From assembly GCA_011109175.1 (NCBI GenBank), contig RDEW01000005.1, positions 186,001 through 250,000 on the forward strand: a DNA stretch of 64,000 nucleotides, read 5' to 3'. Below the pieces are notes generated by a model, which saw only the letters and a program-made list of their open reading frames with translations, was not told the DNA's origin and did not search any database. Positions 1-64,000 of this stretch are shown piece after piece (the stretch's first letter is position 1; each line of letters begins with the position of its first letter). The stretch comes from Dicyema japonicum (taxonomy: Eukaryota; Dicyemida; Rhombozoa; Dicyemidae). The translations under genes were made by a program, and so were the position numbers.

Positions 1-300
1 CTGATGTCAGATGATAGTTTTCTGTGAATGGCGAATCCAAGACCATAGTGATTTGAGTCACTGGGTAGGGATATAAGTCGATATTTCTATGGTTTTTATT
101 GAGATAGTACGTAATTTTCGTCTCTTGTATACAGCCAATAGAAATGTTATATCTTTCTAGGTCATCACAGAGAGTATTTCTTGACTGAGGCTTAGATATT
201 CCTCTAGCATTGAACGTAAGAAGCTTTAGGGGAAGCATATTCTCTTGTATCTTTTGCTTTTAGACATTTTTCTTAACCATTGTACAGAGAAGAAACGAGG
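1..300 (-). mobile_element. RTE-like non-LTR retrotransposon, endonuclease N-terminus (partial)
   Basis: Read on the minus strand from about position 240 downward, the sequence gives LLTFNARGIS and then CIQETK, the usual opening of an apurinic endonuclease domain in RTE-type LINEs. It runs off the left edge of the window. The same opening (LKVLTFNARGL) occurs in the RTE-like element near 19.4 kb, which supports the family call. No start codon or 5' end can be fixed here. Confidence 0.55.
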
Positions 301-1219
301 TACGTCAAAATCTCAAACATGCTAAATCCACGAAAAAGTATTATGCATGGAATTCGAAATATCTCAACATAGTACTCAGAATCTTAGACAGTTAGTTAGT
401 TAAGTAACTCCGGCCTCACTAACTTGTAGGAGACCAGCGGCTATTAAGTAGGACGGATCAAATGTCGGTCGCTCCAAATCTTAGGCAATAAAATATCAAA
501 TATCGAAAAAACTGTTTATTTTATTGAAATCAATAGAATCAATTATTCTGACAGGGTATCCATTATGACCTGTAGACATTTAGCCTTCATGACGGCGTGC
601 CAACTGTTCTGGAAGAGTCATTGTGTCATTCTAGGCTCTCCCTTCAGCATTCCTGCAAGCCTGTTTATTAAATTTCAAGGTCAATTTTTAGTTGATTTTC
701 TTAAATATTTCGCGTGTACCAAATTTAAATTAACCCCATCTAAGATTCCTAGAGGTAGATGGAACCTTATTATTGGATAGTTCGACGCTGAAAATTCTGA
801 AAGTATAAATCCTAACGAACTGGAGATGGTGGATAATTATCAAAGTGGAGGAGCAGGGAATTGATCTAAATCAACTCCCAAAATACTAGCAACATCAAAC
901 AGGGCTGCAAAGATAAATATAAAACCGGATAAACTCGGCAATTTATTATATGTAGCTTCTGCAGAGTATTAATGAAGTCACTGATATTATTTATTTTGCT
1001 CAAGTGCGTACAAATAAGATAAAGTAGAGTAGCTGCTAGTAAATGTTGATAGGAAAATCTTAAAGTTCCCGAGTGACTTGAATATTTTATTAGGAGCGAG
1101 CTATCAAAGTCACATTACAATTTTCTGAGAATTTTAACTTTTACTTAGAAATTTTCGGTTTCCGCATTATGAACCCAGAATTATTATGGTAAAATAAAAA
1201 TTTTGTTGGACCAAGCAGT
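301..1219. other. No supported gene
   Basis: AT-rich sequence. One 71-codon plus-strand frame at 565-780 could be extended to about 90 codons by a 24-nt GT..AG intron directly after its last sense codons, but the product resembles nothing I recognise. I do not call it a gene. Confidence 0.4.
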
Positions 1220-1437
1220 ATGGCAAACAATGATATGGAAGCTTACTTCCAAGCAGTTGTGGATGCCGCGGACGTCCACGCTACTCTCTCCCTATTCAAG
1301 TCACGAAGATCTTAGGACTGTAAATAAGAAACTCGAAAATGCAGACGACCTGGATGTTCTTCGAAAAGTCACCTTCTCATGGAGAGCTTGAAGAATCTAA
1401 AATGGAAGATTGTCCATGGTGTTGCAGTAATAACTAG
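1220..1437 (+). CDS. Candidate small two-exon gene, 62 aa, CC-containing tail
   Basis: Not recognised. An ATG at 1220 opens a frame starting MANNDMEAYFQAV that would stop soon after 1300. Removing a 29-nt GT..AG intron at 1300-1328 gives one open frame to a TAG at 1435-1437. The predicted product is 62 residues and ends EDCPWCCSNN. Paired cysteines near a C-terminus recall prenylated small GTPase tails, but nothing else in the protein looks like a GTPase. The intron length matches the certain introns in this window, which is the main support. It could also be chance or a fragment of a larger gene. Confidence 0.3.
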
Positions 1438-1987
1438 GGAATAACTTTCTTTAGTTGAGTTTTGCAAAAATAATAATACTTGTTGAAACCACATGATTTT
1501 GAATTACCATTGTTCAACCTTCGATATGGGCGTTACACCCACCCAAATCATTAAAAAGTTGAGGGCTCAGGGACACAACACGAGACCTGAAAACCGAAAC
1601 TAAAGTTTAAGTGCACAGAAAATGGCCGAAACACCTATCAAAACGACAAGAATATCTCCAGCGTTTCTAACATCCAACGGGCGACTTAAGACCTTCCCAC
1701 CGAGACAGATCGCTCCCCGAGATCCTCAACTACCAAGTCGAGTATTGGTGGTCCAGACCAAGCAATGAAATCTCGATTGCTACGTCTACACCATAGGCAC
1801 GTGCGTCCAACTCTGACTTCTTTTTGTGTCAACGATTCTAAATCAATGATCTCAAGAAGTCTGCACTGCAGTATTTTGTTGTCTTCCTGTCGTATCCCCT
1901 TTCAAATGGTGGATCAATAAAATAATCCTAAAGTAATTATTGACAATAAGAATCATTAGTATAGATTAAATATAATTAGTGGGATAT
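1438..1987. other. Intergenic, nothing recognised
   Basis: No coding frame with family similarity and no repeat shared with the rest of the window was seen here. Confidence 0.4.
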
Positions 1988-2736
1988 TCAGTGAATAAGT
2001 CCGATGGTTTTATCGCACGTTGAAAGGGCAATAAAAAGTTGACCCAGATAGTAAAACAGAATTATAATTTCCGAGGAAAATGAGAAATTCACGATGAATA
2101 AATTGATGGAAAGGAGTACGTCAGAAATTAAAAACAAAAGTCCACCAACACTGCTGGAAAGTACAGTCCAATAATGCAGTCTTTTGAGACTTAGAGGAGC
2201 AAGGGCTCTCCACAGCATTACACAAATCACGAAGGAATACGCATAAATTATCAACTCGATTTTGTGAGACATAATAAAAGAAAAAAACAGCAAATGACTC
2301 CAATAGCGACTCCTGAAATTCATCAAGCATTTACCTATTGAGACCAAAAGGGGGCGGAATCCAAATGCCAGAATATACAAGATATGGCCAATCAAAAAGA
2401 CCCCAACTCCATATTCAAAGAAAACTGGGAAAAGAAGCAATACATCGCCAACACTACCCATAGCCAACCAATACAAATTAATAGGGAATATTTGAGGTTG
2501 ACTTTGAAGCCATTTTTTATCACAAAAAGGATCAAAATGTAGATTGGTAGACATTTAAACACTACTGTAACCCATTTGCTTAAATAGCCGAGAAACTTGA
2601 TGTAGAAACACGAAGATATCGAAAATGGGAGGAGGAATGGTAAAATCGATCTTAACTATAATATGAATACTCTATAATGACTTACAACAACTGAATAATC
2701 GTATTTTTTAACTTTAATAAAGGAATCTATGGCCAT
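1988..2736 (-). CDS. TMEM86: TMEM86/YhhN-family lysoplasmalogenase, three exons, two apparent 1-nt gaps
   Basis: Multi-pass membrane enzyme of the YhhN/TMEM86 family, which hydrolyses the vinyl-ether bond of lysoplasmalogens. Translation shows WVTVVFKCLPIYILILF near the N-terminus, then GSVGDVLLLFP, GHILYILAFGF, MLWRALAP, LLFLISDVLLS and FYYLGQLFIALS. These are the family's conserved blocks in the right order, with the GD and SD aspartates present. I place the start at the ATG at 2736. Exon 1 (2686-2736) joins exon 2 in frame across a 30-nt intron at 2656-2685 (GTAAGT donor). A second intron of 22 nt lies at 2313-2334 (GTAAAT..CAG). The frame needs one missing base near 2455-2475 and one in an A-run near 2260-2265. 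These may be assembly errors or early decay. A 188-codon frame (1988-2554) covers most of the protein without the N-terminus. Confidence 0.8.
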
Positions 2737-2878
2737 TGAGGAAATAAATATTTAAAATATTCAAAAATGATAATTTTATTTTAAAATATCAATTAATAAT
2801 TTTTATTTAAATTTAATAAATCTAAATAATTTTTTAGCTTTGGTCCAGGATTATTCTATTTATTTTATTTTCCATAAA

Positions 2879-3210
2879 GCCGGGTGGCCTTAGTGGTTAA
2901 GTGTCGGGCTAAAGTGCTTATGCTACGGGTTCGAATCTCGCTGCTGTTCACCTGGTGAAAGGTTCCACGCATCTACGATGCCAAAAGGGTTTGACGAGTG
3001 ACGCCGTCATCAGTGAATAATCACTGCGGAACTGGATTGTCTAGAAAGGACATTCACACAAGAAAAAAGAAAACAAAGAAGTGAAGATCATTCCTTGGTT
3101 CTACGATTAGTTAAAATTAACTGTTCTTTACTTAAATAAAGTGTGTGTCCTGCCTATGCGGAGCTAAAATACTATGGCTCTCGTGAAAAGGCTTTATTAT
3201 TATATTATTT
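2879..3210 (+). repeat. tRNA-derived SINE, family 1 (full-length head)
   Basis: The head carries RNA polymerase III promoter boxes: A-box-like TGGCCTTAGTGG at 2885-2896 and a B box GGTTCGAATCTC starting at 2928. The body contains GCATCTACGATGCCAAAAGG and TTGACGAGTGACGCCGTCAT. The 3' part ends in a TTATTATTATA tail. Related copies lie at 54166-54478 (+), 52600-52880 (-) and 62933-63115 (+, 5'-truncated). It is not a tRNA gene, because no acceptor-stem partner closes it. Confidence 0.85.
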
Positions 3211-3379
3211 CCATAGTTCATATCTCCCAATGTCATATCGATGCCTCTGTGTCCTAAACAGCACAAAATAAAGAACATCTTACCCTTACTATTGGAACTC
3301 CAAAAGCGATTCCGATGGGGACCAGCTTTGTTCTCTAAGAGATTTCTCATGGCATCAAGATATTGAACTTAACCTCGGG

Positions 3380-5260
3380 ATCAGAATCTTACAAATTACG
3401 GTAATGGAATTATTGATGATTTAAATGAAAAGTATCCCCAAGTCTTCCGACATAAACATCTCGTCATACTGGACAATCAACATCAGCACAAAAGATGTGT
3501 GACAGGTCCTAGGGATCTAAATAAATCTCCTGATGTCTCACTATCTTTTCTTCTTTCTCGGCATCGTCTTACTGCAATATCAGATACGACTTACTCTCTG
3601 ACCACAATCTGAGCATCATCGACACTCACAATTTTCAAAACCACCTGACCTTGCAGGATTCAGCCTCTACACAGACCAAGAACATACAAGTCTCTAGTTC
3701 CCTCATCCATGACCTAGTCAAAATGGTCGAAACTCCCACTCCAAAGGCTATGATTGGATGTATTCTCTATCTGAAGCATCTCAATCCCAACGCACTTGAT
3801 GGACTCCAAACTATCTTCGAATTGTCTGTAAATACATGCTATATAGTAATTTTTCAATAATACATGGGTTCTCCAAAGAACTCGATCATATCCTCAAAAC
3901 CAACAAAGATCCTTCTGACCTTCCGTCGTACAAATTTATCATGTTCTCTAAGTAGTATTGAAGATTCTGGAGAGAATATCAATAAATTCAATTTCCCATC
4001 ACTTCATCATTTCCAAATCACAACACGACTTTCGGTCCCACAACTAAACCATCTCTCCACTTTGACCAAATTTGTTTTTGACGAATTCAACAATTTTTCC
4101 CCACCTAAAGCAATTGTTCTGACTTCCATCGACCTAACTAAATTTTGATTGCACCACCCGTGTGATTCATTTGAACAAGATTTTTGCCTATTTTCTCGTG
4201 AGACTGGACTAGCCTGCGTACTATCATATATGTCTTGTATTCGCTATCTTCCGAACCTTGCCCTTTAGGGATCAGTCCCCTTCCCTTCAATTTTAAACCC
4301 TCACCTCAATGGCATCCCCACAACTTATGCAATCCTTTTTCTTTCCAACGCTGAAAATCTCATTATTGCAGCCAAACATAAAAACATACAAAATTTTCAG
4401 TTAACCTTCAAAATCCAATGAATCTTTTTTTCCAACTGGATTGATCCGAACTGGATGACTTCTTCACTTTTAAAGTCTTCAGTAAACCTTATTTACCAGA
4501 TCAAAAGCAATTTAACTTTAGTCTTACTTCTTGGCCTAAATAACCAGCTTCATCCAGTGAACAGACACACAAAATTCGGATTCATTTTTCACCAATCTCT
4601 GTGATTTAAAAAACATATTAATAATCTATGTACTAAAGACAAACAAAAACGAACGTTTTTCATGCAACAACAGTTTGCTAAAAGGGTCAACCTAATGAAT
4701 ATCCACCCTCTTTACAGACGATTCATAAGGATGATGCTTAATTGTGGTCTTCCAAGTTGCGCCTCATGTAAAACACTCGCCTTTCCACGAAAGTCACACA
4801 GATGCAAAAACCATTTTCGAGATCTTAACGGGATGCTTTGATTACTTAAACTAGGAGACAAATATTCTTTCGTTAGGAGACCACTTCAAAATGCGAAGCT
4901 TACAATACCTTTAACAACCCCCTTCACACTATTTACATCTACTAATCACAGATACATCCGTACACTCCTCACTGAACTTCAAAGAATCTTGCTTCCACCA
5001 AAAAATCGAACCTGAACTAAAAAAATACACGACCTAGTATTCACCCATGCAATATGAGCCTTATAGAAAACGAAATACTGGGTCGCAGACGCCCTGAGGT
5101 CAACGCTTCAAAATGCTGCTCCTGATGACCATCAGAGTAAGACTTGGCCGCCTACCGTGAGAATACAGCCTATCTCTAGATAGAAGAGAAGTTCAATATC
5201 TCTTTGCTTTTCCTGAACCATCACAATTCGACGAGAAATGGAGGAACTCTGGGAGTGAAC
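3380..5260 (+). mobile_element. Decayed non-LTR retrotransposon
   Basis: The frame shifts repeatedly. Pieces read NKSPDVSLSFLLSRHR, like the end of an AP endonuclease domain (SPDlsL..S..L), followed downstream by RT-like segments. The element spans the left edge of the 23-kb duplication (about 4645), so its 3' part recurs near 28.1-28.7 kb. No intact frame remains, and the clade cannot be set. Confidence 0.4.
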
Positions 5261-5394
5261 AGTTTTCCTAGATGTTAGCGAAGCTGGGGTCAATCATTTA
5301 GCATAGTGGTCACTGTTTAGTGTGATCACTTATGTCGCGAATGATTGAAAGATTCCTTACTGCTCTTTGTCTCTTTCGAATCCTAAGAGGCGTA

Positions 5395-5530
5395 ATGTGA
5401 TCTACCTATCTTATAAAACATTAATTCTTGAACGGAATCCAAAAAAAGATTTCACTCTTTCCTACTTCATTTGAGGCTTCTTGCAACTGCAGATATCGAT
5501 GGACTTGTTGGTTGGAAGGGAAACATCTCA
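5395..5530 (+). repeat. SINE-like repeat family V fragment
   Basis: Contains GGCGTAATGTGATCTACC and the TTTCCTACTTCATTTGAGG block that match family V elsewhere (12275-12560, 48330-48480). The unit-2 copy lies at 28845-28975. Confidence 0.45.
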
Positions 5531-6138
5531 CTTCAACCGTGGGAATTGATATTCCATAACTATAAGTAAGCGTTTCAGTAACGTTCTTTCGCCAGCCATC
5601 AGAGTGGGACTCGGACGCCTACGGTGTGGATAGCATACATCTCCGAATGGAAATTTATTTAGCTTAATTGGCAAAACTCAGTTCATTAAAAATAGTCAAA
5701 ATGTTTTAAAGTCATAAATCTAGCAAAGAATTTATTCAACTTTATAAAGAAAGTAAACAAGAGCACATATGATCACCAGAAAATATAATAAAATAACAAA
5801 TGAGGCGTACAAGAATGGTGGCGTGTCATCATTCTCAGCGGGAACAGTACCCAAATTCATCGCAACAGCTTGTAATTGATGCTTATATTAATCAAATGAT
5901 AACAGCTGCTATTATTTAAACGTGTGATTCAGAAATATAAGTAGGAATTGAATTTTTATGCCCAAGTTTGGATGGCGGTATCGGTTTTCTCCCAATCGCG
6001 TTTAAAACCTCTAAAACAGTTGAAAATATCGGGAAAGCTATTGCGGTTCCAAGACCTTCGTGAGCTAGAATAATTTCGACAACGTTTTGAAATGCCTATG
6101 TTCGTTAGAATGTTCATGGGTACTGGTGTACTTGTGTC

Positions 6139-6270
6139 CCCCTAAGCACTTATAGTACCCCTAAGAAATTATAATACCCTCTAAGCAATTATAGAACCTT
6201 GTGTGCCTATCGTGTGGATACAGTCTATCTAAAAACTATGTAATAATAGTACCCTAGTAATTATAGAACC
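6139..6270 (+). repeat. Degenerate minisatellite, about 20-bp period, then (ATA)n
   Basis: At least four units of the form CCCCTAAGCACTTATAGTA follow each other with small changes, ending in an ATA triplet run. It lies within a block (about 6072-6350) that is absent from unit 2. Confidence 0.6.
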
Positions 6271-6419
6271 CTCATAATAATAATAATAATTTTTTGATCA
6301 TAAAATTTTTTTAAGACAAGTGCACCGGTACCATGTTCACGTCTCTTGGTAGCTCGATCACCGAGTTAACTCCACTAATTTATTTATTTAAAAACCCAAA
6401 TACCACGAAGAAAGAATAG

Positions 6420-7260
6420 TTAAACCCACTAATTAGGTGATCCTGGCCTCAAATATCTCCTGGATTCTGTTTGAGCGTTCTGCCAGCGATCCAAATGCAC
6501 TCGGGAAGTGTCTTCTTTTGCGTCTACAGAGGAATTCTAATGGCGTGGCTTTCTTTATTGTCGATCGGAATTTTTCTGCGTGAGCCACCTTGTCATTAAT
6601 TGGGTTCCCTAGCTCCCTGCAGAAACGTAGGAAACCCTACCCATTTTTCAACGTCGCCTCCTCAGAAAAAAGAATGGTGATGGATTAGCTGTCGGCTTGC
6701 ATGAGCCGTAAGATTTTTCGCTTAAGAGAGTTTATATGCTTGATCCAGGAAGAGAGAAGGAAAGTGTCAACAAGAAACTCTAAAAAAGAGTTTACGATAC
6801 GAGCTGTAGGTGGGAGGGGGCTCGAAAGTTACTCCAAGTATTTTCTGGATTTGCGTTGAATGAATAGAGATGTCACTAAAAAATAGCTCGACTCCACCCT
6901 TAAATTTCCTGTCCGTAGTGAACAGGGTGAACTGAGACTTAGATGCAGATACGGATAACCAACCTGGATAACCAACCTGGCTGAGGTATTGAACCACCGT
7001 CGAGCCACAAGGGGAGATCTAATCTTTAAGGTGTAAAAACATGGGTAAGTCTTATGAAAATATGTTAAACAGGATCGGAGATAAAGGGGAACCTTGCGGG
7101 ACACAATTTGGGAGTAGCCTCGATTTTGAAGTAATTTTGTAGATCTGGACTCTTCCACGTCGGCCAGTTAAACCACATTTCAGCCATAGCTTAATGTTCG
7201 AATGTAAATTCAAATTAAAGATCTTCTTCGCCAAGACTGACCTCGAACAGAGTAGTAAAA
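6420..7260 (-). mobile_element. LINE reverse transcriptase fragment
   Basis: Minus-strand reading gives CVPQGSPLSPILFNIFS (RT motif before the YxDD region), then SKSQFTLFT and KILGVTF (the stretch after it). The catalytic YxDD is not legible, since the two frames do not connect across it. The copy at 29590-30560 in unit 2 keeps an extra upstream piece with an IDIQKAFDSV-type motif. Both copies are dead. Confidence 0.6.
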
Positions 7261-7424
7261 CAACAAAAATTATATTTAATCTAAATAAAAAAATAATTGA
7301 CCCTGCATTACCTTAGCAATAGTGTTAAGTCTGTGTTGTAACTTGTCATTTTCAACTTAAGACAAGATTCCAATTTTGCATCAGTAATTTGACTTTTTAA
7401 TTTTGATTAAAGAAACTTGGACGC

Positions 7425-7560
7425 TTAGCTACACTAAAAAGCCACGACGCACGTGAGACCCGGTGGCTACTCCAGTTGATCTCTGTTGCAATCGTGAGAG
7501 GCAACGCAACGTCGATAATGTCGGCGGGGTCCACTTTGGATGGATGGCAGTTTTAAATAT
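7425..7560 (+). repeat. Dispersed repeat family W
   Basis: CTACACTAAAAAGCCACGAC followed by GGTGGCT.CTCC and GAGAGGCAAC recurs at 24830-24965 and 41216-41340. No coding content. It may be a SINE, but no clear promoter boxes are seen. Confidence 0.55.
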
Positions 7561-8360
7561 GCTTTACTGGGGATAAATTAACTGATTATTTTATTTATTT
7601 GATCATTAAAAAATTTTGATTAATCAAATTCAAACGGTGTATTTTTAATTTTATTTAAAATCTCTATGATAAAATTTGGAATAGTTGTTGTGACAAATTT
7701 AGAAAACAGGATTTGATGAATTCACCATCTGTGAATGGTTTCCCCATTTTTGCAATTTCGTGACTGACGATGAAGCTTCCAATATTAGTTGTCCTTCCAG
7801 ACTGCTTCTAATAAATAAATGTTGAACTTCTAAAGGAGGCATTTTGGAAGGTGATTTGAGCTTGATGGCAAAAGTCTATTGACGTTGTAAAAGACGTTTT
7901 CTATCCGTTTTTACTTATTTATGGACATAATTGAAGAGCCACAAACAGAATTTATGATTAAGCGAGCAAAATTTTTTAAATTAAAGTTATTTCCCAAGAC
8001 CAAGGGTAATCCAACTAACTAACTCCTCGATCCTGACTCGTTCCAGAACTTGTCACCAGGTAGCGACGTTGACTCCGGGGATAAATTGTTGGGTCCTCTT
8101 GATGCCGGTCAGGCAATGGGCGCCTCCTCAGTAAGGTGGATCCAGTGACGCCATCTGAAGGAAAATGCAACTATCCACGTCTACCACATCGCGCCACGCG
8201 ATCTAGTATGAAAAAATTAAAATATGAAAAAATATGTAATAATTTAAATAAAAATAACAATTTAATATAAAATAGCATCTAAACATTACATATAATCAAA
8301 TTTTTGGTGTGGTTCACTTTCACGTGGAGAAAATTGGATAAATCTGGCAACTAAAAGAAC
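7561..8360. other. Non-coding, with an antisense family V fragment
   Basis: About 8105-8160 contains the reverse complement of the family V core (GGATCCAGTGACGCC corresponds to GGCGTCATGTGATCC). The rest is AT-rich with no gene seen. This block is absent from unit 2. Confidence 0.4.
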
Positions 8361-9470
8361 CACAATTATTCCCCTGTCAACCTTTTTCAACGAACTCTGG
8401 GAAGTCGGACTGGATGATGGCGGCTATTGAGCGGCGCGTAGCTTTCGCTCCCAAAGATCGAATTGGCTACTCCTAATCTTTGCTCGGGACATCTAACAGA
8501 ACCCAGGGCCCCACAAGAACGTGAAATTCCTCAATATCATGCTTGGTGAAAATAAACCCACACAAGATATACATTTGTAAATATTTACATCCCGCCACCA
8601 AGTCCCAGTATGAAACATTACTCCCCAAAACTAATCGAATTGCAAAAGATTGAAAATGTGATAATCTGCGGAGACCTAAATGCAAAAGATCCTCTCTGGT
8701 AATTGGCCAAAAGAGTAATGAGAGGGGGTTTCAGGTCCTCTCTCAACTAGAACAATTAGTTATCCTCAATGGCAGCAAATCACACACTCGAACAGCTTCC
8801 AAACCTGGACACTCTAATACATTACCTGACCTCACACTATGTTCTTCATCACTATCTTAGGCGATATCTTGGAGAATTGTATATGACCTACACTCGGACC
8901 ATAATCCAATTCTACTGTCAATCGAACTACTCTCGCCTATTGTTAGGCATTGGAAAACTACAACGAATTACAAACGTGCAAAGTGGGATTCATTCAGAGA
9001 AGAAACAGAAATTTCTATCCGACTTTTCCGTTGAGAATTTCAAATTGCTTGACGCGCAATGAAATTTTTTAATGAGGTCATCCTCAGTGCCGACAAGAAA
9101 TAAATTCCAAGAGGACTCATTGAAGACTATAATCCCAATTTCACTAAGGAAATTATCGAAAAGATTCATACAAGACGTCGACTCAAAAAATCAAGAATTT
9201 ATACGGCCGAACTATCCAACCTTAATAGCAAAATTACAGAATTAATCAACAAGAGGAAATTGGACCGTTGGAACAATTTCATCACAAAAATTAACCACCG
9301 AACAAAACTACAAGAGATTTTTGGGGCACTTTACGTGGAATTCAGTCGAAACAAAATAGAATAGAGACAACCCACGGTAATTGTAGCGTGGCGTTATGTG
9401 GTCCACCAATTCAAAAAATTCAAAAGGATTTGGCAACGCCCAGAGGGCTTCTAATACCCTCCCGAAAAGG
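8360..9470 (+). mobile_element. Jockey-like LINE fragment A (endonuclease C-terminus and linker)
   Basis: Reads VNIYIPPPSP, then VIICGDLNAKDPLW and SDHNPILLS, the last three conserved blocks of an AP endonuclease. A lysine-rich linker (KKSRIYTAELSNLNSKI) follows, then the sequence stops before any RT. It is closely related to the element starting near 9580, so two copies of the same family abut. Confidence 0.65.
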
Positions 9471-9579
9471 ACCATTAGACCCCCTCCTCCCGGGGTCATT
9501 ATCGACCCCGGCGATGTGCTTTAAAAAAGTCCAAACATTCCCGGCGAAAATCCTCAGCCCACTGTGGAGAAAGGAACTT

Positions 9580-12258
9580 TACTGCTCTCCAATTGAACAT
9601 CAACGGAAGTAAAGGCAAGGTCAGGGAACTCCGTCAATCCTGGCAAATCAGAAGATCGATGTGGCCATGATTCAAGAAACTAAACTCCGCATGAATGATT
9701 CCACTCCTTCATTCCTTGGATACGAGGAAATCAGGATGGACCGTAAAAAGAGAAGAGGTGGTGGACTACTTACTCTATTCAAAAAGAACATGAAATGCAG
9801 AGACATTACTTCGGAAGTGAAAAAACTTGTTAGAAATGACGAGGTTACTGAGGCAATAGGAATCTTGCTTGGGACAACGAAAGGAAGTATGTGCCTCGTG
9901 AATATCTACTTGCCTCCTTCCGGCTCCTGCCCAAAGGACTATGTTATTCCAAACCTATCAAGATTGGCTATCTACGATGAGATCATCATATGTGGAGATT
10001 TAAACGCAAAGCACCCATTATGGTTGTCAACCTAACTGGCCGACACGAGAGGGAAGCTATTGTTATTGAAATCGGACTCCCTAACGATACTGAACAATCA
10101 AGCGAAAAATACAAGGACCCCATTCATAGAGACAAATCAGCATACCTTTCCTGATATAACACTCTGCTCATCGTCGCTTTCATCAAAAATTAATTGGTCA
10201 GTCCTCTACGAAACAAGAATCAACCATAATCCAATTCTGATGAAGGTCATGAGAGAAGTCAGAGTGAGGAGAACACCTGCTAGTTAAAACTACAAAACTA
10301 CTTATTGGGAATTGTATCGCGCAATCTCTGATGATAATGAAGAATTGTTACTTTGTCAGCTTCAAATCGCTAGAAAAAGTGATCAAATACTTTACTTGCA
10401 CAATCCTAGAAGCAAGATCATTGGCAATTCCCAAGCATCGTCTAAACTCCTCTAATGGTGGAGGGAAGTCGGCATTGATCAAAGAAAGAAATCACCTCAA
10501 AAAATCTAATTGGATCACATTAAAAACGAAACTCCGGATCAGAGCTCTAAACAACGAAATAAAGGCCAGAGAGTTCAAGGCCCAGAAATTGAAGTGGAAT
10601 CGGATTCTTACAAAGGTAAATCGCAACCGTAGTACCGGAGAAGTGTGGAAAGCCATCCGAAATGTTGCAAAGGGAGAAGAAACTTCCCCGAGGATGACTA
10701 TACTCAACGAGACGTTAACAATTTGATAAAATTCTACACAAAAATTTCGTACAAGAACACAGGAAGTCGGAAGTGCTTCTCTCTTCATGGAGAAAACTGA
10801 AGAAGGATTCTAACCCAGTTTACTTCTCGGATGAAGACGTGAAGAATGCGCTGCGTTTTACAAGAACAACGTACTCTGCCGGTCCCGACAACATTCCAGT
10901 AGTGTTATTGAAGAACCTTGGAGATATTGGAGTCGGTTTTCTAACGTCGGTGTATAACTATTCAATTAATTGTAATGTAATACCGTTGTTATGGAAGCAA
11001 GCCAACATCCGACCTATACTGAAACCTGGAAAACCTAAGGAAGATCCGGCATCATTTAGACCTGTGTCATTGTTATGTTCCATATCGAAAATCCTGGAAA
11101 GGCTTGTGCTTGGGAGAATCAAGGATTTCTTACCAGAAAAGGATTTTCAACACGGATTCAAGAGCGATTGTTCTACATCAACGTACCTACAGAAATTAAC
11201 CAACTTCATTAGAGATGGTTTTTCAAACAAACCAAGGCATTTGAAAACAGTCTTATGTTCCATTGATATTAACAAGGCCTTTGATTCTATTTCGAGAAAA
11301 ATATTATCAAAGAAAATTTTCCAGTCGAGATCCCGGGGAAGCTTAAACTTTGGATAACAAATTTCTTAAGTGGACGAAGGGGACGTGTATGCCTCGGAGG
11401 ACTGAAATCAGTCTCACGTCTTCTCCCAAACGGTGTCCCCCAAGGATCTCCTTTATCCCCCGCCTTATTCAATTTATACCTGGCAGACCTCCCGACACCG
11501 GAATCCAATAACAATGTTCTACTCACATATGCGGACGACATTGTTTTGGCCTCGCGTGATCGGGATATCCAAAATGCTACAGAAAGATTACAAATAAACC
11601 TGGACCGACTCAACGCCTGGGTAATGAAGAACCGACTCACGATAAATTCCAGAAAGTCGGTCACGTCTATGTTTACTTCGGACAAAAGGTTGGGGAAGAT
11701 GACTGTCAAGTTAAAATTGGACAACATTGAAATCCCCTTCACCAAATGTCAGAAGATCCTGGGCGTGACACTGGATACACACTTATGTTTGTCACCACAC
11801 GTGGCAAACATTGTTCTGAAGTGCGAGAAGAGGATCAATGTATTAAAATGTTTATCTGGAATATGGAAGACAGGTACCCACCCGGTCTTGATGAACATTT
11901 ACAAGCAATACATCGAACCATGCTTCTCGTACGCGTGTGCTTCGTGGGGACCTTCATTATCATGGACGAACACTAAGAAAATTGAGGACGTTCAAAAGAA
12001 AGCTTTCAGAATGACGGAGCGGTGGTCTTGTGGGAGACACAGAACCGGACCGACTACTCTGGAGGCCCTCATTAAACAAAACTCCGGCATGCGGGAAGGT
12101 GGCCCTGCAAATACAGTCAGCCGCCCAGTACGAGCTTGTGTGGGTACGAGGAGGAGCACCGGGAAAGAATGAGGATTTTGGGGAGCGCATCGGGATCACG
12201 TGATAGTTAGTTTTGGTTTACTGTGGTCTTGGGTTTAAATAAATAAAATAAATATAAT
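9580..12258 (+). mobile_element. Jockey/I-like LINE B: endonuclease plus reverse transcriptase, broken
   Basis: Endonuclease: LQLNINGSKGKVREL near 9590, VAMIQETKL (9664), IIICGDLNAKHPLW (about 9985) and an N-H-N-P remnant of SDHNP. RT: NIRPILKPGKP, SFRPVSLLCSISKILERL, CSIDINKAFDSI, NGVPQGSPLSPALFNLYL and the catalytic YADDIVLAS near 11530. After it come LTINSRKSV and KILGVTLDTHL. Stops and frameshifts separate ORFs at 9661, 10060, 10331, 10773 and 11546, so it is inactive. The 3' end is an AAATAAATAAAATAAAT tail near 12235-12258. The clade is inferred from motif style only. Confidence 0.85.
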
Positions 12259-12274
12259 CTTATATGAATATATT

Positions 12275-12560
12275 TTGGCCGCGTGGCACCATGTGGTGCT
12301 TCGTGGCTAATTGGTTTAAGTTTCTGTTTTGCTTGTCTGTTCATCCTCTCTCTTCCTATTAGATTGGCGTCATGTGATCCACCTGTCTAGGTGGCGCCTA
12401 CTCCACTGGAGGGGTTTCCACAACTGCAAGTACGACGTCTTACCTTTATGTTGATTCCGGATGGACTCTGTAGAAGTGGAAACTGGATACACTTAACTAG
12501 TTGGTTACTTTTAACTTCTTTCTCGGCGTATCAGGGGGTAATAAATAAAAATCTATGTAA
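12275..12560 (+). repeat. SINE-like repeat family V, best full copy
   Basis: Begins GGCCGCGTGGCACCATGTGG, includes an A-box-like TGGCTAATTGG, GGCGTCATGTGATCCACC and CTACTCCACTGGAGGGGTTT, and ends with an AATAAATAAAAA tail. Further copies or pieces: 5395, 8105 (-), 28845, 48330, 50860-51125 (-), 55085, 57765 and 59247-59490 (-). No B box is seen, so the promoter type is uncertain. Confidence 0.7.
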
Positions 12561-12609
12561 AACATTTTGGAAGAAGAACACTATTTTAAAAATGTTTTTA
12601 TTAGTGGTC

Positions 12610-12905
12610 TAAATAACCTCGGTGCTAGTCAAGCACAATAAACCGGACATTGTGTTACACGATAACAAGTCTGGCCAAGAGCAAATTTACCTTTTGATGG
12701 CATCTTGGCATAAAGCACTTACTGAGAAAGGTGGATCGTATGACACCATTCTAATTGAAGTAAGGGAGAAAGAAACAGAGCATTGCAAAAGAACTTTCGG
12801 CAGAGTAGGGGTGATTGAATCCAGGACCATTGTTGGAGGTATGACATCCTACCCACTTAATAGTTTTGGAGATAAGGTAAATAAGTTAATCCAGGGTGTT
12901 TGAAT
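12610..12905 (+). mobile_element. Restriction-like endonuclease tail of a retroelement (fragment)
   Basis: The frame reads KHNKPDIVLHDNKSG and later KETEHCKRT. This resembles the PD-(D/E)XK nuclease-like C-terminal tail found after RT in several retroelement families (NKPDIVLhD..FDTRI). The matching piece in unit 2 is 33068-33295. Confidence 0.45.
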
Positions 12906-13414
12906 GGCCAGTGTTTCCTCTGAGATGCGCTCTATAAGCCAATCAGTTTCACGTAGATCCTTGGTAACCCTTTCAATCATTGACATAAACCGATGGACTA
13001 GGTTCGTCTTGTTGTAGGCCAAAGATTCCTGATGTTTGGAGTGATTAATGGTTTTGTAATTTAATCTCAAAGTATAGTAACTATGTCAGACTCCCAGAAT
13101 AGATCCAGAGTTTTATTTATTTAAAGGGAACAAAGAGATATAATCAAGTGATAGACTTTTACAGAATCGAGAGGTTTTAGCCGTGCTCCATCTAATTAAG
13201 TGATACCGGTAGACTTCAACAGCCTTTCTGAATCCACGACGCTCTCTTTCATTAGAATTTGGATAGGAGTGGGTTTTTTCCTCAATTTACGTGTTTTGGG
13301 GGCTTCTTATTGATTGAAGCGGTTGTATTCCGAGCCGCAGAGGTGATAAAGTCGGAACTATTATTCCTGATTGCCTGTCGCATTAGTTAAGCGGACCATT
13401 TTGCTCTTAAAAAA
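12906..13414. other. Retroelement debris, no gene
   Basis: Low-complexity TTTATTT and AT-rich sequence without a legible frame. It is repeated in unit 2 at about 33296-33840. Confidence 0.35.
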
Positions 13415-13723
13415 TTAATCGTGTAGAAGTCCGAAATTTAAATTTCTCAAGACGGAGGAGGCACAGGCATACTCCACCGTCGACTTTAAGAGCTGATTAT
13501 ATAGGACAGCAGTACATTCTTGTGTTGGCTGAGTTCTGGATTTTAGAAATGATTCAATGATGTTGAGTCTCCGGAAACCCTTTGCCAGAACGTTCTTCAT
13601 ATGTTGGGAAAAAGAGAACAAAAGTCCAAGGTATCCCAATTTTCTTATATGTTTCTGCATTGAAATAACAACAATCTGGAACTTCCGCAACTGTTGAAGC
13701 CAAAAACAGAATAAATCTATCAA
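13415..13723 (-). mobile_element. LINE RT C-terminal fragment
   Basis: The 102-codon minus frame contains VLAKGFRRLNIIESFL and LYNQLLKSTVEYACAS. These match the region after the RT palm in non-LTR elements (..RlnilkrL..LY..LirS.leYaC). The unit-2 copy at 33840-34130 carries a frameshift. Confidence 0.55.
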
Positions 13724-13910
13724 TCAATCATTAATTGATTAATTCATTTCATTGACATTTAACTGTTAATTATGGACTTGCTTTCACGTTACAAACCTGA
13801 GGATCGGAGAACCTGATTGTGGCTATTACACTGAAATTAAAGCCTTATCAATAAAATACCGCATTTTGCGATTATTATAGATTAAAAATAGTTTTCCGTG
13901 AAATTGAGAA

Positions 13911-14937
13911 ATGAGTTTAGTTTTTTCGTCTTAACTTTAATTTCTACCACCTTAATACGTTCGACGAAATTCGACGACGAGAAAATTGAATAAGCATTTT
14001 TACTATCCAACAATCAATTATATCCTCACACCATATTTGAAAAATGTCAGTTTCTAAAAACTGTAATTTTCACTAAAATTCTGAGATATCGAATTTTTTA
14101 AAAATCAAAGCAAGTCAGAGCTTATAGTAACTTGCACCAACTCTTCAAAAATTAAACTTTACTACGAAGGTACGATTAATCATAATATTTAGAAGCACCA
14201 ACAGCAATTTATAAGCTGGATGAAAATTTAAATTTTCTATCAATTCTTTTCAAAGAAAGAAAAATTATAAAAATTTTAAGGAGAAATTAGTATTGGTAAT
14301 AATTATTTATTTTAATTAATTGAAAATCTAAATTTATTAATAGATTGACGAACCATACAGAATAGACTTTGATCCTGAAAGAGAATATTTTTTGATAAAG
14401 AAACTCAAAAATTTCTCTTTTATTTATTGTATCAATATTTTTAAATGAAGTTGCTACATTTGGTACTTTTTATTAAAATATTTGATTTTCCGATTAATTT
14501 TTCATGGTTTGAACATTAATCCTGGAGGAGACAAAATTGATTTTTACATTAAAACGAATGCTTATAATTTTCATCTGCAACTTTTTGTATTGAAAATTCT
14601 TGCGAAAATTTCACGAAAGGTAATTTACTTTATTAAATTTTAGAAAAGGTTGGATTCTCTTCGAGACGTTCTCAAATTGTTTTGAGGAATGCAACTTTCT
14701 CGTTGTGTCAAGGGAATACAGAAATTTATGATTTTGAGTACAAAATAATATATATTAAACCCGATGCATTCAAAACAATTGCGCGTCTCAATTTTATTAT
14801 CCTTATCAAATATTATTTTAATCTATTTTTTATACATCGGAAAAGAATCAAAAAATGGATTTATTCTGGTAAAAGTCAACCTTTTTAAAATATCATGAAG
14901 CTCCAGACTTCATAACCTTAACACTTTATTAATGTGA
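13911..14937 (+). pseudogene. Broken unit-1 copy of the type I membrane-protein gene
   Basis: Same exon order as the intact gene at 34345-35374. Here one A is missing just after the ATG (ATGAGTTTAG instead of ATGAAGTTTAG), and exon 1 contains an in-frame TAA (GAATAAGC, where the other copy has GAGGAAGC). Several single-base indels follow in later exons, including the membrane segment. It cannot make the protein. Confidence 0.8.
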
Positions 14938-15024
14938 TTGCACATTTTACTAATCAACGCTGTACTCTAAAATTTATGATTTTATTCGTTAAAAATTTAA
15001 TTATAACTGAACCATTCTTAAAAA

Positions 15025-15115
15025 TTACCCAGCTTGGTTGAGGTGGTAACGTACTCTATTGTACGGAATGTCTGATTTGCTTATTGTGGATGAAGCCCAT
15101 GTCTTCTCGTGGCCA
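15025..15115 (+). repeat. Possible third SINE family (A-box-like head)
   Basis: TTGGTTGAGGTGGTAACG resembles a Pol III A box and is followed by GTGGATGAAAGCCC. Similar heads lie near 23595, 27520, 35465, 39980, 43985 and 45915. The B box is weak. Confidence 0.35.
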
Positions 15116-15852
15116 CGAACGAAGTGAAGAACTTAGGAGATGTCGAAAACTCAAACTCCTGAACAAAGGAATGATTTGGCAGGTGGACAAAGTATCCGGT
15201 TACAGATCCATCACAGCCAAAAATTGGAAGAACTTGGAGGACCATCTATCAGAAGCTGCACGTGTATGATTATTTAATTTATCTAGAGAAAGAGGATAAG
15301 ATCCATGTTTGAATCTATTCCGGCCCAAAAATCGGAGAACTTGTACTTTGAAAAAATAAATTTTACATTATTTATTGCTCCGAGATTACTGGGTTAATAA
15401 AGAAAAAATATCACAAAACGACAAGAAAGAGAAAAGATACAGTCGACAACTTGCATCTGAAATGGATTCTGTAGGAAAATTAATATTAGAGAATTTTTTG
15501 CCATAAAATGCCATTTTCAGGTAAGTTAATTTTTAATGAAAATCAATTTCATTTTTATTAATGAGTTAATATTTTAATGAAAATCAATTTATTACAGAAA
15601 AACGAGAAAACTATAATATAACAGCCGTCCTGACTGCGTGGCTATTCCCCCTCAGGATAGCGAGCGAGATTTGCTCAAATAACCAACAGCGCTCATGGGG
15701 GTTCTCATGATCGTGTAGAAATCGATGAGTTAAATATAAAAATTTATTAAAAATGTTTTACCTTACGAAATTGTAGACCCTATTTTTGATTTTAAATGCC
15801 ATAATGCAATTAAACTTTTGCCGTACTGGGGCCAAATATATTGAATATTTGT

Positions 15853-16190
15853 TTAATCTTGGAGCAGATCATGACCTACTGAACTGTATCTTTGAAAGAG
15901 GCCATTTTGAACTTCCTCCTGGGTACTATCTCTAATTTCGTCGACGTGATCATGTCTTGATTTCTTTTTTATGCTTCTGAAATGTGAGTTTCTTATGTTT
16001 AGTTTGATGACGTAAGCTTTTCGTCTCTTGGCTCTGAATAGTCGTTCGATATATTTTTGCTCCGCGATCAAGTTGAGTTACATCGTCCTTAACATTGTTA
16101 GAAGCATTTTTCGGCGATTTTCCTTTTGATTTGATTAAGGGATCATTCTTTGATTGAAAAGGTCGTTATTATGTATTTATATAAACGCTT
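15853..16190 (-). pseudogene. Damaged copy of a small lysine-rich gene
   Basis: Corresponds to the 72-codon frame at 36374-36592 in unit 2. Both contain IERLFRAKRRKAYVIKLN. In this copy the N-terminal part is out of frame because of inserted bases near 16140. Confidence 0.35.
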
Positions 16191-16199
16191 CGCATAATG

Positions 16200-18395
16200 T
16201 TTAAGTAACTCTCTGGAGATATGTCATACGTTCCCTTATGGAGTTAATAGCATTAACCTTCTCGGTCAATACAGGATACGAAGATATGAACCTTTTAGGT
16301 AACTAGTCGGGATTATAGCATGTGCAGCAAAAGAAACAAGGTTAGATGTCATCCTTTTCCATACTCCCCTGTTCCTAGCCAAAGCTCTCATGTTGTCCAG
16401 GTCGTCGGCATTTTTTAGATTTCTTTTGATATTAACCAGTTCTTTTTGTAAGACTATTGGCAGTGTTGTTCTAAGTCTTCACACGATAGCGGCCTTCTTA
16501 CTAACATAGTATGTTTTCTATAGATATGTCGGTGGGATGTTAATTCCATCCTCAGCACGTGTCCGAAGAGCTTCCATCGGGATTCCAGTTACTTCTAAGC
16601 TGATAGGTCTAGTGCTGCATCTCTTATATAAAGCATTCCTCGATATTCTCGTAGGCCAAGTAGTTCCTGTTATTTTTCTCAGCTGTCCTCTGTGGAACGA
16701 GTCTAGTTTTTCCATATCCGCTGATGAGGTCGCCCAAGTTCCAGCGTTATATAAAAGTACGGGTTTTATGAATGAGTCGTATAATAGGATTCTCATTTTC
16801 GTGTCGATGCCTTTTTGATTGAGCCATAGATTCTTCAGTTTATATAACGCAGCATTGGCTAGAGTTTTCCTACGTAAAATATCTTCGCTATCTCTCATAA
16901 GTGAACCGAGTTTCTATACTTGTCGCCACTTCTCTTCTAGGACGTTACTCATCCTTATCTCTGTGAGTTCTGTTTTCTCTCTGTTCACAGTAAGAAACCA
17001 TTTCCCTAGTACATCTGGTGCTTTTTTCTAATAGGCTTTCAGGGCCGTATTTCAGTACTTCTGGGTTTATCCCATCTGGTCCGGGGCTTCTGTTATTCTT
17101 GAGTTTTCGGCAAGCCGTTTTGATTTTTTCGGCCGTGATTGGTATCTCCAGGGGTCTTGGCCTTCCATCAAATGGGTGGATTTCTATAGTTTTGATGTTG
17201 AAAAGCTTCTCAAAGTGAGCTACGTTGGCTTCAGTTTGTTCTTTGATGTTCAGTATCAGCTTACCGTTCGCGTCTTTTATGGTTAGTCGACTTCGGTTTG
17301 TTCACCGCAGCAAACGATCAGCGACGTACACATATGAGTTGTCTTTCAATTTGTTTACTTCTATACAGGAAGCTATTTTTTTTATGAAAAGCTTCTTGTT
17401 CAGACCCTTTATTTTTCTTCTGACACGTTGCCTTTCGCCCTGAAGGGTTTTTCTCGGATTAGCGTCAGTGGCATTTGATTTTCTCATGTTTATTTCTTTT
17501 AAACTTTTCGCAAGCTCAGGAACATCTGGATGAATAGCCTTCAGGTGCATTTTACTATTCTCCCTTTTGCCAAAACATGCTTCAGCAGCTTCGTTGATGG
17601 TGTCCTTTGTGCGTTTCCAGGAGTCTTCTAGCGAGGTATCTGCCAATACGTCCTGCATATGAGTCTGAATGTAATGTTGATATCTCTCAGTAGTCTCCGG
17701 TTGGGAAATCAGCCTTTCAGTCGCGTAGTCGCCTCTGATTTTCTCAAATTCGTGATTTTTGTCATTCTTGTATTTGATGACATGTTTTTTCAGGGTGAAG
17801 GTCGCAATAACCATCTTGTGGTCGTCCAGCCTTCATATGAACGTGCGTTTACTAGAAGGTGTTTGTCTTTAGCCCGGCATATGACATAATCTATTTGGTT
17901 GTATATTGGGACCAGCTTTCCTCTGAGTTCCTTCGCTTCCCCATCCACGTAGTTTTGTGGCAACCAGTATTGCATAGGAAAAGGTTATTTGCCATACAAA
18001 AGTGACCAAGTATTGTCCCGGGTATGTTTCTTATTCCACGTCCATGTTCTCCCAAGAAAACATCATCCGGGTTATTCTTCATCCCGATTTTCGCATTCAA
18101 ATCCCAGCAATGAGTATTAGTGATGACGACTCATATTCGTTGTACGTCCGTAACAGTGTTGAATAGAAGTCGTCTAGTTCTGTCGGATCTTTCGCTACTC
18201 TCCCGCAGTGTGGCGCATAAACATTTACAATTGTCAGAACGCTCTTCGAAGGAGGTAAGTCGTTTAGTCGGATTTGTATAGCACAGATCCTATCATTCAC
18301 ACTCCATAAACGGTGGACTGCACTTGTCAACTTTGAGTGGATGGCAAATCCAAGTCCATAATATTTTGATTCGCTCGGCTGACATATAATTCGAG
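16200..18395 (-). mobile_element. RTE-like LINE, RT core deleted
   Basis: Reading down the minus strand: VHRLWSVNDRICAIQI and LTIVNVYAPHCG (endonuclease middle); DLNAKIG with a G.RNI.GT pattern; NQIDYVICRAKDKHLL; a lysine-rich linker (17302-17814); then KNNRSPGPDGINPEVLKYG (start of RT). From there it jumps to GKWFLTVNREKTELT (RT motif D) and MRILLYDSFIKPVLLYNAG. The YxDD core between is missing, so the element is dead. The copy in unit 2 is 36600-37285. The N-terminus lies beyond an inserted TIR element, at 19351-19533. Confidence 0.8.
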
Positions 18396-19346
18396 GTTCT
18401 AGGTAAATTCATCGCTAAATTCATCGCGAGGTAAATTCATCGCCGGTTAATTCAAGCGACCACGTGGGTTCTTGAAAGAAGTCGAAATTTTGATTTTTTT
18501 ATACTATCATTAAAATGTGACGTTGGAGATTTATTTGACGATATGAGTCACGTGGCCAGATCCCTAAGATAGAAAAAATTTGAAAACCTCAATTCTCCAA
18601 ATAGTGTTAAATTTTAATCAACGATGTGCACCACACGTGTGTGTATTGATTAAACTGATAGAAAAATTATTGATTATCTTACTGATTATTGATTAATAAT
18701 AAAGGTCAAACTTTAAATGTATATTTATGATAATATAATTTTTAGAAAACAAGTTTATGACAATTATTAACAAAAACATTGTGTTAATTTCTAAAATGCT
18801 AAATTATAGGAAATGCCTTTTAAAAAGAAACACAATTGCATGCATCCATTACTCTTGTGTTTAAAATAGAGATGAATACTGTCCTCAGCATTAAAGAAAC
18901 TGGCCAATTTTATGGTTCAATTGTCGTATATAGATGAATACTGACAGAGTTATTTATTTTATTATTTGTTAGCCACAGGCGTACAATCTTTGGTAAGCCT
19001 AGCAAAAACAGTTATTAGTAATTAATCCAAGGAGGGAACGCAAAAGAGAACGTTTTCTTGTGACAACTAAATTAATCCCCCCAATAATACATGGCAGGCA
19101 TACGTCAACTTATGAAGACGAGGTGAAAAAATAGGTCCTCTCTCTTCAATTTTCATAGGTCCTACCGTCACGGATACGTGACTCCTATCGCCGAATAATC
19201 TCCAAAATCGCAATTTAACAATAATATAAAAAAATCAAAATTTCGACCTCTTCTATCTAGAAACCCGCCCACGTGGTCCTTGATTTAACTGGGATGAATT
19301 TACCGGCGATGAATTTACCGGTTACCATAATGGTTCTATGAATTTA
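18396..19346. mobile_element. Inverted-repeat element inserted in the RTE endonuclease
   Basis: Left end: repeated GGTAAATTCATCGC units, then ACCACGTGGG, TCGAAATTTTGATTTTTTTAT and a GACGTTGGAGATT..GAGTCACGT block. The right end carries the same blocks in reverse complement. The inverted repeats extend for well over 100 bp. The RTE endonuclease frame (ETKVTCRL before, PRIICQPSESKYYGLGFAIHS after) resumes on the far side, which shows an insertion. No transposase is seen inside. The target-site duplication is not clear. Half copies of the end lie near 25440-25510, 41830-41900 and 54780-54900. Confidence 0.75.
18951..19080 (-). repeat. Dispersed repeat family X
   Basis: TTTATTTTATTATTTG..GTACAATCTTTGGTAAGCC and AATTAATCCAAGGAGGGAAC recur at 50695-50820, with shorter versions at 21885, 24540 and 40920. 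The TTTATTT start suggests a tailed retroelement read on the other strand. Confidence 0.5.
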
Positions 19347-19350
19347 CCGG

Positions 19351-19533
19351 TTACATCAAGTCTACAAGTAACTTTCGTCTCTTGTAGGCACCCAATAGAT
19401 ACGTCATATCTCTCCAGGTCGTAGATAAGCCTCTAGCATTGAACGTAAGGACCTTTAGACGAGATGAATCCCTTTGTATCCCTTGCGTTTTAGACATTTT
19501 ACTCAATTGCGATCCAATCAAGAAACGAGGCAC
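19351..19533 (-). mobile_element. RTE-like LINE, endonuclease N-terminus
   Basis: LKVLTFNARGLSTTWRDM opens the endonuclease and is continued at 18395 and below, after the inserted inverted-repeat element. It matches the fragment at 1-300. Confidence 0.65.
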
Positions 19534-19889
19534 GTCACCACCTCACCAAAAAAAGGTAACTCCTCGGGAGATATGTGATACGTTCGCTTATGGAGTTAAT
19601 AACATTAACAGTAGTTAACCTTCTTGGTCAATCATACAGGTTACGAGAGATACCTCCGTTAGTGATGATCAGTTATACGTTTTATTAGCGAGTAAACGAA
19701 AAGACGAATGCTTAAATAAGTTTTTTTTCACGAGTCTTATTCTAGAGCTAAGACTCTGTATGCATCCCCTCTTTGTTGTTTTCTTAAAGTCCGTTAAATA
19801 AGTTAAGATTAGAATTTCTTCCGAAAACTGATAATCCTTTTTTCAACATCCTTTCATATGAGACTGACCAGTACAAATTTCGTTTTTGG
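19534..19889. other. RTE 3'-end-like repeat and spacer
   Basis: GGAGATATGTGATACGTTCGC and GGAGTTAATA.CATTAAC are also found near 16205 and 36610. This suggests the 3' end of another RTE copy. No gene. Confidence 0.35.
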
Positions 19890-20225
19890 GTCTGGTTAGG
19901 TAATTACCCAATGAAGTCTTTGTGAGACCTCGCATTTCTTGGGAAGAAAGATGGAGATAAATGGGAATTTTTTGAATTCCTTTCTTCGTATAACGTCAGA
20001 ATCATCCTGTATCGTGATTTTGAAGACTTTTTCGCTTCCCGGCCACGTATCTTTAAAATCATTTTCTGCTCGCAATAAGCGATTAAATAAGGTTCAACAA
20101 GGGTTTGTGCGATCCAATGATCCCTGATGTTTCAAAAACGACTATTTTAAAAATGAACTGCCTGCCGAGACTGTAGTACTTCTTTTTAAGGGTCTCGGCA
20201 TTTTCCGAGGCTGATCATGGATGAG
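19890..20225 (-). mobile_element. R2-like element C-terminal fragment
   Basis: Minus-strand reading gives AETLKKKYYSLGRQFIFK and then VFETSGIIGS. These match the last part of the nuclease tail in the element starting at 20530. It is an extra copy of the tail only. The unit-2 copy is at 37290-37625. Confidence 0.5.
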
Positions 20226-21039
20226 CTTACGACACACACTAGGCGATTGCATTAGAAAACTGAGACAACCTGAGGCTCCATTTATATAACTTCACAAAAA
20301 AGTCAAGTAGGCTGCCAGGGTATTGTTTACGATCTTCTAATTGCCCAAAAACCTTTTCGTGGCTATAACCAAGAAACCAGTAATCGGGTTTGAATTTTGA
20401 GTTTTTTCATCAAAGATAACATCACAGAAACAAAACTGGTAGACCTCTCATTAGATTCATTTGGATCTTTGCAATTTTGATGAGTTCTAGGCATTAGAAC
20501 CATCAAAACGATACAAAACAAATGTGAACGAACCACGAAGTTACCCCGGTTTCATAACGGTTCTAACGACTTTTTCTCCTTGTGATAAGCGATCCAATGT
20601 GGTTCTGCAGAATCAGTGATCTGCTTCATATGAGTCCTGATGTTTCTCGGCGACTGACTCAAAGATGAACTGTCCACTGAGATGTTCATATTTACTCTTC
20701 TTTAGCGTCTCGACCTTTTCCGGGTTAGTTTCAGTCATAGGAAGGTTGGAGGGAGAGGCTATCCACATAGGTGGGGTCCCAGGCAAGGTAGTTGTTCCGC
20801 CGACTCCAATTAGATAGGAAATCCGGACACCTCAAGTCCCCAAGCAATTCCTCCGTTGATTGCGGTGTGTCTTGGACTCGTTCCAGCACTCCTCCGGCAT
20901 GAAAGAGCGTGAAATTTTTTCGCGTCGACCATTCCTCCACATCTACAGTGATGTAGCATACAAAAATCCATTCCGAGGAGGAAGGAAACCCCAATCCTAG
21001 TCACGTCGTCATTCAATAGTGTCCCAAGTGAGTTGCATG

Positions 21040-22004
21040 GTAATTCTCTGAGATTTTATGAACAAGGGAAGCGTCGGGTCTGGTACATGTTAAATTTCAC
21101 CAGCAAACGAATGATTCTTAAAGTAAAAACCATTCAGGAAAAAATAGAAAAGAAAAAAAGTAAAGATAAATTATTTCGATTTATGGCCAGTCTTCTTATC
21201 GACAAACACATACTCATCCATTTCACCATCGACTGGCATGACAAAAAAGTCGTTATTATCAGTGAAATGGGAGTCTGAAGATTCCTCAGGATGTTTTGGG
21301 TCATTTTTTTGAGAAAATCCAGTGTAGGGACCTAAATTATCGAAGGAGGTTAGTAATAGCTCATTCATTGTGACAACACAAAAATCTAATACTTCATCGT
21401 CGAATTTTGGTATTTCTCTATTGGCTAGCATTTTTTCTATAATAATACCACGTGGGCAACCTTGTTGCATAAGAAACTCAAGTTTTGCTAGATAGTCTGC
21501 GTTGTATTCTTTCAGTTTCTGAGAAGATGTACGCAGATAATTGATGTATTTGATAGAATTGCCCAGTATCAGTCTACGTGAAGGCTTGATGTGAGATATT
21601 TCGGAAACCTTATTTTTGTCGGTGGGAAGTAGTTTAAACATTTTTTTGAAACTGGCTGACAAGATTTGTGAATTCTTTCTTTGCCTTGAGTTTTTGACTT
21701 CATTAGCTGTCAAGAATTTATCTTCAGAATTGCTATCGTCCTGGTTTGGGTTTATCATTAAGCTCTAAATTACATCAAATAATATAATGATGCAACCGGT
21801 TCACAAATTATACTATTTTTATCAAATTAATTAAATCTTTTATATTTACTATCAAATACAAAATATTTACAACAAATTAATATTTTCTTTATTTATTTAT
21901 TTATTAACACCAAGCTTAGGTGTAACACAATCTTTGGTGAAGGCTAAAATTAAAAAAATGGCATTATATGACATCTCAATTTCGAAAAATGGCATTTATG
22001 GCAT
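21040..22004. repeat. Inserted copy of the bHLH locus
   Basis: This block matches about 23705-24655 almost base for base. It is flanked by a 17-bp direct repeat, CCCAAGTGAGTTGCATG, at 21023-21039 and 22005-22021. Unit 2 has the same site with a single copy of the 17-mer near 38429, that is, without the insert. Confidence 0.9.
21171..21758 (-). CDS. TAL/SCL-like bHLH transcription factor, copy 1
   Basis: Intact 195-residue frame without introns. Residues about 23-76 form a basic helix-loop-helix: NSRQRKNSQILSASFKKMF (basic region and helix 1), a loop with LLPTDKNK, and RRLILGNSIKYINYL (helix 2). NSR.R and the IP/LPTxxxDK loop resemble TAL1/LYL1-type class II factors, so nuclear DNA binding as a dimer is inferred. 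The C-terminal half is acidic and serine-rich and ends KKTGHKSK. It differs from copy 2 by QGCPRG instead of QGWSRG and TGF instead of SGF. It lies inside the insertion at 21040-22004, which brought about 285 bp upstream and 130 bp downstream, so the promoter may have moved with it. Confidence 0.85.
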   Translation of the reverse strand: MINPNQDDSNSEDKFLTANEVKNSRQRKNSQILSASFKKMFKLLPTDKNKVSEISHIKPSRRLILGNSIKYINYLRTSSQKLKEYNADYLAKLEFLMQQGCPRGIIIEKMLANREIPKFDDEVLDFCVVTMNELLLTSFDNLGPYTGFSQKNDPKHPEESSDSHFTDNNDFFVMPVDGEMDEYVFVDKKTGHKSK

Positions 22005-23594
22005 CCCAAGTGAGTTGCATGCTCTGAGCCAGGCATCACTTACGATATGGATGCAGAAACCAGGCAAGCCAGACGGTGCTGATCAAGCTCAGGATCTTCG
22101 AGCATAAAAGATTATCCCATTCACGTTGTTTAGTAGCGTTCTTCGGGAATCTCACACTCTGTTGCGTCCAGACTTACCGAGCCATGCATACCACTGTTCA
22201 GAGTCTGATCCATTAATGTAGCATGGGATCTGTCGTGTGAGACCACTGGAAGCAAATGTCGAAGATAGAAATTCCGGGAGGACGAGTTCTAGTAGTGAGC
22301 ATATTCCGATTCCTCCATAAGTTCAGTGGGGTATGATTGCTGATGGTGTACAATCAATGCACAAGGAAAAGGGCAGGGAACCAAGGGGGTCGCCTTGTTG
22401 GACTTCAGTTTTGGATTCGATGATGTGTTGTCCGATGATCAGAGTGCATGGGAAACCATATGAGAGTTTCACCATTCTGCTAATTTCCGGGATCCTGGAG
22501 ATGCTAGCTTCTATGATTATATCTCTGCGGATGTCCAGTTTGAATATTATAGCATTCGTGGTGTCTGGCAGACTGGAACCAAAGTTCAGGATTGAGTGAT
22601 TACTGCCTCGTAGCCATGATGAATTCCAACCCCAAGTTGAGTAGGGTTCAGTTGGGGCTTAGAGTCTCGCTCGCTGCTCTGGCAGCAATTTTCGCCGTCA
22701 GGCGCTGAATACGTTGCTTGGTCCATTAAAAGGTTTTCTGAAGACGATCAGTTCGGATGCAAAAAGGAGTTCTCTGGCAAAGTCGGAGATATCAGACCGA
22801 AAATGCGGTCTGTAAGGGTCTTTATTCAATTAATGAAAAATTTCCCCATATCAGCGGTTGTGGCAGGAGTAAAGTCTTTCATATGGCTCGGACGTAGGCC
22901 ATTCAAGCCAGCACTGCAGTTTCCTGGGGAGGATGAAATAGCAGATCTTATATCACTTGTGGTGGTTACCAAATGTGGAATGTCCTTCCTAATTTTAGTC
23001 TCGTGTAGATGCGACGGGGCGGATGGTGTTTTTAGACGGTAAGCTCGGGTTTTCGTTAGTTGGTAAAAGAACCTTGTCGTTGTTGGAGAGCGAGTCCAGG
23101 GTTCCCGAATGTCCCGACTATGATATTCTTATTCACTTTTTGTGTAGATCCCATTTGTCTTTCTTGATCATGGATGATGGATGTGAATGATCAGCGATTG
23201 GCAGCTGTTAGACACGCCGACCTTGGGATCCTGAGTGAAACAAGCTGGTTCAAACGGCGTAGGCATTCATCCGTGTTAGAGAGGTCCAGGACAAGCCCAG
23301 AGGAGGGATCCTTCAGCCCACTGTGATTCCCAAGACATGAGGGCATGACCACTTTAGCAGAAGTCCTTCTTGTTAGCTTTTAGTACCCAACGTGTCCAAA
23401 ATTTGGGAAATGGGAACATTTTATACCGAATTTCCTCTTGTTTGCTATGGAACAGATAAGACAGAGAAAGACATGTGACAAGTAAAGTTTATTACGTCTA
23501 CTTTCAATTCATTGTCGTTCATTCTGGAAGTGAGGTTTACTATTTTAATCGAGACTCGAAAAGCGTCCCACTAGAACAACATTAGTTAATTGGT

Positions 23595-23720
23595 GGTTGA
23601 AGTGGTGACGCACTTCTATTGACCAGAATGCCTATTCGGCTTTTGGTGGATAAAAGAATTTATTTTTATGAGCATGGATAAAGTGATGTGGTCAGGATAC
23701 ATTAGATTTTATCAACAAGG
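23595..23720 (+). repeat. A-box-like repeat head next to bHLH 3' flank
   Basis: TGGTTGAAGTGGTGACGCAC and TTTTGGTGGATAAAAG resemble the third SINE family. The same head sits at the 3' side of the bHLH genes at 27737, 40210 and 44205. Confidence 0.35.
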
Positions 23721-23820
23721 GAAGCGTCTGGTACATGGTTTAAATTTCACCAGCAAACGAATGATTCTTAAAGTAAAAACCATTCAGGAAAAAATAGAAA
23801 AGAAAAAAAGTAAAGATAAA

Positions 23821-24408
23821 TTATTTCGATTTATGGCCAGTCTTCTTATCGACAAACACATACTCATCCATTTCACCATCGACTGGCATGACAAAAAAGT
23901 CGTTATTATCAGTGAAATGGGAGTCTGAAGATTCCTCAGGATGTTTTGGGTCATTTTTTTGAGAAAATCCACTGTAGGGACCTAAATTATCGAAGGAGGT
24001 TAGTAATAGCTCATTCATTGTGACAACACAAAAATCTAATACTTCATCGTCGAATTTTGGTATTTCTCTATTGGCTAGCATTTTTTCTATAATAATACCA
24101 CGTGACCAACCTTGTTGCATAAGAAACTCAAGTTTTGCTAGATAGTCTGCGTTGTATTCTTTCAGTTTCTGAGAAGATGTACGCAGATAATTGATGTATT
24201 TGATAGAATTGCCCAGTATCAGTCTACGTGAAGGCTTGATGTGAGATATTTCGGAAACCTTATTTTTGTCGGTGGGAAGTAGTTTAAACATTTTTTTGAA
24301 ACTGGCTGACAAGATTTGTGAATTCTTTCTTTGCCTTGAGTTTTTGACTTCATTAGCTGTCAAGAATTTATCTTCAGAATTGCTATCGTCCTGGTTTGGG
24401 TTTATCAT
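23821..24408 (-). CDS. TAL/SCL-like bHLH transcription factor, copy 2 (likely source copy)
   Basis: Intact 195-residue frame with the same domain layout as at 21171: bHLH at about residues 23-76, then an acidic tail. It lies at the ancestral position, because the matching site in unit 2 (40210-40797) also has a gene there, whereas the 21171 site does not. Upstream is AT-rich with GTATAATTTGTG about 60 bp before the ATG, a possible core promoter. The three full copies keep the frame open while their surroundings decay, which suggests selection on the protein or very recent copying. Confidence 0.88.
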   Translation of the reverse strand: MINPNQDDSNSEDKFLTANEVKNSRQRKNSQILSASFKKMFKLLPTDKNKVSEISHIKPSRRLILGNSIKYINYLRTSSQKLKEYNADYLAKLEFLMQQGWSRGIIIEKMLANREIPKFDDEVLDFCVVTMNELLLTSFDNLGPYSGFSQKNDPKHPEESSDSHFTDNNDFFVMPVDGEMDEYVFVDKKTGHKSK

Positions 24409-24829
24409 TAAGCTCTAAATTACATCAAATAATATAATGATGCAACCGGTTCACAAATTATACTATTTTTTATCAAATTAATTAAATCTTTATATTTACT
24501 AACAAATACAAAATATTTACAACAAAGTAATGTTTTCTTTATTTATTTATTTATTAACACCAAGCTTAGGTGTAACACAATCTTTGGTGTAAGGCTAAAA
24601 TTAAAAAAATGGCATTATATGACATCTCAATTTCGAAAAATGGCATTTATGGCATCTAAAAATGAATTACCTTTTTCCATCCAACATTGTCGGGAGCGCG
24701 ATAGACACACTGTATGCCATGGAAAAAACAATGAGGGCAAAGGTGAAAAAAATAAGAAGCGCTACGCGATCAATTCACGTTCTACCTCATTGTTGTTGAG
24801 ACAACTGGAGGAATAAATGGAAGTAACTA

Positions 24830-24965
24830 AAGAAACTTGGAAGCCTAGCTACACTAAAAAGCCACGACGCACGTAATACTGGTGGCTTCTCCGATTGACC
24901 TCTGTTGCGATCCCGAGAGGCAACTGAAATCGATTATGTTTTCGGGGACCACTTTTGATTGATTT
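24830..24965 (+). repeat. Dispersed repeat family W
   Basis: Same blocks as at 7425 (CTACACTAAAAAGCCACGAC, GAGAGGCAAC). Confidence 0.5.
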
Positions 24966-25439
24966 ATTTTTGTGTTTTATTGATTACAAATTATAAAACT
25001 ATTATGTAATTTTTAAAATTATATTTATGAAAATTTTTCTCTTTCTCGAGATTTTTGAGCGTTTCGTGTAATTTTGTAAATCAATAGTGCAAGTTATAGT
25101 ATAATTAGATAAACCTTGATAGAGAAAATTATTTTATTTTTAACTGCAAAAACACTTGAACGACTACTAGTTCCTTTCATTCGGAATTGAAAACCCAACT
25201 ATATAAGCCAACTCCATTTTTTAGGCAATACGATACGGATCAACGTGGTCAGTGATCTACTTCCATGGTAAACAAACATATTCTTCAATATGTTGGCACC
25301 AGTACGAAAAAGTTTATCAGGCTGATCGCGCAGTTTGCAGGACTGCAGAAGATAGATCCTAGAATAACACGAAGCTTTTATGTGCTTCCGATAATTAAAA
25401 AGAATTAGACTCAGAAATTCAAAAGCCACAATTAACAAT

Positions 25440-25515
25440 AAAATTTCAAAAATATATTTTTTACCTCTTCTAACTCGGAAATCACTCCCACGTGCTCCCA
25501 AGAATGATTTGACGG
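25440..25515. repeat. Half-end of the inverted-repeat element
   Basis: TTTTACCTCTTCTAACTCGG and CCCACGTGCTCCCAAGAATG resemble the terminal blocks of the element at 18396-19346. The unit-2 copy is near 41830-41900. Confidence 0.4.
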
Positions 25516-25618
25516 CAGAAAAACAAGTTAAGTTTCATTTTATTTAATGATTTGATCATTTTTAAGTCGGAGAAATAGAATTATGCAGTTGGGATACACT
25601 AAGCATTAATAATTTTAG

Positions 25619-25822
25619 ATGATAAAGACATTTTTCGCAATAAAAGTACATCACTGCTCAATCTTTGCAGTACTGAATCTGCCACTGCAAAGCTCCGCCA
25701 AGTATGGCCAACCATTCCAGGCATTCGAGATAGCCTGCTACGTACCTGAAGGACTACCTGCCTCGCCCATCTGCCACAACGCTCTCGGATATGGCAAGAA
25801 TTACATTCATACCATCAGGTAA
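25619..25822 (+). CDS. Unrecognised 67-codon frame, richer in G+C than its surroundings
   Basis: The frame runs MIKTFFAIKVHH to GYGKNYIHTIR. No family recognised. The frame is kept open in the unit-2 copy except for its first codon, where ATG is changed (AGAAGATAAAG, near 41998). The copies differ at a few codons, for example PEG against PAG. It ends 124 bp before the RPB6 start and could be a neighbouring small gene, part of the RPB6 5' region, or chance. An AG|GTAACG junction at its end could be a splice donor. Confidence 0.25.
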   Translation: MIKTFFAIKVHHCSIFAVLNLPLQSSAKYGQPFQAFEIACYVPEGLPASPICHNALGYGKNYIHTIR

Positions 25823-25946
25823 CGCAAGTGACCCTTCTTCTTTTTTCCTTTCAACGTTTTTGCCAACTCGAGAGAGTTTTAACGGCACCGAATTTGAAAG
25901 CACGTTGCATGTTTTTTTGTTTGTTAAATAAAGTGGGCTTGTTGTA

Positions 25947-26410
25947 ATGAGTAATCTTTTTGACGAGGATGAGTATTCATTGACTTAAAATTATTAGTTT
26001 TGATGACGAGGATAACGATTTGATCGAAGATGACATGGAAATTGAAAAGACCATTGACATCGATGCTACCCAGGACGTCGAACTACTAGAAGATAACAAA
26101 GACAGGGCAGTCCCTAGTATGCAGAGAACCACTACGCCATTCATGACAAAATAAGAGCTTGCTCGTATTTTTGGGACACGTGCACAACAAATAGCGTACT
26201 TAATCATCATTGTAACTTAGAATGTGTGCCCCAATCCTGAGTGAAATTGGATCTGAGCTCGACCCGATTAAGATTGCCATTAAAGAGCTCAAGTAATATT
26301 ACTGCCTTTAATAAAGGGAAAAGAAGATCCCTTTGATTGTAAGAAGATATTTACCAGACGGCAGTTATGAGGATTGGCCATGTGACCAGTTGATTGTCAC
26401 TGACATTTAA
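25947..26410 (+). pseudogene. POLR2F: RNA polymerase subunit RPB6, unit-1 copy, nonsense codon
   Basis: RPB6 is a small subunit shared by RNA polymerases I, II and III. Four exons: 25947-25972, 25998-26195, 26221-26292 and 26317-26410, with introns of 25, 25 and 24 nt, all GT..AG. Joined, they give 130 codons in frame: an acidic N-terminus (DEDDFDDEDNDLIEDD), [44 protein letters not shown] and [16 protein letters not shown]. This is the whole conserved protein. Codon 61, a tyrosine in the family and in the unit-2 copy, is TAA here (26152-26154). The next arginine is leucine. Unless the base call is wrong, this copy is dead. Splice sites are intact. Confidence 0.85.
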
Positions 26411-26439
26411 TGTTTTTTTAATCATAAATTTTGTATGAT

Positions 26440-27080
26440 TATCTTTATGTGTAACTTACATGACTTGGTGGTGTCCTTGGTACTTCTGGTTGTGGAGGTG
26501 GAGTCCCACCGTCTCAATTATTCCTATTTGTTAGTTGTCTTGTAATGACCCCGGATATATCCGAGATTAGTTTATTTAGTTCCCCTAATCTGAGTGGGAT
26601 GTATTTTTTCCCAGAATCAAATCCTTTTCAGGTATCCATCATTATTGGGACTCCTCTACTGGTGTAAGGAAGAAGGGGATTATTGAATGTCGTCCATGCA
26701 CTGGGGTTCTCCTGAGTTAGTGGATCCTATGACTCTTCTAGGAATAGAAGGTAAAGAACATAATATCCTTTGACCAAGTATGTAGCAGTGTGGGAATCGA
26801 AAACAGTTAAATGCGATCGACAGAATAGCCACTACGTGGTCTTTCAAGTTGTTTCTTCTGATAATTTGTCAATTTTCTGTTCTTCAGAAATAGTAGTTAC
26901 CGAAGAGAAAAATTCCATAAGATTGATTAACCAGTCTGAGAATATTGAGGCATTTGGACCAAACATCCTGAATTGTGTCTCTATTTACAATTTTATAAGC
27001 TCCAGCTTTGGTAGATGCGGGTTTTCGCTTCCCAACTGGTCACTATCCAACGCGAAACTAAAAACCAACAGCTAACAACT
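26440..27080 (-). other. Possible split gene, unrecognised
   Basis: Several open stretches on the minus strand look protein-like: MFGPNASIFSDWLINLMEFF at about 26960, a stretch with QENPSAWTTFNNPLLPY near 26680, KKYIPLRLGELNKLISDIS near 26580 and a proline-rich piece (TPPPQPEVPRTPPSH) near 26490. I could not join them with convincing GT..AG introns. The order is the same in unit 2 (42820-43430). It may be a host gene with micro-introns plus decay. The plus-strand 101-codon frame here is probably its shadow. Confidence 0.3.
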
Positions 27081-27084
27081 GCTG

Positions 27085-27510
27085 CCTGATCTCATAATTT
27101 AGAAAGCATTTCCCCTTACGATTTGCATGGAAATGCGCTCAATGAGTCAACTCCTCTATCGTTTTTCTTTTTCGCGATGAGTGAACCTATCTTGTTTAGC
27201 AGCGTCAGTGACCTGCTTTCAATTATTCCTGTAGTTTCGATTGCCACTGGTTCGAAAATGAATTGTTCTCCAAAAGATGCGTATTTTTATCTTTAGGGCC
27301 TCTGCCTTTTCTGCAGCTTAGCCTGGATCATTTGCTGTCGTTGAGAGGTTGGAGGAGAGAGACTATCGACACAGGTAGTGTCCCTGGCAAGGTCTTTAGC
27401 ACTCTCCCATGGGAAGAAAATGGTTCTGTCCGGGTTGGCTTGAACAAGTCCAAGAGGCTCCAATTGGACAGGAAATCCGCAGTCTCAAGTCCCCACCAAT
27501 AACTCCATTG
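27085..27510 (-). mobile_element. R2-like nuclease tail fragment
   Basis: Minus-strand reading: CGFPVQLEPLGLVQANPDRT, TTCVDSLSPPTS and FIFEPVAIETTGIIES. This is the part after the Cys-His cluster in the R2-like tail. The unit-2 copy is at 43525-43985. Confidence 0.55.
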
Positions 27511-27736
27511 ATTCTGGATACCTGAAGTGGTAACCTACGATTATTGACCTGAATAGCTAGTCAGCTTTTGGTGGATAAAAGCCCTAATTCTTTGTGAGCA
27601 TGGATAAGGTGAAGTGGTACATTAGATTTTATAAAGGGAAGCGTCGGATGCACGTATGTTTAAATTCCACCATCAAAAGAATGATTCTTAAAGTAAAAAG
27701 GCCATTCAGAGAAAAAATAGAAAAAGTAAATATAAA

Positions 27737-28080
27737 TTATTTCGATTTATGTCCAGTCTTCTTATCGAAAAACACATACTCATCCTTATCACCATCGATT
27801 GACCTGACAAACAAGTTGTCATTATCACTGGTATGGGAGTCAGAAGATTCCTCAGCATGTGTTGGGTTATTTTCAGAAAATCCAGTGTAGGGATCAAATT
27901 TATCTAATGAGATTTTCGACAGATCATTCATTATGTAAACACAGAGATCTAATACATTTTGTTCGAATTCGGATATTTCTCTATTGGCTAGCATTTTTTC
28001 TATAATAATAATACCACGTGACCAACCTTGATGCATAAGAAACTCAAGTTTTGGTTGATAGTCTGCATAGTTTTGGTTGA
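27737..28080 (-). pseudogene. bHLH paralogue cut by the duplication junction
   Basis: Only the C-terminal half remains: GWSRGIIIIEKMLANREIS to KKTGHKSK, about 99 codons. The bHLH domain is missing, because the sequence switches at about 28065-28088 to the start of unit 2. The full-length equivalent is at 44205-44791. This copy has the correct frame where that one has lost a base. Confidence 0.85.
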
Positions 28081-28844
28081 TAGTCTGAAAAACGAACGTT
28101 TTTAGTGCAACACCAGTTTGCTAAAAGAATCAACCTAATGAATATCCACCCTCTTTACAGACGATTCATAAGGATGATGCTTAATTGTGGTCTTCTAAGT
28201 TGCCGCCTCATGTAAAACACTCGCCTTCTCACGAAAGTCACACAGATGCAAAAACCATTTTCGAAATCTTAACGGGATGCTTAAAATCTACTCCTGTTGA
28301 TTACTTAAACTAGGAGACAAATATTCTTTCGTTAGCAGACCACTTCAAAATGCGAAGCTTACAATACATCTAACAATCATTTGACTCTAACAAACCCCTC
28401 CACACTATTTAAATCTACTAACCACAGATACATCCGTACACTCCTCACTGAAACTTCGAAGAATCTTGCTTCCATCAAAAAATCGAACCTGAACTAAAAA
28501 ATACACGACCTAGTATTCACCCATGCATATGAGCCTTATAGAAAACGAATACTGGGTCAACGCGCTTCAAATGCTGCTCCAGATGACCATAAGACTTGGC
28601 CGGCCTACCGTGAGGATACAGCCTATCTCTATATAGAAAAGAAGTTCAATATCTTTTTGCTTTTCCTGAACCATCACAATTCGACGAGAAATGGAGGATC
28701 CTGGAGTGAACAGTTTTCCTAGATGTTAGCGAAGCTGGGGTCAATCATTTAGCATAGTGGTTACTGTTTAGTGTGATCACTTATGTCGCGAATGATTGAA
28801 AGATTCCTTACTGCTCTTTGTCTCCTTCGAATCCTAAGAAAACG

Positions 28845-28975
28845 TAATGTGATCTACCAATCTCATAAAACATTAATTCTTGAACGGAATCCAAAAAAAA
28901 AGATTTCACTCTTTCCTACTTCATTTGAGGCTTCTTGCAACTGCAGATATCGATGGACTTGTTGGTTGGAAAGGA
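28845..28975 (+). repeat. SINE-like repeat family V fragment, unit-2 copy
   Basis: Matches 5395-5530. Confidence 0.4.
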
Positions 28976-29589
28976 AACATCTCACTTCAACCGTGGGAAT
29001 TGGATATTCCATAACTATGAGTCAGCGTTTCAGTACCGTTCTTTCCCAGGCCAATCAGAGTGGGACTCGGACGCCTACGATGTGGATAGCATACATCTCG
29101 AATGGAAATTTATTTAGCTAATTGGCAAAACTCAGTTCATTAAAAATAGTCAAAATGTTTTAAAGTCATAAATCTAGCAAAGAATTTATTCAACTTTAAA
29201 AAGAAAGTAAACAAGAGCACATATGATCTCCAGAAAATATAATAAAATAACAAATGAGGCGTACAAGAATTGTGGCGTCTCACCATTCTCAGCGGGAACA
29301 GTACTCAAATTCATCGCAACAGCTTGTAATTGATGCTTATATTAATCAAATGATAACAGCTGCTATTATTTAAACGTGTGATTCAGAAATATAAGTAGGA
29401 ATTGAATTTTTATGCCCAAGTTTGGATGGCGGTATCGGTTTTCTCCCAATCGCGTTTAAAACCTCTAAAACAGTTGGAATATCGGAAAAAGCTATTGCGG
29501 TTCCAAGACCTTCGTGAGCTCGATTACCGAGTTAACTCCACTAATTTAATCATTTAAAAACCCAAATACCACGAAGAAAGAATAGTTAA

Positions 29590-30565
29590 ACCCACTAATT
29601 AGGTGATCCTAGCGTCAAATATCCCCCGGACTCCGTTTGAAGCGTTCTGCCAGCGATCCAAATGCACTCGGGAAGTGTCTTCGTTTGCGTCTACAGAGGA
29701 ATTCTAATGGTGTGGCTTTCTTTATTGTCGATCGGAATTCTCTGCGTGAGCCACCCTATCTTTGATTGGGTTTCATAGATCCTTGCAGAAACGTAAAAAC
29801 CCTGCCCATTTTCAGCGTCGCCTCCTCAGAAAAAAGACTGGTGATGGATTAGCTGTCGGCTTGCATGAGCCGTAAGATTTTTCGCTTAAGAGAGTTTATA
29901 TGCTCGATCCAAAAAGAGAGAAGGAAAGTGTCAACAAGAAACTCTAAAAAGAGTTTACGATACGAGCTGTAGGTGGGAGGGGGCTCGAAAGTTACTCCAG
30001 GTATCTTCTGGATTTGCGTTGAATGAATAGAGATGTCACTAAAAATAGCTCGACTCCACCGTTAAATTTCTGTCCGTAGTGAACAGGGTGAACTGAGACT
30101 TTGAAACAGATACGGAAAATCAACCTGGATAACCAACCTGGCTTAGGTATTGAACCACCGTCGAGCCACAAAGGGAGATCTATTCTTTAAGGTGATAATT
30201 ATGCCATGGGTAAGTCGTATGAAAATAAGTTAAACAGGATCGGAGATAGAGGGGAACCTTGCGGGACACAATTTGGGAGTAGCCTTGATTTTGAAATAGT
30301 TTTTTAGATTTGGACTCTTCCATGTCTGCCAGTAAAACACATTTCAGCCATAGCTTAATGTTCGAATGTAAATTCAAAATTAAAGATCTTCTTCGCTAGG
30401 AGTGACATCGAAACAGAGTCGAAAGCCTTCTGTATATCGATCGATACCAATGGAATGCGGATTATTCTTTGGTTTCCTTGACTTTATAATTGGTGTAATC
30501 AAGGAATCATTCCATATATTATGTAGTATATGGGAATTTATCAAGTGTACTCTATAACACATTAT
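29590..30565 (-). mobile_element. LINE reverse transcriptase fragment, unit-2 copy
   Basis: Same element as 6420-7260 but extending about 160 bp further, with NSHILHNIWNDSLITPIIKS and an IDIQKAF-like stretch. It then abuts the plus-strand LINE at 30575. Unit 1 lost this piece and instead has about 2 kb of other sequence. Confidence 0.55.
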
Positions 30566-30574
30566 GTGCTTACA

Positions 30575-33065
30575 GAATTAATCACAAGAGGAAATTGGAC
30601 CGTTGGAACAATTCCATCACAAAAATTAACCACCGAACAAAAACTAAAAAATTTTTGGGGCACATTACGTGGAATTCAGTCGAAACAAAATAGAATGGAG
30701 ACAACCCACGGTAATTGTAGCCTTGCGTTATGTGGTCCACCAATTCAAAAAATTCAAAAGGATATGGCAACGCCAGAGGGCTTCTAATATCCTCCGAAAA
30801 GGACCATTAGACCCTTTCCCCAGGGGTCATTATCGACCCCCGGAGATGTGTTTCAAGAAAGTCCAAACATTCCCGACGAAAACCCTCAGCCCACTAGGGA
30901 GAAAAGAAATTTACTGCTCTCCAATTACACATCAACGGAATTACAGGAAAGGTCAGGGAACTCCGTTCAATCCTGGCAAATCAGAAGATCGACGTGGCCA
31001 TTATTCAAGAAACTAAACTCCTCATGCATGATTCCACTCCTTCATTCCCTGGATACGAGGCAATTAGGATAAACCGTAAAAAGAGAAGAGGGGTGGACTA
31101 CTTACTCTATTCAAAAAAACCTGAAATGCAAGACATTACTCCGGAAGTGAGGAAACTTGTTGGAAATGACGAGGTTACTGAGGCAATTGGCATTTCGCTT
31201 AGGACAACGAAAGGAAGTATGTGCCTCGTGAATATCTACTTGCCTCCTCCCAGCTCCTGCCCAAAGACTATGTTATTCCAAACCTATCAAGATTGTCTAT
31301 CTACGATAAGATCATCATATGTGGAGATTTAAACGCAAAGCACACATTATGGTTGTCAAAACAGGCCGACACGAGAGGGAAGCTATTGTTATTGAAATCG
31401 GACTCCCTAACGATACTAAACGATCCATACAAGGACCCCACTCAGAGAGACGGATCAGCTTACCTCATCGGATGTAACACTTCTATCGTCGTTTCATCAA
31501 AAATTGATTGGTCAGTCCTCTACGAAACAAAAAGCGACCATAATCCAATTGTGATGAAGGTCATGAGAGAAGTCAGAGTGAGGAGAACACCTGCTAGTTA
31601 TAACTACAAAGCTGCTAATTGGGAATTGTATCGCGCAATCTCTGATGAAGACTGAAGAATTGTTACTTGGTCAGCTTCAAATCGCTAGAAAAAGCGATCA
31701 AATACTTTACTTGCACAATCCTAGAAGCAAGATCATTGGCTATTCCCAAGCATCGTCTAAACTCCTCTAATGGTCGAGAGAAGTCGGCATTGATCAAAGA
31801 AAGAAATCACCTCAAAAAAATCTAATTGGATCACATCAAAAACGATAACATTCCAGTAGTGTTATTGAGAACCTTGGAGAAATTCGAGTCGGTTTTCTAA
31901 CGTCGGTGTATAACTATTCAATTAATTGTAATGTAATACCGTTGTTATGGAAACAAGCCAACATCCGACCTATACTGAAACCTGGAAACCTAAGGAAGAT
32001 CCGGCATCATTTAGACCTGTGTCATTGTTATGTTCCATATCGAAAATCCTGGAAAGACTTGTGCTTGGGAGAATCAAGGATTTCTTAACAGAAAAAGATT
32101 TTCAACACGGATTCAAGAGCGATTGTTCTACATCAACGTACCTACAGAAATTAACCAACTTCATTAGAGATGGTTTTCAAACAAACCAAGGCATTTGAAA
32201 CAGTCTTATGTTCCATTGATATTAACAAGGCCTTTGATTCTATTTCGAGAAAAATATTATCAAAGAAAATTTTCCAGTCCGAGATCCCGGGGAAGCTTAA
32301 ACTTTGGATAACAAATTTCTTAAGTGGACGAAGGGCACGTGTATGCCTCGGAGGACTGAAATCAGTCTCACGTCTTCTCCCAAACGGTGTCCCCCAAGGA
32401 TCTCCTTTATCCTCCTGCCTTATTCAATTTATACCTGGCAGACCTCCCGACACCGGAATCCAATAACGATGTTCTACTCACATATGCGGACGACATTGTT
32501 TTGGCCTCGCGTGATCGGGATATCCAAAATGCTACAGAAAGATTACAAATTAACCTGGACCGACTCAACACCTGGGTAATGAAGAACCGACTCACGATAA
32601 ATTCCAGAAAGTCGGTCACGTCTATGTTTACTTCGGACAAAAGGTTGGGGAAGATGACTGTCAAGTTAAAATTAAACAACGTTGAATTTTCCCTCAGGAA
32701 ATGTCAGAAGATCTTGGGGGTGACATTGGATACGCACTTATGTTTGTCACCACACGTGGCAAACATTGCTCTAAAGTGCGAGAAAAGGATCAATGTATTA
32801 AAATGTTTATCTGTAATATAGAGGACAAATACCCACCCGGTCAATATTAACATTTACAAAATACATCGAACCATGCTTCTCGTACGCGTGTGCTTCGTGG
32901 AGACCTTCATTATCATGGACGAACACTAAGAAAATCGAGGACGTTTAAAAGAAGGATTTCAGAATGACGGAGCGGTAATCTTGTGGGAGACACAGAACCG
33001 GACCGACTACTCTGGAGGCCCTCATTAAACAAAACTCCGGCATGCGGGAAGGTGGCCCTGCAAAA
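30575..33065 (+). mobile_element. Jockey/I-like LINE B, unit-2 copy with internal deletion
   Basis: Endonuclease VAIIQETKL (about 30990), GDLNAKHTLW and SDHNPIVMK; RT INIACAF-region as CSIDINKAFDSI, YADDIVLAS (about 32480) and KILGVTLDTHL. About 355 bp between the endonuclease and RT are missing compared with unit 1 (10531-10885). Note that SDHNP is intact here but damaged in unit 1. Multiple frameshifts; dead. Confidence 0.8.
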
Positions 33066-33067
33066 TA

Positions 33068-33295
33068 CCAAGAGCAAAATTTACCTTTTGATGGCATCTT
33101 GGCATAAAGCACTTACTGAGAAAGGTGGATCGAATGACACCATTCTAATTGAAGTAAGGAGAAAGAAACAGAGCATTGCAAAAGAACTTTCGGCAGAGTA
33201 GGGGTGATTGAATCCAGGACCATTGTTGGAGGTATGACATCCTACCCACTTAATAGTTTTGGAGATAAAGTAAATAAGTTAATCCAGGGTGTTTG
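33068..33295 (+). mobile_element. Retroelement nuclease tail fragment, unit-2 copy
   Basis: Matches 12677-12900. The NKPDIVLHD part is deleted and the KETEHC region is frameshifted. Confidence 0.4.
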
Positions 33296-33839
33296 AATGG
33301 CCAGTGTTTCCTCTGAGATGCGCTCTATAAGCCAATCAGTTTCACGTAGATCCTTGGTAACCCTTTCAATCATTGACATAAACCGATGGACTAGGTCGTC
33401 TTGTTGTAGGCCAAAGATTTCTGATGTTTGGAGTGATTAATGGTTTTGTTAATTTACTCTCCAAGTATAGTAACTATGCCAGACTTCCAGAATAGATCCA
33501 GAGTTTATTTATTTTAAAGGGAACATTAAGAAAGGAGTTAAATTATATAAGTGATAGACTTTTACAGAATCGAGAGGTTTTAGCCGTGCTCCATCTAATT
33601 AAGTGATACCGGTAGACTTCAACAGCCTTTCTGAATCCACGACGCTCTTCTTTCATTAGAATTTGGATAGGAGTGGGTTTTTTCCTCAATTTACGTGTTT
33701 TGGGGGCTTCTCATTGATTGAAGCGGTTGGATTCCGAGCCGCAGAAAGTGATAAAGTCGGAACTATTATTCCTGATTGCCGCGCTGTCGCGTAATGAGGG
33801 AATAGTTTGAGAGAAATATTAGTTAACGGATCATTTTTC

Positions 33840-34130
33840 TCTTAAAAAATTAATCGTGTAGAAGTCCGAAATTTAAATTTCTCAAGGCGGAGGAGGCACA
33901 GGCATACTCCACCGTCGACTTTAAGAGCTGATTATATACGACAGCAGTACATTCTTGTGCTGAGTTCTGGATTTTAGAAATGATTCAATGATGTTGAGTC
34001 TCCGGAAACCCTTTGCCAGAACGTTCTTCATATGTTGGGAAAAAGAGAACAAAAGTCCAAGGTATCCCAATTTTCTTATATGTCTCTGCATTGAAATAAC
34101 AACAATCTGGAACTTCCGCAACTTGTTGAA
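33840..34130 (-). mobile_element. LINE RT C-terminal fragment, unit-2 copy
   Basis: Matches 13415-13723. A small deletion near 33955 breaks the frame. Confidence 0.5.
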
Positions 34131-34344
34131 GCCAAAAACAGAATAAATCTCTCAATCAAATCATTAATTGATTAATTCATTTCATTGACATTTTAACTGT
34201 TAATTATGGACTTGCTTTCACGTTACAAACCTGAGGATCGGAGAACCTGATTGTGGCTATTACACTGAAATTAAGCCTTATCAATAAAATACCGCATTTT
34301 GCGATTATTATAGATTAAAAATAGTTTTTCCGTGAAATTGAGAA

Positions 34345-35374
34345 ATGAAGTTTAGTTTTTTCGTCTTAACTTTAATTTCTACCACCTTAATACGTTCGAC
34401 GAAATTACACGACGAGAAAATTGAGGAAGCATTTTTACTATCCAACAATCAAATATATCCTCACACCATATTTGAAAAATGTCAGTTTTCTGAAAACTGT
34501 AATTTTAACTAAAATTATGAGATATCGAACTTTTTAAAAATCAAAGCAAGTCAGAGCTTATAGTAACTTGCACCAACTCTTCAAAAATTAAACTTTACTA
34601 CGAAGGTACGATTAATCATAATATTTAGAAGCGCCAACAGCAATTTATAAGTTGGATGAAAATTTAAATTTTCTATCGATTCTTTTTCAAAGAAAGAAAA
34701 ATTATAAACATTTTAAGGAGAAATTAGTATTGGTAATAATTATTTATTTTAATTAATTGAAAATCTAAATTTATTATAGATTGACGAACCATACAGAATA
34801 GACTTTGATCCTGAAAGAGAATATTTTTTGATAAAGAAACTTAAAAATTTCTCTTTTATTTATTGTATCAATATTTTAAATGAAGTTGCTACATTTGGTA
34901 CTTTTTATTAAAATATTTGATTTTCCGATTATTTTTCATGGTTTGAACATTAATCCTGGAGGAGACAAAATTGATTTTTACATTAAAACGAATGCTTATA
35001 ATTTTTCATCTGCAACTTTTTGTATTGAAAATTCTTGCGAAAAATTCACGAAAGGTAATTTACTTTATTAAATTTTAGAAAAGGTTGGATTCTCTTCGAG
35101 ACGTTCTCAAATTGTTTTGAGGAATGCAACTTTCTCGTTGTGTCAAGGGAATACAGAAATTTATGATTTTGAGTACAAAATAATATATATTAAACCCGAT
35201 GCATTCAAAACAATTGCGGTCTCAATTTTATTATCCTTATCAATATTATTTTTAATCTTATTTTTTATACATCGGAAAAGAATCAAAAAATGGATTTATT
35301 CTGGTAAAAGTCAACCTTTTTTAAAATATCATGAAGCTCCAGAACTTCATAACCTTAACACTTTATTAATGTGA
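34345..35374 (+). CDS. Putative type I single-pass membrane protein, six exons, 282 aa
   Basis: Not recognised. Exons 34345-34498, 34522-34605, 34629-34732, 34780-34897, 34962-35054 and 35079-35374 join in frame to exactly 283 codons. Introns are 23, 23, 47, 64 and 24 nt, all GT..AG; the 47- and 64-nt ones are less certain. The protein begins with a signal-peptide-like MKFSFFVLTLISTTLIRS. The outer part of about 200 residues has several cysteines (FEKCQFSEN, IVTCTNSS, FCIENSCEKF) and N-glycosylation-type NxS/T sites. Then comes a hydrophobic segment (IAVSILLSLSILFLILFFI) stopped by HRKRIKK, and a short tail ending NTLLM. This is the layout of a cell-surface receptor or adhesion protein. The unit-1 copy at 13911 is broken, so this is the only usable copy here. 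Confidence 0.65.
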
Positions 35375-35464
35375 TTGCACATTTTACTAATCAACGCTGT
35401 ACTCTAAAATTTATGATTTTATTCGTTAAAAAATTTAATTATAACTGAACCATTCTTAAAAATT

Positions 35465-35550
35465 ACCCACTTGGTTGAGGTGGTAACGTACCTCTATTGT
35501 ACGGAATGTCTGATTTGCTTATTGGTGGATGAAAGCCCATGTCTTCTCGT
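35465..35550 (+). repeat. Possible third SINE family, unit-2 copy
   Basis: TTGGTTGAGGTGGTAACGTA and TTGGTGGATGAAAGCCC; matches 15025. Confidence 0.35.
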
Positions 35551-36373
35551 GGCCACGACGAAGTGAAGAACTTAGGAGATGTCGAAAACTCAAACTCCTG
35601 AACAAAGGAATGATTTGGCAGGTGGACAAAGTATCCGGCTACAGATCCATCACAGCCCAAAAATTGGAAGAACTTGGAGGACCATCCATCAGAAGCTGCA
35701 CGTGTATGATTACTTAATTTATCTAGAGAAAGAAGATAAGATCCATGTTTGAATCTATTCCGGCCCAAAAATCGGAGAACTTGTACTTTGAAAAAATAAA
35801 TTTTTACATTATTTATTGCTCCGAGATTACTGGGTTAATAAAGAAAAAATATCACAAAACGACAAGAAAGAGAAAGATACAACTTGCATTTGAAATGGAT
35901 TCTGTAGAAGGTTATTATTAGAGAATTTTTTGCCATAAAATGCCATCTTTCAGGTAAGTTAATTTTTTAATGAAAATCAATTTATTACAGAAAAACGAGA
36001 AAACTATAATATAGCAGCCGTCCTGACTGCGTGGCTATTCCCCCTCAGGATAGCGAGCGAGATTCGCTCAAATAACCAACATCGCTCATGGGGCGCTCAT
36101 GGGGGGCTCATGATGGTGTAGAAATCGATGAGTTAAAATATAAAAATTTATTAAAAATGTTTTACCTTTACGAAGTTGTAGACCCTATTTTTGATTTTAA
36201 ATGCCATAATGCAATTAAACTTTGCCGTACTGGGGCCAAATATATTGAATATTTGTTTATCTTGGAAGCAGATCACTGACCCTACTGAACTGTATCTTTG
36301 AAAGAGGCCATTTTGAACTTCCTCCTGGGTACCTATCTCTAATTTCGTCGACGTGATCATGTCTGATTTCGTT
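35551..36373. other. Spacer, no gene supported
   Basis: Frames here are short and shifted relative to unit 1. The GC-richer stretch around 36015-36110 (GACTGCGTGGCTATTCCCCC) is conserved between units but shows no coding pattern. Confidence 0.35.
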
Positions 36374-36592
36374 TTATGCTTCCTGAAATGTTGAGTTTCT
36401 TATGTTTAGTTTGATGACGTAAGCTTTTCGTCTCTTGGCTCTGAATAGCCGTTCGATATATTTTGCTCCGCGATCAAGTTGAGTTACATCGTCCTTAACA
36501 TTGTTCGAAGCATTTTTCGGCGATTTTCCTTTTGATTTGATAAGCTTTGATTGAAAAGGTCGTAGTATGTATTTTATATAAACGCTTCGCAT
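36374..36592 (-). CDS. Unrecognised small basic protein, 72 aa
   Basis: Starts MRSVYIKYILRPFQSKLIKS, a basic, possibly organelle-targeting N-terminus. Continues KDDVTQLDRGAKYIERLF and RAKRRKAYVIKLN. It may continue beyond the stop through a short intron into a frame with EEVQNGLFQRYSS, but no convincing splice pair was found. The unit-1 copy is frameshifted. No family assigned. Confidence 0.3.
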   Translation of the reverse strand: MRSVYIKYILRPFQSKLIKSKGKSPKNASNNVKDDVTQLDRGAKYIERLFRAKRRKAYVIKLNIRNSTFQEA

Positions 36593-36599
36593 AATGTTT

Positions 36600-37285
36600 A
36601 AGTAACTCTCTGGAGATATGTCATACGTTCCCTTATGGAGTTAATAGCATTAATCTTCTCGGTCAATCATACAGGATACGAGATATGAACCTTTAGGTAA
36701 CTCCTCGGGAGATATGTGATATATTCGCTAAATATTTTAAGCATTTCACGAGAGCCATACTAATTATAGCATGTGCAGCAAAAGAAACAAGGTTAGATGT
36801 CATCCTTTTCCATGCTCCCCTGTTCCTACCAAAGGCTCTCATGTTGTCCAGGTCGTCGGCATTTTTAGATTTCTTTTGATATTGACCAGGTCTTTTTGTA
36901 AGACTATTGGCAGTGTTGTTCTAGGTCTTCCACGATTGCTGATTTCTTGACTAACATAGTATGTTTCAATAGATATGTTCGATGTGGATGTTAATTCCAT
37001 CCTCAGCACGTGTCCGAAGAGCTTCAATCGGGATTCTAGTACTTTTTAGCTGATAGGTCTAGTAATGCATCTCTTATATAAAGCATTTCTTGATATTCTC
37101 GTAGGCCATGTAGTTCCTGTTATTTTTATCAGCTGACCTCTGTGGAAAGAGTCTAGTTTTTCCATATCCGCTGATGAGGTCGCCCAAGTTCCAGCGTTAT
37201 ATAAAAGTACGGGTTTTATGAATGAGTCATATAATAGGATTCTCACTTTTTGATTGAGCCATAGATTCTTCAGTTTTATATAACG
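36600..37285 (-). mobile_element. RTE-like LINE C-terminus, unit-2 copy
   Basis: MRILLYDSFIKPVLLYNAG and LFGHVLRMELTSTS..NRGRPRTTLP, the usual end of RTE-type RT proteins. The rest of the element (16853-19887 in unit 1) is deleted at about 37286. Confidence 0.65.
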
Positions 37286-37289
37286 CAGG

Positions 37290-37625
37290 TCTGGATGGGT
37301 AAATACCCAATGAAGTCTTTGTGAGACCTCGCATTTCTTGGGAAGAAAGATGGAGATAAATGGAATTAAAAGACCAAATCTAACTTTTTGAATTCCTTTC
37401 TTCGTATAACGTCAGAATCATCCTGTATCGTGATTTTGAAGACTTTTTCGCTTCCCGGCCACGTATCTTGAAAATCATTTTCTGCTCGCAATAAGCGATC
37501 AAATAAGGTTCAACAGGGTTTGTGCGATCCAATGATCCCTGATGTTTCAACGACGACTAATTTAAAAATGAACTGCCTGCCGAGACTGTAGTACTTTTTA
37601 CGGGTCTCGGCATTTTCAGAGGCTG
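37290..37625 (-). mobile_element. R2-like tail fragment, unit-2 copy
   Basis: Matches 19890-20225. Confidence 0.45.
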
Positions 37626-38099
37626 ATCATGGATGAGCTTACAACACGACACTAAGCGATTGCATTTGAAAACTGAAGACAACCTGGCTCCATTTATAAA
37701 CCTCACAAAAAAGTCAAGTAAGCTGCCAGGTATTGTTTACGATCTTCTAATTGCCCAAGACCTTTTCGTGGCTATAACCAAGAAACCAGTAATCGGGTTT
37801 GAATTTTGAGTTTTTTCATCAAAGATAACATCACAGAAACAAAACTGGTAGACCTCTCATTAGATTCATTTGGATCTTTGCAATTTTGATGAGTTCTAGG
37901 TATTAGAGCCATCAAACGATACAAAACAAATGTGAACGAAGCACAAAGTTACCCCGGTTTCATAACGGTTCTAACGACTTTTTCTCCTTGTGATAAGCGA
38001 TCCAATGTGGTTCTGCAGAATCAGTGATCTGCTTCATATGAGTCCTGATGTTTCTCGGCGACTGACTCAAAGATGAACTGTCCACTGAGATGTTCATAT

Positions 38100-39480
38100 T
38101 TACTCTTCTTTAGCGTCTCGACCTTTTCCGGGTTAATTTCAGTCATAGGAAAATTGGAGGGAGAGGCTATCCACATAGGTGGGGTCCCAGGCAAGGTAGT
38201 TGTTCCGCCGACTCCAATTAGATAGGAAATCCGGACACCTCAAGTCCCCAAGCAAATCCTCCGTTGATTGCGGTGTGTCTTGGACTCCTTCCAGCACTCC
38301 TCCGACATGAAAGAGCGTGAAAACCTTTCGCGTCGACCATTCCTCCACATCTACAGTGATGTATCATGCAAAAATCCATTCCGAGGAGGAAAGAAACCCA
38401 ATCCTAGTCACGTCGTCATTCAATAGTGTCCCAAGTGAGTTGCATGTAATGCTCTGAGCCAGGCACCACTTACGATATGGATGCAAAAACCAGGCAAGCC
38501 AGACGATGCTGGTCAAGCTCAGGATCTTCGAGCATAAAAGATTATCCCATTCACGTTGGTTAGTAGCGTTCTTCGGGAATCTCACACTCTGTGCCTCCAG
38601 ACTTACCAAACCATGCATACCACTGTTCAGAGTCTGATCCATTAATGTAGCATGGGATCTGTCGTGTGAGACCACTGGAAGCATATGTCGAAGATAGAAA
38701 TTCCGGACGGACGAATTCTAGTAGTGAGCGTATTCCGATTCCTTTATAAGTTCAGTGGGGGTACTGATTGCTGATGCTGCACAATCAATGCACAAGGAAA
38801 AAAGTAGGGAACCAAGGGGGTCTCCTTGTTGGACTTCAGTCTCGGATTCGATGATGTTGTCCGATGATCTGAGTGCATGGAGAACCATATGAGAGTTTCA
38901 CCATTCTGCTAATTTCCGGGATCCTGGAAATGCTAGCTTCTATGATTATATTTCTGCGAATGTCCAGTTTGAATATTATAGCATTCGTGGTGTCTGGCAG
39001 ACTAAAACCAAAGTTCCGGATTGAGTTGATTACTGCCTCGTAGCCATGATGAATTCCAACCCCAAGTTGAGTAGGGTTCAGTTGGGGCTTAGAGTCTTGC
39101 TCGCTGCTCTGGCAGCAATTTTCGCCTTCAGGCGCTTGAATACGTTGCTTTGGTCCACCAAAAGGTTTTCTAAAGACGATCAGTTTGGATGCAAAAAGGA
39201 GTTCTCTGGCAAAGTCGGAATTATCAGCCCGAAGAATGCGTTCTGTAAGGGTCTTTATCCAATTAATGAAAAAGTTCCCCATATCAGCGGTTGTGGCAGG
39301 AGTAAAGTCTTTCATATGGCTCGGACGTAGGCCATTCAAGCCAGCACTGCAGTTTCCTGTGGAGGATGAAATAGCAGATCTTACATCACTTGTGGTGGTT
39401 ACCAAATGTGGAATGTCATTCCTAATTTTAGTTTCGTGTAGATGCGACGGGGCGGATGGGTGTTTTTAGACGGTAAGCTC
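38100..39480 (-). mobile_element. R2-like retroelement with nuclease tail, unit-2 copy
   Basis: The 189-codon frame at 38836-39405 holds VRSAISSSTGNCSAGLNGLR and LNPTQLGVGIHHGYEAV. A following frame has DDVTRIGFLSSSEW, and 38139-38348 gives the tail with WDPTYVDSLSLQ. The site of the bHLH insertion in unit 1 is empty here (38427-38460). Confidence 0.7.
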
Positions 39481-40209
39481 GGGTTTTCGTTAGTTGGTAA
39501 AAGAACCTTGTCGTTGCTGGAGAGCGAGCCCAGTGTTTCCCGAATGTCCCCAACTATGATATTCTTATTACTTTTTGTGTAGATCCCATTTGTCTTTCTT
39601 GATCATACACACCGACCTTGGGATCCTGAGTGAAACAAGCTGGTTCAAACAACGTAGGCATTCATCCGTGTAGAGAGTCCAGGACAAGCCCAGAGGAGGG
39701 ATCCTTCAGCCCACTGTGATTCCCAAGACATGAGGGCATGACCACTTTAGCAGAAGTACTTCTTGTTAGCTTCTAGTACCCAACGTGTCCAAAATTTGGG
39801 AAATAGGAACATTTTATACCGAATTTCCTCTTATTTGCTATGGAACAGATAAGACAGAGAAAAACATGTGGCAAGTAAAGTTTATTACGTCCACTTTCAG
39901 TTCATTGTCGTTCTTTCTGGAAGTGAAGTTCACCATTTTAATCGAGACTCAAAAAGCGTATCACTAGAACAACATTAGTTAATTGGTGGTTGAAGTGGTG
40001 ACGCACTTCTATTGACCAGAATGCCTATTCGGCTTTTGGTGGATAAAAGAATTTATTTTTATGAGCATGGATAAAGGAATGTGGTCAGGATACAGTAGAT
40101 TTTATGAACAAGGGAAGCGGGTCCATGGTTTAAATTCCACAGCAAACGAATGATTCTTAAAGTAAAAACCATTCAGGAAAAAATAGAAAAGAAAAAAAGT
40201 AAAGATAAA

Positions 40210-40797
40210 TTATTTCGATTTATGGCCAGTCTTCTTATCGACAAACACATACTCATCCATTTCACCATCGACTGGCATGACAAAAAAGTCGTTATTATCA
40301 GTGAAATGGGAGTCTGAAGATTCCTCAGGATGTTTTGGGTCATTTTTTTGAGAAAATCCAGTGTAGGGACCTAAATTATCGAAGGAGGTTAGTAATAGCT
40401 CATTCATTGTGACAACACAAAAATCTAATACTTCATCGTCGAATTTTGGTATTTCTCTATTGGCTAGCATTTTTTCTATAATAATACCACGTGACCAACC
40501 TTGATGCATAAGAAACTCAAGTTTTGCTAGATATTCTGCGTTGTATTCTTTCAGTTTCTGAGAAGATGTACGCAGATAATTGATGTATTTGATAGAATTG
40601 CCCAGTATCAGTCTACGTGAAGGCTTGATGTGAGATATTTCGGAAACCTTATTTTTGTCGGTGGGAAGTAGTTTAAACATTTTTTTGAAACTGGCTGACA
40701 AGATTTGTGAATTCTTTCTTTGCCTTGAGTTTTTGACTTCATTAGCTGTCAAGAATTTATCTTCAGAATTGCTATCGTCCTGGTTTGGGTTTATCAT
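40210..40797 (-). CDS. TAL/SCL-like bHLH transcription factor, unit-2 copy
   Basis: Intact 195-residue frame, orthologous by position to the gene at 23821. Same bHLH (residues about 23-76). Differences from it include NAEYLAK for NADYLAK and MHQGWSRG for MQQGWSRG. Flanks on both sides match unit 1 for more than 1 kb, so the regulatory region was duplicated too. Confidence 0.88.
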   Translation of the reverse strand: MINPNQDDSNSEDKFLTANEVKNSRQRKNSQILSASFKKMFKLLPTDKNKVSEISHIKPSRRLILGNSIKYINYLRTSSQKLKEYNAEYLAKLEFLMHQGWSRGIIIEKMLANREIPKFDDEVLDFCVVTMNELLLTSFDNLGPYTGFSQKNDPKHPEESSDSHFTDNNDFFVMPVDGEMDEYVFVDKKTGHKSK

Positions 40798-41215
40798 TAA
40801 GCTCTAAATTACATCAAATAATATAATGATGCAACCGGTTCACCAATTATACTATTTTTATCAAATTAATTAAATCCTTTATATTTACTAACAAATACAA
40901 AATATTTACAACAAAGTAATGTTTTCTTTATTTACTTATTTATTAACACCAAGCTTAGGTGTAACACAATCTTTGGTGTAAGGCTAAAATTAAAAAAAAT
41001 GGCATTATATGACATCTCAATTTCGAAAAATGGCATTTATGGCATCTAAAAATGAATTACCTTTTTCCATCCAACATTGTCGGGAGCGCGGTAGACACAC
41101 TGTATGCCATAAAAAACAATGAGGGCAAAGGTGAAAAAAATAAGAAGCGCTACGCGATCAATTCACGTTCTACCTCATTGTTGTTGAGACAACTGGAGGA
41201 ATAAATGGAAGTAAC

Positions 41216-41340
41216 TAAAGAAACTTGGAAGCCTAGCTACACTAAAAGCCACGACGCACGTAATACTCGGTGGCTTCTCCGATTGACCTCTGTTGCGATC
41301 CCGAGAGGCAACTGAAATCGATTATGTTGACGGGACAACA
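41216..41340 (+). repeat. Dispersed repeat family W, unit-2 copy
   Basis: Matches 24830. Confidence 0.45.
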
Positions 41341-42325
41341 TTTGATTGATTTATTTTTGTGTGTTATTGATTACAAATTATAAAACTATTATGTAATTTT
41401 TAAATTATATTTATGAAAATTTTTCTCTTTCTCGAGATTTTTGAGCGTTTCGTGTAATTTTGTAAGTCAATAGTGCAAGTTATAGTATAATTAGATAAAC
41501 CTTGATAGAGAAAATTATTTTATTTTTAACTACAAAAACATTGAACTAGTTCTTTTCATTCGGAATTGAAAACCAACTATATAAGCCAACTCCATTTTTT
41601 AGGCGATACGATGCGGATCAACGTGGTCAGTGATCTGCTTCCATGATAAACAAACATATTCTTCAATATGCTCGGCACCAGTACGAAAAAGTTTATCAGG
41701 CTGATAGCGCAGCTTGCAGGACTGCAGAAGATAGATCCTAGAATAACACGAAACTTTTATGTGCTTCCGATAATTAAAAAGAATTAGACTCAGAAATTCA
41801 GGAGCCACAATTAACAATAAAATTTCAAAAATATATTTTTTACCTCTTCTAACTCGGAAATCACTCCCACGTGCTCCTAAGCATGATTTGACGGCAGAAA
41901 AACAAGTTACGTTTCATTTTATTTAATGATTCGATCTTTTATAAGTCGGGGAAATAGAATTATGCTGTTGGGATACACTAAGCATTAATAATTTTAGAAG
42001 ATAAAGACATTTTTCGCAATAAAAGTACATCACTGCTCAATCTTTGCAGTACTGAATCTGCCACTGCAGAGCTCCGCCAAGTATGGCCAACCATTCCAGG
42101 CATTCGAGATAGCCTGCTACGTACCTGCAGGACTACCTGCCTCGCCCATCTGCCACAACGCTTTCGGATATGGCAAGAATTACATTCATACCATCAGGTA
42201 ACGCAAGTGACCCTTCTTCTTTTTTCCTTTCAACGTTTTTGCCAACTCGAGAGAGTTTTAACGGCACCGAATTTGAAAGCACGTTGCATGTTTTTTTGTT
42301 TGTTAAATAAAGTGGGCTTGTTGTA

Positions 42326-42789
42326 ATGAGTAATCTTTTTGACGAGGATGAGTATTCATTGACTTAAAATTATTAGTTTTGATGACGAGGATAACGATTT
42401 GATCGAAGATGACATGGAAATTGAAAAGACCATTGACATCGATGCTACCCAGGACGTCGAACTACTAGAAGATAACAAAGACAGGGCAGTCCCTAGTATG
42501 CAGAGAACCACTACGCCATTCATGACAAAATATGAGCGTGCTTGTATTATTGGGACACATGCACAACAAATAGCGTACTTAATCATCATTGTAACTTAAA
42601 ATGTGTGCCCCAATCCTGAGTGAAATTGGATCTGAGATCGACCCGATTAAGATTGCCATTAAAGAGCTCAAGTAATATTACTGCCTTTAATAAAGGGAAA
42701 AGAAGATCTCTTTGATTGTAAGAAGATATTTACCAGACGGCAGTTATGAGGATTGGCCATGTGACCAGTTGATTGTCACTGACATTTAA
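42326..42789 (+). pseudogene. POLR2F: RPB6, unit-2 copy, splice acceptor lost
   Basis: Same exon plan as 25947-26410: exons 42326-42351, 42377-42574, 42600-42671 and 42696-42789. Here the coding sequence has no stop: MTKYERACIIGTHAQQIA keeps the tyrosine at codon 61. The acceptor of intron 2 ends AA (42598-42599) instead of AG, and that intron has no other AG. If it is retained, translation stops within it after about 80 residues and loses [16 protein letters not shown]. Two conserved arginines are changed (to C and H). It could still work if an AA acceptor is tolerated or the base call is wrong. Confidence 0.8.
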
Positions 42790-43524
42790 TGTTTTTTTAA
42801 TCATAAATTTTGTATGATTATCTTTATGTGTAACTTACATGACTTGGTGGTGTCCTTGGTACTTCTGGTTGTGGAGGTGGAGTCCCACCGTCTCAATTAT
42901 TCCTATTTATTAGCTGTCTTTTAATGACCCCGGATATACCCGAGATTAGTTTATTTAGTTCCCCAATCTGAGTGGGATGAATTCTTTCCCAGAATCAAAT
43001 CCTTTTCAGGTATCCATCATTATTGGGACTCCTCTACTGGTGTAAGGAAGAAGGGGATTATTGAATGTCGTCCATGCACTGGGGTTCTTCTGAGTTAGTG
43101 GATCCTATGACTCTTCTAGGAATAGAAGGTAAAGAACATAATATCCTTTGACCAAGTATGTAGCAGTGTGGGAATCGAAAACAGTTAAATGCGATCGACA
43201 GAATAGCCACTACGTGGTCTTTCAAGTTGTTTCTTCTGATAATTTTTCAGAAATAGTAGTTACCGAAGAGAAATTCCATAAGATTGATTAACCAGTCTGA
43301 GAATATTGAGGCATTTGGACCAAACATCCTGAATTGTGTCTCTATTTACAATTTTATAAGCTCCAGCTTTGGTAGATGCGGGCTTTCGCTTCCCAACTGG
43401 TCACTATCCAACGCGAAACTTAAGAAAGCTCAGGATCCCGGGGTTCTAAATAAATAATAGGACTCAGTAAACTCAATATTAAAATTCTGGATACCAATTT
43501 TATTTAAACTAAAAAACTAACAGT

Positions 43525-43985
43525 TAGCAAGTGCTGGCTGCTCTCATAATTGAAAACGCATTTCTCCTGACGATTTGCAAAGAAATGCGCTCAATGAGCC
43601 AGCTCCTTTCTCTCCTATCGTTTTTCTTTTTCGCGATGAACGAGCCGATCCTGCTTAGCAGGGTCAGTGACCTGCTTCCAATGATTCCTGTCGTTTCGAC
43701 TGCTACTGGTTCGAAGGTGAATTGTCCTCCAAGACATGCGTATTTTTTATCTTTATGGTCTCATCCTTCTCCGAAGCAGAGCCTGGGTCAGTTGCTGTAG
43801 TTGAAAGGTTGGATGAGAAAGGTTATCGACACAGGTGGCGTCCTAGGCAAGATATTTACCACTCTCCCATGGGAAAAGAGTGGTACCGTCCGGGTTGGCT
43901 TGAGCGAGTCCAAACGGCTCCAATTGGACAGGAAATCCGCAGTCTCAAGTCCCCACCAATAACTCCATTGATTCTGGATACCTGA
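43525..43985 (-). mobile_element. R2-like nuclease tail fragment, unit-2 copy
   Basis: Matches 27085-27510, with frameshifts. Confidence 0.5.
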
Positions 43986-44204
43986 AGTGGTAACCTACGA
44001 TTATTGACCTGAATAGCTAGTCAGCTTTTGGTGGATAAAAGCCCTAATTCTTTGTGAGCATGGATGAGGTGAGTAGTCAGGATACATTAGATTTTATGAA
44101 CAAGGGAAGCGTCGGATGCACGTATGTTTAAATTCCACCATCAAAAGAATGATTCTTAAAGTAAAAAAGGCCATTCAGAGAAAAAATAGAAAAGTAAAGA
44201 TAAA

Positions 44205-44791
44205 TTATTTCGATTTATGTCCAGTCTTCTTATCGAAAAACACATACTCATCCTTATCACCATCGATTGACCTGACAAACAAGTTGTCATTATCACTGGT
44301 ATGGGAGTCAGAAGATTCCTCAGCATGTGTTGGGTCATTTTCAGAAAATCCAGTGTAGGGATCAAATTTATCTAATGAGATTTTCGACAGATCATTCATT
44401 ATGTAAACACAGAGATCTAATACATTTTGTCGAATTCGGATATTTCTCTATTGGCTAGCATTTTTTCTATAATAATAATACCACGTGACCAACCTTGATG
44501 CATAAGAAACTCAAGTTTTGGTTGATAGTCTGCATAGTATTCTTTCAGTTTCTGAGAACTTGTACGCAGGTAATTAATGTAATCGATAGATTTGAGTATT
44601 ATCCGATCACGTGGAAGCTTGATTTGAGATATTTCGGAAACCTTATTTTTGTCGGTGGGAAGTATTTCAAACAGTTTTTTGAAACTGGCTGACATGAGTA
44701 CTGTTCGCTTTTTTTGCATTAAATTTCTGACATTACGAACTCTCAATAATTTATCTTTAGAATTGCTATCTTCCTGGTTTGGGTTTTCCAT
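44205..44791 (-). CDS. Divergent TAL-like bHLH paralogue, one-base frameshift
   Basis: Two abutting frames cover the same protein plan. The N-terminal 124 codons run MENPNQEDSNSKDKLLRV with bHLH pieces RTVLMSASFKKLFEILPTDK and RIILKSIDYINYL. The C-terminal part runs MNDLSKISLDKFDPYTGF to KKTGHKSK. They separate where TTTTGTCGAATTC has one T fewer than the truncated unit-1 copy (TTTTGTTCGAATTC). So this is either a pseudogene or a base error. It differs from the other three genes throughout and is the oldest paralogue of the cluster. It marks the right end of the duplication. Confidence 0.75.
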
Positions 44792-44799
44792 TAAGCTCT

Positions 44800-45540
44800 A
44801 AATTACACAAAAATTATGCAACCGGTTTACAAATTTTATTATTTTTATCAAATTAATTAAATCTTTTATTTTTACTAACAAATACAAAATATTTACAATA
44901 AAAGTTATAAATTTACAACAAAGTATTATTTATGAAAGGTGATTAAAATGGTCAAGAAAAGTCGGATTGTCCTTACATTTTTCACTCAACAATCTTAAGC
45001 TGGAATCCTTCACAACATATTGACCACGTGACACGCGCTAATTTCATTTGGGTAGGAAAAAGTATGTACAATGAAGGGAACTAAAATCACCTAAGGCAGT
45101 CATGTTGCAAGAGAATAGTACGTGACGAACCGCCTCAGGTAAGTTTCCCGACTGTATGTGATTTATGAAAGAAGTGACACCGATGGTCAGCTTTACGGAT
45201 CTCTAGCAGACAGAGAAGTCGAGTCTATTAGATTGCAGTAGATTTGCATGTTTTCACATGAGACGTTTCTTACACAAAACATGTTTGTCTGAGCTGTCTG
45301 AATATGGTTATGTGTTTGTCTCATTTGCTGCTGAGACATCAAGAATCCGTCAGATCGGCTCAATTATTCAAAGGATTACCAAGGATACACGTAAGAATGA
45401 TGGCTTTGAGAGCATTCTAGATAACTTTTGTCAAAAGAAAAAGACCGGCGATTCAAGCTCCATATATTAATTTAATAAACTAATCAAAGTCATTTAAGAA
45501 TAAGATAAAAAAACTGTTATTATTTTCAAAATAAAAAAGA
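44800..45540. other. No gene recognised
   Basis: A 70-codon frame at 45258-45470 (MRRFLHKTCLSELSEYGYVF) matches no family I know and has no repeat in the window. The rest is AT-rich. Confidence 0.35.
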
Positions 45541-46440
45541 ACTTCTTACGGTCGTATGCCTTGGTATATCTAAGGCTTTTGATAGTGTTTGACATGTAGG
45601 TCTTTACAGACACTACAGAAGTTTAATACTAAGAGTATGGCTTCTATGATTAAGAGAATTTCTTTCTGGAAGAAAGTCGTTTATATGCATGGAAATCAAA
45701 TTTTAAAGATATTTTATTAAGAAGAGGGGTTTCAGGGATCTGTCCTTAGTCCACTTATTCAGAATTGTGTTACGAGTGAATTATTATTATTATTTTTGAA
45801 AAGCGCAACTAAAAAATAGTTATCTCCTTGTCGCTTTTGTATCACCATTGAAAATCAATATTAGATTTTTTCACACTCTACTTGAGAAGGCGATTTTTCA
45901 AAGGACATCTAGATCGTTTTTTGGTTGAGGTGATGACGTTTCCTTAGAACTTAGTGCTGGTAATGTCTAAAAAACTCTATGGAAGAAAAAAATTTAAACT
46001 TAAAATCGAATTTTATGCAGATGATATATTGACTTTAGATCTGATTAAAAGCAAATTTTTATCTTGGAAAAGATTTTCGGCGAATATTTAAAAAAATAGA
46101 AAAATGGTGCCGGTATAGATTTTTATCTTTATCTATGGAAAATGTGCGGTTTCTTGGATTGGGAAGAATAAGAGAATTAATGACTGTTAATACGGGACAA
46201 ATCAAGATCCTGGATTGTCTGAAGTACCTCGGAGCATGTGTTGATCAGACGGGATTTTCTTTATGGATATTTAACGACTATTGTATTCTTGATTTATGGT
46301 TTTCAAGGATATCAAAGCAACGAGGAACCTGTTGAATTATTGGCTACATCTACAAGATATGCTATCAAATTGGCTAATCGAATTTATTTAAAATTGAAAA
46401 CGAAAATACAAAAAAAGAAGCATTAAGGAAATATTAAACC
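45540..46440 (+). mobile_element. Decayed LINE reverse transcriptase
   Basis: Across frames: VCLGISKAFDSV (RT palm motif), FLSGRKSFICM, GFQGSVLSPLIQNC, EFYADDILTLD (catalytic YADD near 46015) and ILDCLKYLGACVDQ. The motifs are in the right order but stops intervene everywhere. Confidence 0.6.
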
Positions 46441-47343
46441 TCTTGGATATACTTAATTCATAAGGGATGTAATAGAGTGTCATCAGCGAAAAAAAGAAAT
46501 AAGGTGTCTCATCAATTGAACCTCTAGACGTACTTTAAACTCAAAATGTCCATCTTATTGTTAAGATATTTATTTGTTAACGCCGTGAGCCACAAAAAAA
46601 AGAATGAGGATTATTTCTAATTAAGTGAATTCTGGTATCCATGCCTTGCTCCCCCCTACGGTTTGCATTTGAATCGTGGATTAATTTTCATAAATGAGTT
46701 TTAGGAGAAGGTTCAAGATAAGATCGACTTTAGAACCAAGTTGAGAACCAAGAGGGTCTTTTTGGTTGGGATCGGAGAATTCTCATTTATGTGATTTTAC
46801 CGGTGAAACTTAGATTATTTATCGGGGAACAAAAACTCACCAGGTTTAATGTATCTTGCACAGTTCGTATAGCCGTTTGTTCTCTAGTTCTTTGCAACCA
46901 TAAAAAAGGATGGTGTTTGAGGCTCATTTATTTATCCTCGGTCCCTTCAAGTTGAGGAAACTGGTGGCTAACAGAAAAGTAACTATCAAAATCGGACGCT
47001 CATAAACAACCATCGGGTGTATTTGGTATGGCGCATAACTCGAACCAGGATCAGGATAAAAAAGAGGTACCCTGTATTGTGGTCGTCTAGAAGTCAGAAA
47101 AGGCATAGCAATGTAGCTGATCGCCAGATTTTATCCGCCTCTGATGCGGCGTTTGGAGGATCTGGAGTGAGAGAGTGGTCAAGGAATAGGTTAAACAGGT
47201 TAAACAATGTTAATAATTAACTCAGACCTGGCTACATTGGAGGCCGGCTGTTAAGTTAAGTTAGTTAAGATATATAAATACTAAAATAAATTAATTCCAC
47301 GTTTTAATTAATTAATTTTGAAAATTGAATTATTTTGTGTGTC
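46441..47343. other. Repeat debris, no host gene
   Basis: A frame at 47017-47220 contains AFGGSGVREWSRN, which resembles the G.FG.GERN.NG part of an RTE endonuclease. The rest is not recognised. Confidence 0.3.
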
Positions 47344-48241
47344 ATGTCTCGTGGTTCTGCAGGGTTCGATAGATATATTACTATATTCTCTCCGCAAGGA
47401 AAACTTTATCAAGTGGGTAATAGTCCTTAAAACTAAACATTACAGAATATTCCTTCAAATCCATTTCGAATGCCGGCTGTACGACGATCGCTATGAAAGG
47501 AAAGGACTGTGCAGTGGTAGTGACGCAGAAAAAAGTCCCAGTTTGCCCTTAATTCTCTAATAATGAGGACAAATTAATCGATCCTGATAGCTGGACTAAC
47601 GTTTACCCAATAAACAACAGAGTCGGCTGTGTTATGACAGGAATGGCACGGTTGCTTGGTTCATTAGTATTTTTAGGGGACAGCATGCGAATGGCTTTTC
47701 GTGCTGGACATGAGGCCATCAATTTTCAAATACAAGTATGGGTACGACGTTACGCGGATATCCTCTGCGAAAGAATGGCCAACATCAATCAGGTGTACAC
47801 TCAGTCAGCAAGATGAGACCTCTTGCTTGCTGTATGTCTTATATTTGATTTCAGCAATGATTGTGATTGGTCTCGACGATCAGAATAATCCCCAGGTTTA
47901 TAAGACTGATCCTACTGGATTCTGTTGTGGCTACAATGCCACTGCCTCTGGGACCAAGATGGGGGAGGCCATCCAAGAATTGGAGAAGGTGATTGTAAAG
48001 GAAAGAATATGAACTCTTTGAAGTCCTCCATGTGAGATTGGTGAGTTAATCTCCTAGGTCGTATTGACCTCACTTATTAATGCTGTGGGGACAGCGTTGA
48101 CATGTGATCAGATGGAGATTGCTGTCATTACTAGGCAGGACCCCACTTTTAGGTAGACTTTTGTGTAATTGGTACAGATCCTGGGACTATGATAAAATTG
48201 ATGAAGCACTGACAGAGGCCATAGAAATTGGATATCTTTAA
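47344..48241 (+). CDS. PSMA6: Proteasome subunit alpha type-6, seven exons, six micro-introns, four 1-nt frame breaks
   Basis: Alpha-1-position ring subunit of the 20S proteasome. Exon 1 (47344-47416) gives [20 protein letters not shown] and YQV. After a 29-nt intron (47417-47445) comes [26 protein letters not shown]. Introns 2 and 4-6 are 27 nt (47541-47567), 23 nt (47832-47854), 26 nt (48032-48057) and 25 nt (48153-48177). Intron 3 is either a canonical 18-nt GT..AG at 47659-47676, adding three residues, or a 27-nt GG..AG at 47650-47676 that fits family length exactly. Later exons give [69 protein letters not shown] and DEALTEAIE. The frame needs single-base changes near 47725, 47752, 47810 and 48005. 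With introns present it is not a processed copy. Confidence 0.85.
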
Positions 48242-48329
48242 AATTTGATTTCTTTAATTTTAATTGGATTTTTGTTTTTCATCCTTAATTTTTGCGAAAA
48301 TGAAGATTTTGAGATTTTTGTAAAATAAA

Positions 48330-48480
48330 TAGAGGCGTCAAGTGATTCAAAAGTATCATTGACGCCAATTGTCTGGCTGGCCTCCAAAAGGGATCCCTCT
48401 CTTCCCTACTTTACTGGAGGGGTTCCCACAGTGGCAGATATGGATGGACGTGAAGTCTGGAAGGAATGTTAACACTTGTG
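48330..48480 (+). repeat. SINE-like repeat family V fragment
   Basis: GGCGTCAAGTGATTC, then CCTACTTTACTGGAGGGGTT and ATATGGATGGAC match family V. Confidence 0.5.
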
Positions 48481-49030
48481 ATCAACTGTCACGTGGTTCA
48501 TTTAAGGAATATCGAGGAAAGAAAGAAAAGACATTAGAAAACATGTTAACTACTCACCCTGCAGCCAGACTGACAAATGAAAACAGAGGCCTATCAAGTA
48601 TATGCTGTGAAGTTGCGTTTAGACTTCACCAGGCATCGCTTGCACATTTGAAGGAAATGGGTATCTTTCCTCTAACATGAAAAATAACATCCTATCCATT
48701 ATGGAAGGAATCGTGACCTTTGCGATTGCCTAGTTTCCAGTAATCAAATGCCGAAATCGAGGTTCGAACAAAAAAGATAATGTATAGCCTCAAGAAAACG
48801 GTTCGCAAAAGGAACCCATGCAGACCTTAAGAAGCTCTCTTTGTCAAAGAAACCAGATACACTATCTGTATACACTCGACCCTCACAATTTGGCCATTTT
48901 TGGTTTCGTTGAATTTTCTGGCCAATTTGAAAAAAAAATAAAATCAATAATTTTGAAGAACAACGAACAACAAATTAAAAAAATGCTTTAAATAAACAAA
49001 AAAAACGTATTTAAGTTTTATTAAAATAAA
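48481..49030. other. No gene recognised
   Basis: A 103-codon plus frame (48369-48680) begins in the family V repeat and has no family match. Confidence 0.35.
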
Positions 49031-49656
49031 ATGTAACTCCTAACTGTTTTTTCATGTCTTATTTTTTCAGATTCTTGTTCACTATTTTCTGAATCTTCTA
49101 GAGTAACTTCATGTTCATTCTCAATGTTAGCTAAGAGTTCCCTCTCTATGGCAGATAATCTAACTAGGATATCCATTTTGTCTGCATGTCTTATTTTTTC
49201 AGATTCTTGTTCACTATTTTCTGAATCTTCTAAAGAATCTTCATTTTCATTAAATGCAAAAAATGCAGCCTTGGATTCATCCAGAAAACCACCTAAAAAT
49301 TGATTTTTAGAAAAATACCTTTAGACCCTACTACCTAAATCCATTCTACCAACTTATCTTCAAGCTTTGAAAACTTTGGTTTATGTGGAGCTTAATTACA
49401 GTTGATATTTTTTAATCTTTCAAAATAGCGTCTTTCTACGGTAAATGATTATTTATTGTTTTTCTCGATATTTTTTACGATACAAGTGCAAGAAACTATA
49501 AGCTAACTCCTGGCACGAAATAGCATCATTTTCTTGTTTATAATTTAAAATTCTACTTTTGATTAAAAATAACCCGAGTATAGCGTCCACGAGATGAATT
49601 GGAAGACATGTGTTAATTAAGTTTTTATTTTTCCTATTTGTATTAAAAATTGGCAA
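49031..49656 (-). mobile_element. CENP-B/pogo-like transposase remnant with acidic repeat tail
   Basis: Minus strand: YTRVIFNQK and ILNYKQENDAISCQELAYSF (first helix-turn-helix), then KPKFSKLEDKLVEWI (CENP-B-type second HTH), with stops between. The DDE domain is absent. A final open stretch of about 85 codons (49294-49031) is acidic and holds EDSENSEQESEKIRH twice, about 44 residues apart. It could be an internally deleted pogo-type element, or a host CENP-B-like gene that has decayed. An AG|GTGG junction at about 49296 might be a splice acceptor. Confidence 0.5.
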
Positions 49657-49699
49657 ATTAATAAGAATAAGATTTTTTTCTTAGAAATTTTTTTTAAAT

Positions 49700-50690
49700 G
49701 TGCAAATTTGCGAGGTTCGAGTGTTACCATATTTGTTGGCCCAAATCTTCCTCTAACGATCTTCGGCCCTTCCATTACCAACGACTAACATCTTCAGTCA
49801 AAGAGGCGCTTAGTCGTCTGTGCCTTGTTTATTCGTTCTACTGAACAAAATCTCCATTCAGACAATTTTTTATTTGATTCATCTCTCTTGTATTGACTTT
49901 CTTTCTATGAGGAGGTGAGATTGTTTGTAATGTTTGTATCGACGACGCCTCTCGGAAAAAGACCACAATATCCGCTAGATTTGGTGGCCTTGAAATTCTA
50001 TCTTTTCTTGATCTCTCTGCCACACACTTTTGTCTCTTGTAGCCTTCGATTTTTTGGTCAGAAAAATTTTACACTTATTCCGAAAATTTTCTACTACCTG
50101 GACATCGGCCACCTACGGGAGATCTGGATTCATACCTATTCGTTTCTCATTTGCAGATGAGTCAGATGACGTTGTTTGTAGAAATCTTTCGAAAAGCTAA
50201 TGAAGTCTTCGAATCAATGCAGTATGCTTATCTGTTGTTTAAGTCTTTCCTGAAAGTGGTACTTGGCTCACCGTTATCTCAAGTGGAGTATTGAAAACAC
50301 TTCTGGACGACAAGTCGGCTCGAGTTGGATTTTCACTTCCCCTTGAACTGAAGAATTGTTTCCCACATCGGTGGGGATGCATTAAGTGGATTGACCTATG
50401 CAAGTGAATCGTGGTCAAAGCCCATTTCCTACTCCTCTTTCCTGAAGCTGTCCGCAATCTATGGAGCTGTCAAAAGAGTCATTGGCCGCAACTATGTGCC
50501 CGCCCATCTAGAAGCAGTTTTTATTGGACGACAACGGAGGTTAGTACTAATAACCCTCTCTACAAAGCCATAAAAATACCTTAAAAACTAGTCAAGGTAC
50601 GAGACAACTACTGAAGAGCCATCTAGGATAGTCCACGTCGGATAGGACCTCCCACATGTCGGCCTGTGGTCATTTAGTTAGTTGGGAACT
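49700..50690 (+). other. Retroelement debris
   Basis: A plus frame near 50391-50573 reads TYASESWSKPISYSSFLKLS, loosely like the end of a LINE RT (L.Y..E.W). Nothing else is legible. Confidence 0.25.
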
Positions 50691-50694
50691 TTCT

Positions 50695-51125
50695 TTTTCC
50701 AATCTTATTTATTAACCTCATTCTTACAATCTTTTGAAGGCCGAACACAAATAGTCACAACTAATTAATCCAAGGAAAAAACCCAAGGGGGAACGTCTGC
50801 TTGTGCCGGTCAAAAAGGGAATCTCTTCCTTAAAATTAATCAACTTATTAACCCCAGATACACCGAGAAAGAAGTTGACAGTAAACAATTAGTTAAGTAT
50901 ATCCAGTGTCACCGTTGCAGAAACAGTCCTAGACATCTATTCCTTGCAGTTGTGGAAACCCTTCAGTGGAGTGGGGAGAGCGAATGATCTTTTTACGTCT
51001 AGCAGTGAGCGCCACTTGAGACAGGTGGATCACATGAAGTCACTCTAGTAAAAAAAGGAAGAGAAGGAGCGGACAAAACAAACAGAAAAATTAGACCAAT
51101 TAGCCACCACATGGCCTCAAAAATA
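50695..51125 (-). repeat. Family X then family V repeats, minus orientation
   Basis: 50695-50820 matches family X (TTACAATCTTTTGAAGGCC, AATTAATCCAAGG). 50860-51125 is the reverse complement of family V, including GGTGGATCACATGA and CAATTAGCCACCACATGG. Confidence 0.6.
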
Positions 51126-51244
51126 AAAGGAAATATGAGATCATGAAAGTGAAAAAAATTAATTATTTAAATAAAGTTAAGAATTTATTTGTTTCTTAAT
51201 TTTCTAATAAAATATCTCCATAGAAACAAAACATATTCTTATAA

Positions 51245-51552
51245 ATGGAAAGACCAGGGACATTATTATTGAGATCAAATTGCTCCCATTACAGTCGTCC
51301 GGTTCTTAACCGATTATGGTATAATCTTCTCATCTCCTGATCAGGTTCGAGGATAGACAGCAGGAGCCCAAAGACTACGATATTGACTATTCCCTTACCA
51401 GACCTCTCCACCGATCAACGTATCAGAGATTCGCAAAAACTGAACAAACGTCATTTAAAACTTCGTACAACGAGCTATGTGATGATCTTAATTTACTGGA
51501 GGAATATGAAGATAAAAAAGTCTCAAAAAAGATGATCAATCAAGAAATTTAA
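51245..51552 (+). CDS. Unrecognised two-exon protein, 93 aa
   Basis: ATG at 51245. Exon 1 (51245-51318) encodes MERPGTLLLRSNCSHYSRPV. A 26-nt intron at 51319-51344 (GTATAA..TCAG) removes two stops and joins in frame to exon 2 (51345-51552): EPKDYDIDYSLTRPLHRSTY, then ELCDDLNLLEEYEDKK, ending NQEI. Exon and intron sizes match the proven genes of the window. The composition (many charged and aromatic residues, no low complexity) looks like a real protein. I know no family for it; short cilia or cytoskeleton proteins look like this, but that is a guess. Confidence 0.5.
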
Positions 51553-52599
51553 GCAAGACTAACCACAGCAGGTACATTTGTGAAAAACGCAGAAATAACA
51601 TCGATTCAAAAGTATTGCAGGATGAATTTAATTATTCACTCAAAACGCAGAAATGTGGCATTTCCACGTACAAAAGAGACTTTGTTGTCGATAAGTTCGA
51701 CCCAACCAAATCAAAATCGGTTTTCTTTATTTTAACTTTTTAGGTCAATTTAGGGGATTTGGAGGAAAAATATTTCAGAAAAAGTACATTTTTGACAAAT
51801 GGAGCAAATCATCTGAGAAACGGTAGGAACACGTGGCAGGATAGCGTCGGACTTTAAACATTAATGATATTAATTTATTAGCTTTAACAAAAGTTAAATC
51901 CTTTCGTAAGTCTCATTGAAAAGTATTAATTTAGCACGTGGATTTGTTATCCTGATAATTGTGGTTTTCTATAATACTTGCTCTTTCGTAGAGGAATAGT
52001 AATATTTATATTATTTACATCCCCACTTAAGCAGGATAGACGCTTAATCAAAAAGGGAAAGAACGGATATGTAAGAAAAGGGCCAGGCAATCCTTTAGTT
52101 GATGACAGCGCAACTTGTTTAGCCAGGAAGCCTCAGAACTTTCAACGGGAATGGTCAGCAATGGGATTTGAACCGGAAAGCTCAATATATAAAATAACCC
52201 TTCCATGGTAAAATATTGAAAGTTTTTAGGTGGTTATATTTTTTACAGGAAATAAGCGTGATTGCATTTTTGTAATACAAAACTTCGTTGTTATAAAGTT
52301 TACCTCCGAATATTTTCCTATTTTCAAAACTTTTAAATAAATTTAAAATAGACAGTTTTAAGCCAACCTCATATTGGCAAGTCTCCTAAGAAGTCACATC
52401 CAATGTCATCAGACGCTCAGCCAAAAATCGAAACTAATAATTCCACACAAATGTGGCCTATTAATATCGAGTTAAGTTCTTAAATAATTAATGATGTAGA
52501 CAAATAATTACTTTAAGTAGACCTTCTGACTTTTAATGATATCGAACTCGGTCCTCTAAAGTTTAGTCTCGTCAAAAAAACTACTGCACTTTTACGCAA
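51553..52599. other. No gene supported
   Basis: A 77-codon frame (51978-52211) ends in GGGATTTGAACC, the reverse complement of a B box, so it is more likely an antisense SINE remnant than a gene. Confidence 0.35.
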
Positions 52600-52880
52600 A
52601 GCCATATTAGCCTCTGCTCAGACAGGACACAAACTTTATTTAAGTAAAGAGCAGATATCATAACTCATCGTAGAGGGAGAACTAAGGAATGTTTTTTACT
52701 TATTTTTTTGTTTTGTTTGGTGTATGTTTTTATAGACGATCCGGTTCCACAGTAAATTTTCACTGATGACGGTGTTGCTCGTCAAGCCAAAGTACCTTTA
52801 ACCAGAATATACAACAGCGAGATTCGAACTAGGGGCAATCAGGCCTCTTGGCGGTACTCGCTACACTTCACCGGTTTGTT
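52600..52880 (-). repeat. tRNA-derived SINE, family 1, minus strand
   Basis: Reverse complement of the 2879 repeat: CACTGATGACGGTGTTGCTC (body), GCGAGATTCGAACT (B box, 52818-52830) and CCTCTTGGCGGTACTCG (anticodon/A-box region). More diverged than the other copies. Confidence 0.75.
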
Positions 52881-52900
52881 TTATAATTCATCAATAATTT

Positions 52901-53800
52901 AGAGGCAGCCGCCCCAGGCAGCACGCTGTAGGGGGTAGTATATCCAAGCCATAGAATTCACATATTAAGCTATATTCACTTTTTCTATAATTTTTTTCAT
53001 CATAAATAAGATCGACTGCCAGCGATCATTGTCTTCTATTACAGCGCTGAAGACTTAGGGTGCACGAATTTTAATCGACGGCAGTTGCTTGTTCGCTGTG
53101 AATTCCCTTGCCGCTCTTCGTGATGAACCGCAATTAGTAAAGTTCTGACGACGTTGTCACGTTTGCGCCGCTTTCGCGCGAGACTTAATGTGGCTTGCTT
53201 ACTGGTATGTTTAAACTCAGTCCAATGATTATTGTCGAACACGACGTTGTTTTTCCTTGCTACAATCTTCTGTTTTGGATTTCTTGTGTGTATTGATTTC
53301 CTCTAATTCGATCCGACAATTGAACGAATACAAACCAGCGGGGCCCAAAATCGCTGAAAAAAAAAAGCTCGAGAAGCAAGGATAGTTTTCATGAGAGGCC
53401 GAGATGTGTGGTGAAGAAAACAACAATTTTTCTAACCATTTTGAGACTGGCGTGAAATTTCTTCTCTCTACGGAGAAATTGTTGAGTGTCTTACAATTTT
53501 CTGAAGTGGAAACAGAACATTTCAAACAACTGCAAAGGATTTTTTTGTTTCATTAGTTGAGCTAGGCTGTAATTTTTTCCAATTTTGTGCATTGCACATC
53601 GTTTATTGGCTACTCAATTGATAGCCGTGAACGTTCGTTTTCAAAATTAAAACATATAAAATCATATTTGAGGTCTTCTATGTCAAAACCTGACAAGTTT
53701 ATCTTTAATCAGCATTGAAAATAAATTCCTGACAAGCGAAATGAAAAGCTGTGGTTAGACTTTGTTTACATCAAAGGAGCGATTGGACATGGAAGTAAGT
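52901..53800 (+). mobile_element. hAT transposon remnant (ZMYM1-like transposase)
   Basis: The left part, GGCAGCCGCCCCAGGCAGCA, resembles hAT 5' ends of this type. Near 53620, DSRERSFSKLKHIKSYLRSS followed after a frameshift by LISIENKFL is the C-terminal dimerisation region of hAT transposases. Most of the transposase is missing or unreadable. Confidence 0.6.
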
Positions 53801-54165
53801 GACTTTTTGTTTATTTTAAACAAATTAAATAATTATACAAACACCTCACTCTTACTTGAATTTTATTTATTTATTTATTCTCATGTATGATTAACAAAAT
53901 AATTTATTTAGTCATGATTTTTTAAGTTAGTTATAAGGGGCATCATTGTCATACACTCGCTCCGGCAGAGAGCTTTGGCACTCCTCTGCTCACGGTAGTA
54001 ACAAAGCTCAACTGGAGGACCCACTGGGTTTCATGGTTCCTGAATGTAGAGAGACGTCCCAGTTTCTTGAGAAACGACTAAGATTTTGCTTATACTTCCA
54101 GTCTCACAAACAATTTCGTGAACAGATATTTATTATTCTTATTATTATATTTGAACCGGAAATCT
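53801..54165. other. No gene recognised
   Basis: A GC-richer stretch at 53940-54080 has a 76-codon frame without family features. Confidence 0.3.
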
Positions 54166-54478
54166 CAGTAGCATAGTGGTTAGGTGTCGGGCTAAAGTGG
54201 CTTAGGTTACGGGTTCGATTCTCGCTGCTGCTCACCTGGTGGAAGGTACCACGCATCTACGATGCCAAAAGGGTTTGACGAGTGACGCCGTCATCAGTGA
54301 ATACTCACTGCGGAACTGGATTGTCTAAAAAAGAGCCACACACAAGAAAAAAGAAGTGAAGACCTTGGTTATACGATTAGTTAAAATTAACTGTTCTTTA
54401 CTTAAATAAAGAGTGTGTCCTGCCTATGCGGAGCTATAAATACTATGGCTCTCGTGAAAAAGCTTTATTATTATATAT
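54166..54478 (+). repeat. tRNA-derived SINE, family 1
   Basis: TAGCATAGTGGTTAGG (A box) and GGGTTCGATTCTCG (B box, 54211-54224), the same body as at 2879 and a TTATTATTATA tail. Better preserved head than the other copies. Confidence 0.85.
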
Positions 54479-54529
54479 CGATTAATTAAATGATAAGTTT
54501 GCAACTTTAATTACATTAATTTATTTCGC

Positions 54530-54765
54530 TATAGAACAAACCATTGTTCAGAAGAAGGCCTAGAGTCACTCTCCCTGTGGCTTAAAACAAGGATCTTAAT
54601 GGAATTGGAGAAAACTTAAATGTACGGAGGACCTAGAAAATCTACGAACAGATGCACACAGCAGGGGCTAATGGAGAGGCCTAGTGAAACAAATTTCGAA
54701 ATGTGACAGCCCGCTTGCTTACGGCTATCACAAATACAATAAATAAAAATAAATATAATTTTTAG
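54530..54765 (+). repeat. Possible LINE 3' end with tail
   Basis: A frame reading ENLRTDAHSRG and WRGLVKQISKC, followed by an AATACAATAAATAAAAATAA tail, looks like the end of a LINE. A related C-terminus (RAIDLDELRRHAWRMLHREN) is seen near 60035-60105. Confidence 0.3.
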
Positions 54766-54779
54766 CTTATTTTAAATGT

Positions 54780-54920
54780 AAAAAATAAAAATTTCGACCT
54801 CTTTTAACTTTAGAACCTTGCCAAGTGGTGGATAACATCGAATTGATCCCAAAATCTCATTATACATTAATATAAAAACCACGATGTATGTCAGTATTGA
54901 TTAAATAAACAAACTGATTG
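54780..54920. repeat. Half copy of the inverted-repeat element
   Basis: AAATTTCGACCTCTTTTAAC and ACGATGTATGTCAGTATTG resemble the terminal and subterminal blocks of 18396-19346. Confidence 0.45.
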
Positions 54921-55084
54921 CAGATGATGGAGAGGCACTAGTGTTACTTTCGAGAGTTTTGAGATGCTCTTTAGATATCGTATACCATATGAGCTCTGCT
55001 TTGACTCTAAAGAAAATAGACAAAAATTTGTCTAGAAAAACAACCATTTTTCATTTCATAAAATTAAAAATTTATGAACATATT

Positions 55085-55205
55085 GGAAAGCCGCCTGGCG
55101 CCATGAGGTGCTGTGTGGCTAATTGGATTTAAATTTATCTTTTCCTCTCTGATGGCATCATTTAATCCACCTCACTAGGGAGACGCCCAATGCCTGATCG
55201 ACATT
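55085..55205 (+). repeat. SINE-like repeat family V, 5' part
   Basis: GCCGCCTGGCGCCATGAGGT, TGTGGCTAATTGG and GGCATCATTTAATCCACCT match the start of 12275-12560. Confidence 0.6.
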
Positions 55206-55909
55206 CAAAAGGATCCGACTATTCTTTCCACAGGAAGAAAATTTTGTTACCTGGAGACGAGTTCTTGAATCACTGGAACGCGTCAGGGCTAATGAGTTAG
55301 TTTGGTTGGTATTACCCCTGGTCTTTGGAATAATTCTAAATTGGCATTCCTTAATAAATGTGAAAAAAATATATAAAAAATATAAATTTGCATTTTGTCT
55401 TCTAAATAGCTATTGACTATTCGTCATATCAAAATCACAGAGAAAATGATTAGACCCACAGAAAACCCGCCAAACAAGCTATAAACTCAATTAGGAAAGC
55501 TACTCAAATCTGAGTGGGCATAAAACAGCAGATGCGAATTAAGTAAATGTAAAATTTCCAAAATCAATGTTGTGAGCAACAGATTGCCTTGATTTAGATA
55601 AGTTTATTGTCGCTTAACACAGCAATTAACAAATTACTAATTTGCTATCTCAATGTCAAAGAATCCATTAATAAAAAGAATAAGGATTCAATCGATGATG
55701 ATAAAAAACCCCAAAGTGTTATAAAAAAGTAAGCAACTCTCGTAATTGAGAGTACTTCCGCTTACGATTTGTATGAATATACGTTCAATCAACCTTCTCT
55801 TCACTCGGGTGAAAACAATGTACATTTTGACACAGCTTTTGTATGTCTCATATTGATATTATCGATTTGTCGTTGAAACTATATATTAATCAAATAACGG
55901 CTTATAACG
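55206..55909. other. Upstream spacer of the glycosyltransferase gene
   Basis: AT-rich, no gene seen. ACTATATATTAATCAAATAA lies about 15-35 bp before the ATG and could hold a TATA-type core, but this base composition makes such matches cheap. Confidence 0.3.
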
Positions 55910-56886
55910 ATGTATTTTATGAAAAAACGTTATTTGACGATCATTGCAGTTCATATTTTTGAAGTTTTAGTTCAGTTGAGCTTAATTATACTCATCCTGT
56001 ATTTCAAGATATTCTCTATCGGTGCTTTGATCGACAGAAACGCCAGCAATTTGATACTAGTCGTGGTAATCTCGGGTAAATTTAATTCATCATTAGACCC
56101 TAAAAATCAGGCGAGAAGACAGGTGATAAGAGAAACGTGGGGAAATAATAAAACTATGAAGACTTTTAAAGCAACGTTAGTATTTTTCATGGGAAATTCT
56201 GAAACTGGACGACCTCCTTATCTGGCTGAGGAATCAAAGCTACACGGAGATCTCATATTCGCGGACTTTTACGAATCTTACCTCAATTTGAGCATCAAGA
56301 GTATTGAAGCTCTCAAGTAGCGTTCAATGATATAATAAGATGGGCTTCATATAACTTTAAGAAATTTGAATATTTCGTTAAAGTTGATGACGACGTCCTC
56401 TTCAACATTGAAGCCTTGACTTTAACGATTTCTCAATTTGGAAGCGACATGAAGCAAAATGGGCGATTTTTGTTCTGTTTTTTGATGAAAAATAATAAAC
56501 CGATAAGGGAGAATTCAAAATGGTAACTTCCAAGTTAAATCCCAAGGATAATTTCCTTTGAAGAGTATCCCTTAGATAGTTATCCCCCATTTTGTTCTGG
56601 CACGTGTTATGTGCTGACAAGACAAACAGTGGATGCTATACTCGAAGTTTGTAAAGATAGAAAATTAATACATTTGGAGGATGTCGCAGTTACAGGTAAA
56701 TATGAAATGAACTCTCAAGGAATTTGTGGCGAAGAAGCACGTGTCCAAAAACATAAAGTCGAAGGATTTATCATTCACCAGGATACCGCGAATATTTGTT
56801 TCAGTAAAAGCGCCATCTCCCATCATCTTCACATAACGCCTGAGAAAATGAGGGACTTTTATTATGAACAAAAAAATTATTGTTGA
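55910..56886 (+). CDS. Beta-1,3-galactosyltransferase-family (GT31) enzyme, three exons, 309 aa
   Basis: Type II Golgi membrane enzyme that transfers a UDP-sugar in beta-1,3 linkage. Exons 55910-56316, 56340-56522 and 56547-56886 join to exactly 310 codons. Introns are 23 nt (56317-56339) and 24 nt (56523-56546), both GT..AG. Without them the frame stops twice. Motifs in order: N-terminal membrane anchor (LVQLSLIILILYF), ARRQVIRETWGN, FADFYESYLNLSIKS, FVKVDDDVLFN (metal-binding DDD), NSKWIISFEEYPLDSYPPFC with SGTCYVLT, and LEDVAVTGKY (catalytic E/D region). Every family landmark is present and uninterrupted, so this is the best-preserved host gene in the window. Donor and acceptor sugars cannot be read from sequence; GlcNAc-transferase paralogues share these motifs. 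Confidence 0.92.
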
Positions 56887-57530
56887 AACTAATAAATAAG
56901 ATTAAGTTTTTTGTTGAACCATTCTGATTCCTCAAACAGTTTGGGGTCACATAACAAATATGAAGTTTCTCTTGACATTCTGATAGTACAGAATCGACAC
57001 TAAAATGCCTTGATTTGCTTACTCAGCTTATGGATTGCATTTATGGCCAATACGCAAGTCCCGTCATCCCAGCATATTCCCTGGGAAGTCTCGCACAGAT
57101 GGAACATCTATAAAATTACAATTTCAAAATTACATAGCTGGACACATTATAAGCAATTGTGACTCCCAGATATATTGTGATTATGATAATTGTAGATCTG
57201 AATTTACTTATTAGAATCGATATTGCGCCGGCTTGAAAAAATGGAGTTCTCATCATCACAAGAAATATTATGAAAATCTCCATTACTATTAAAAAATATT
57301 GAATTCTGTAGAGTAAACCCGCAATTTACATTTGAACAATGAGGAAGGATTTGCTCTCAAATTTGACTGCATTGAGGGATATGTTAATGACCAAATCTCC
57401 CACTAAAATCAATGTCTGTATTATTAAACGAATATTCATTTCGGTTGTTTAGTTACATTATATATTATTATTAAATTTTTTATTTTTATAAATTTAAATT
57501 TATTTTGGTTTATCATTGTTAAAACGCCCC
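56887..57530. other. No gene recognised
   Basis: Mixed AT-rich sequence with short, broken frames. A C.YDNC piece near 57180 recalls half a zinc finger but has no partner residues. Confidence 0.3.
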
Positions 57531-57690
57531 GGGCGGCCTTCTAGCTGAAACGTATCTTCTGATGACATCGGATCTGAAGGTCGTGGGTTCGAATCCGAAA
57601 GGAGAAGGTCAATTCTTGTCAAACAGATCCCACCCGTGAGGCGACGAGCCCTTCTGGCACGATACAGTAGTTGTCGCTCATTTTACGATT
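57531..57690 (+). repeat. tRNA-derived SINE, family 2
   Basis: GGGCGGCCTTCTAGCTGAAA (A-box region) and a perfect B box GGTTCGAATCC at 57586-57596 are followed by a non-tRNA body (CCCGTGAGGCGACGAGCCC). Spacing is tRNA-like, but the arms do not fold into a full cloverleaf that I can confirm. Confidence 0.6.
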
Positions 57691-57808
57691 GGCTCTAAGT
57701 TTAATTTTCACCTTTTTCTGGGCTTTTTCAATTCCTAAAAAAATCATGGAGACGTCCAGTTTTTGACAGGCATAAAAAAAGGATCTCGTTCTTCCCTACT
57801 CCACTGGA

Positions 57809-59760
57809 GGTACTAGGACATTTGGCCGACAGACGTTTAGTCGACAATTCAATTAAGCATAAATGATCAATAAATACACTATGTATCTTAATAACAGTAA
57901 AAAATAGAATTTTCACAAACCACTTGTGGAAAGTGAAAACTTCTGCATGATGGCTATGCGTACATTAGACAGAGACAATGTCATATATTGGAGATGTGAG
58001 CTGAAAGGAAAATGCAAAGGCAGAGTAAGAACCGTTAACGAAGAACTTATGGAACTATGACACCACAAGAACATCCACCAAATGCAGGACGTTTACATGC
58101 GCTGAAAACCGTCAATACGATAAAGAAGAGACCGAGAGATTCTGAAAAACTACATCCACAGTTATCCAAAATTGTTTAAGCACATACCCTATTGATGCTG
58201 CTTGTGCGCTACCAAAAAAGAAACCTTTCCACGTACTGTTCGACGACAGCGTACAGATCAAATACAAGACATTAATGTTCTAACTGATAAACTTAAAAGT
58301 ACTCTCAAAGGAGATGATTTTGTGCCACACGATAGTGATGGATTGCTTATATTAACAACAGCAAGAAACCTGATCTTATGTCTATGAAAGAACATTGGTT
58401 ATGTGATGGTACTTTTGATTCAGCTCCATTGGGTTTTCAGTTATACACATGTTACATTATGTGAAACATGTACGGTTCCATTAGTGTACGCTATTGGTCG
58501 AGAAAAATCTCAATAAATGTATGAACAAATATTTTCAACACTGAAAGAGAAAAGGCCACAATTGAATCCACTATCATTTACCATAGATTATGCGAGCAGC
58601 GATCAATGCTATCAACAGAATTTTTCCAAATGCAAATGTGCATGGCTGCTACTTTCACTTTGGGCAGTGTTTATGGCGAAAAATACAAAATCTAGGACTG
58701 CAGGCATGGTATAATGACCCAGCAAATGCAAACTTAATTAAAAGTATTCAAGCACTGGCATTTGTTCCTATACCTCAAGTCATTGAGAGTTTCTAAGCGC
58801 TCCTTCAAACTATAGATGACGAGACTGATGACGTGTTGGGAGATTTCTGACCTATTTTTAGACAACATGGATCGGAGCCTTGCAACGTGGAAGGAGAAGA
58901 AGACCATTGTTTAGTTTGGAAATGTGGAATGCACACGACAGACAGGCAGAAGGCCTCCCAAGAACTACGAATTCACTTAAAGGATGGCACAGATCTTATA
59001 AAACATACAACCGTTTGTCGGCTTGTTGCAAAAATACGAAAAGAGCTGTCGGAGTGTGAGGTCACAGTAGAACAAATGATGGCCGGAATAACAATAAGAC
59101 AAGTAAAGAAGAAGTACCAGGATGTAAACAAAAGGATAAACAGTATTATTGAAAAATATGATGAATACACTCCAGTAGAATTTCGAAATCACTTCACAGA
59201 AAAATTTGGAGAATGTTGAAATTGAAAAATTCAACAAGTACGATCTTTTATTTATTTATTTATTACTCCCGGATACACCGAGAAAAAAGTTAAAGTAAAA
59301 AAAACTAATTAAATGTATCCAGTTTCCACTTATACAGAAAGAGTCCATCCGGAATCAACATAAAAGGTAAGACGTCTATTACATGCAGTTGTGGAAACCT
59401 CTCCAGTGGAGTGGGGAAGAGCAAATGATTTTTTTCGTGCCGGCCTGGCACTGGGCGTCACCTAGACAGGTGGATCACATGACGCAAGATAACGAAATTT
59501 TCCCAGATGATTTGGTTTTTCCTGATCATGAGACGGAGAAATGGAAATTTAATGGCGAAGCTTTGAATGAGAATACATATCCTCACAATATTTCTGATAA
59601 AACCGAAGAACAGGAGGACTATAAATGATCTCACTGAGACTGATGACGTGCTTGAAAAGTCTAACAATGGGCCAGAGACGAGTGATGGAAAAAAAAGATC
59701 TTGGGAAATGACCAATCCTGGAGCCAAAAGAAAATGTTTAAGTTTTATTTACTCTTAATT
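57809..59760 (+). mobile_element. MULE transposon with FLYWCH and transposase pieces, left end present
   Basis: Left terminal repeat GGACATTTGGCCGACAGACG at about 57816, inserted into a family V fragment (CTACTCCACTGGAGG directly before). Then a FLYWCH-like finger (VIYWRCELKGKCKGRVRT, about 57988); MULE transposase blocks HWLCDGTFDSAPLGFQLYT, VPLVYAIGREKS and LNPLSFTIDY; an HGCYFHFGQCLWRKIQ block; and QALAFVPIPQVIESF. A C-terminal frame follows to 59219. After an inserted SINE it seems to continue as EIFPDDLVFPDHETEKWKF. Stops and frameshifts are frequent. No right terminal repeat was found before 60.5 kb. Confidence 0.8.
59247..59490 (-). repeat. SINE-like repeat family V inside the MULE
   Basis: Starts with the TTTATTTATTTATT tail complement, then GGATACACCGAG, GTTGTGGAAACCTCTCCAGT and GGTGGATCACATGACGC. 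It separates the two parts of the MULE C-terminal frame. Confidence 0.65.
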
Positions 59761-60565
59761 AGAGGTTAGTTAGTTTTAATAATAATTTTTTTACAATAAT
59801 GAAATCTGTCTTAATAAATAATTAAGTCAAAGTTATCTAATTTGTGTACTGCAATAATGCTAAGTACATAAAACTCACTGTTAAAATCTCGCTGGCGACT
59901 TTTTTGGCATATTCTCATATGGATATATACACCACGTAACCTCATTATGGAGGATTTTTCGATCAAAATGTAACTAGGAAGCTAACTACGATTCCTCTCG
60001 TCTGTATCAAGATTATGCTCATAGTGGTTGGAAAATGAGAGCAATCGATCTCGATGAACTACGGAGACATGCGTGGAGGATGTTACATAGAGAAAACTGG
60101 TAGAACGGATAGTGAAGACCAAGGCGGAACTCTAAGTATTCATGTGCTAATGTGTAAGCGAAGTGCACTTAACTAACTAACCAATTAAGGCTTTTATACA
60201 TTCTCCATATCTTTCATCCTTTTGTTGGAACTTGTAGAAATGATTTATTTTAACGAGCAATTAACACGACTGTGCAGCATGGACTGTCTCGCTTTAGTCA
60301 TCAAATCAGGTGATAGTAAGTTGCGACTTAGAATCTTATTGAGATTTTCGAAACAGACTCCACATAGATGCTACGCTAAACGTCAAATCAATCGTGGAAT
60401 ACCTCACGGAGCGAGACTTCTTCAGAATGGCCAAGTCTTGTGTACATCACCATCACCAGTCATTAAATCATTTTCCCTGTCATTGATGACATTTATCATA
60501 AATCAATGATAATTACTTTATTATATTTAATTATTAGGTTTTCTTGCACGACACTACCTATAGGC
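59761..60565 (+). other. LINE debris and an unrecognised frame
   Basis: RAIDLDELRRHAWRMLHREN near 60035-60105 looks like a LINE C-terminus. A 95-codon frame (60222-60509, with INRGIPHGARLLQNG) has no family match and no repeat in the window. Confidence 0.3.
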
Positions 60566-61489
60566 CAGTGGTTCTCAACCTCAATAATTAACAATTGGTT
60601 CGCGGGCCGCAAAATTTTTTTAAGAAAATAAAGCTTTATTAACTAAAATTAATGTGAGAATTGAATTTGCTTTCCTTCTACTATTCTTTCGAAACACGGA
60701 CTCAGTTTTGATGACGACGTAAGTTAGAGTTGCATAAGATGTTCATTAGTTAATTGGTCGAAAATTTGGTTTTTGATCCTGTCTGCTGGAGCTTTACAAA
60801 CATTCGTTGATCCAAAACGTACTAGGATATTTGGCCGACAGATATTAGGCTGACAATTCAATTAAGCATAAATGCACTGGCATTTGTTCCTTTACCTCAA
60901 GTCATTGAGAGTTTCGAGCGCTCCTTGAAACTATAGATGACGAGACTGATGACGTGTTGGGAGATTTCTGACCTATTTTTAGACAACATAAATCGAAGCC
61001 TTGCAACGTGGAAGGAGAAGACCATTGTTTAGTTTGGAAATGTGGAATGTAGATGACAGAAAGGCAGAAGGCCTCCCAAGAACTACGAATTCACTTGAAG
61101 AATGGCACAGATCTTTTTCACAAAAAGTATAAAACATCCGCTTTCTCATAACCTTTAAGTAAATGTTTTTATCTTGAATTTTATCTCTGAATTTTAAATT
61201 AGAATTTCCTGTCGGCTAAGTGTCCTGTCGGCCTAATATCTATCGGCCAAATGTCTGGACACCGATCCAAAAACAGACGCATTTCTATACGCATTCGTAA
61301 TCAAATTTGAGTATTTTAAAATTGAAATTCTACTCCAAGATTCTAATAGTTAACTTTTCTTAAATATTGCGGTGAGCTCTATATTCGACTGCATTTCAAT
61401 GAGCTCCATTTGAAATTCGTCTAGACGGTTGCAGGATCTATTTCTATAGGCCGCAGCTAAGTAGCAGCGAGCCGTGTTGAGAATCACTT
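60566..61489 (-). mobile_element. Non-autonomous hAT element with 8-bp target duplication
   Basis: Left end CAGTGGTTCTCAACC with a later GCGGGCCGCAAAA. Right end is the reverse complement pattern (CGAGCCGTGTTGAGAATCAC). This is the well-known CAGTGGTTCTCAA-type hAT terminus. Flanks are CTATAGGC (60558-60565) and CTCTAGGC (61490-61497), an 8-bp duplication with one mismatch. A minus-strand transposase scrap, DEFQMELIEMQSNIELTAIF, resembles the LQLELIDLQ.D..L...F piece of hAT transposases. A MULE-derived element is nested inside. Confidence 0.8.
60818..61263 (+). mobile_element. Short MULE-derived element nested in the hAT element
   Basis: Terminal inverted repeats start ATTTGGCCGACAGATATTAG on the left and match in reverse complement on the right (GACATTTGGCCGATAGAT). 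Flanked by a 9-bp duplication GATCCAAAA (60809-60817 and 61264-61272). The 446-bp interior keeps a piece of the 57.8-kb MULE coding region (ALAFVPLPQVIESF and CHKIKE-type remnants), so it is an internally deleted copy of the same family. Confidence 0.88.
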
Positions 61490-61499
61490 CTCTAGGCAA

Positions 61500-62930
61500 T
61501 GATAAAATATGAGTGATTTCAGCTGGTTCTTTATAAGGCATCTGAAAACGGTTAAGTCTTAAGGATGGATTCCATTATCCTTTACCATGCGAACCAAAAT
61601 TAATTAGATAAATACTCTATCTCCTACTTTAAAGTCATATGCTGACTAATGAACATACATTTTTTATTCATCCTTTTGAAATAAAGTAAATTAAGGTCTG
61701 GTGGGCACAACGTTAACTCAAAATTATTCGTTATTTCTACTATTGGTTAAAGAAAATGTACCAAGCATTTGAATTATCTTCCACTTCCATCTCTTCGGTT
61801 GATTGAAAAGAAACATAAATCAAACACTCATTATATTTTATTTTCATACTTTAAGAAGAATGAAAAACCTGTATACTGAACAATATTTTACAACGGCTAC
61901 AATAACATATCTTTTGATGGCAAAATATGAGTATGGCCACTCTTTGATTAAAATGCCCATATGAATATAAGATATTTCACTCTTCTTTAAAAAAATTCTC
62001 AAGAAATTCGAGAAAACGCAGAATTTTGCTTTGAAGCTTGCTTACGGGAAAAATCCTTATGCCGATTCTCTAGTGGTTAAAGAAAAATGTGATAGGTTAC
62101 GGAACTATAGAAAATATTATTCGAGATTTCAAAACGGCAAAAGTATCTGGGACTTATCTTCAAAGATTACTCGGTGTATATAGGGAAGACTCTCTGGGTA
62201 GAAATTGGTTGGCAAGCCTACCGTTTTGTATTACCTCTCCTTTACCAGTGTAATAACTTATAAGCAAAAATAATAGAGAACAGAAACTTTATTTAAGCAT
62301 AAAATAGGAGATATATTAGAGAGTTGTTTTTAATTATTCCTGCCTCTATGGCTGGACACTTCACGGTCCCTCATCTCCATTCTTTTCTCAGTCTTGATTG
62401 TGGTCTAAACGGGTGGTCCTGGGGGTCAACAAATCGATGAACACGGAAGTCCAACGGGGGCCCCGGGGTGTCAACAAGCCGTTACAAGTGGCTGAACCCG
62501 TGAGACAAGAATAATTGAATTTCTTTGAAACTATAGAATTTTCGCAAAATATATAAAAAGAATCGGCAATTTTTGTGAAAAAGGAGGAAGATTCGAGAAT
62601 TAGTGTATTGGTTTAGGAGAATTGACCTTCTTATCTGGTATTGGAATTACGTCCAATTTCATAATAAATCGATATTAAGATCTTGAATTGTTTATCCTGA
62701 TAACTGTTTAACTGATTTAGCAAATTATTTAAAAGTGTAGTGCAGTTCGCATTTGGATAAATTTCACAATTAAAGATTTCTGATTCATTTTATCACGAAT
62801 ACATGTTTAATTAACTTAATAAAAATCATAATTTTTAGAAATGGGATTTTACGGATTTTTTTTTCAAATTGATGAATTCGGGAATTTTTTTACGGATTTT
62901 TTCATTTTATTATTATGAACATAAGCAGCT
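61500..62930. other. No gene recognised; possible integrase scrap
   Basis: Minus-strand reading near 61560-61645 gives AYDFKVGDRVFI and ILVRMVKDNGIHP, loosely like the C-terminal part of an LTR-retrotransposon integrase. The GC-rich piece at 62340-62520 shows no coding pattern. TAGTGGTTAAAG and GATAGGTTACGG near 62075-62100 recall a family 1 SINE head. Confidence 0.3.
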
Positions 62931-62932
62931 TT

Positions 62933-63115
62933 TGACTAGCGACGCCGTCATCACTGCGGAACCGGATCGTCTATAAAAGGACTCACATGCAACAAAAAGA
63001 AAAAAAAAGTTAAGAGCATTCCTTGGTTTTCTCGACTATTAGTTATGACAACTAAATAAAGGGTGTTGGAGGAGCTATAGCTAATATGGCTCTTCGTAAA
63101 GTGCAGTAATTTATT
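62933..63115 (+). repeat. tRNA-derived SINE, family 1, 5'-truncated
   Basis: Starts inside the body (TTTGACTAGCGACGCCGTCA) and keeps CACTGCGGAACCGGATCGTC, the A-rich stretch and GGAGCTATAGCTAATATGGC. Head missing. Confidence 0.75.
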
Positions 63116-63489
63116 ATACGCAGCATAAAGAGTTATCGTCGCTTGTTGAGCGCCACAATTTTTAGTGAGACGCCTCAACAATCGAGGATTAGATTTTGCA
63201 GAGAGGATCATCCGGAGACCATCATCTATGAAGAATCTAAGCTTCATTTGTGAAAATTATATGTTTTGATCTAATCTTGGCTTTATGACGGATCCGATAG
63301 GTCTTAGTTTATTTTATTTATCTCTGAAATTGAAAGTATTTATAAATTTAAAAAATTATAAATAAGACGATTTTTAATTCCTAGTTTTGAATGTTTTTAG
63401 AAATATTGATTAAAATTATTCCAATCAATTAGCTGTTTACGTTAATTGGGCTTTGTTATAACCTAAATATAAAATTATCGTTCATTTGA
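63116..63489. promoter_or_regulatory. Spacer upstream of the AIP-family gene
   Basis: AT-rich and free of recognised genes. It must carry the promoter, but no specific element stands out. Confidence 0.25.
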
Positions 63490-64000
63490 ATGGACAAAAT
63501 TTTAGAATTAGCGAAAATTAATATTACGAAAAATATCGTTCATCTTAGTCATAAAGAGCATAGAGACTTAACTAAGAATTCAAAAGTACGTGTTTTCTCA
63601 ACTCAGGCAAAATTTTACTTCAAAACAGTAACGAAAAATGGACATGTGATCGATGACTACAAGAAAATGAGTAATCAACCATTTGAGATTATAATTGGTA
63701 AACAGTTTCAGTTTGAATATTGGGAGACGTGCATTAAATCTATGCGAGTTGGGGAAATGGCAGAGTTCACGGTCCCATCCCCGGTAGGCAAATTTATTAA
63801 ACTCAGATTTCGATTGGATACGCATTTTTCTCAGCAAACATAAGAAATATCCTTTCTGGAAAAAAGAGGAAGAGGTCTTGTTGTTCGAAAATGTTTGATC
63901 AGTCTACGGGATACGAAGACCTCGACCAACTCAGAGATCACCCACAGGAATTGACTTTTATATTTGGTTCTGGATTATTTTTAAAGTTCAGATTTTGTCG
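63490..64000 (+). CDS. AIP: AIP/XAP2-family FKBP-like co-chaperone, 5' part (runs off the window)
   Basis: Family members bind Hsp90 and client proteins such as the aryl hydrocarbon receptor, in the cytoplasm. Exon 1 (63490-63783) gives KVRVFSTQAKFYFKTV, PFEIIIGKQFQFEYWETCI and MRVGEMAEFTVPSP, the FKBP-like domain start. A 23-nt intron (63784-63806) leads to exon 2 (63807-63966): YAFFSANIRNIL, then CCSKMFDQSTGYEDLDQL and HPQELTFIF, the AIP-specific continuation. A 20-nt intron (63967-63986) leads to exon 3 at the window edge (VQILS). Without the introns the frame ends at 63843. The TPR domain must lie to the right. The start is the first ATG after an AT-rich spacer. Confidence 0.9.

Follow-up and report, generated by a model that had tools for sequence, protein, structure and literature searches.

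Genes and candidate introns in the window

The stretch of DNA analysed here (the window) is 64,000 nucleotides long, corresponds to positions 186001–250000 of contig C137 and has a GC content of 0.34 to 0.42. Among its genes are those for PSMA6 (47344–48241), a GT31 galactosyltransferase, AIP and TMEM86 (YhhN), together with two copies of RPB6. The first-pass annotation had proposed that these unrelated genes are interrupted by introns of 18–30 nt whose removal restores conserved reading frames; the segments concerned are given below in window coordinates, with the basis for each.

47417..47445, plus strand: PSMA6 intron 1, 29 nt, phase 1 (spliced alignment to orthologues)
47541..47567, plus strand: PSMA6 intron 2, 27 nt, phase 0, in-frame stop inside (spliced alignment)
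47650..47676, plus strand: claimed third PSMA6 intron, unsupported and ambiguous, with an 18-nt GT-AG segment (47659–47676) inside it (coordinates by eye)
47832..47854, plus strand: PSMA6 intron, 23 nt, phase 1 (spliced alignment)
48032..48057, plus strand: PSMA6 intron, 26 nt, phase 0 (spliced alignment)
48153..48177, plus strand: last PSMA6 intron, 25 nt (by eye, GT-AG)
56317..56339, plus strand: GT31 galactosyltransferase intron, 23 nt (Galactosyl_T score of the spliced product)
56523..56546, plus strand: GT31 intron, 24 nt (Galactosyl_T score of the spliced product)
63784..63806, plus strand: AIP intron 1, 23 nt (PPIase_AIP match across the junction)
63967..63991, plus strand: AIP intron 2, 25 nt (ab initio and reference-free, using sequence past the window end)
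2656..2685, minus strand: first TMEM86 (YhhN) intron candidate, 30 nt (joins two open frames)
2502..2523, minus strand: 22-nt TMEM86 candidate, frame not restored (trial of GT-AG pairs)
25973..25997, plus strand: RPB6 copy 1, intron 1, 25 nt (same length, diverged sequence in the intact gene L082)
26196..26220, plus strand: RPB6 copy 1, intron 2, 25 nt (same length in L082)
26293..26316, plus strand: RPB6 copy 1, intron 3, 24 nt (same length in L082)
26152..26154, plus strand: RPB6 copy 1, in-frame TAA in place of the conserved Tyr codon, which is TAT in both copy 2 and L082 (copy comparison)
42326..42789, plus strand: RPB6 copy 2, a segmental duplicate in which the 3' AG of intron 2 reads AA (copy comparison)

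The PSMA6 gene was aligned with 15 PSMA6 proteins, without a length prior. Four of the introns proposed for it (29, 27, 23 and 26 nt) were recovered by the aligner and the last, of 25 nt, was read by eye, whilst the third, put at 18 or 27 nt, was not: the aligner read nine in-frame codons in that stretch, and inspection by eye indicated that excising the 18-nt GT-AG segment leaves three surplus residues and that a GT-AG segment of 27 nt fits nowhere there. Nor did intron removal fully restore the frame, as had been claimed, because four frame slips without an intron explanation stayed in the spliced alignment; two of them lie, by eye, at runs of three A. We searched the genome for another PSMA6 match of equal closeness and found none; the other matches look like paralogues. 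Slips of 1–2 nt also occur in other, otherwise conserved genes (loci L074, L011, L021, L024, L026 and L073), PSMA6 being the densest case, and suggest consensus errors or, in PSMA6, decay.

Both GT31 introns were borne out: the first exon by itself matches Galactosyl_T with 50.9 bits (profile 1–71), and once both introns are removed the spliced product gives a single continuous match of 149 bits (profile 1–182). For AIP, excision of the 23-nt segment gave a PPIase_AIP match that spans the junction (26–151 of 155, 56.4 bits). The second AIP intron had been called at 20 nt (63967–63986), a choice that meets a stop six codons on, past the window end, whereas the 25-nt choice made ab initio stays open. 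In TMEM86 the 30-nt segment may well be an intron, as it joins open frames; the 22-nt segment was rejected, and among the GT-AG pairs of 15–69 nt tried in its place only one of 59 nt restores the frame. The four junctions that the first-pass annotation had singled out for checking (56316/56340, 56522/56547, 63783/63807 and 25972/25998) proved exact to the base.

The two RPB6 copies in the window (25947–26410 and 42326–42789) are near-identical, with eight differences, all of which fall inside 177 nt of the 581 compared. Both are damaged and an intact copy exists elsewhere (L082, contig C2), and we therefore do not regard either window copy as a working gene. Removal of 25, 25 and 24 nt from L082 yields a full 129-residue protein (RNA_pol_Rpb6, 43.6 bits). 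Thus, the intron lengths proposed for RPB6 recur unchanged in the intact gene, but the frame of copy 1 is not fully restored by their removal, given its in-frame TAA. A position-by-position comparison of copy 1 with L082, which have introns of equal length, shows differences at 18 of 62 bases of the intron cores and at 41 of 390 exon bases, 32 of the latter at third codon positions; judged from these alignments, the introns look like sequences under length constraint. Two further RPB6 relatives were seen, a truncated one on contig C171 (L083) and a diverged one on C130 (L084).

The RPB6 copies are part of a larger segmental duplication (20506–27583 and 37914–44043) with a spacing of 16.4–17.4 kb (∼16.4 kb for RPB6). 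It also carries minus-strand ORFs of 197 aa that form a family (21171, 23821 and 40210), with shorter, diverged relatives at 27737 and 44417; a Pfam scan of two of the 197-aa members returned no match. LINE-like fragments lie at 9613–12172, 30648–32821 and 16518–17948, with an RVT_1 match in 10719–11357 and the others recognized by eye.

A reference-anchored set of introns

We searched the assembly (64.67 Mb in 191 contigs) and aligned orthologues of Prp8, seven CCT subunits, Pax6 and PSMA6 using a spliced protein-to-DNA aligner that applies a flat intron penalty, has no length preference above ∼6 nt and permits frame slips. The human Prp8 reference letters were taken from PDB alignments. With these orthologous references 84 junctions were called (PSMA6, 4; CCT4, 3; Prp8, 21; Pax6, 6; and 50 in the six subunits CCT1, 2, 3, 5, 7 and 8), of which 78 were kept, all with GT-AG ends. 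Those dropped were a non-canonical 36-nt and a 31-nt segment in Pax6, a non-canonical 48-nt segment in CCT7, a 24-nt segment in CCT2 (GC-AG once shifted by one base) and, as doubtful, a non-canonical 17-nt segment in CCT3 and an 11-nt GT-AG segment adjoining a frame slip in CCT1. In CCT2 (L026), bases 1007–1030 of the reversed locus are a candidate 24-nt GC-AG intron.

The 78 reference-anchored introns formed a narrow population in the 20s of nucleotides, of the kind described for dicyemid micro-introns, with a mean length of 23.62 nt (sd 1.55, median 23, range 20–29) and 68 of the 78 at 22–25 nt. CCT4 contributed introns of 23, 21 and 22 nt by spliced alignment. Against the human reference, the first 500 residues of Prp8 contained five introns of 22–24 nt, and a later stretch that covers 949 of 949 human residues gap-free contained 16 introns of 20–25 nt and one frame slip. 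The near-complete Prp8 gene has 36 introns, 21 of them reference-anchored; an ab initio, amino-acid-level gene finder had called 38, and comparison with human Prp8 identified two of these as false and two as too long, which were corrected. CCT6 and HSP60 were aligned to a paralogue profile only and stand outside the 78. An extended set of 114 introns comprised 46 from orthologues, 32 from close references, 15 ab initio Prp8 introns, 12 from a paralogue profile and nine from the window, read by eye or ab initio; from this set the 22-nt TMEM86 segment was removed, and the second AIP intron was entered at its corrected length; neither had been assigned a phase, which leaves the stop counts below as they are.

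The lower limit of 18 nt claimed for these introns was not supported. The shortest supported intron was 20 nt long (a single, orthologue-anchored case in Prp8), or 23 nt within the window itself. Introns of 17, 18, 40 and 42 nt that had been obtained with a distant paralogue profile resolved to 22–24 nt once orthologous references were used (those of 17 and 18 nt to 23 and 24 nt).

Identity of the host

PAX matches were found at four loci in the genome. For the Pax6-like locus (L074) the top match was Pax6 of Dicyema acuticephalum (E-value 1.6 × 10−104, 368 bits, 68 % identity over 179/262 residues), and the next-best protein among the matches listed scored 330 bits. Aligned to this reference, the paired domain and homeodomain contained introns of 24, 23 and 25 nt in phases 0, 1 and 0. 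In the published D. acuticephalum gene, for which cDNA and genomic DNA were compared, the paired-domain intron a and the homeodomain introns c and d likewise have phases 0, 1 and 0 (PMC2222250). The top match and the shared phases support the dicyemid origin that had been suggested for this DNA, and since Pax6 identity is only 68 % the host is not D. acuticephalum itself. Among the homologues listed for CCT4 or for PSMA6 (at least 120), many of them without a name, none is labelled as a dicyemid. Dicyemids are minute animals that live as parasites in the kidneys of octopus and squid.

Splice junctions and splicing machinery

With splice-site rules switched off, and equivalent shifts allowed, 20 of 33 junctions still fell exactly on GT-AG (Prp8, 12/16; CCT4, 2/5; Pax6, 4/7; PSMA6, 2/5), against 0.33 % of random positions in Prp8 exons. 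GT-AG ends are those of U2-type spliceosomal introns, and this excess upholds the proposal that spliceosomal micro-introns run through unrelated genes of this host.

The machinery found in the genome agrees with such a class, as U1, U2 and Prp8 were all present with canonical recognition sequences. For U2 RNA there were at least 25 matches, at least 22 of them above cut-off; among the matches listed, eight of eight have an unaltered branch-binding sequence. The U1 matches (at least 11) all scored below the Rfam cut-off, the best at 69.0 against 69.5, and seven of eight among the matches listed carried the 5' end ACTTACCTG. A diverged U1 copy (L049; G000 C126:175730-175889) begins with ACTTACTTG, not ACTTACCTG. 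RED_N had one match (64.3 bits). The U2AF65 domains were found in order on contig C114 (profile 168–510), each below the whole-protein cut-off, as would be expected from scoring exons separately. RNAs of the minor spliceosome gave one match each:

G000 C68:163471-163599: U12 snRNA, single match, 85.4 bits
G000 C34:237761-237858: U6atac snRNA, single match, 37 bits (cut-off 33)

These two matches suggest that the dicyemid keeps a minor spliceosome. A literature search for Dicyema with U12 returned one paper (PMC2483917), whose available text does not link the two.

Splice signals and exonic decoys

The signals within the introns were weak. In the extended set the base after GT was A in 59 and T in 40 of 114 introns, and the +5 G that the canonical U1 end favours was present in only 21 of 114. 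Outside Prp8, 40 of 78 introns had A at −7, against a background of 27.5 % (P = 7.6 × 10−6, 11 positions tested); for 21 of these introns the evidence is the paralogue profile, inspection by eye or an ab initio prediction. The corresponding count for Prp8 was marginal (20/36, P = 0.051). A motif count in an overlapping, earlier intron set gave a YTNAY peak at positions −9 to −7 (7, 10 and 10 occurrences, versus ∼3 each in shuffled sequence), and a search of the Prp8 introns for a branch motif found no clear one. The A at −7 suggests a weak branch-point signal.

Composition set the introns apart from their surroundings. Those outside Prp8 had a T fraction of 0.44 and an AT fraction of 0.73, compared with 0.28 and 0.57 in flanking sequence, and the Prp8 introns were 95 % AT. 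At the same time, exons were rich in GT-AG pairs spaced 20–26 nt apart: gene models with 51 introns and 10.96 kb of exon contained 235 such decoys in their exons. They were not specifically depleted relative to synonymous shuffles (z = −0.98; for spacings of 15–19, 27–40 and 41–60 nt z was −2.57, −1.79 and −2.19, respectively), and an overlapping five-gene set contained 207 decoys versus 207.9 expected. As exon decoys are this abundant and not specifically depleted, GT-AG ends plus length cannot by themselves mark an intron, and a contribution from composition or other factors is required.

In-frame stops

A length divisible by three (3n) was found for 26 of the 78 reference-anchored introns, and 23 of these 26 contained an in-frame stop, versus 16.2 expected from shuffling (P = 0.0033). 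In their two non-coding frames these 26 introns had a stop in 15 and 16 cases. Introns of other lengths contained an in-frame stop in 27 of 52 cases, a lower proportion than among 3n introns (Fisher P = 0.0022). Stop-free 3n introns were thus depleted (3/26 versus 9.8 expected), as under Paramecium-like selection, in what is a small sample; within the 32 close-reference introns alone the tendency was not significant (10 of 12 with a stop and 2 of 12 without, P = 0.18). The pattern fits selection against translatable introns. A literature search combining Dicyema, nonsense-mediated and intron found no paper.

Weighing other explanations

The excess of stops could be produced by the alignment itself if stop-free 3n introns were missed and read as inserted codons. 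The in-frame stretch of PSMA6 and the 48-nt loop in CCT7 could hide such introns, and the lack of significance among close-reference introns points the same way. Eight inserted codons, however, cost the aligner more than one intron does, Prp8 is free of insertions over 949 residues, and the excess is confined to the coding frame and does not appear when these introns are read in the two alternative frames. We consider an alignment bias doubtful, if worth keeping in mind, as the source of the pattern.

Doubt about the introns as such carries far less weight. Frame slips do exist in these genes (four in PSMA6, two in Pax6, one in the 949 residues of Prp8 and one each in CCT1, CCT2, CCT5 and CCT7), and the short segments might on that account be artefacts of assembly or sequencing, or indels that compensate one another in a consensus of poor quality. 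Yet the segments share one narrow length, their GT-AG ends far exceed chance, diverged RPB6 copies have them at matching positions and with matching lengths, and in Pax6 their phases are the published, cDNA-verified ones. As an account of the introns as a class this is very improbable and already refuted; for the slips of 1–2 nt it is still a likely one. That the segments are translated unspliced, bypassed by the ribosome or removed by some other route appears more improbable still: the three stop-free 3n introns could be read through, but the other 23 contain stops, the remaining 52 of the 78 shift the frame, and both the GT-AG ends and the matches to U1, U2, Prp8, RED and U2AF65 speak for splicing. 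On the sequence evidence, the micro-introns look like real, ordinary spliceosomal introns squeezed to a near-fixed length.

Proposed recognition and its implications

We propose that each micro-intron would be recognized as one unit, by intron definition. The donor paired with U1 would be a minimal GT[A/T], and the branch site paired with U2 would be poorly conserved, its A lying ∼7–9 nt before the 3' end; for a 23-nt intron with its A at −7, the span from donor to branch would then be ∼16 nt. Introns would stand out from exons in part by being T-rich and AT-rich. Assembly over so short a span may depend on the factors required in human cells when introns are short, of which RED has a match here. 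Introns of length 3n mostly hold a stop, and transcripts that retained them would be caught by translation-dependent decay.

Taken together, we put at roughly 95 % the probability that the DNA is nuclear and belongs to a member of the phylum Dicyemida other than D. acuticephalum, whose protein genes carry U2-type introns that have been compressed to ∼22–25 nt and would be recognized in the proposed manner. The more specific formulation, in which the major spliceosome of a fast-evolving animal lineage would routinely splice introns of a set length of 22–25 nt with a span of ∼16 nt, backed by translation-coupled decay and with the RNAs of the minor spliceosome also present, is one towards which we lean with less assurance; under it, 3n introns would persist chiefly where they contain an in-frame stop.

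The micro-introns are an already known dicyemid trait, in print since 2007. What is added here are 78 reference-anchored introns of ∼23 nt, equal lengths in diverged gene copies, a weak branch signal, the snRNA matches and the in-frame-stop bias. Because the assembly is large and its snRNAs are canonical, it opens to direct test how an animal spliceosome would assemble across ∼16 nt, as against ∼50 in human extracts. The in-frame stop pattern, if true, would extend the translatable-intron rule to the micro-introns of an animal. For annotation, gene finders that use the usual minimum intron lengths would miss or break most genes here.

Comparison with known systems

One close counterpart is D. 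acuticephalum, for which a mean intron length of 26.2 ± 1.9 (n = 16) has been given (PMC2222250). A set of 41 introns of this species has a mean of 24.93 and an sd of 2.51; its 5' score is the weakest on record and, in the available text of that source, there is no branch-point signature (PMC2483917). The introns described here resemble these in being ultra-short and narrowly distributed, in their weak 5' consensus and in the Pax6 phases 0, 1 and 0. They are slightly shorter, at 23.62 (n = 78) versus 24.93 (n = 41; Welch P = 0.0035, although the gene samples differ), and they carry a weak A at −7, whereas the available account of D. acuticephalum reports no branch signature. In Dicyema sp. the median intron is 27 bp and around two thirds are < 30 bp (PMC6543705). 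The D. japonicum genome has been described as 67.5 Mb with 36.7 % GC and 6.2 introns per gene; its published mean intron length is 38.2 bp, versus 23.62 in our 78 reference-anchored introns (PMC6736024).

Of the three lineages that PMC2483917 names as having the shortest introns, only the dicyemids are animals. Paramecium tetraurelia is similar in its median length of 25 nt, its weak signals and its selection against translatable introns (PMC2483917, PMC11334263), a form of selection called universal for intron-rich eukaryotes (PMC11334263). Paramecium shows a deficit of 3n lengths, however, whereas here 3n introns are common (26 of 78) and most of them (23 of 26) hold a stop. Stentor coeruleus has likewise retained its snRNAs whilst its introns shrank (PMC9505925); its introns are shorter still, as are the 18–21 nt introns of the Bigelowiella natans nucleomorph (cited in PMC2222250), and neither is an animal. 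A further contrast is with human extracts, in which ∼50 nt are needed between the 5' splice site and the branch and a distance of 35 nt abolished assembly on one substrate (PMC6692369). The span of ∼16 nt inferred here would be about a third of that human minimum. In human extracts Smu1/RED becomes essential when the donor-to-branch distance is short (PMC6692369), and a RED/IK match is present in this genome too, where the distance to be bridged would be ∼16 nt as opposed to ∼50.
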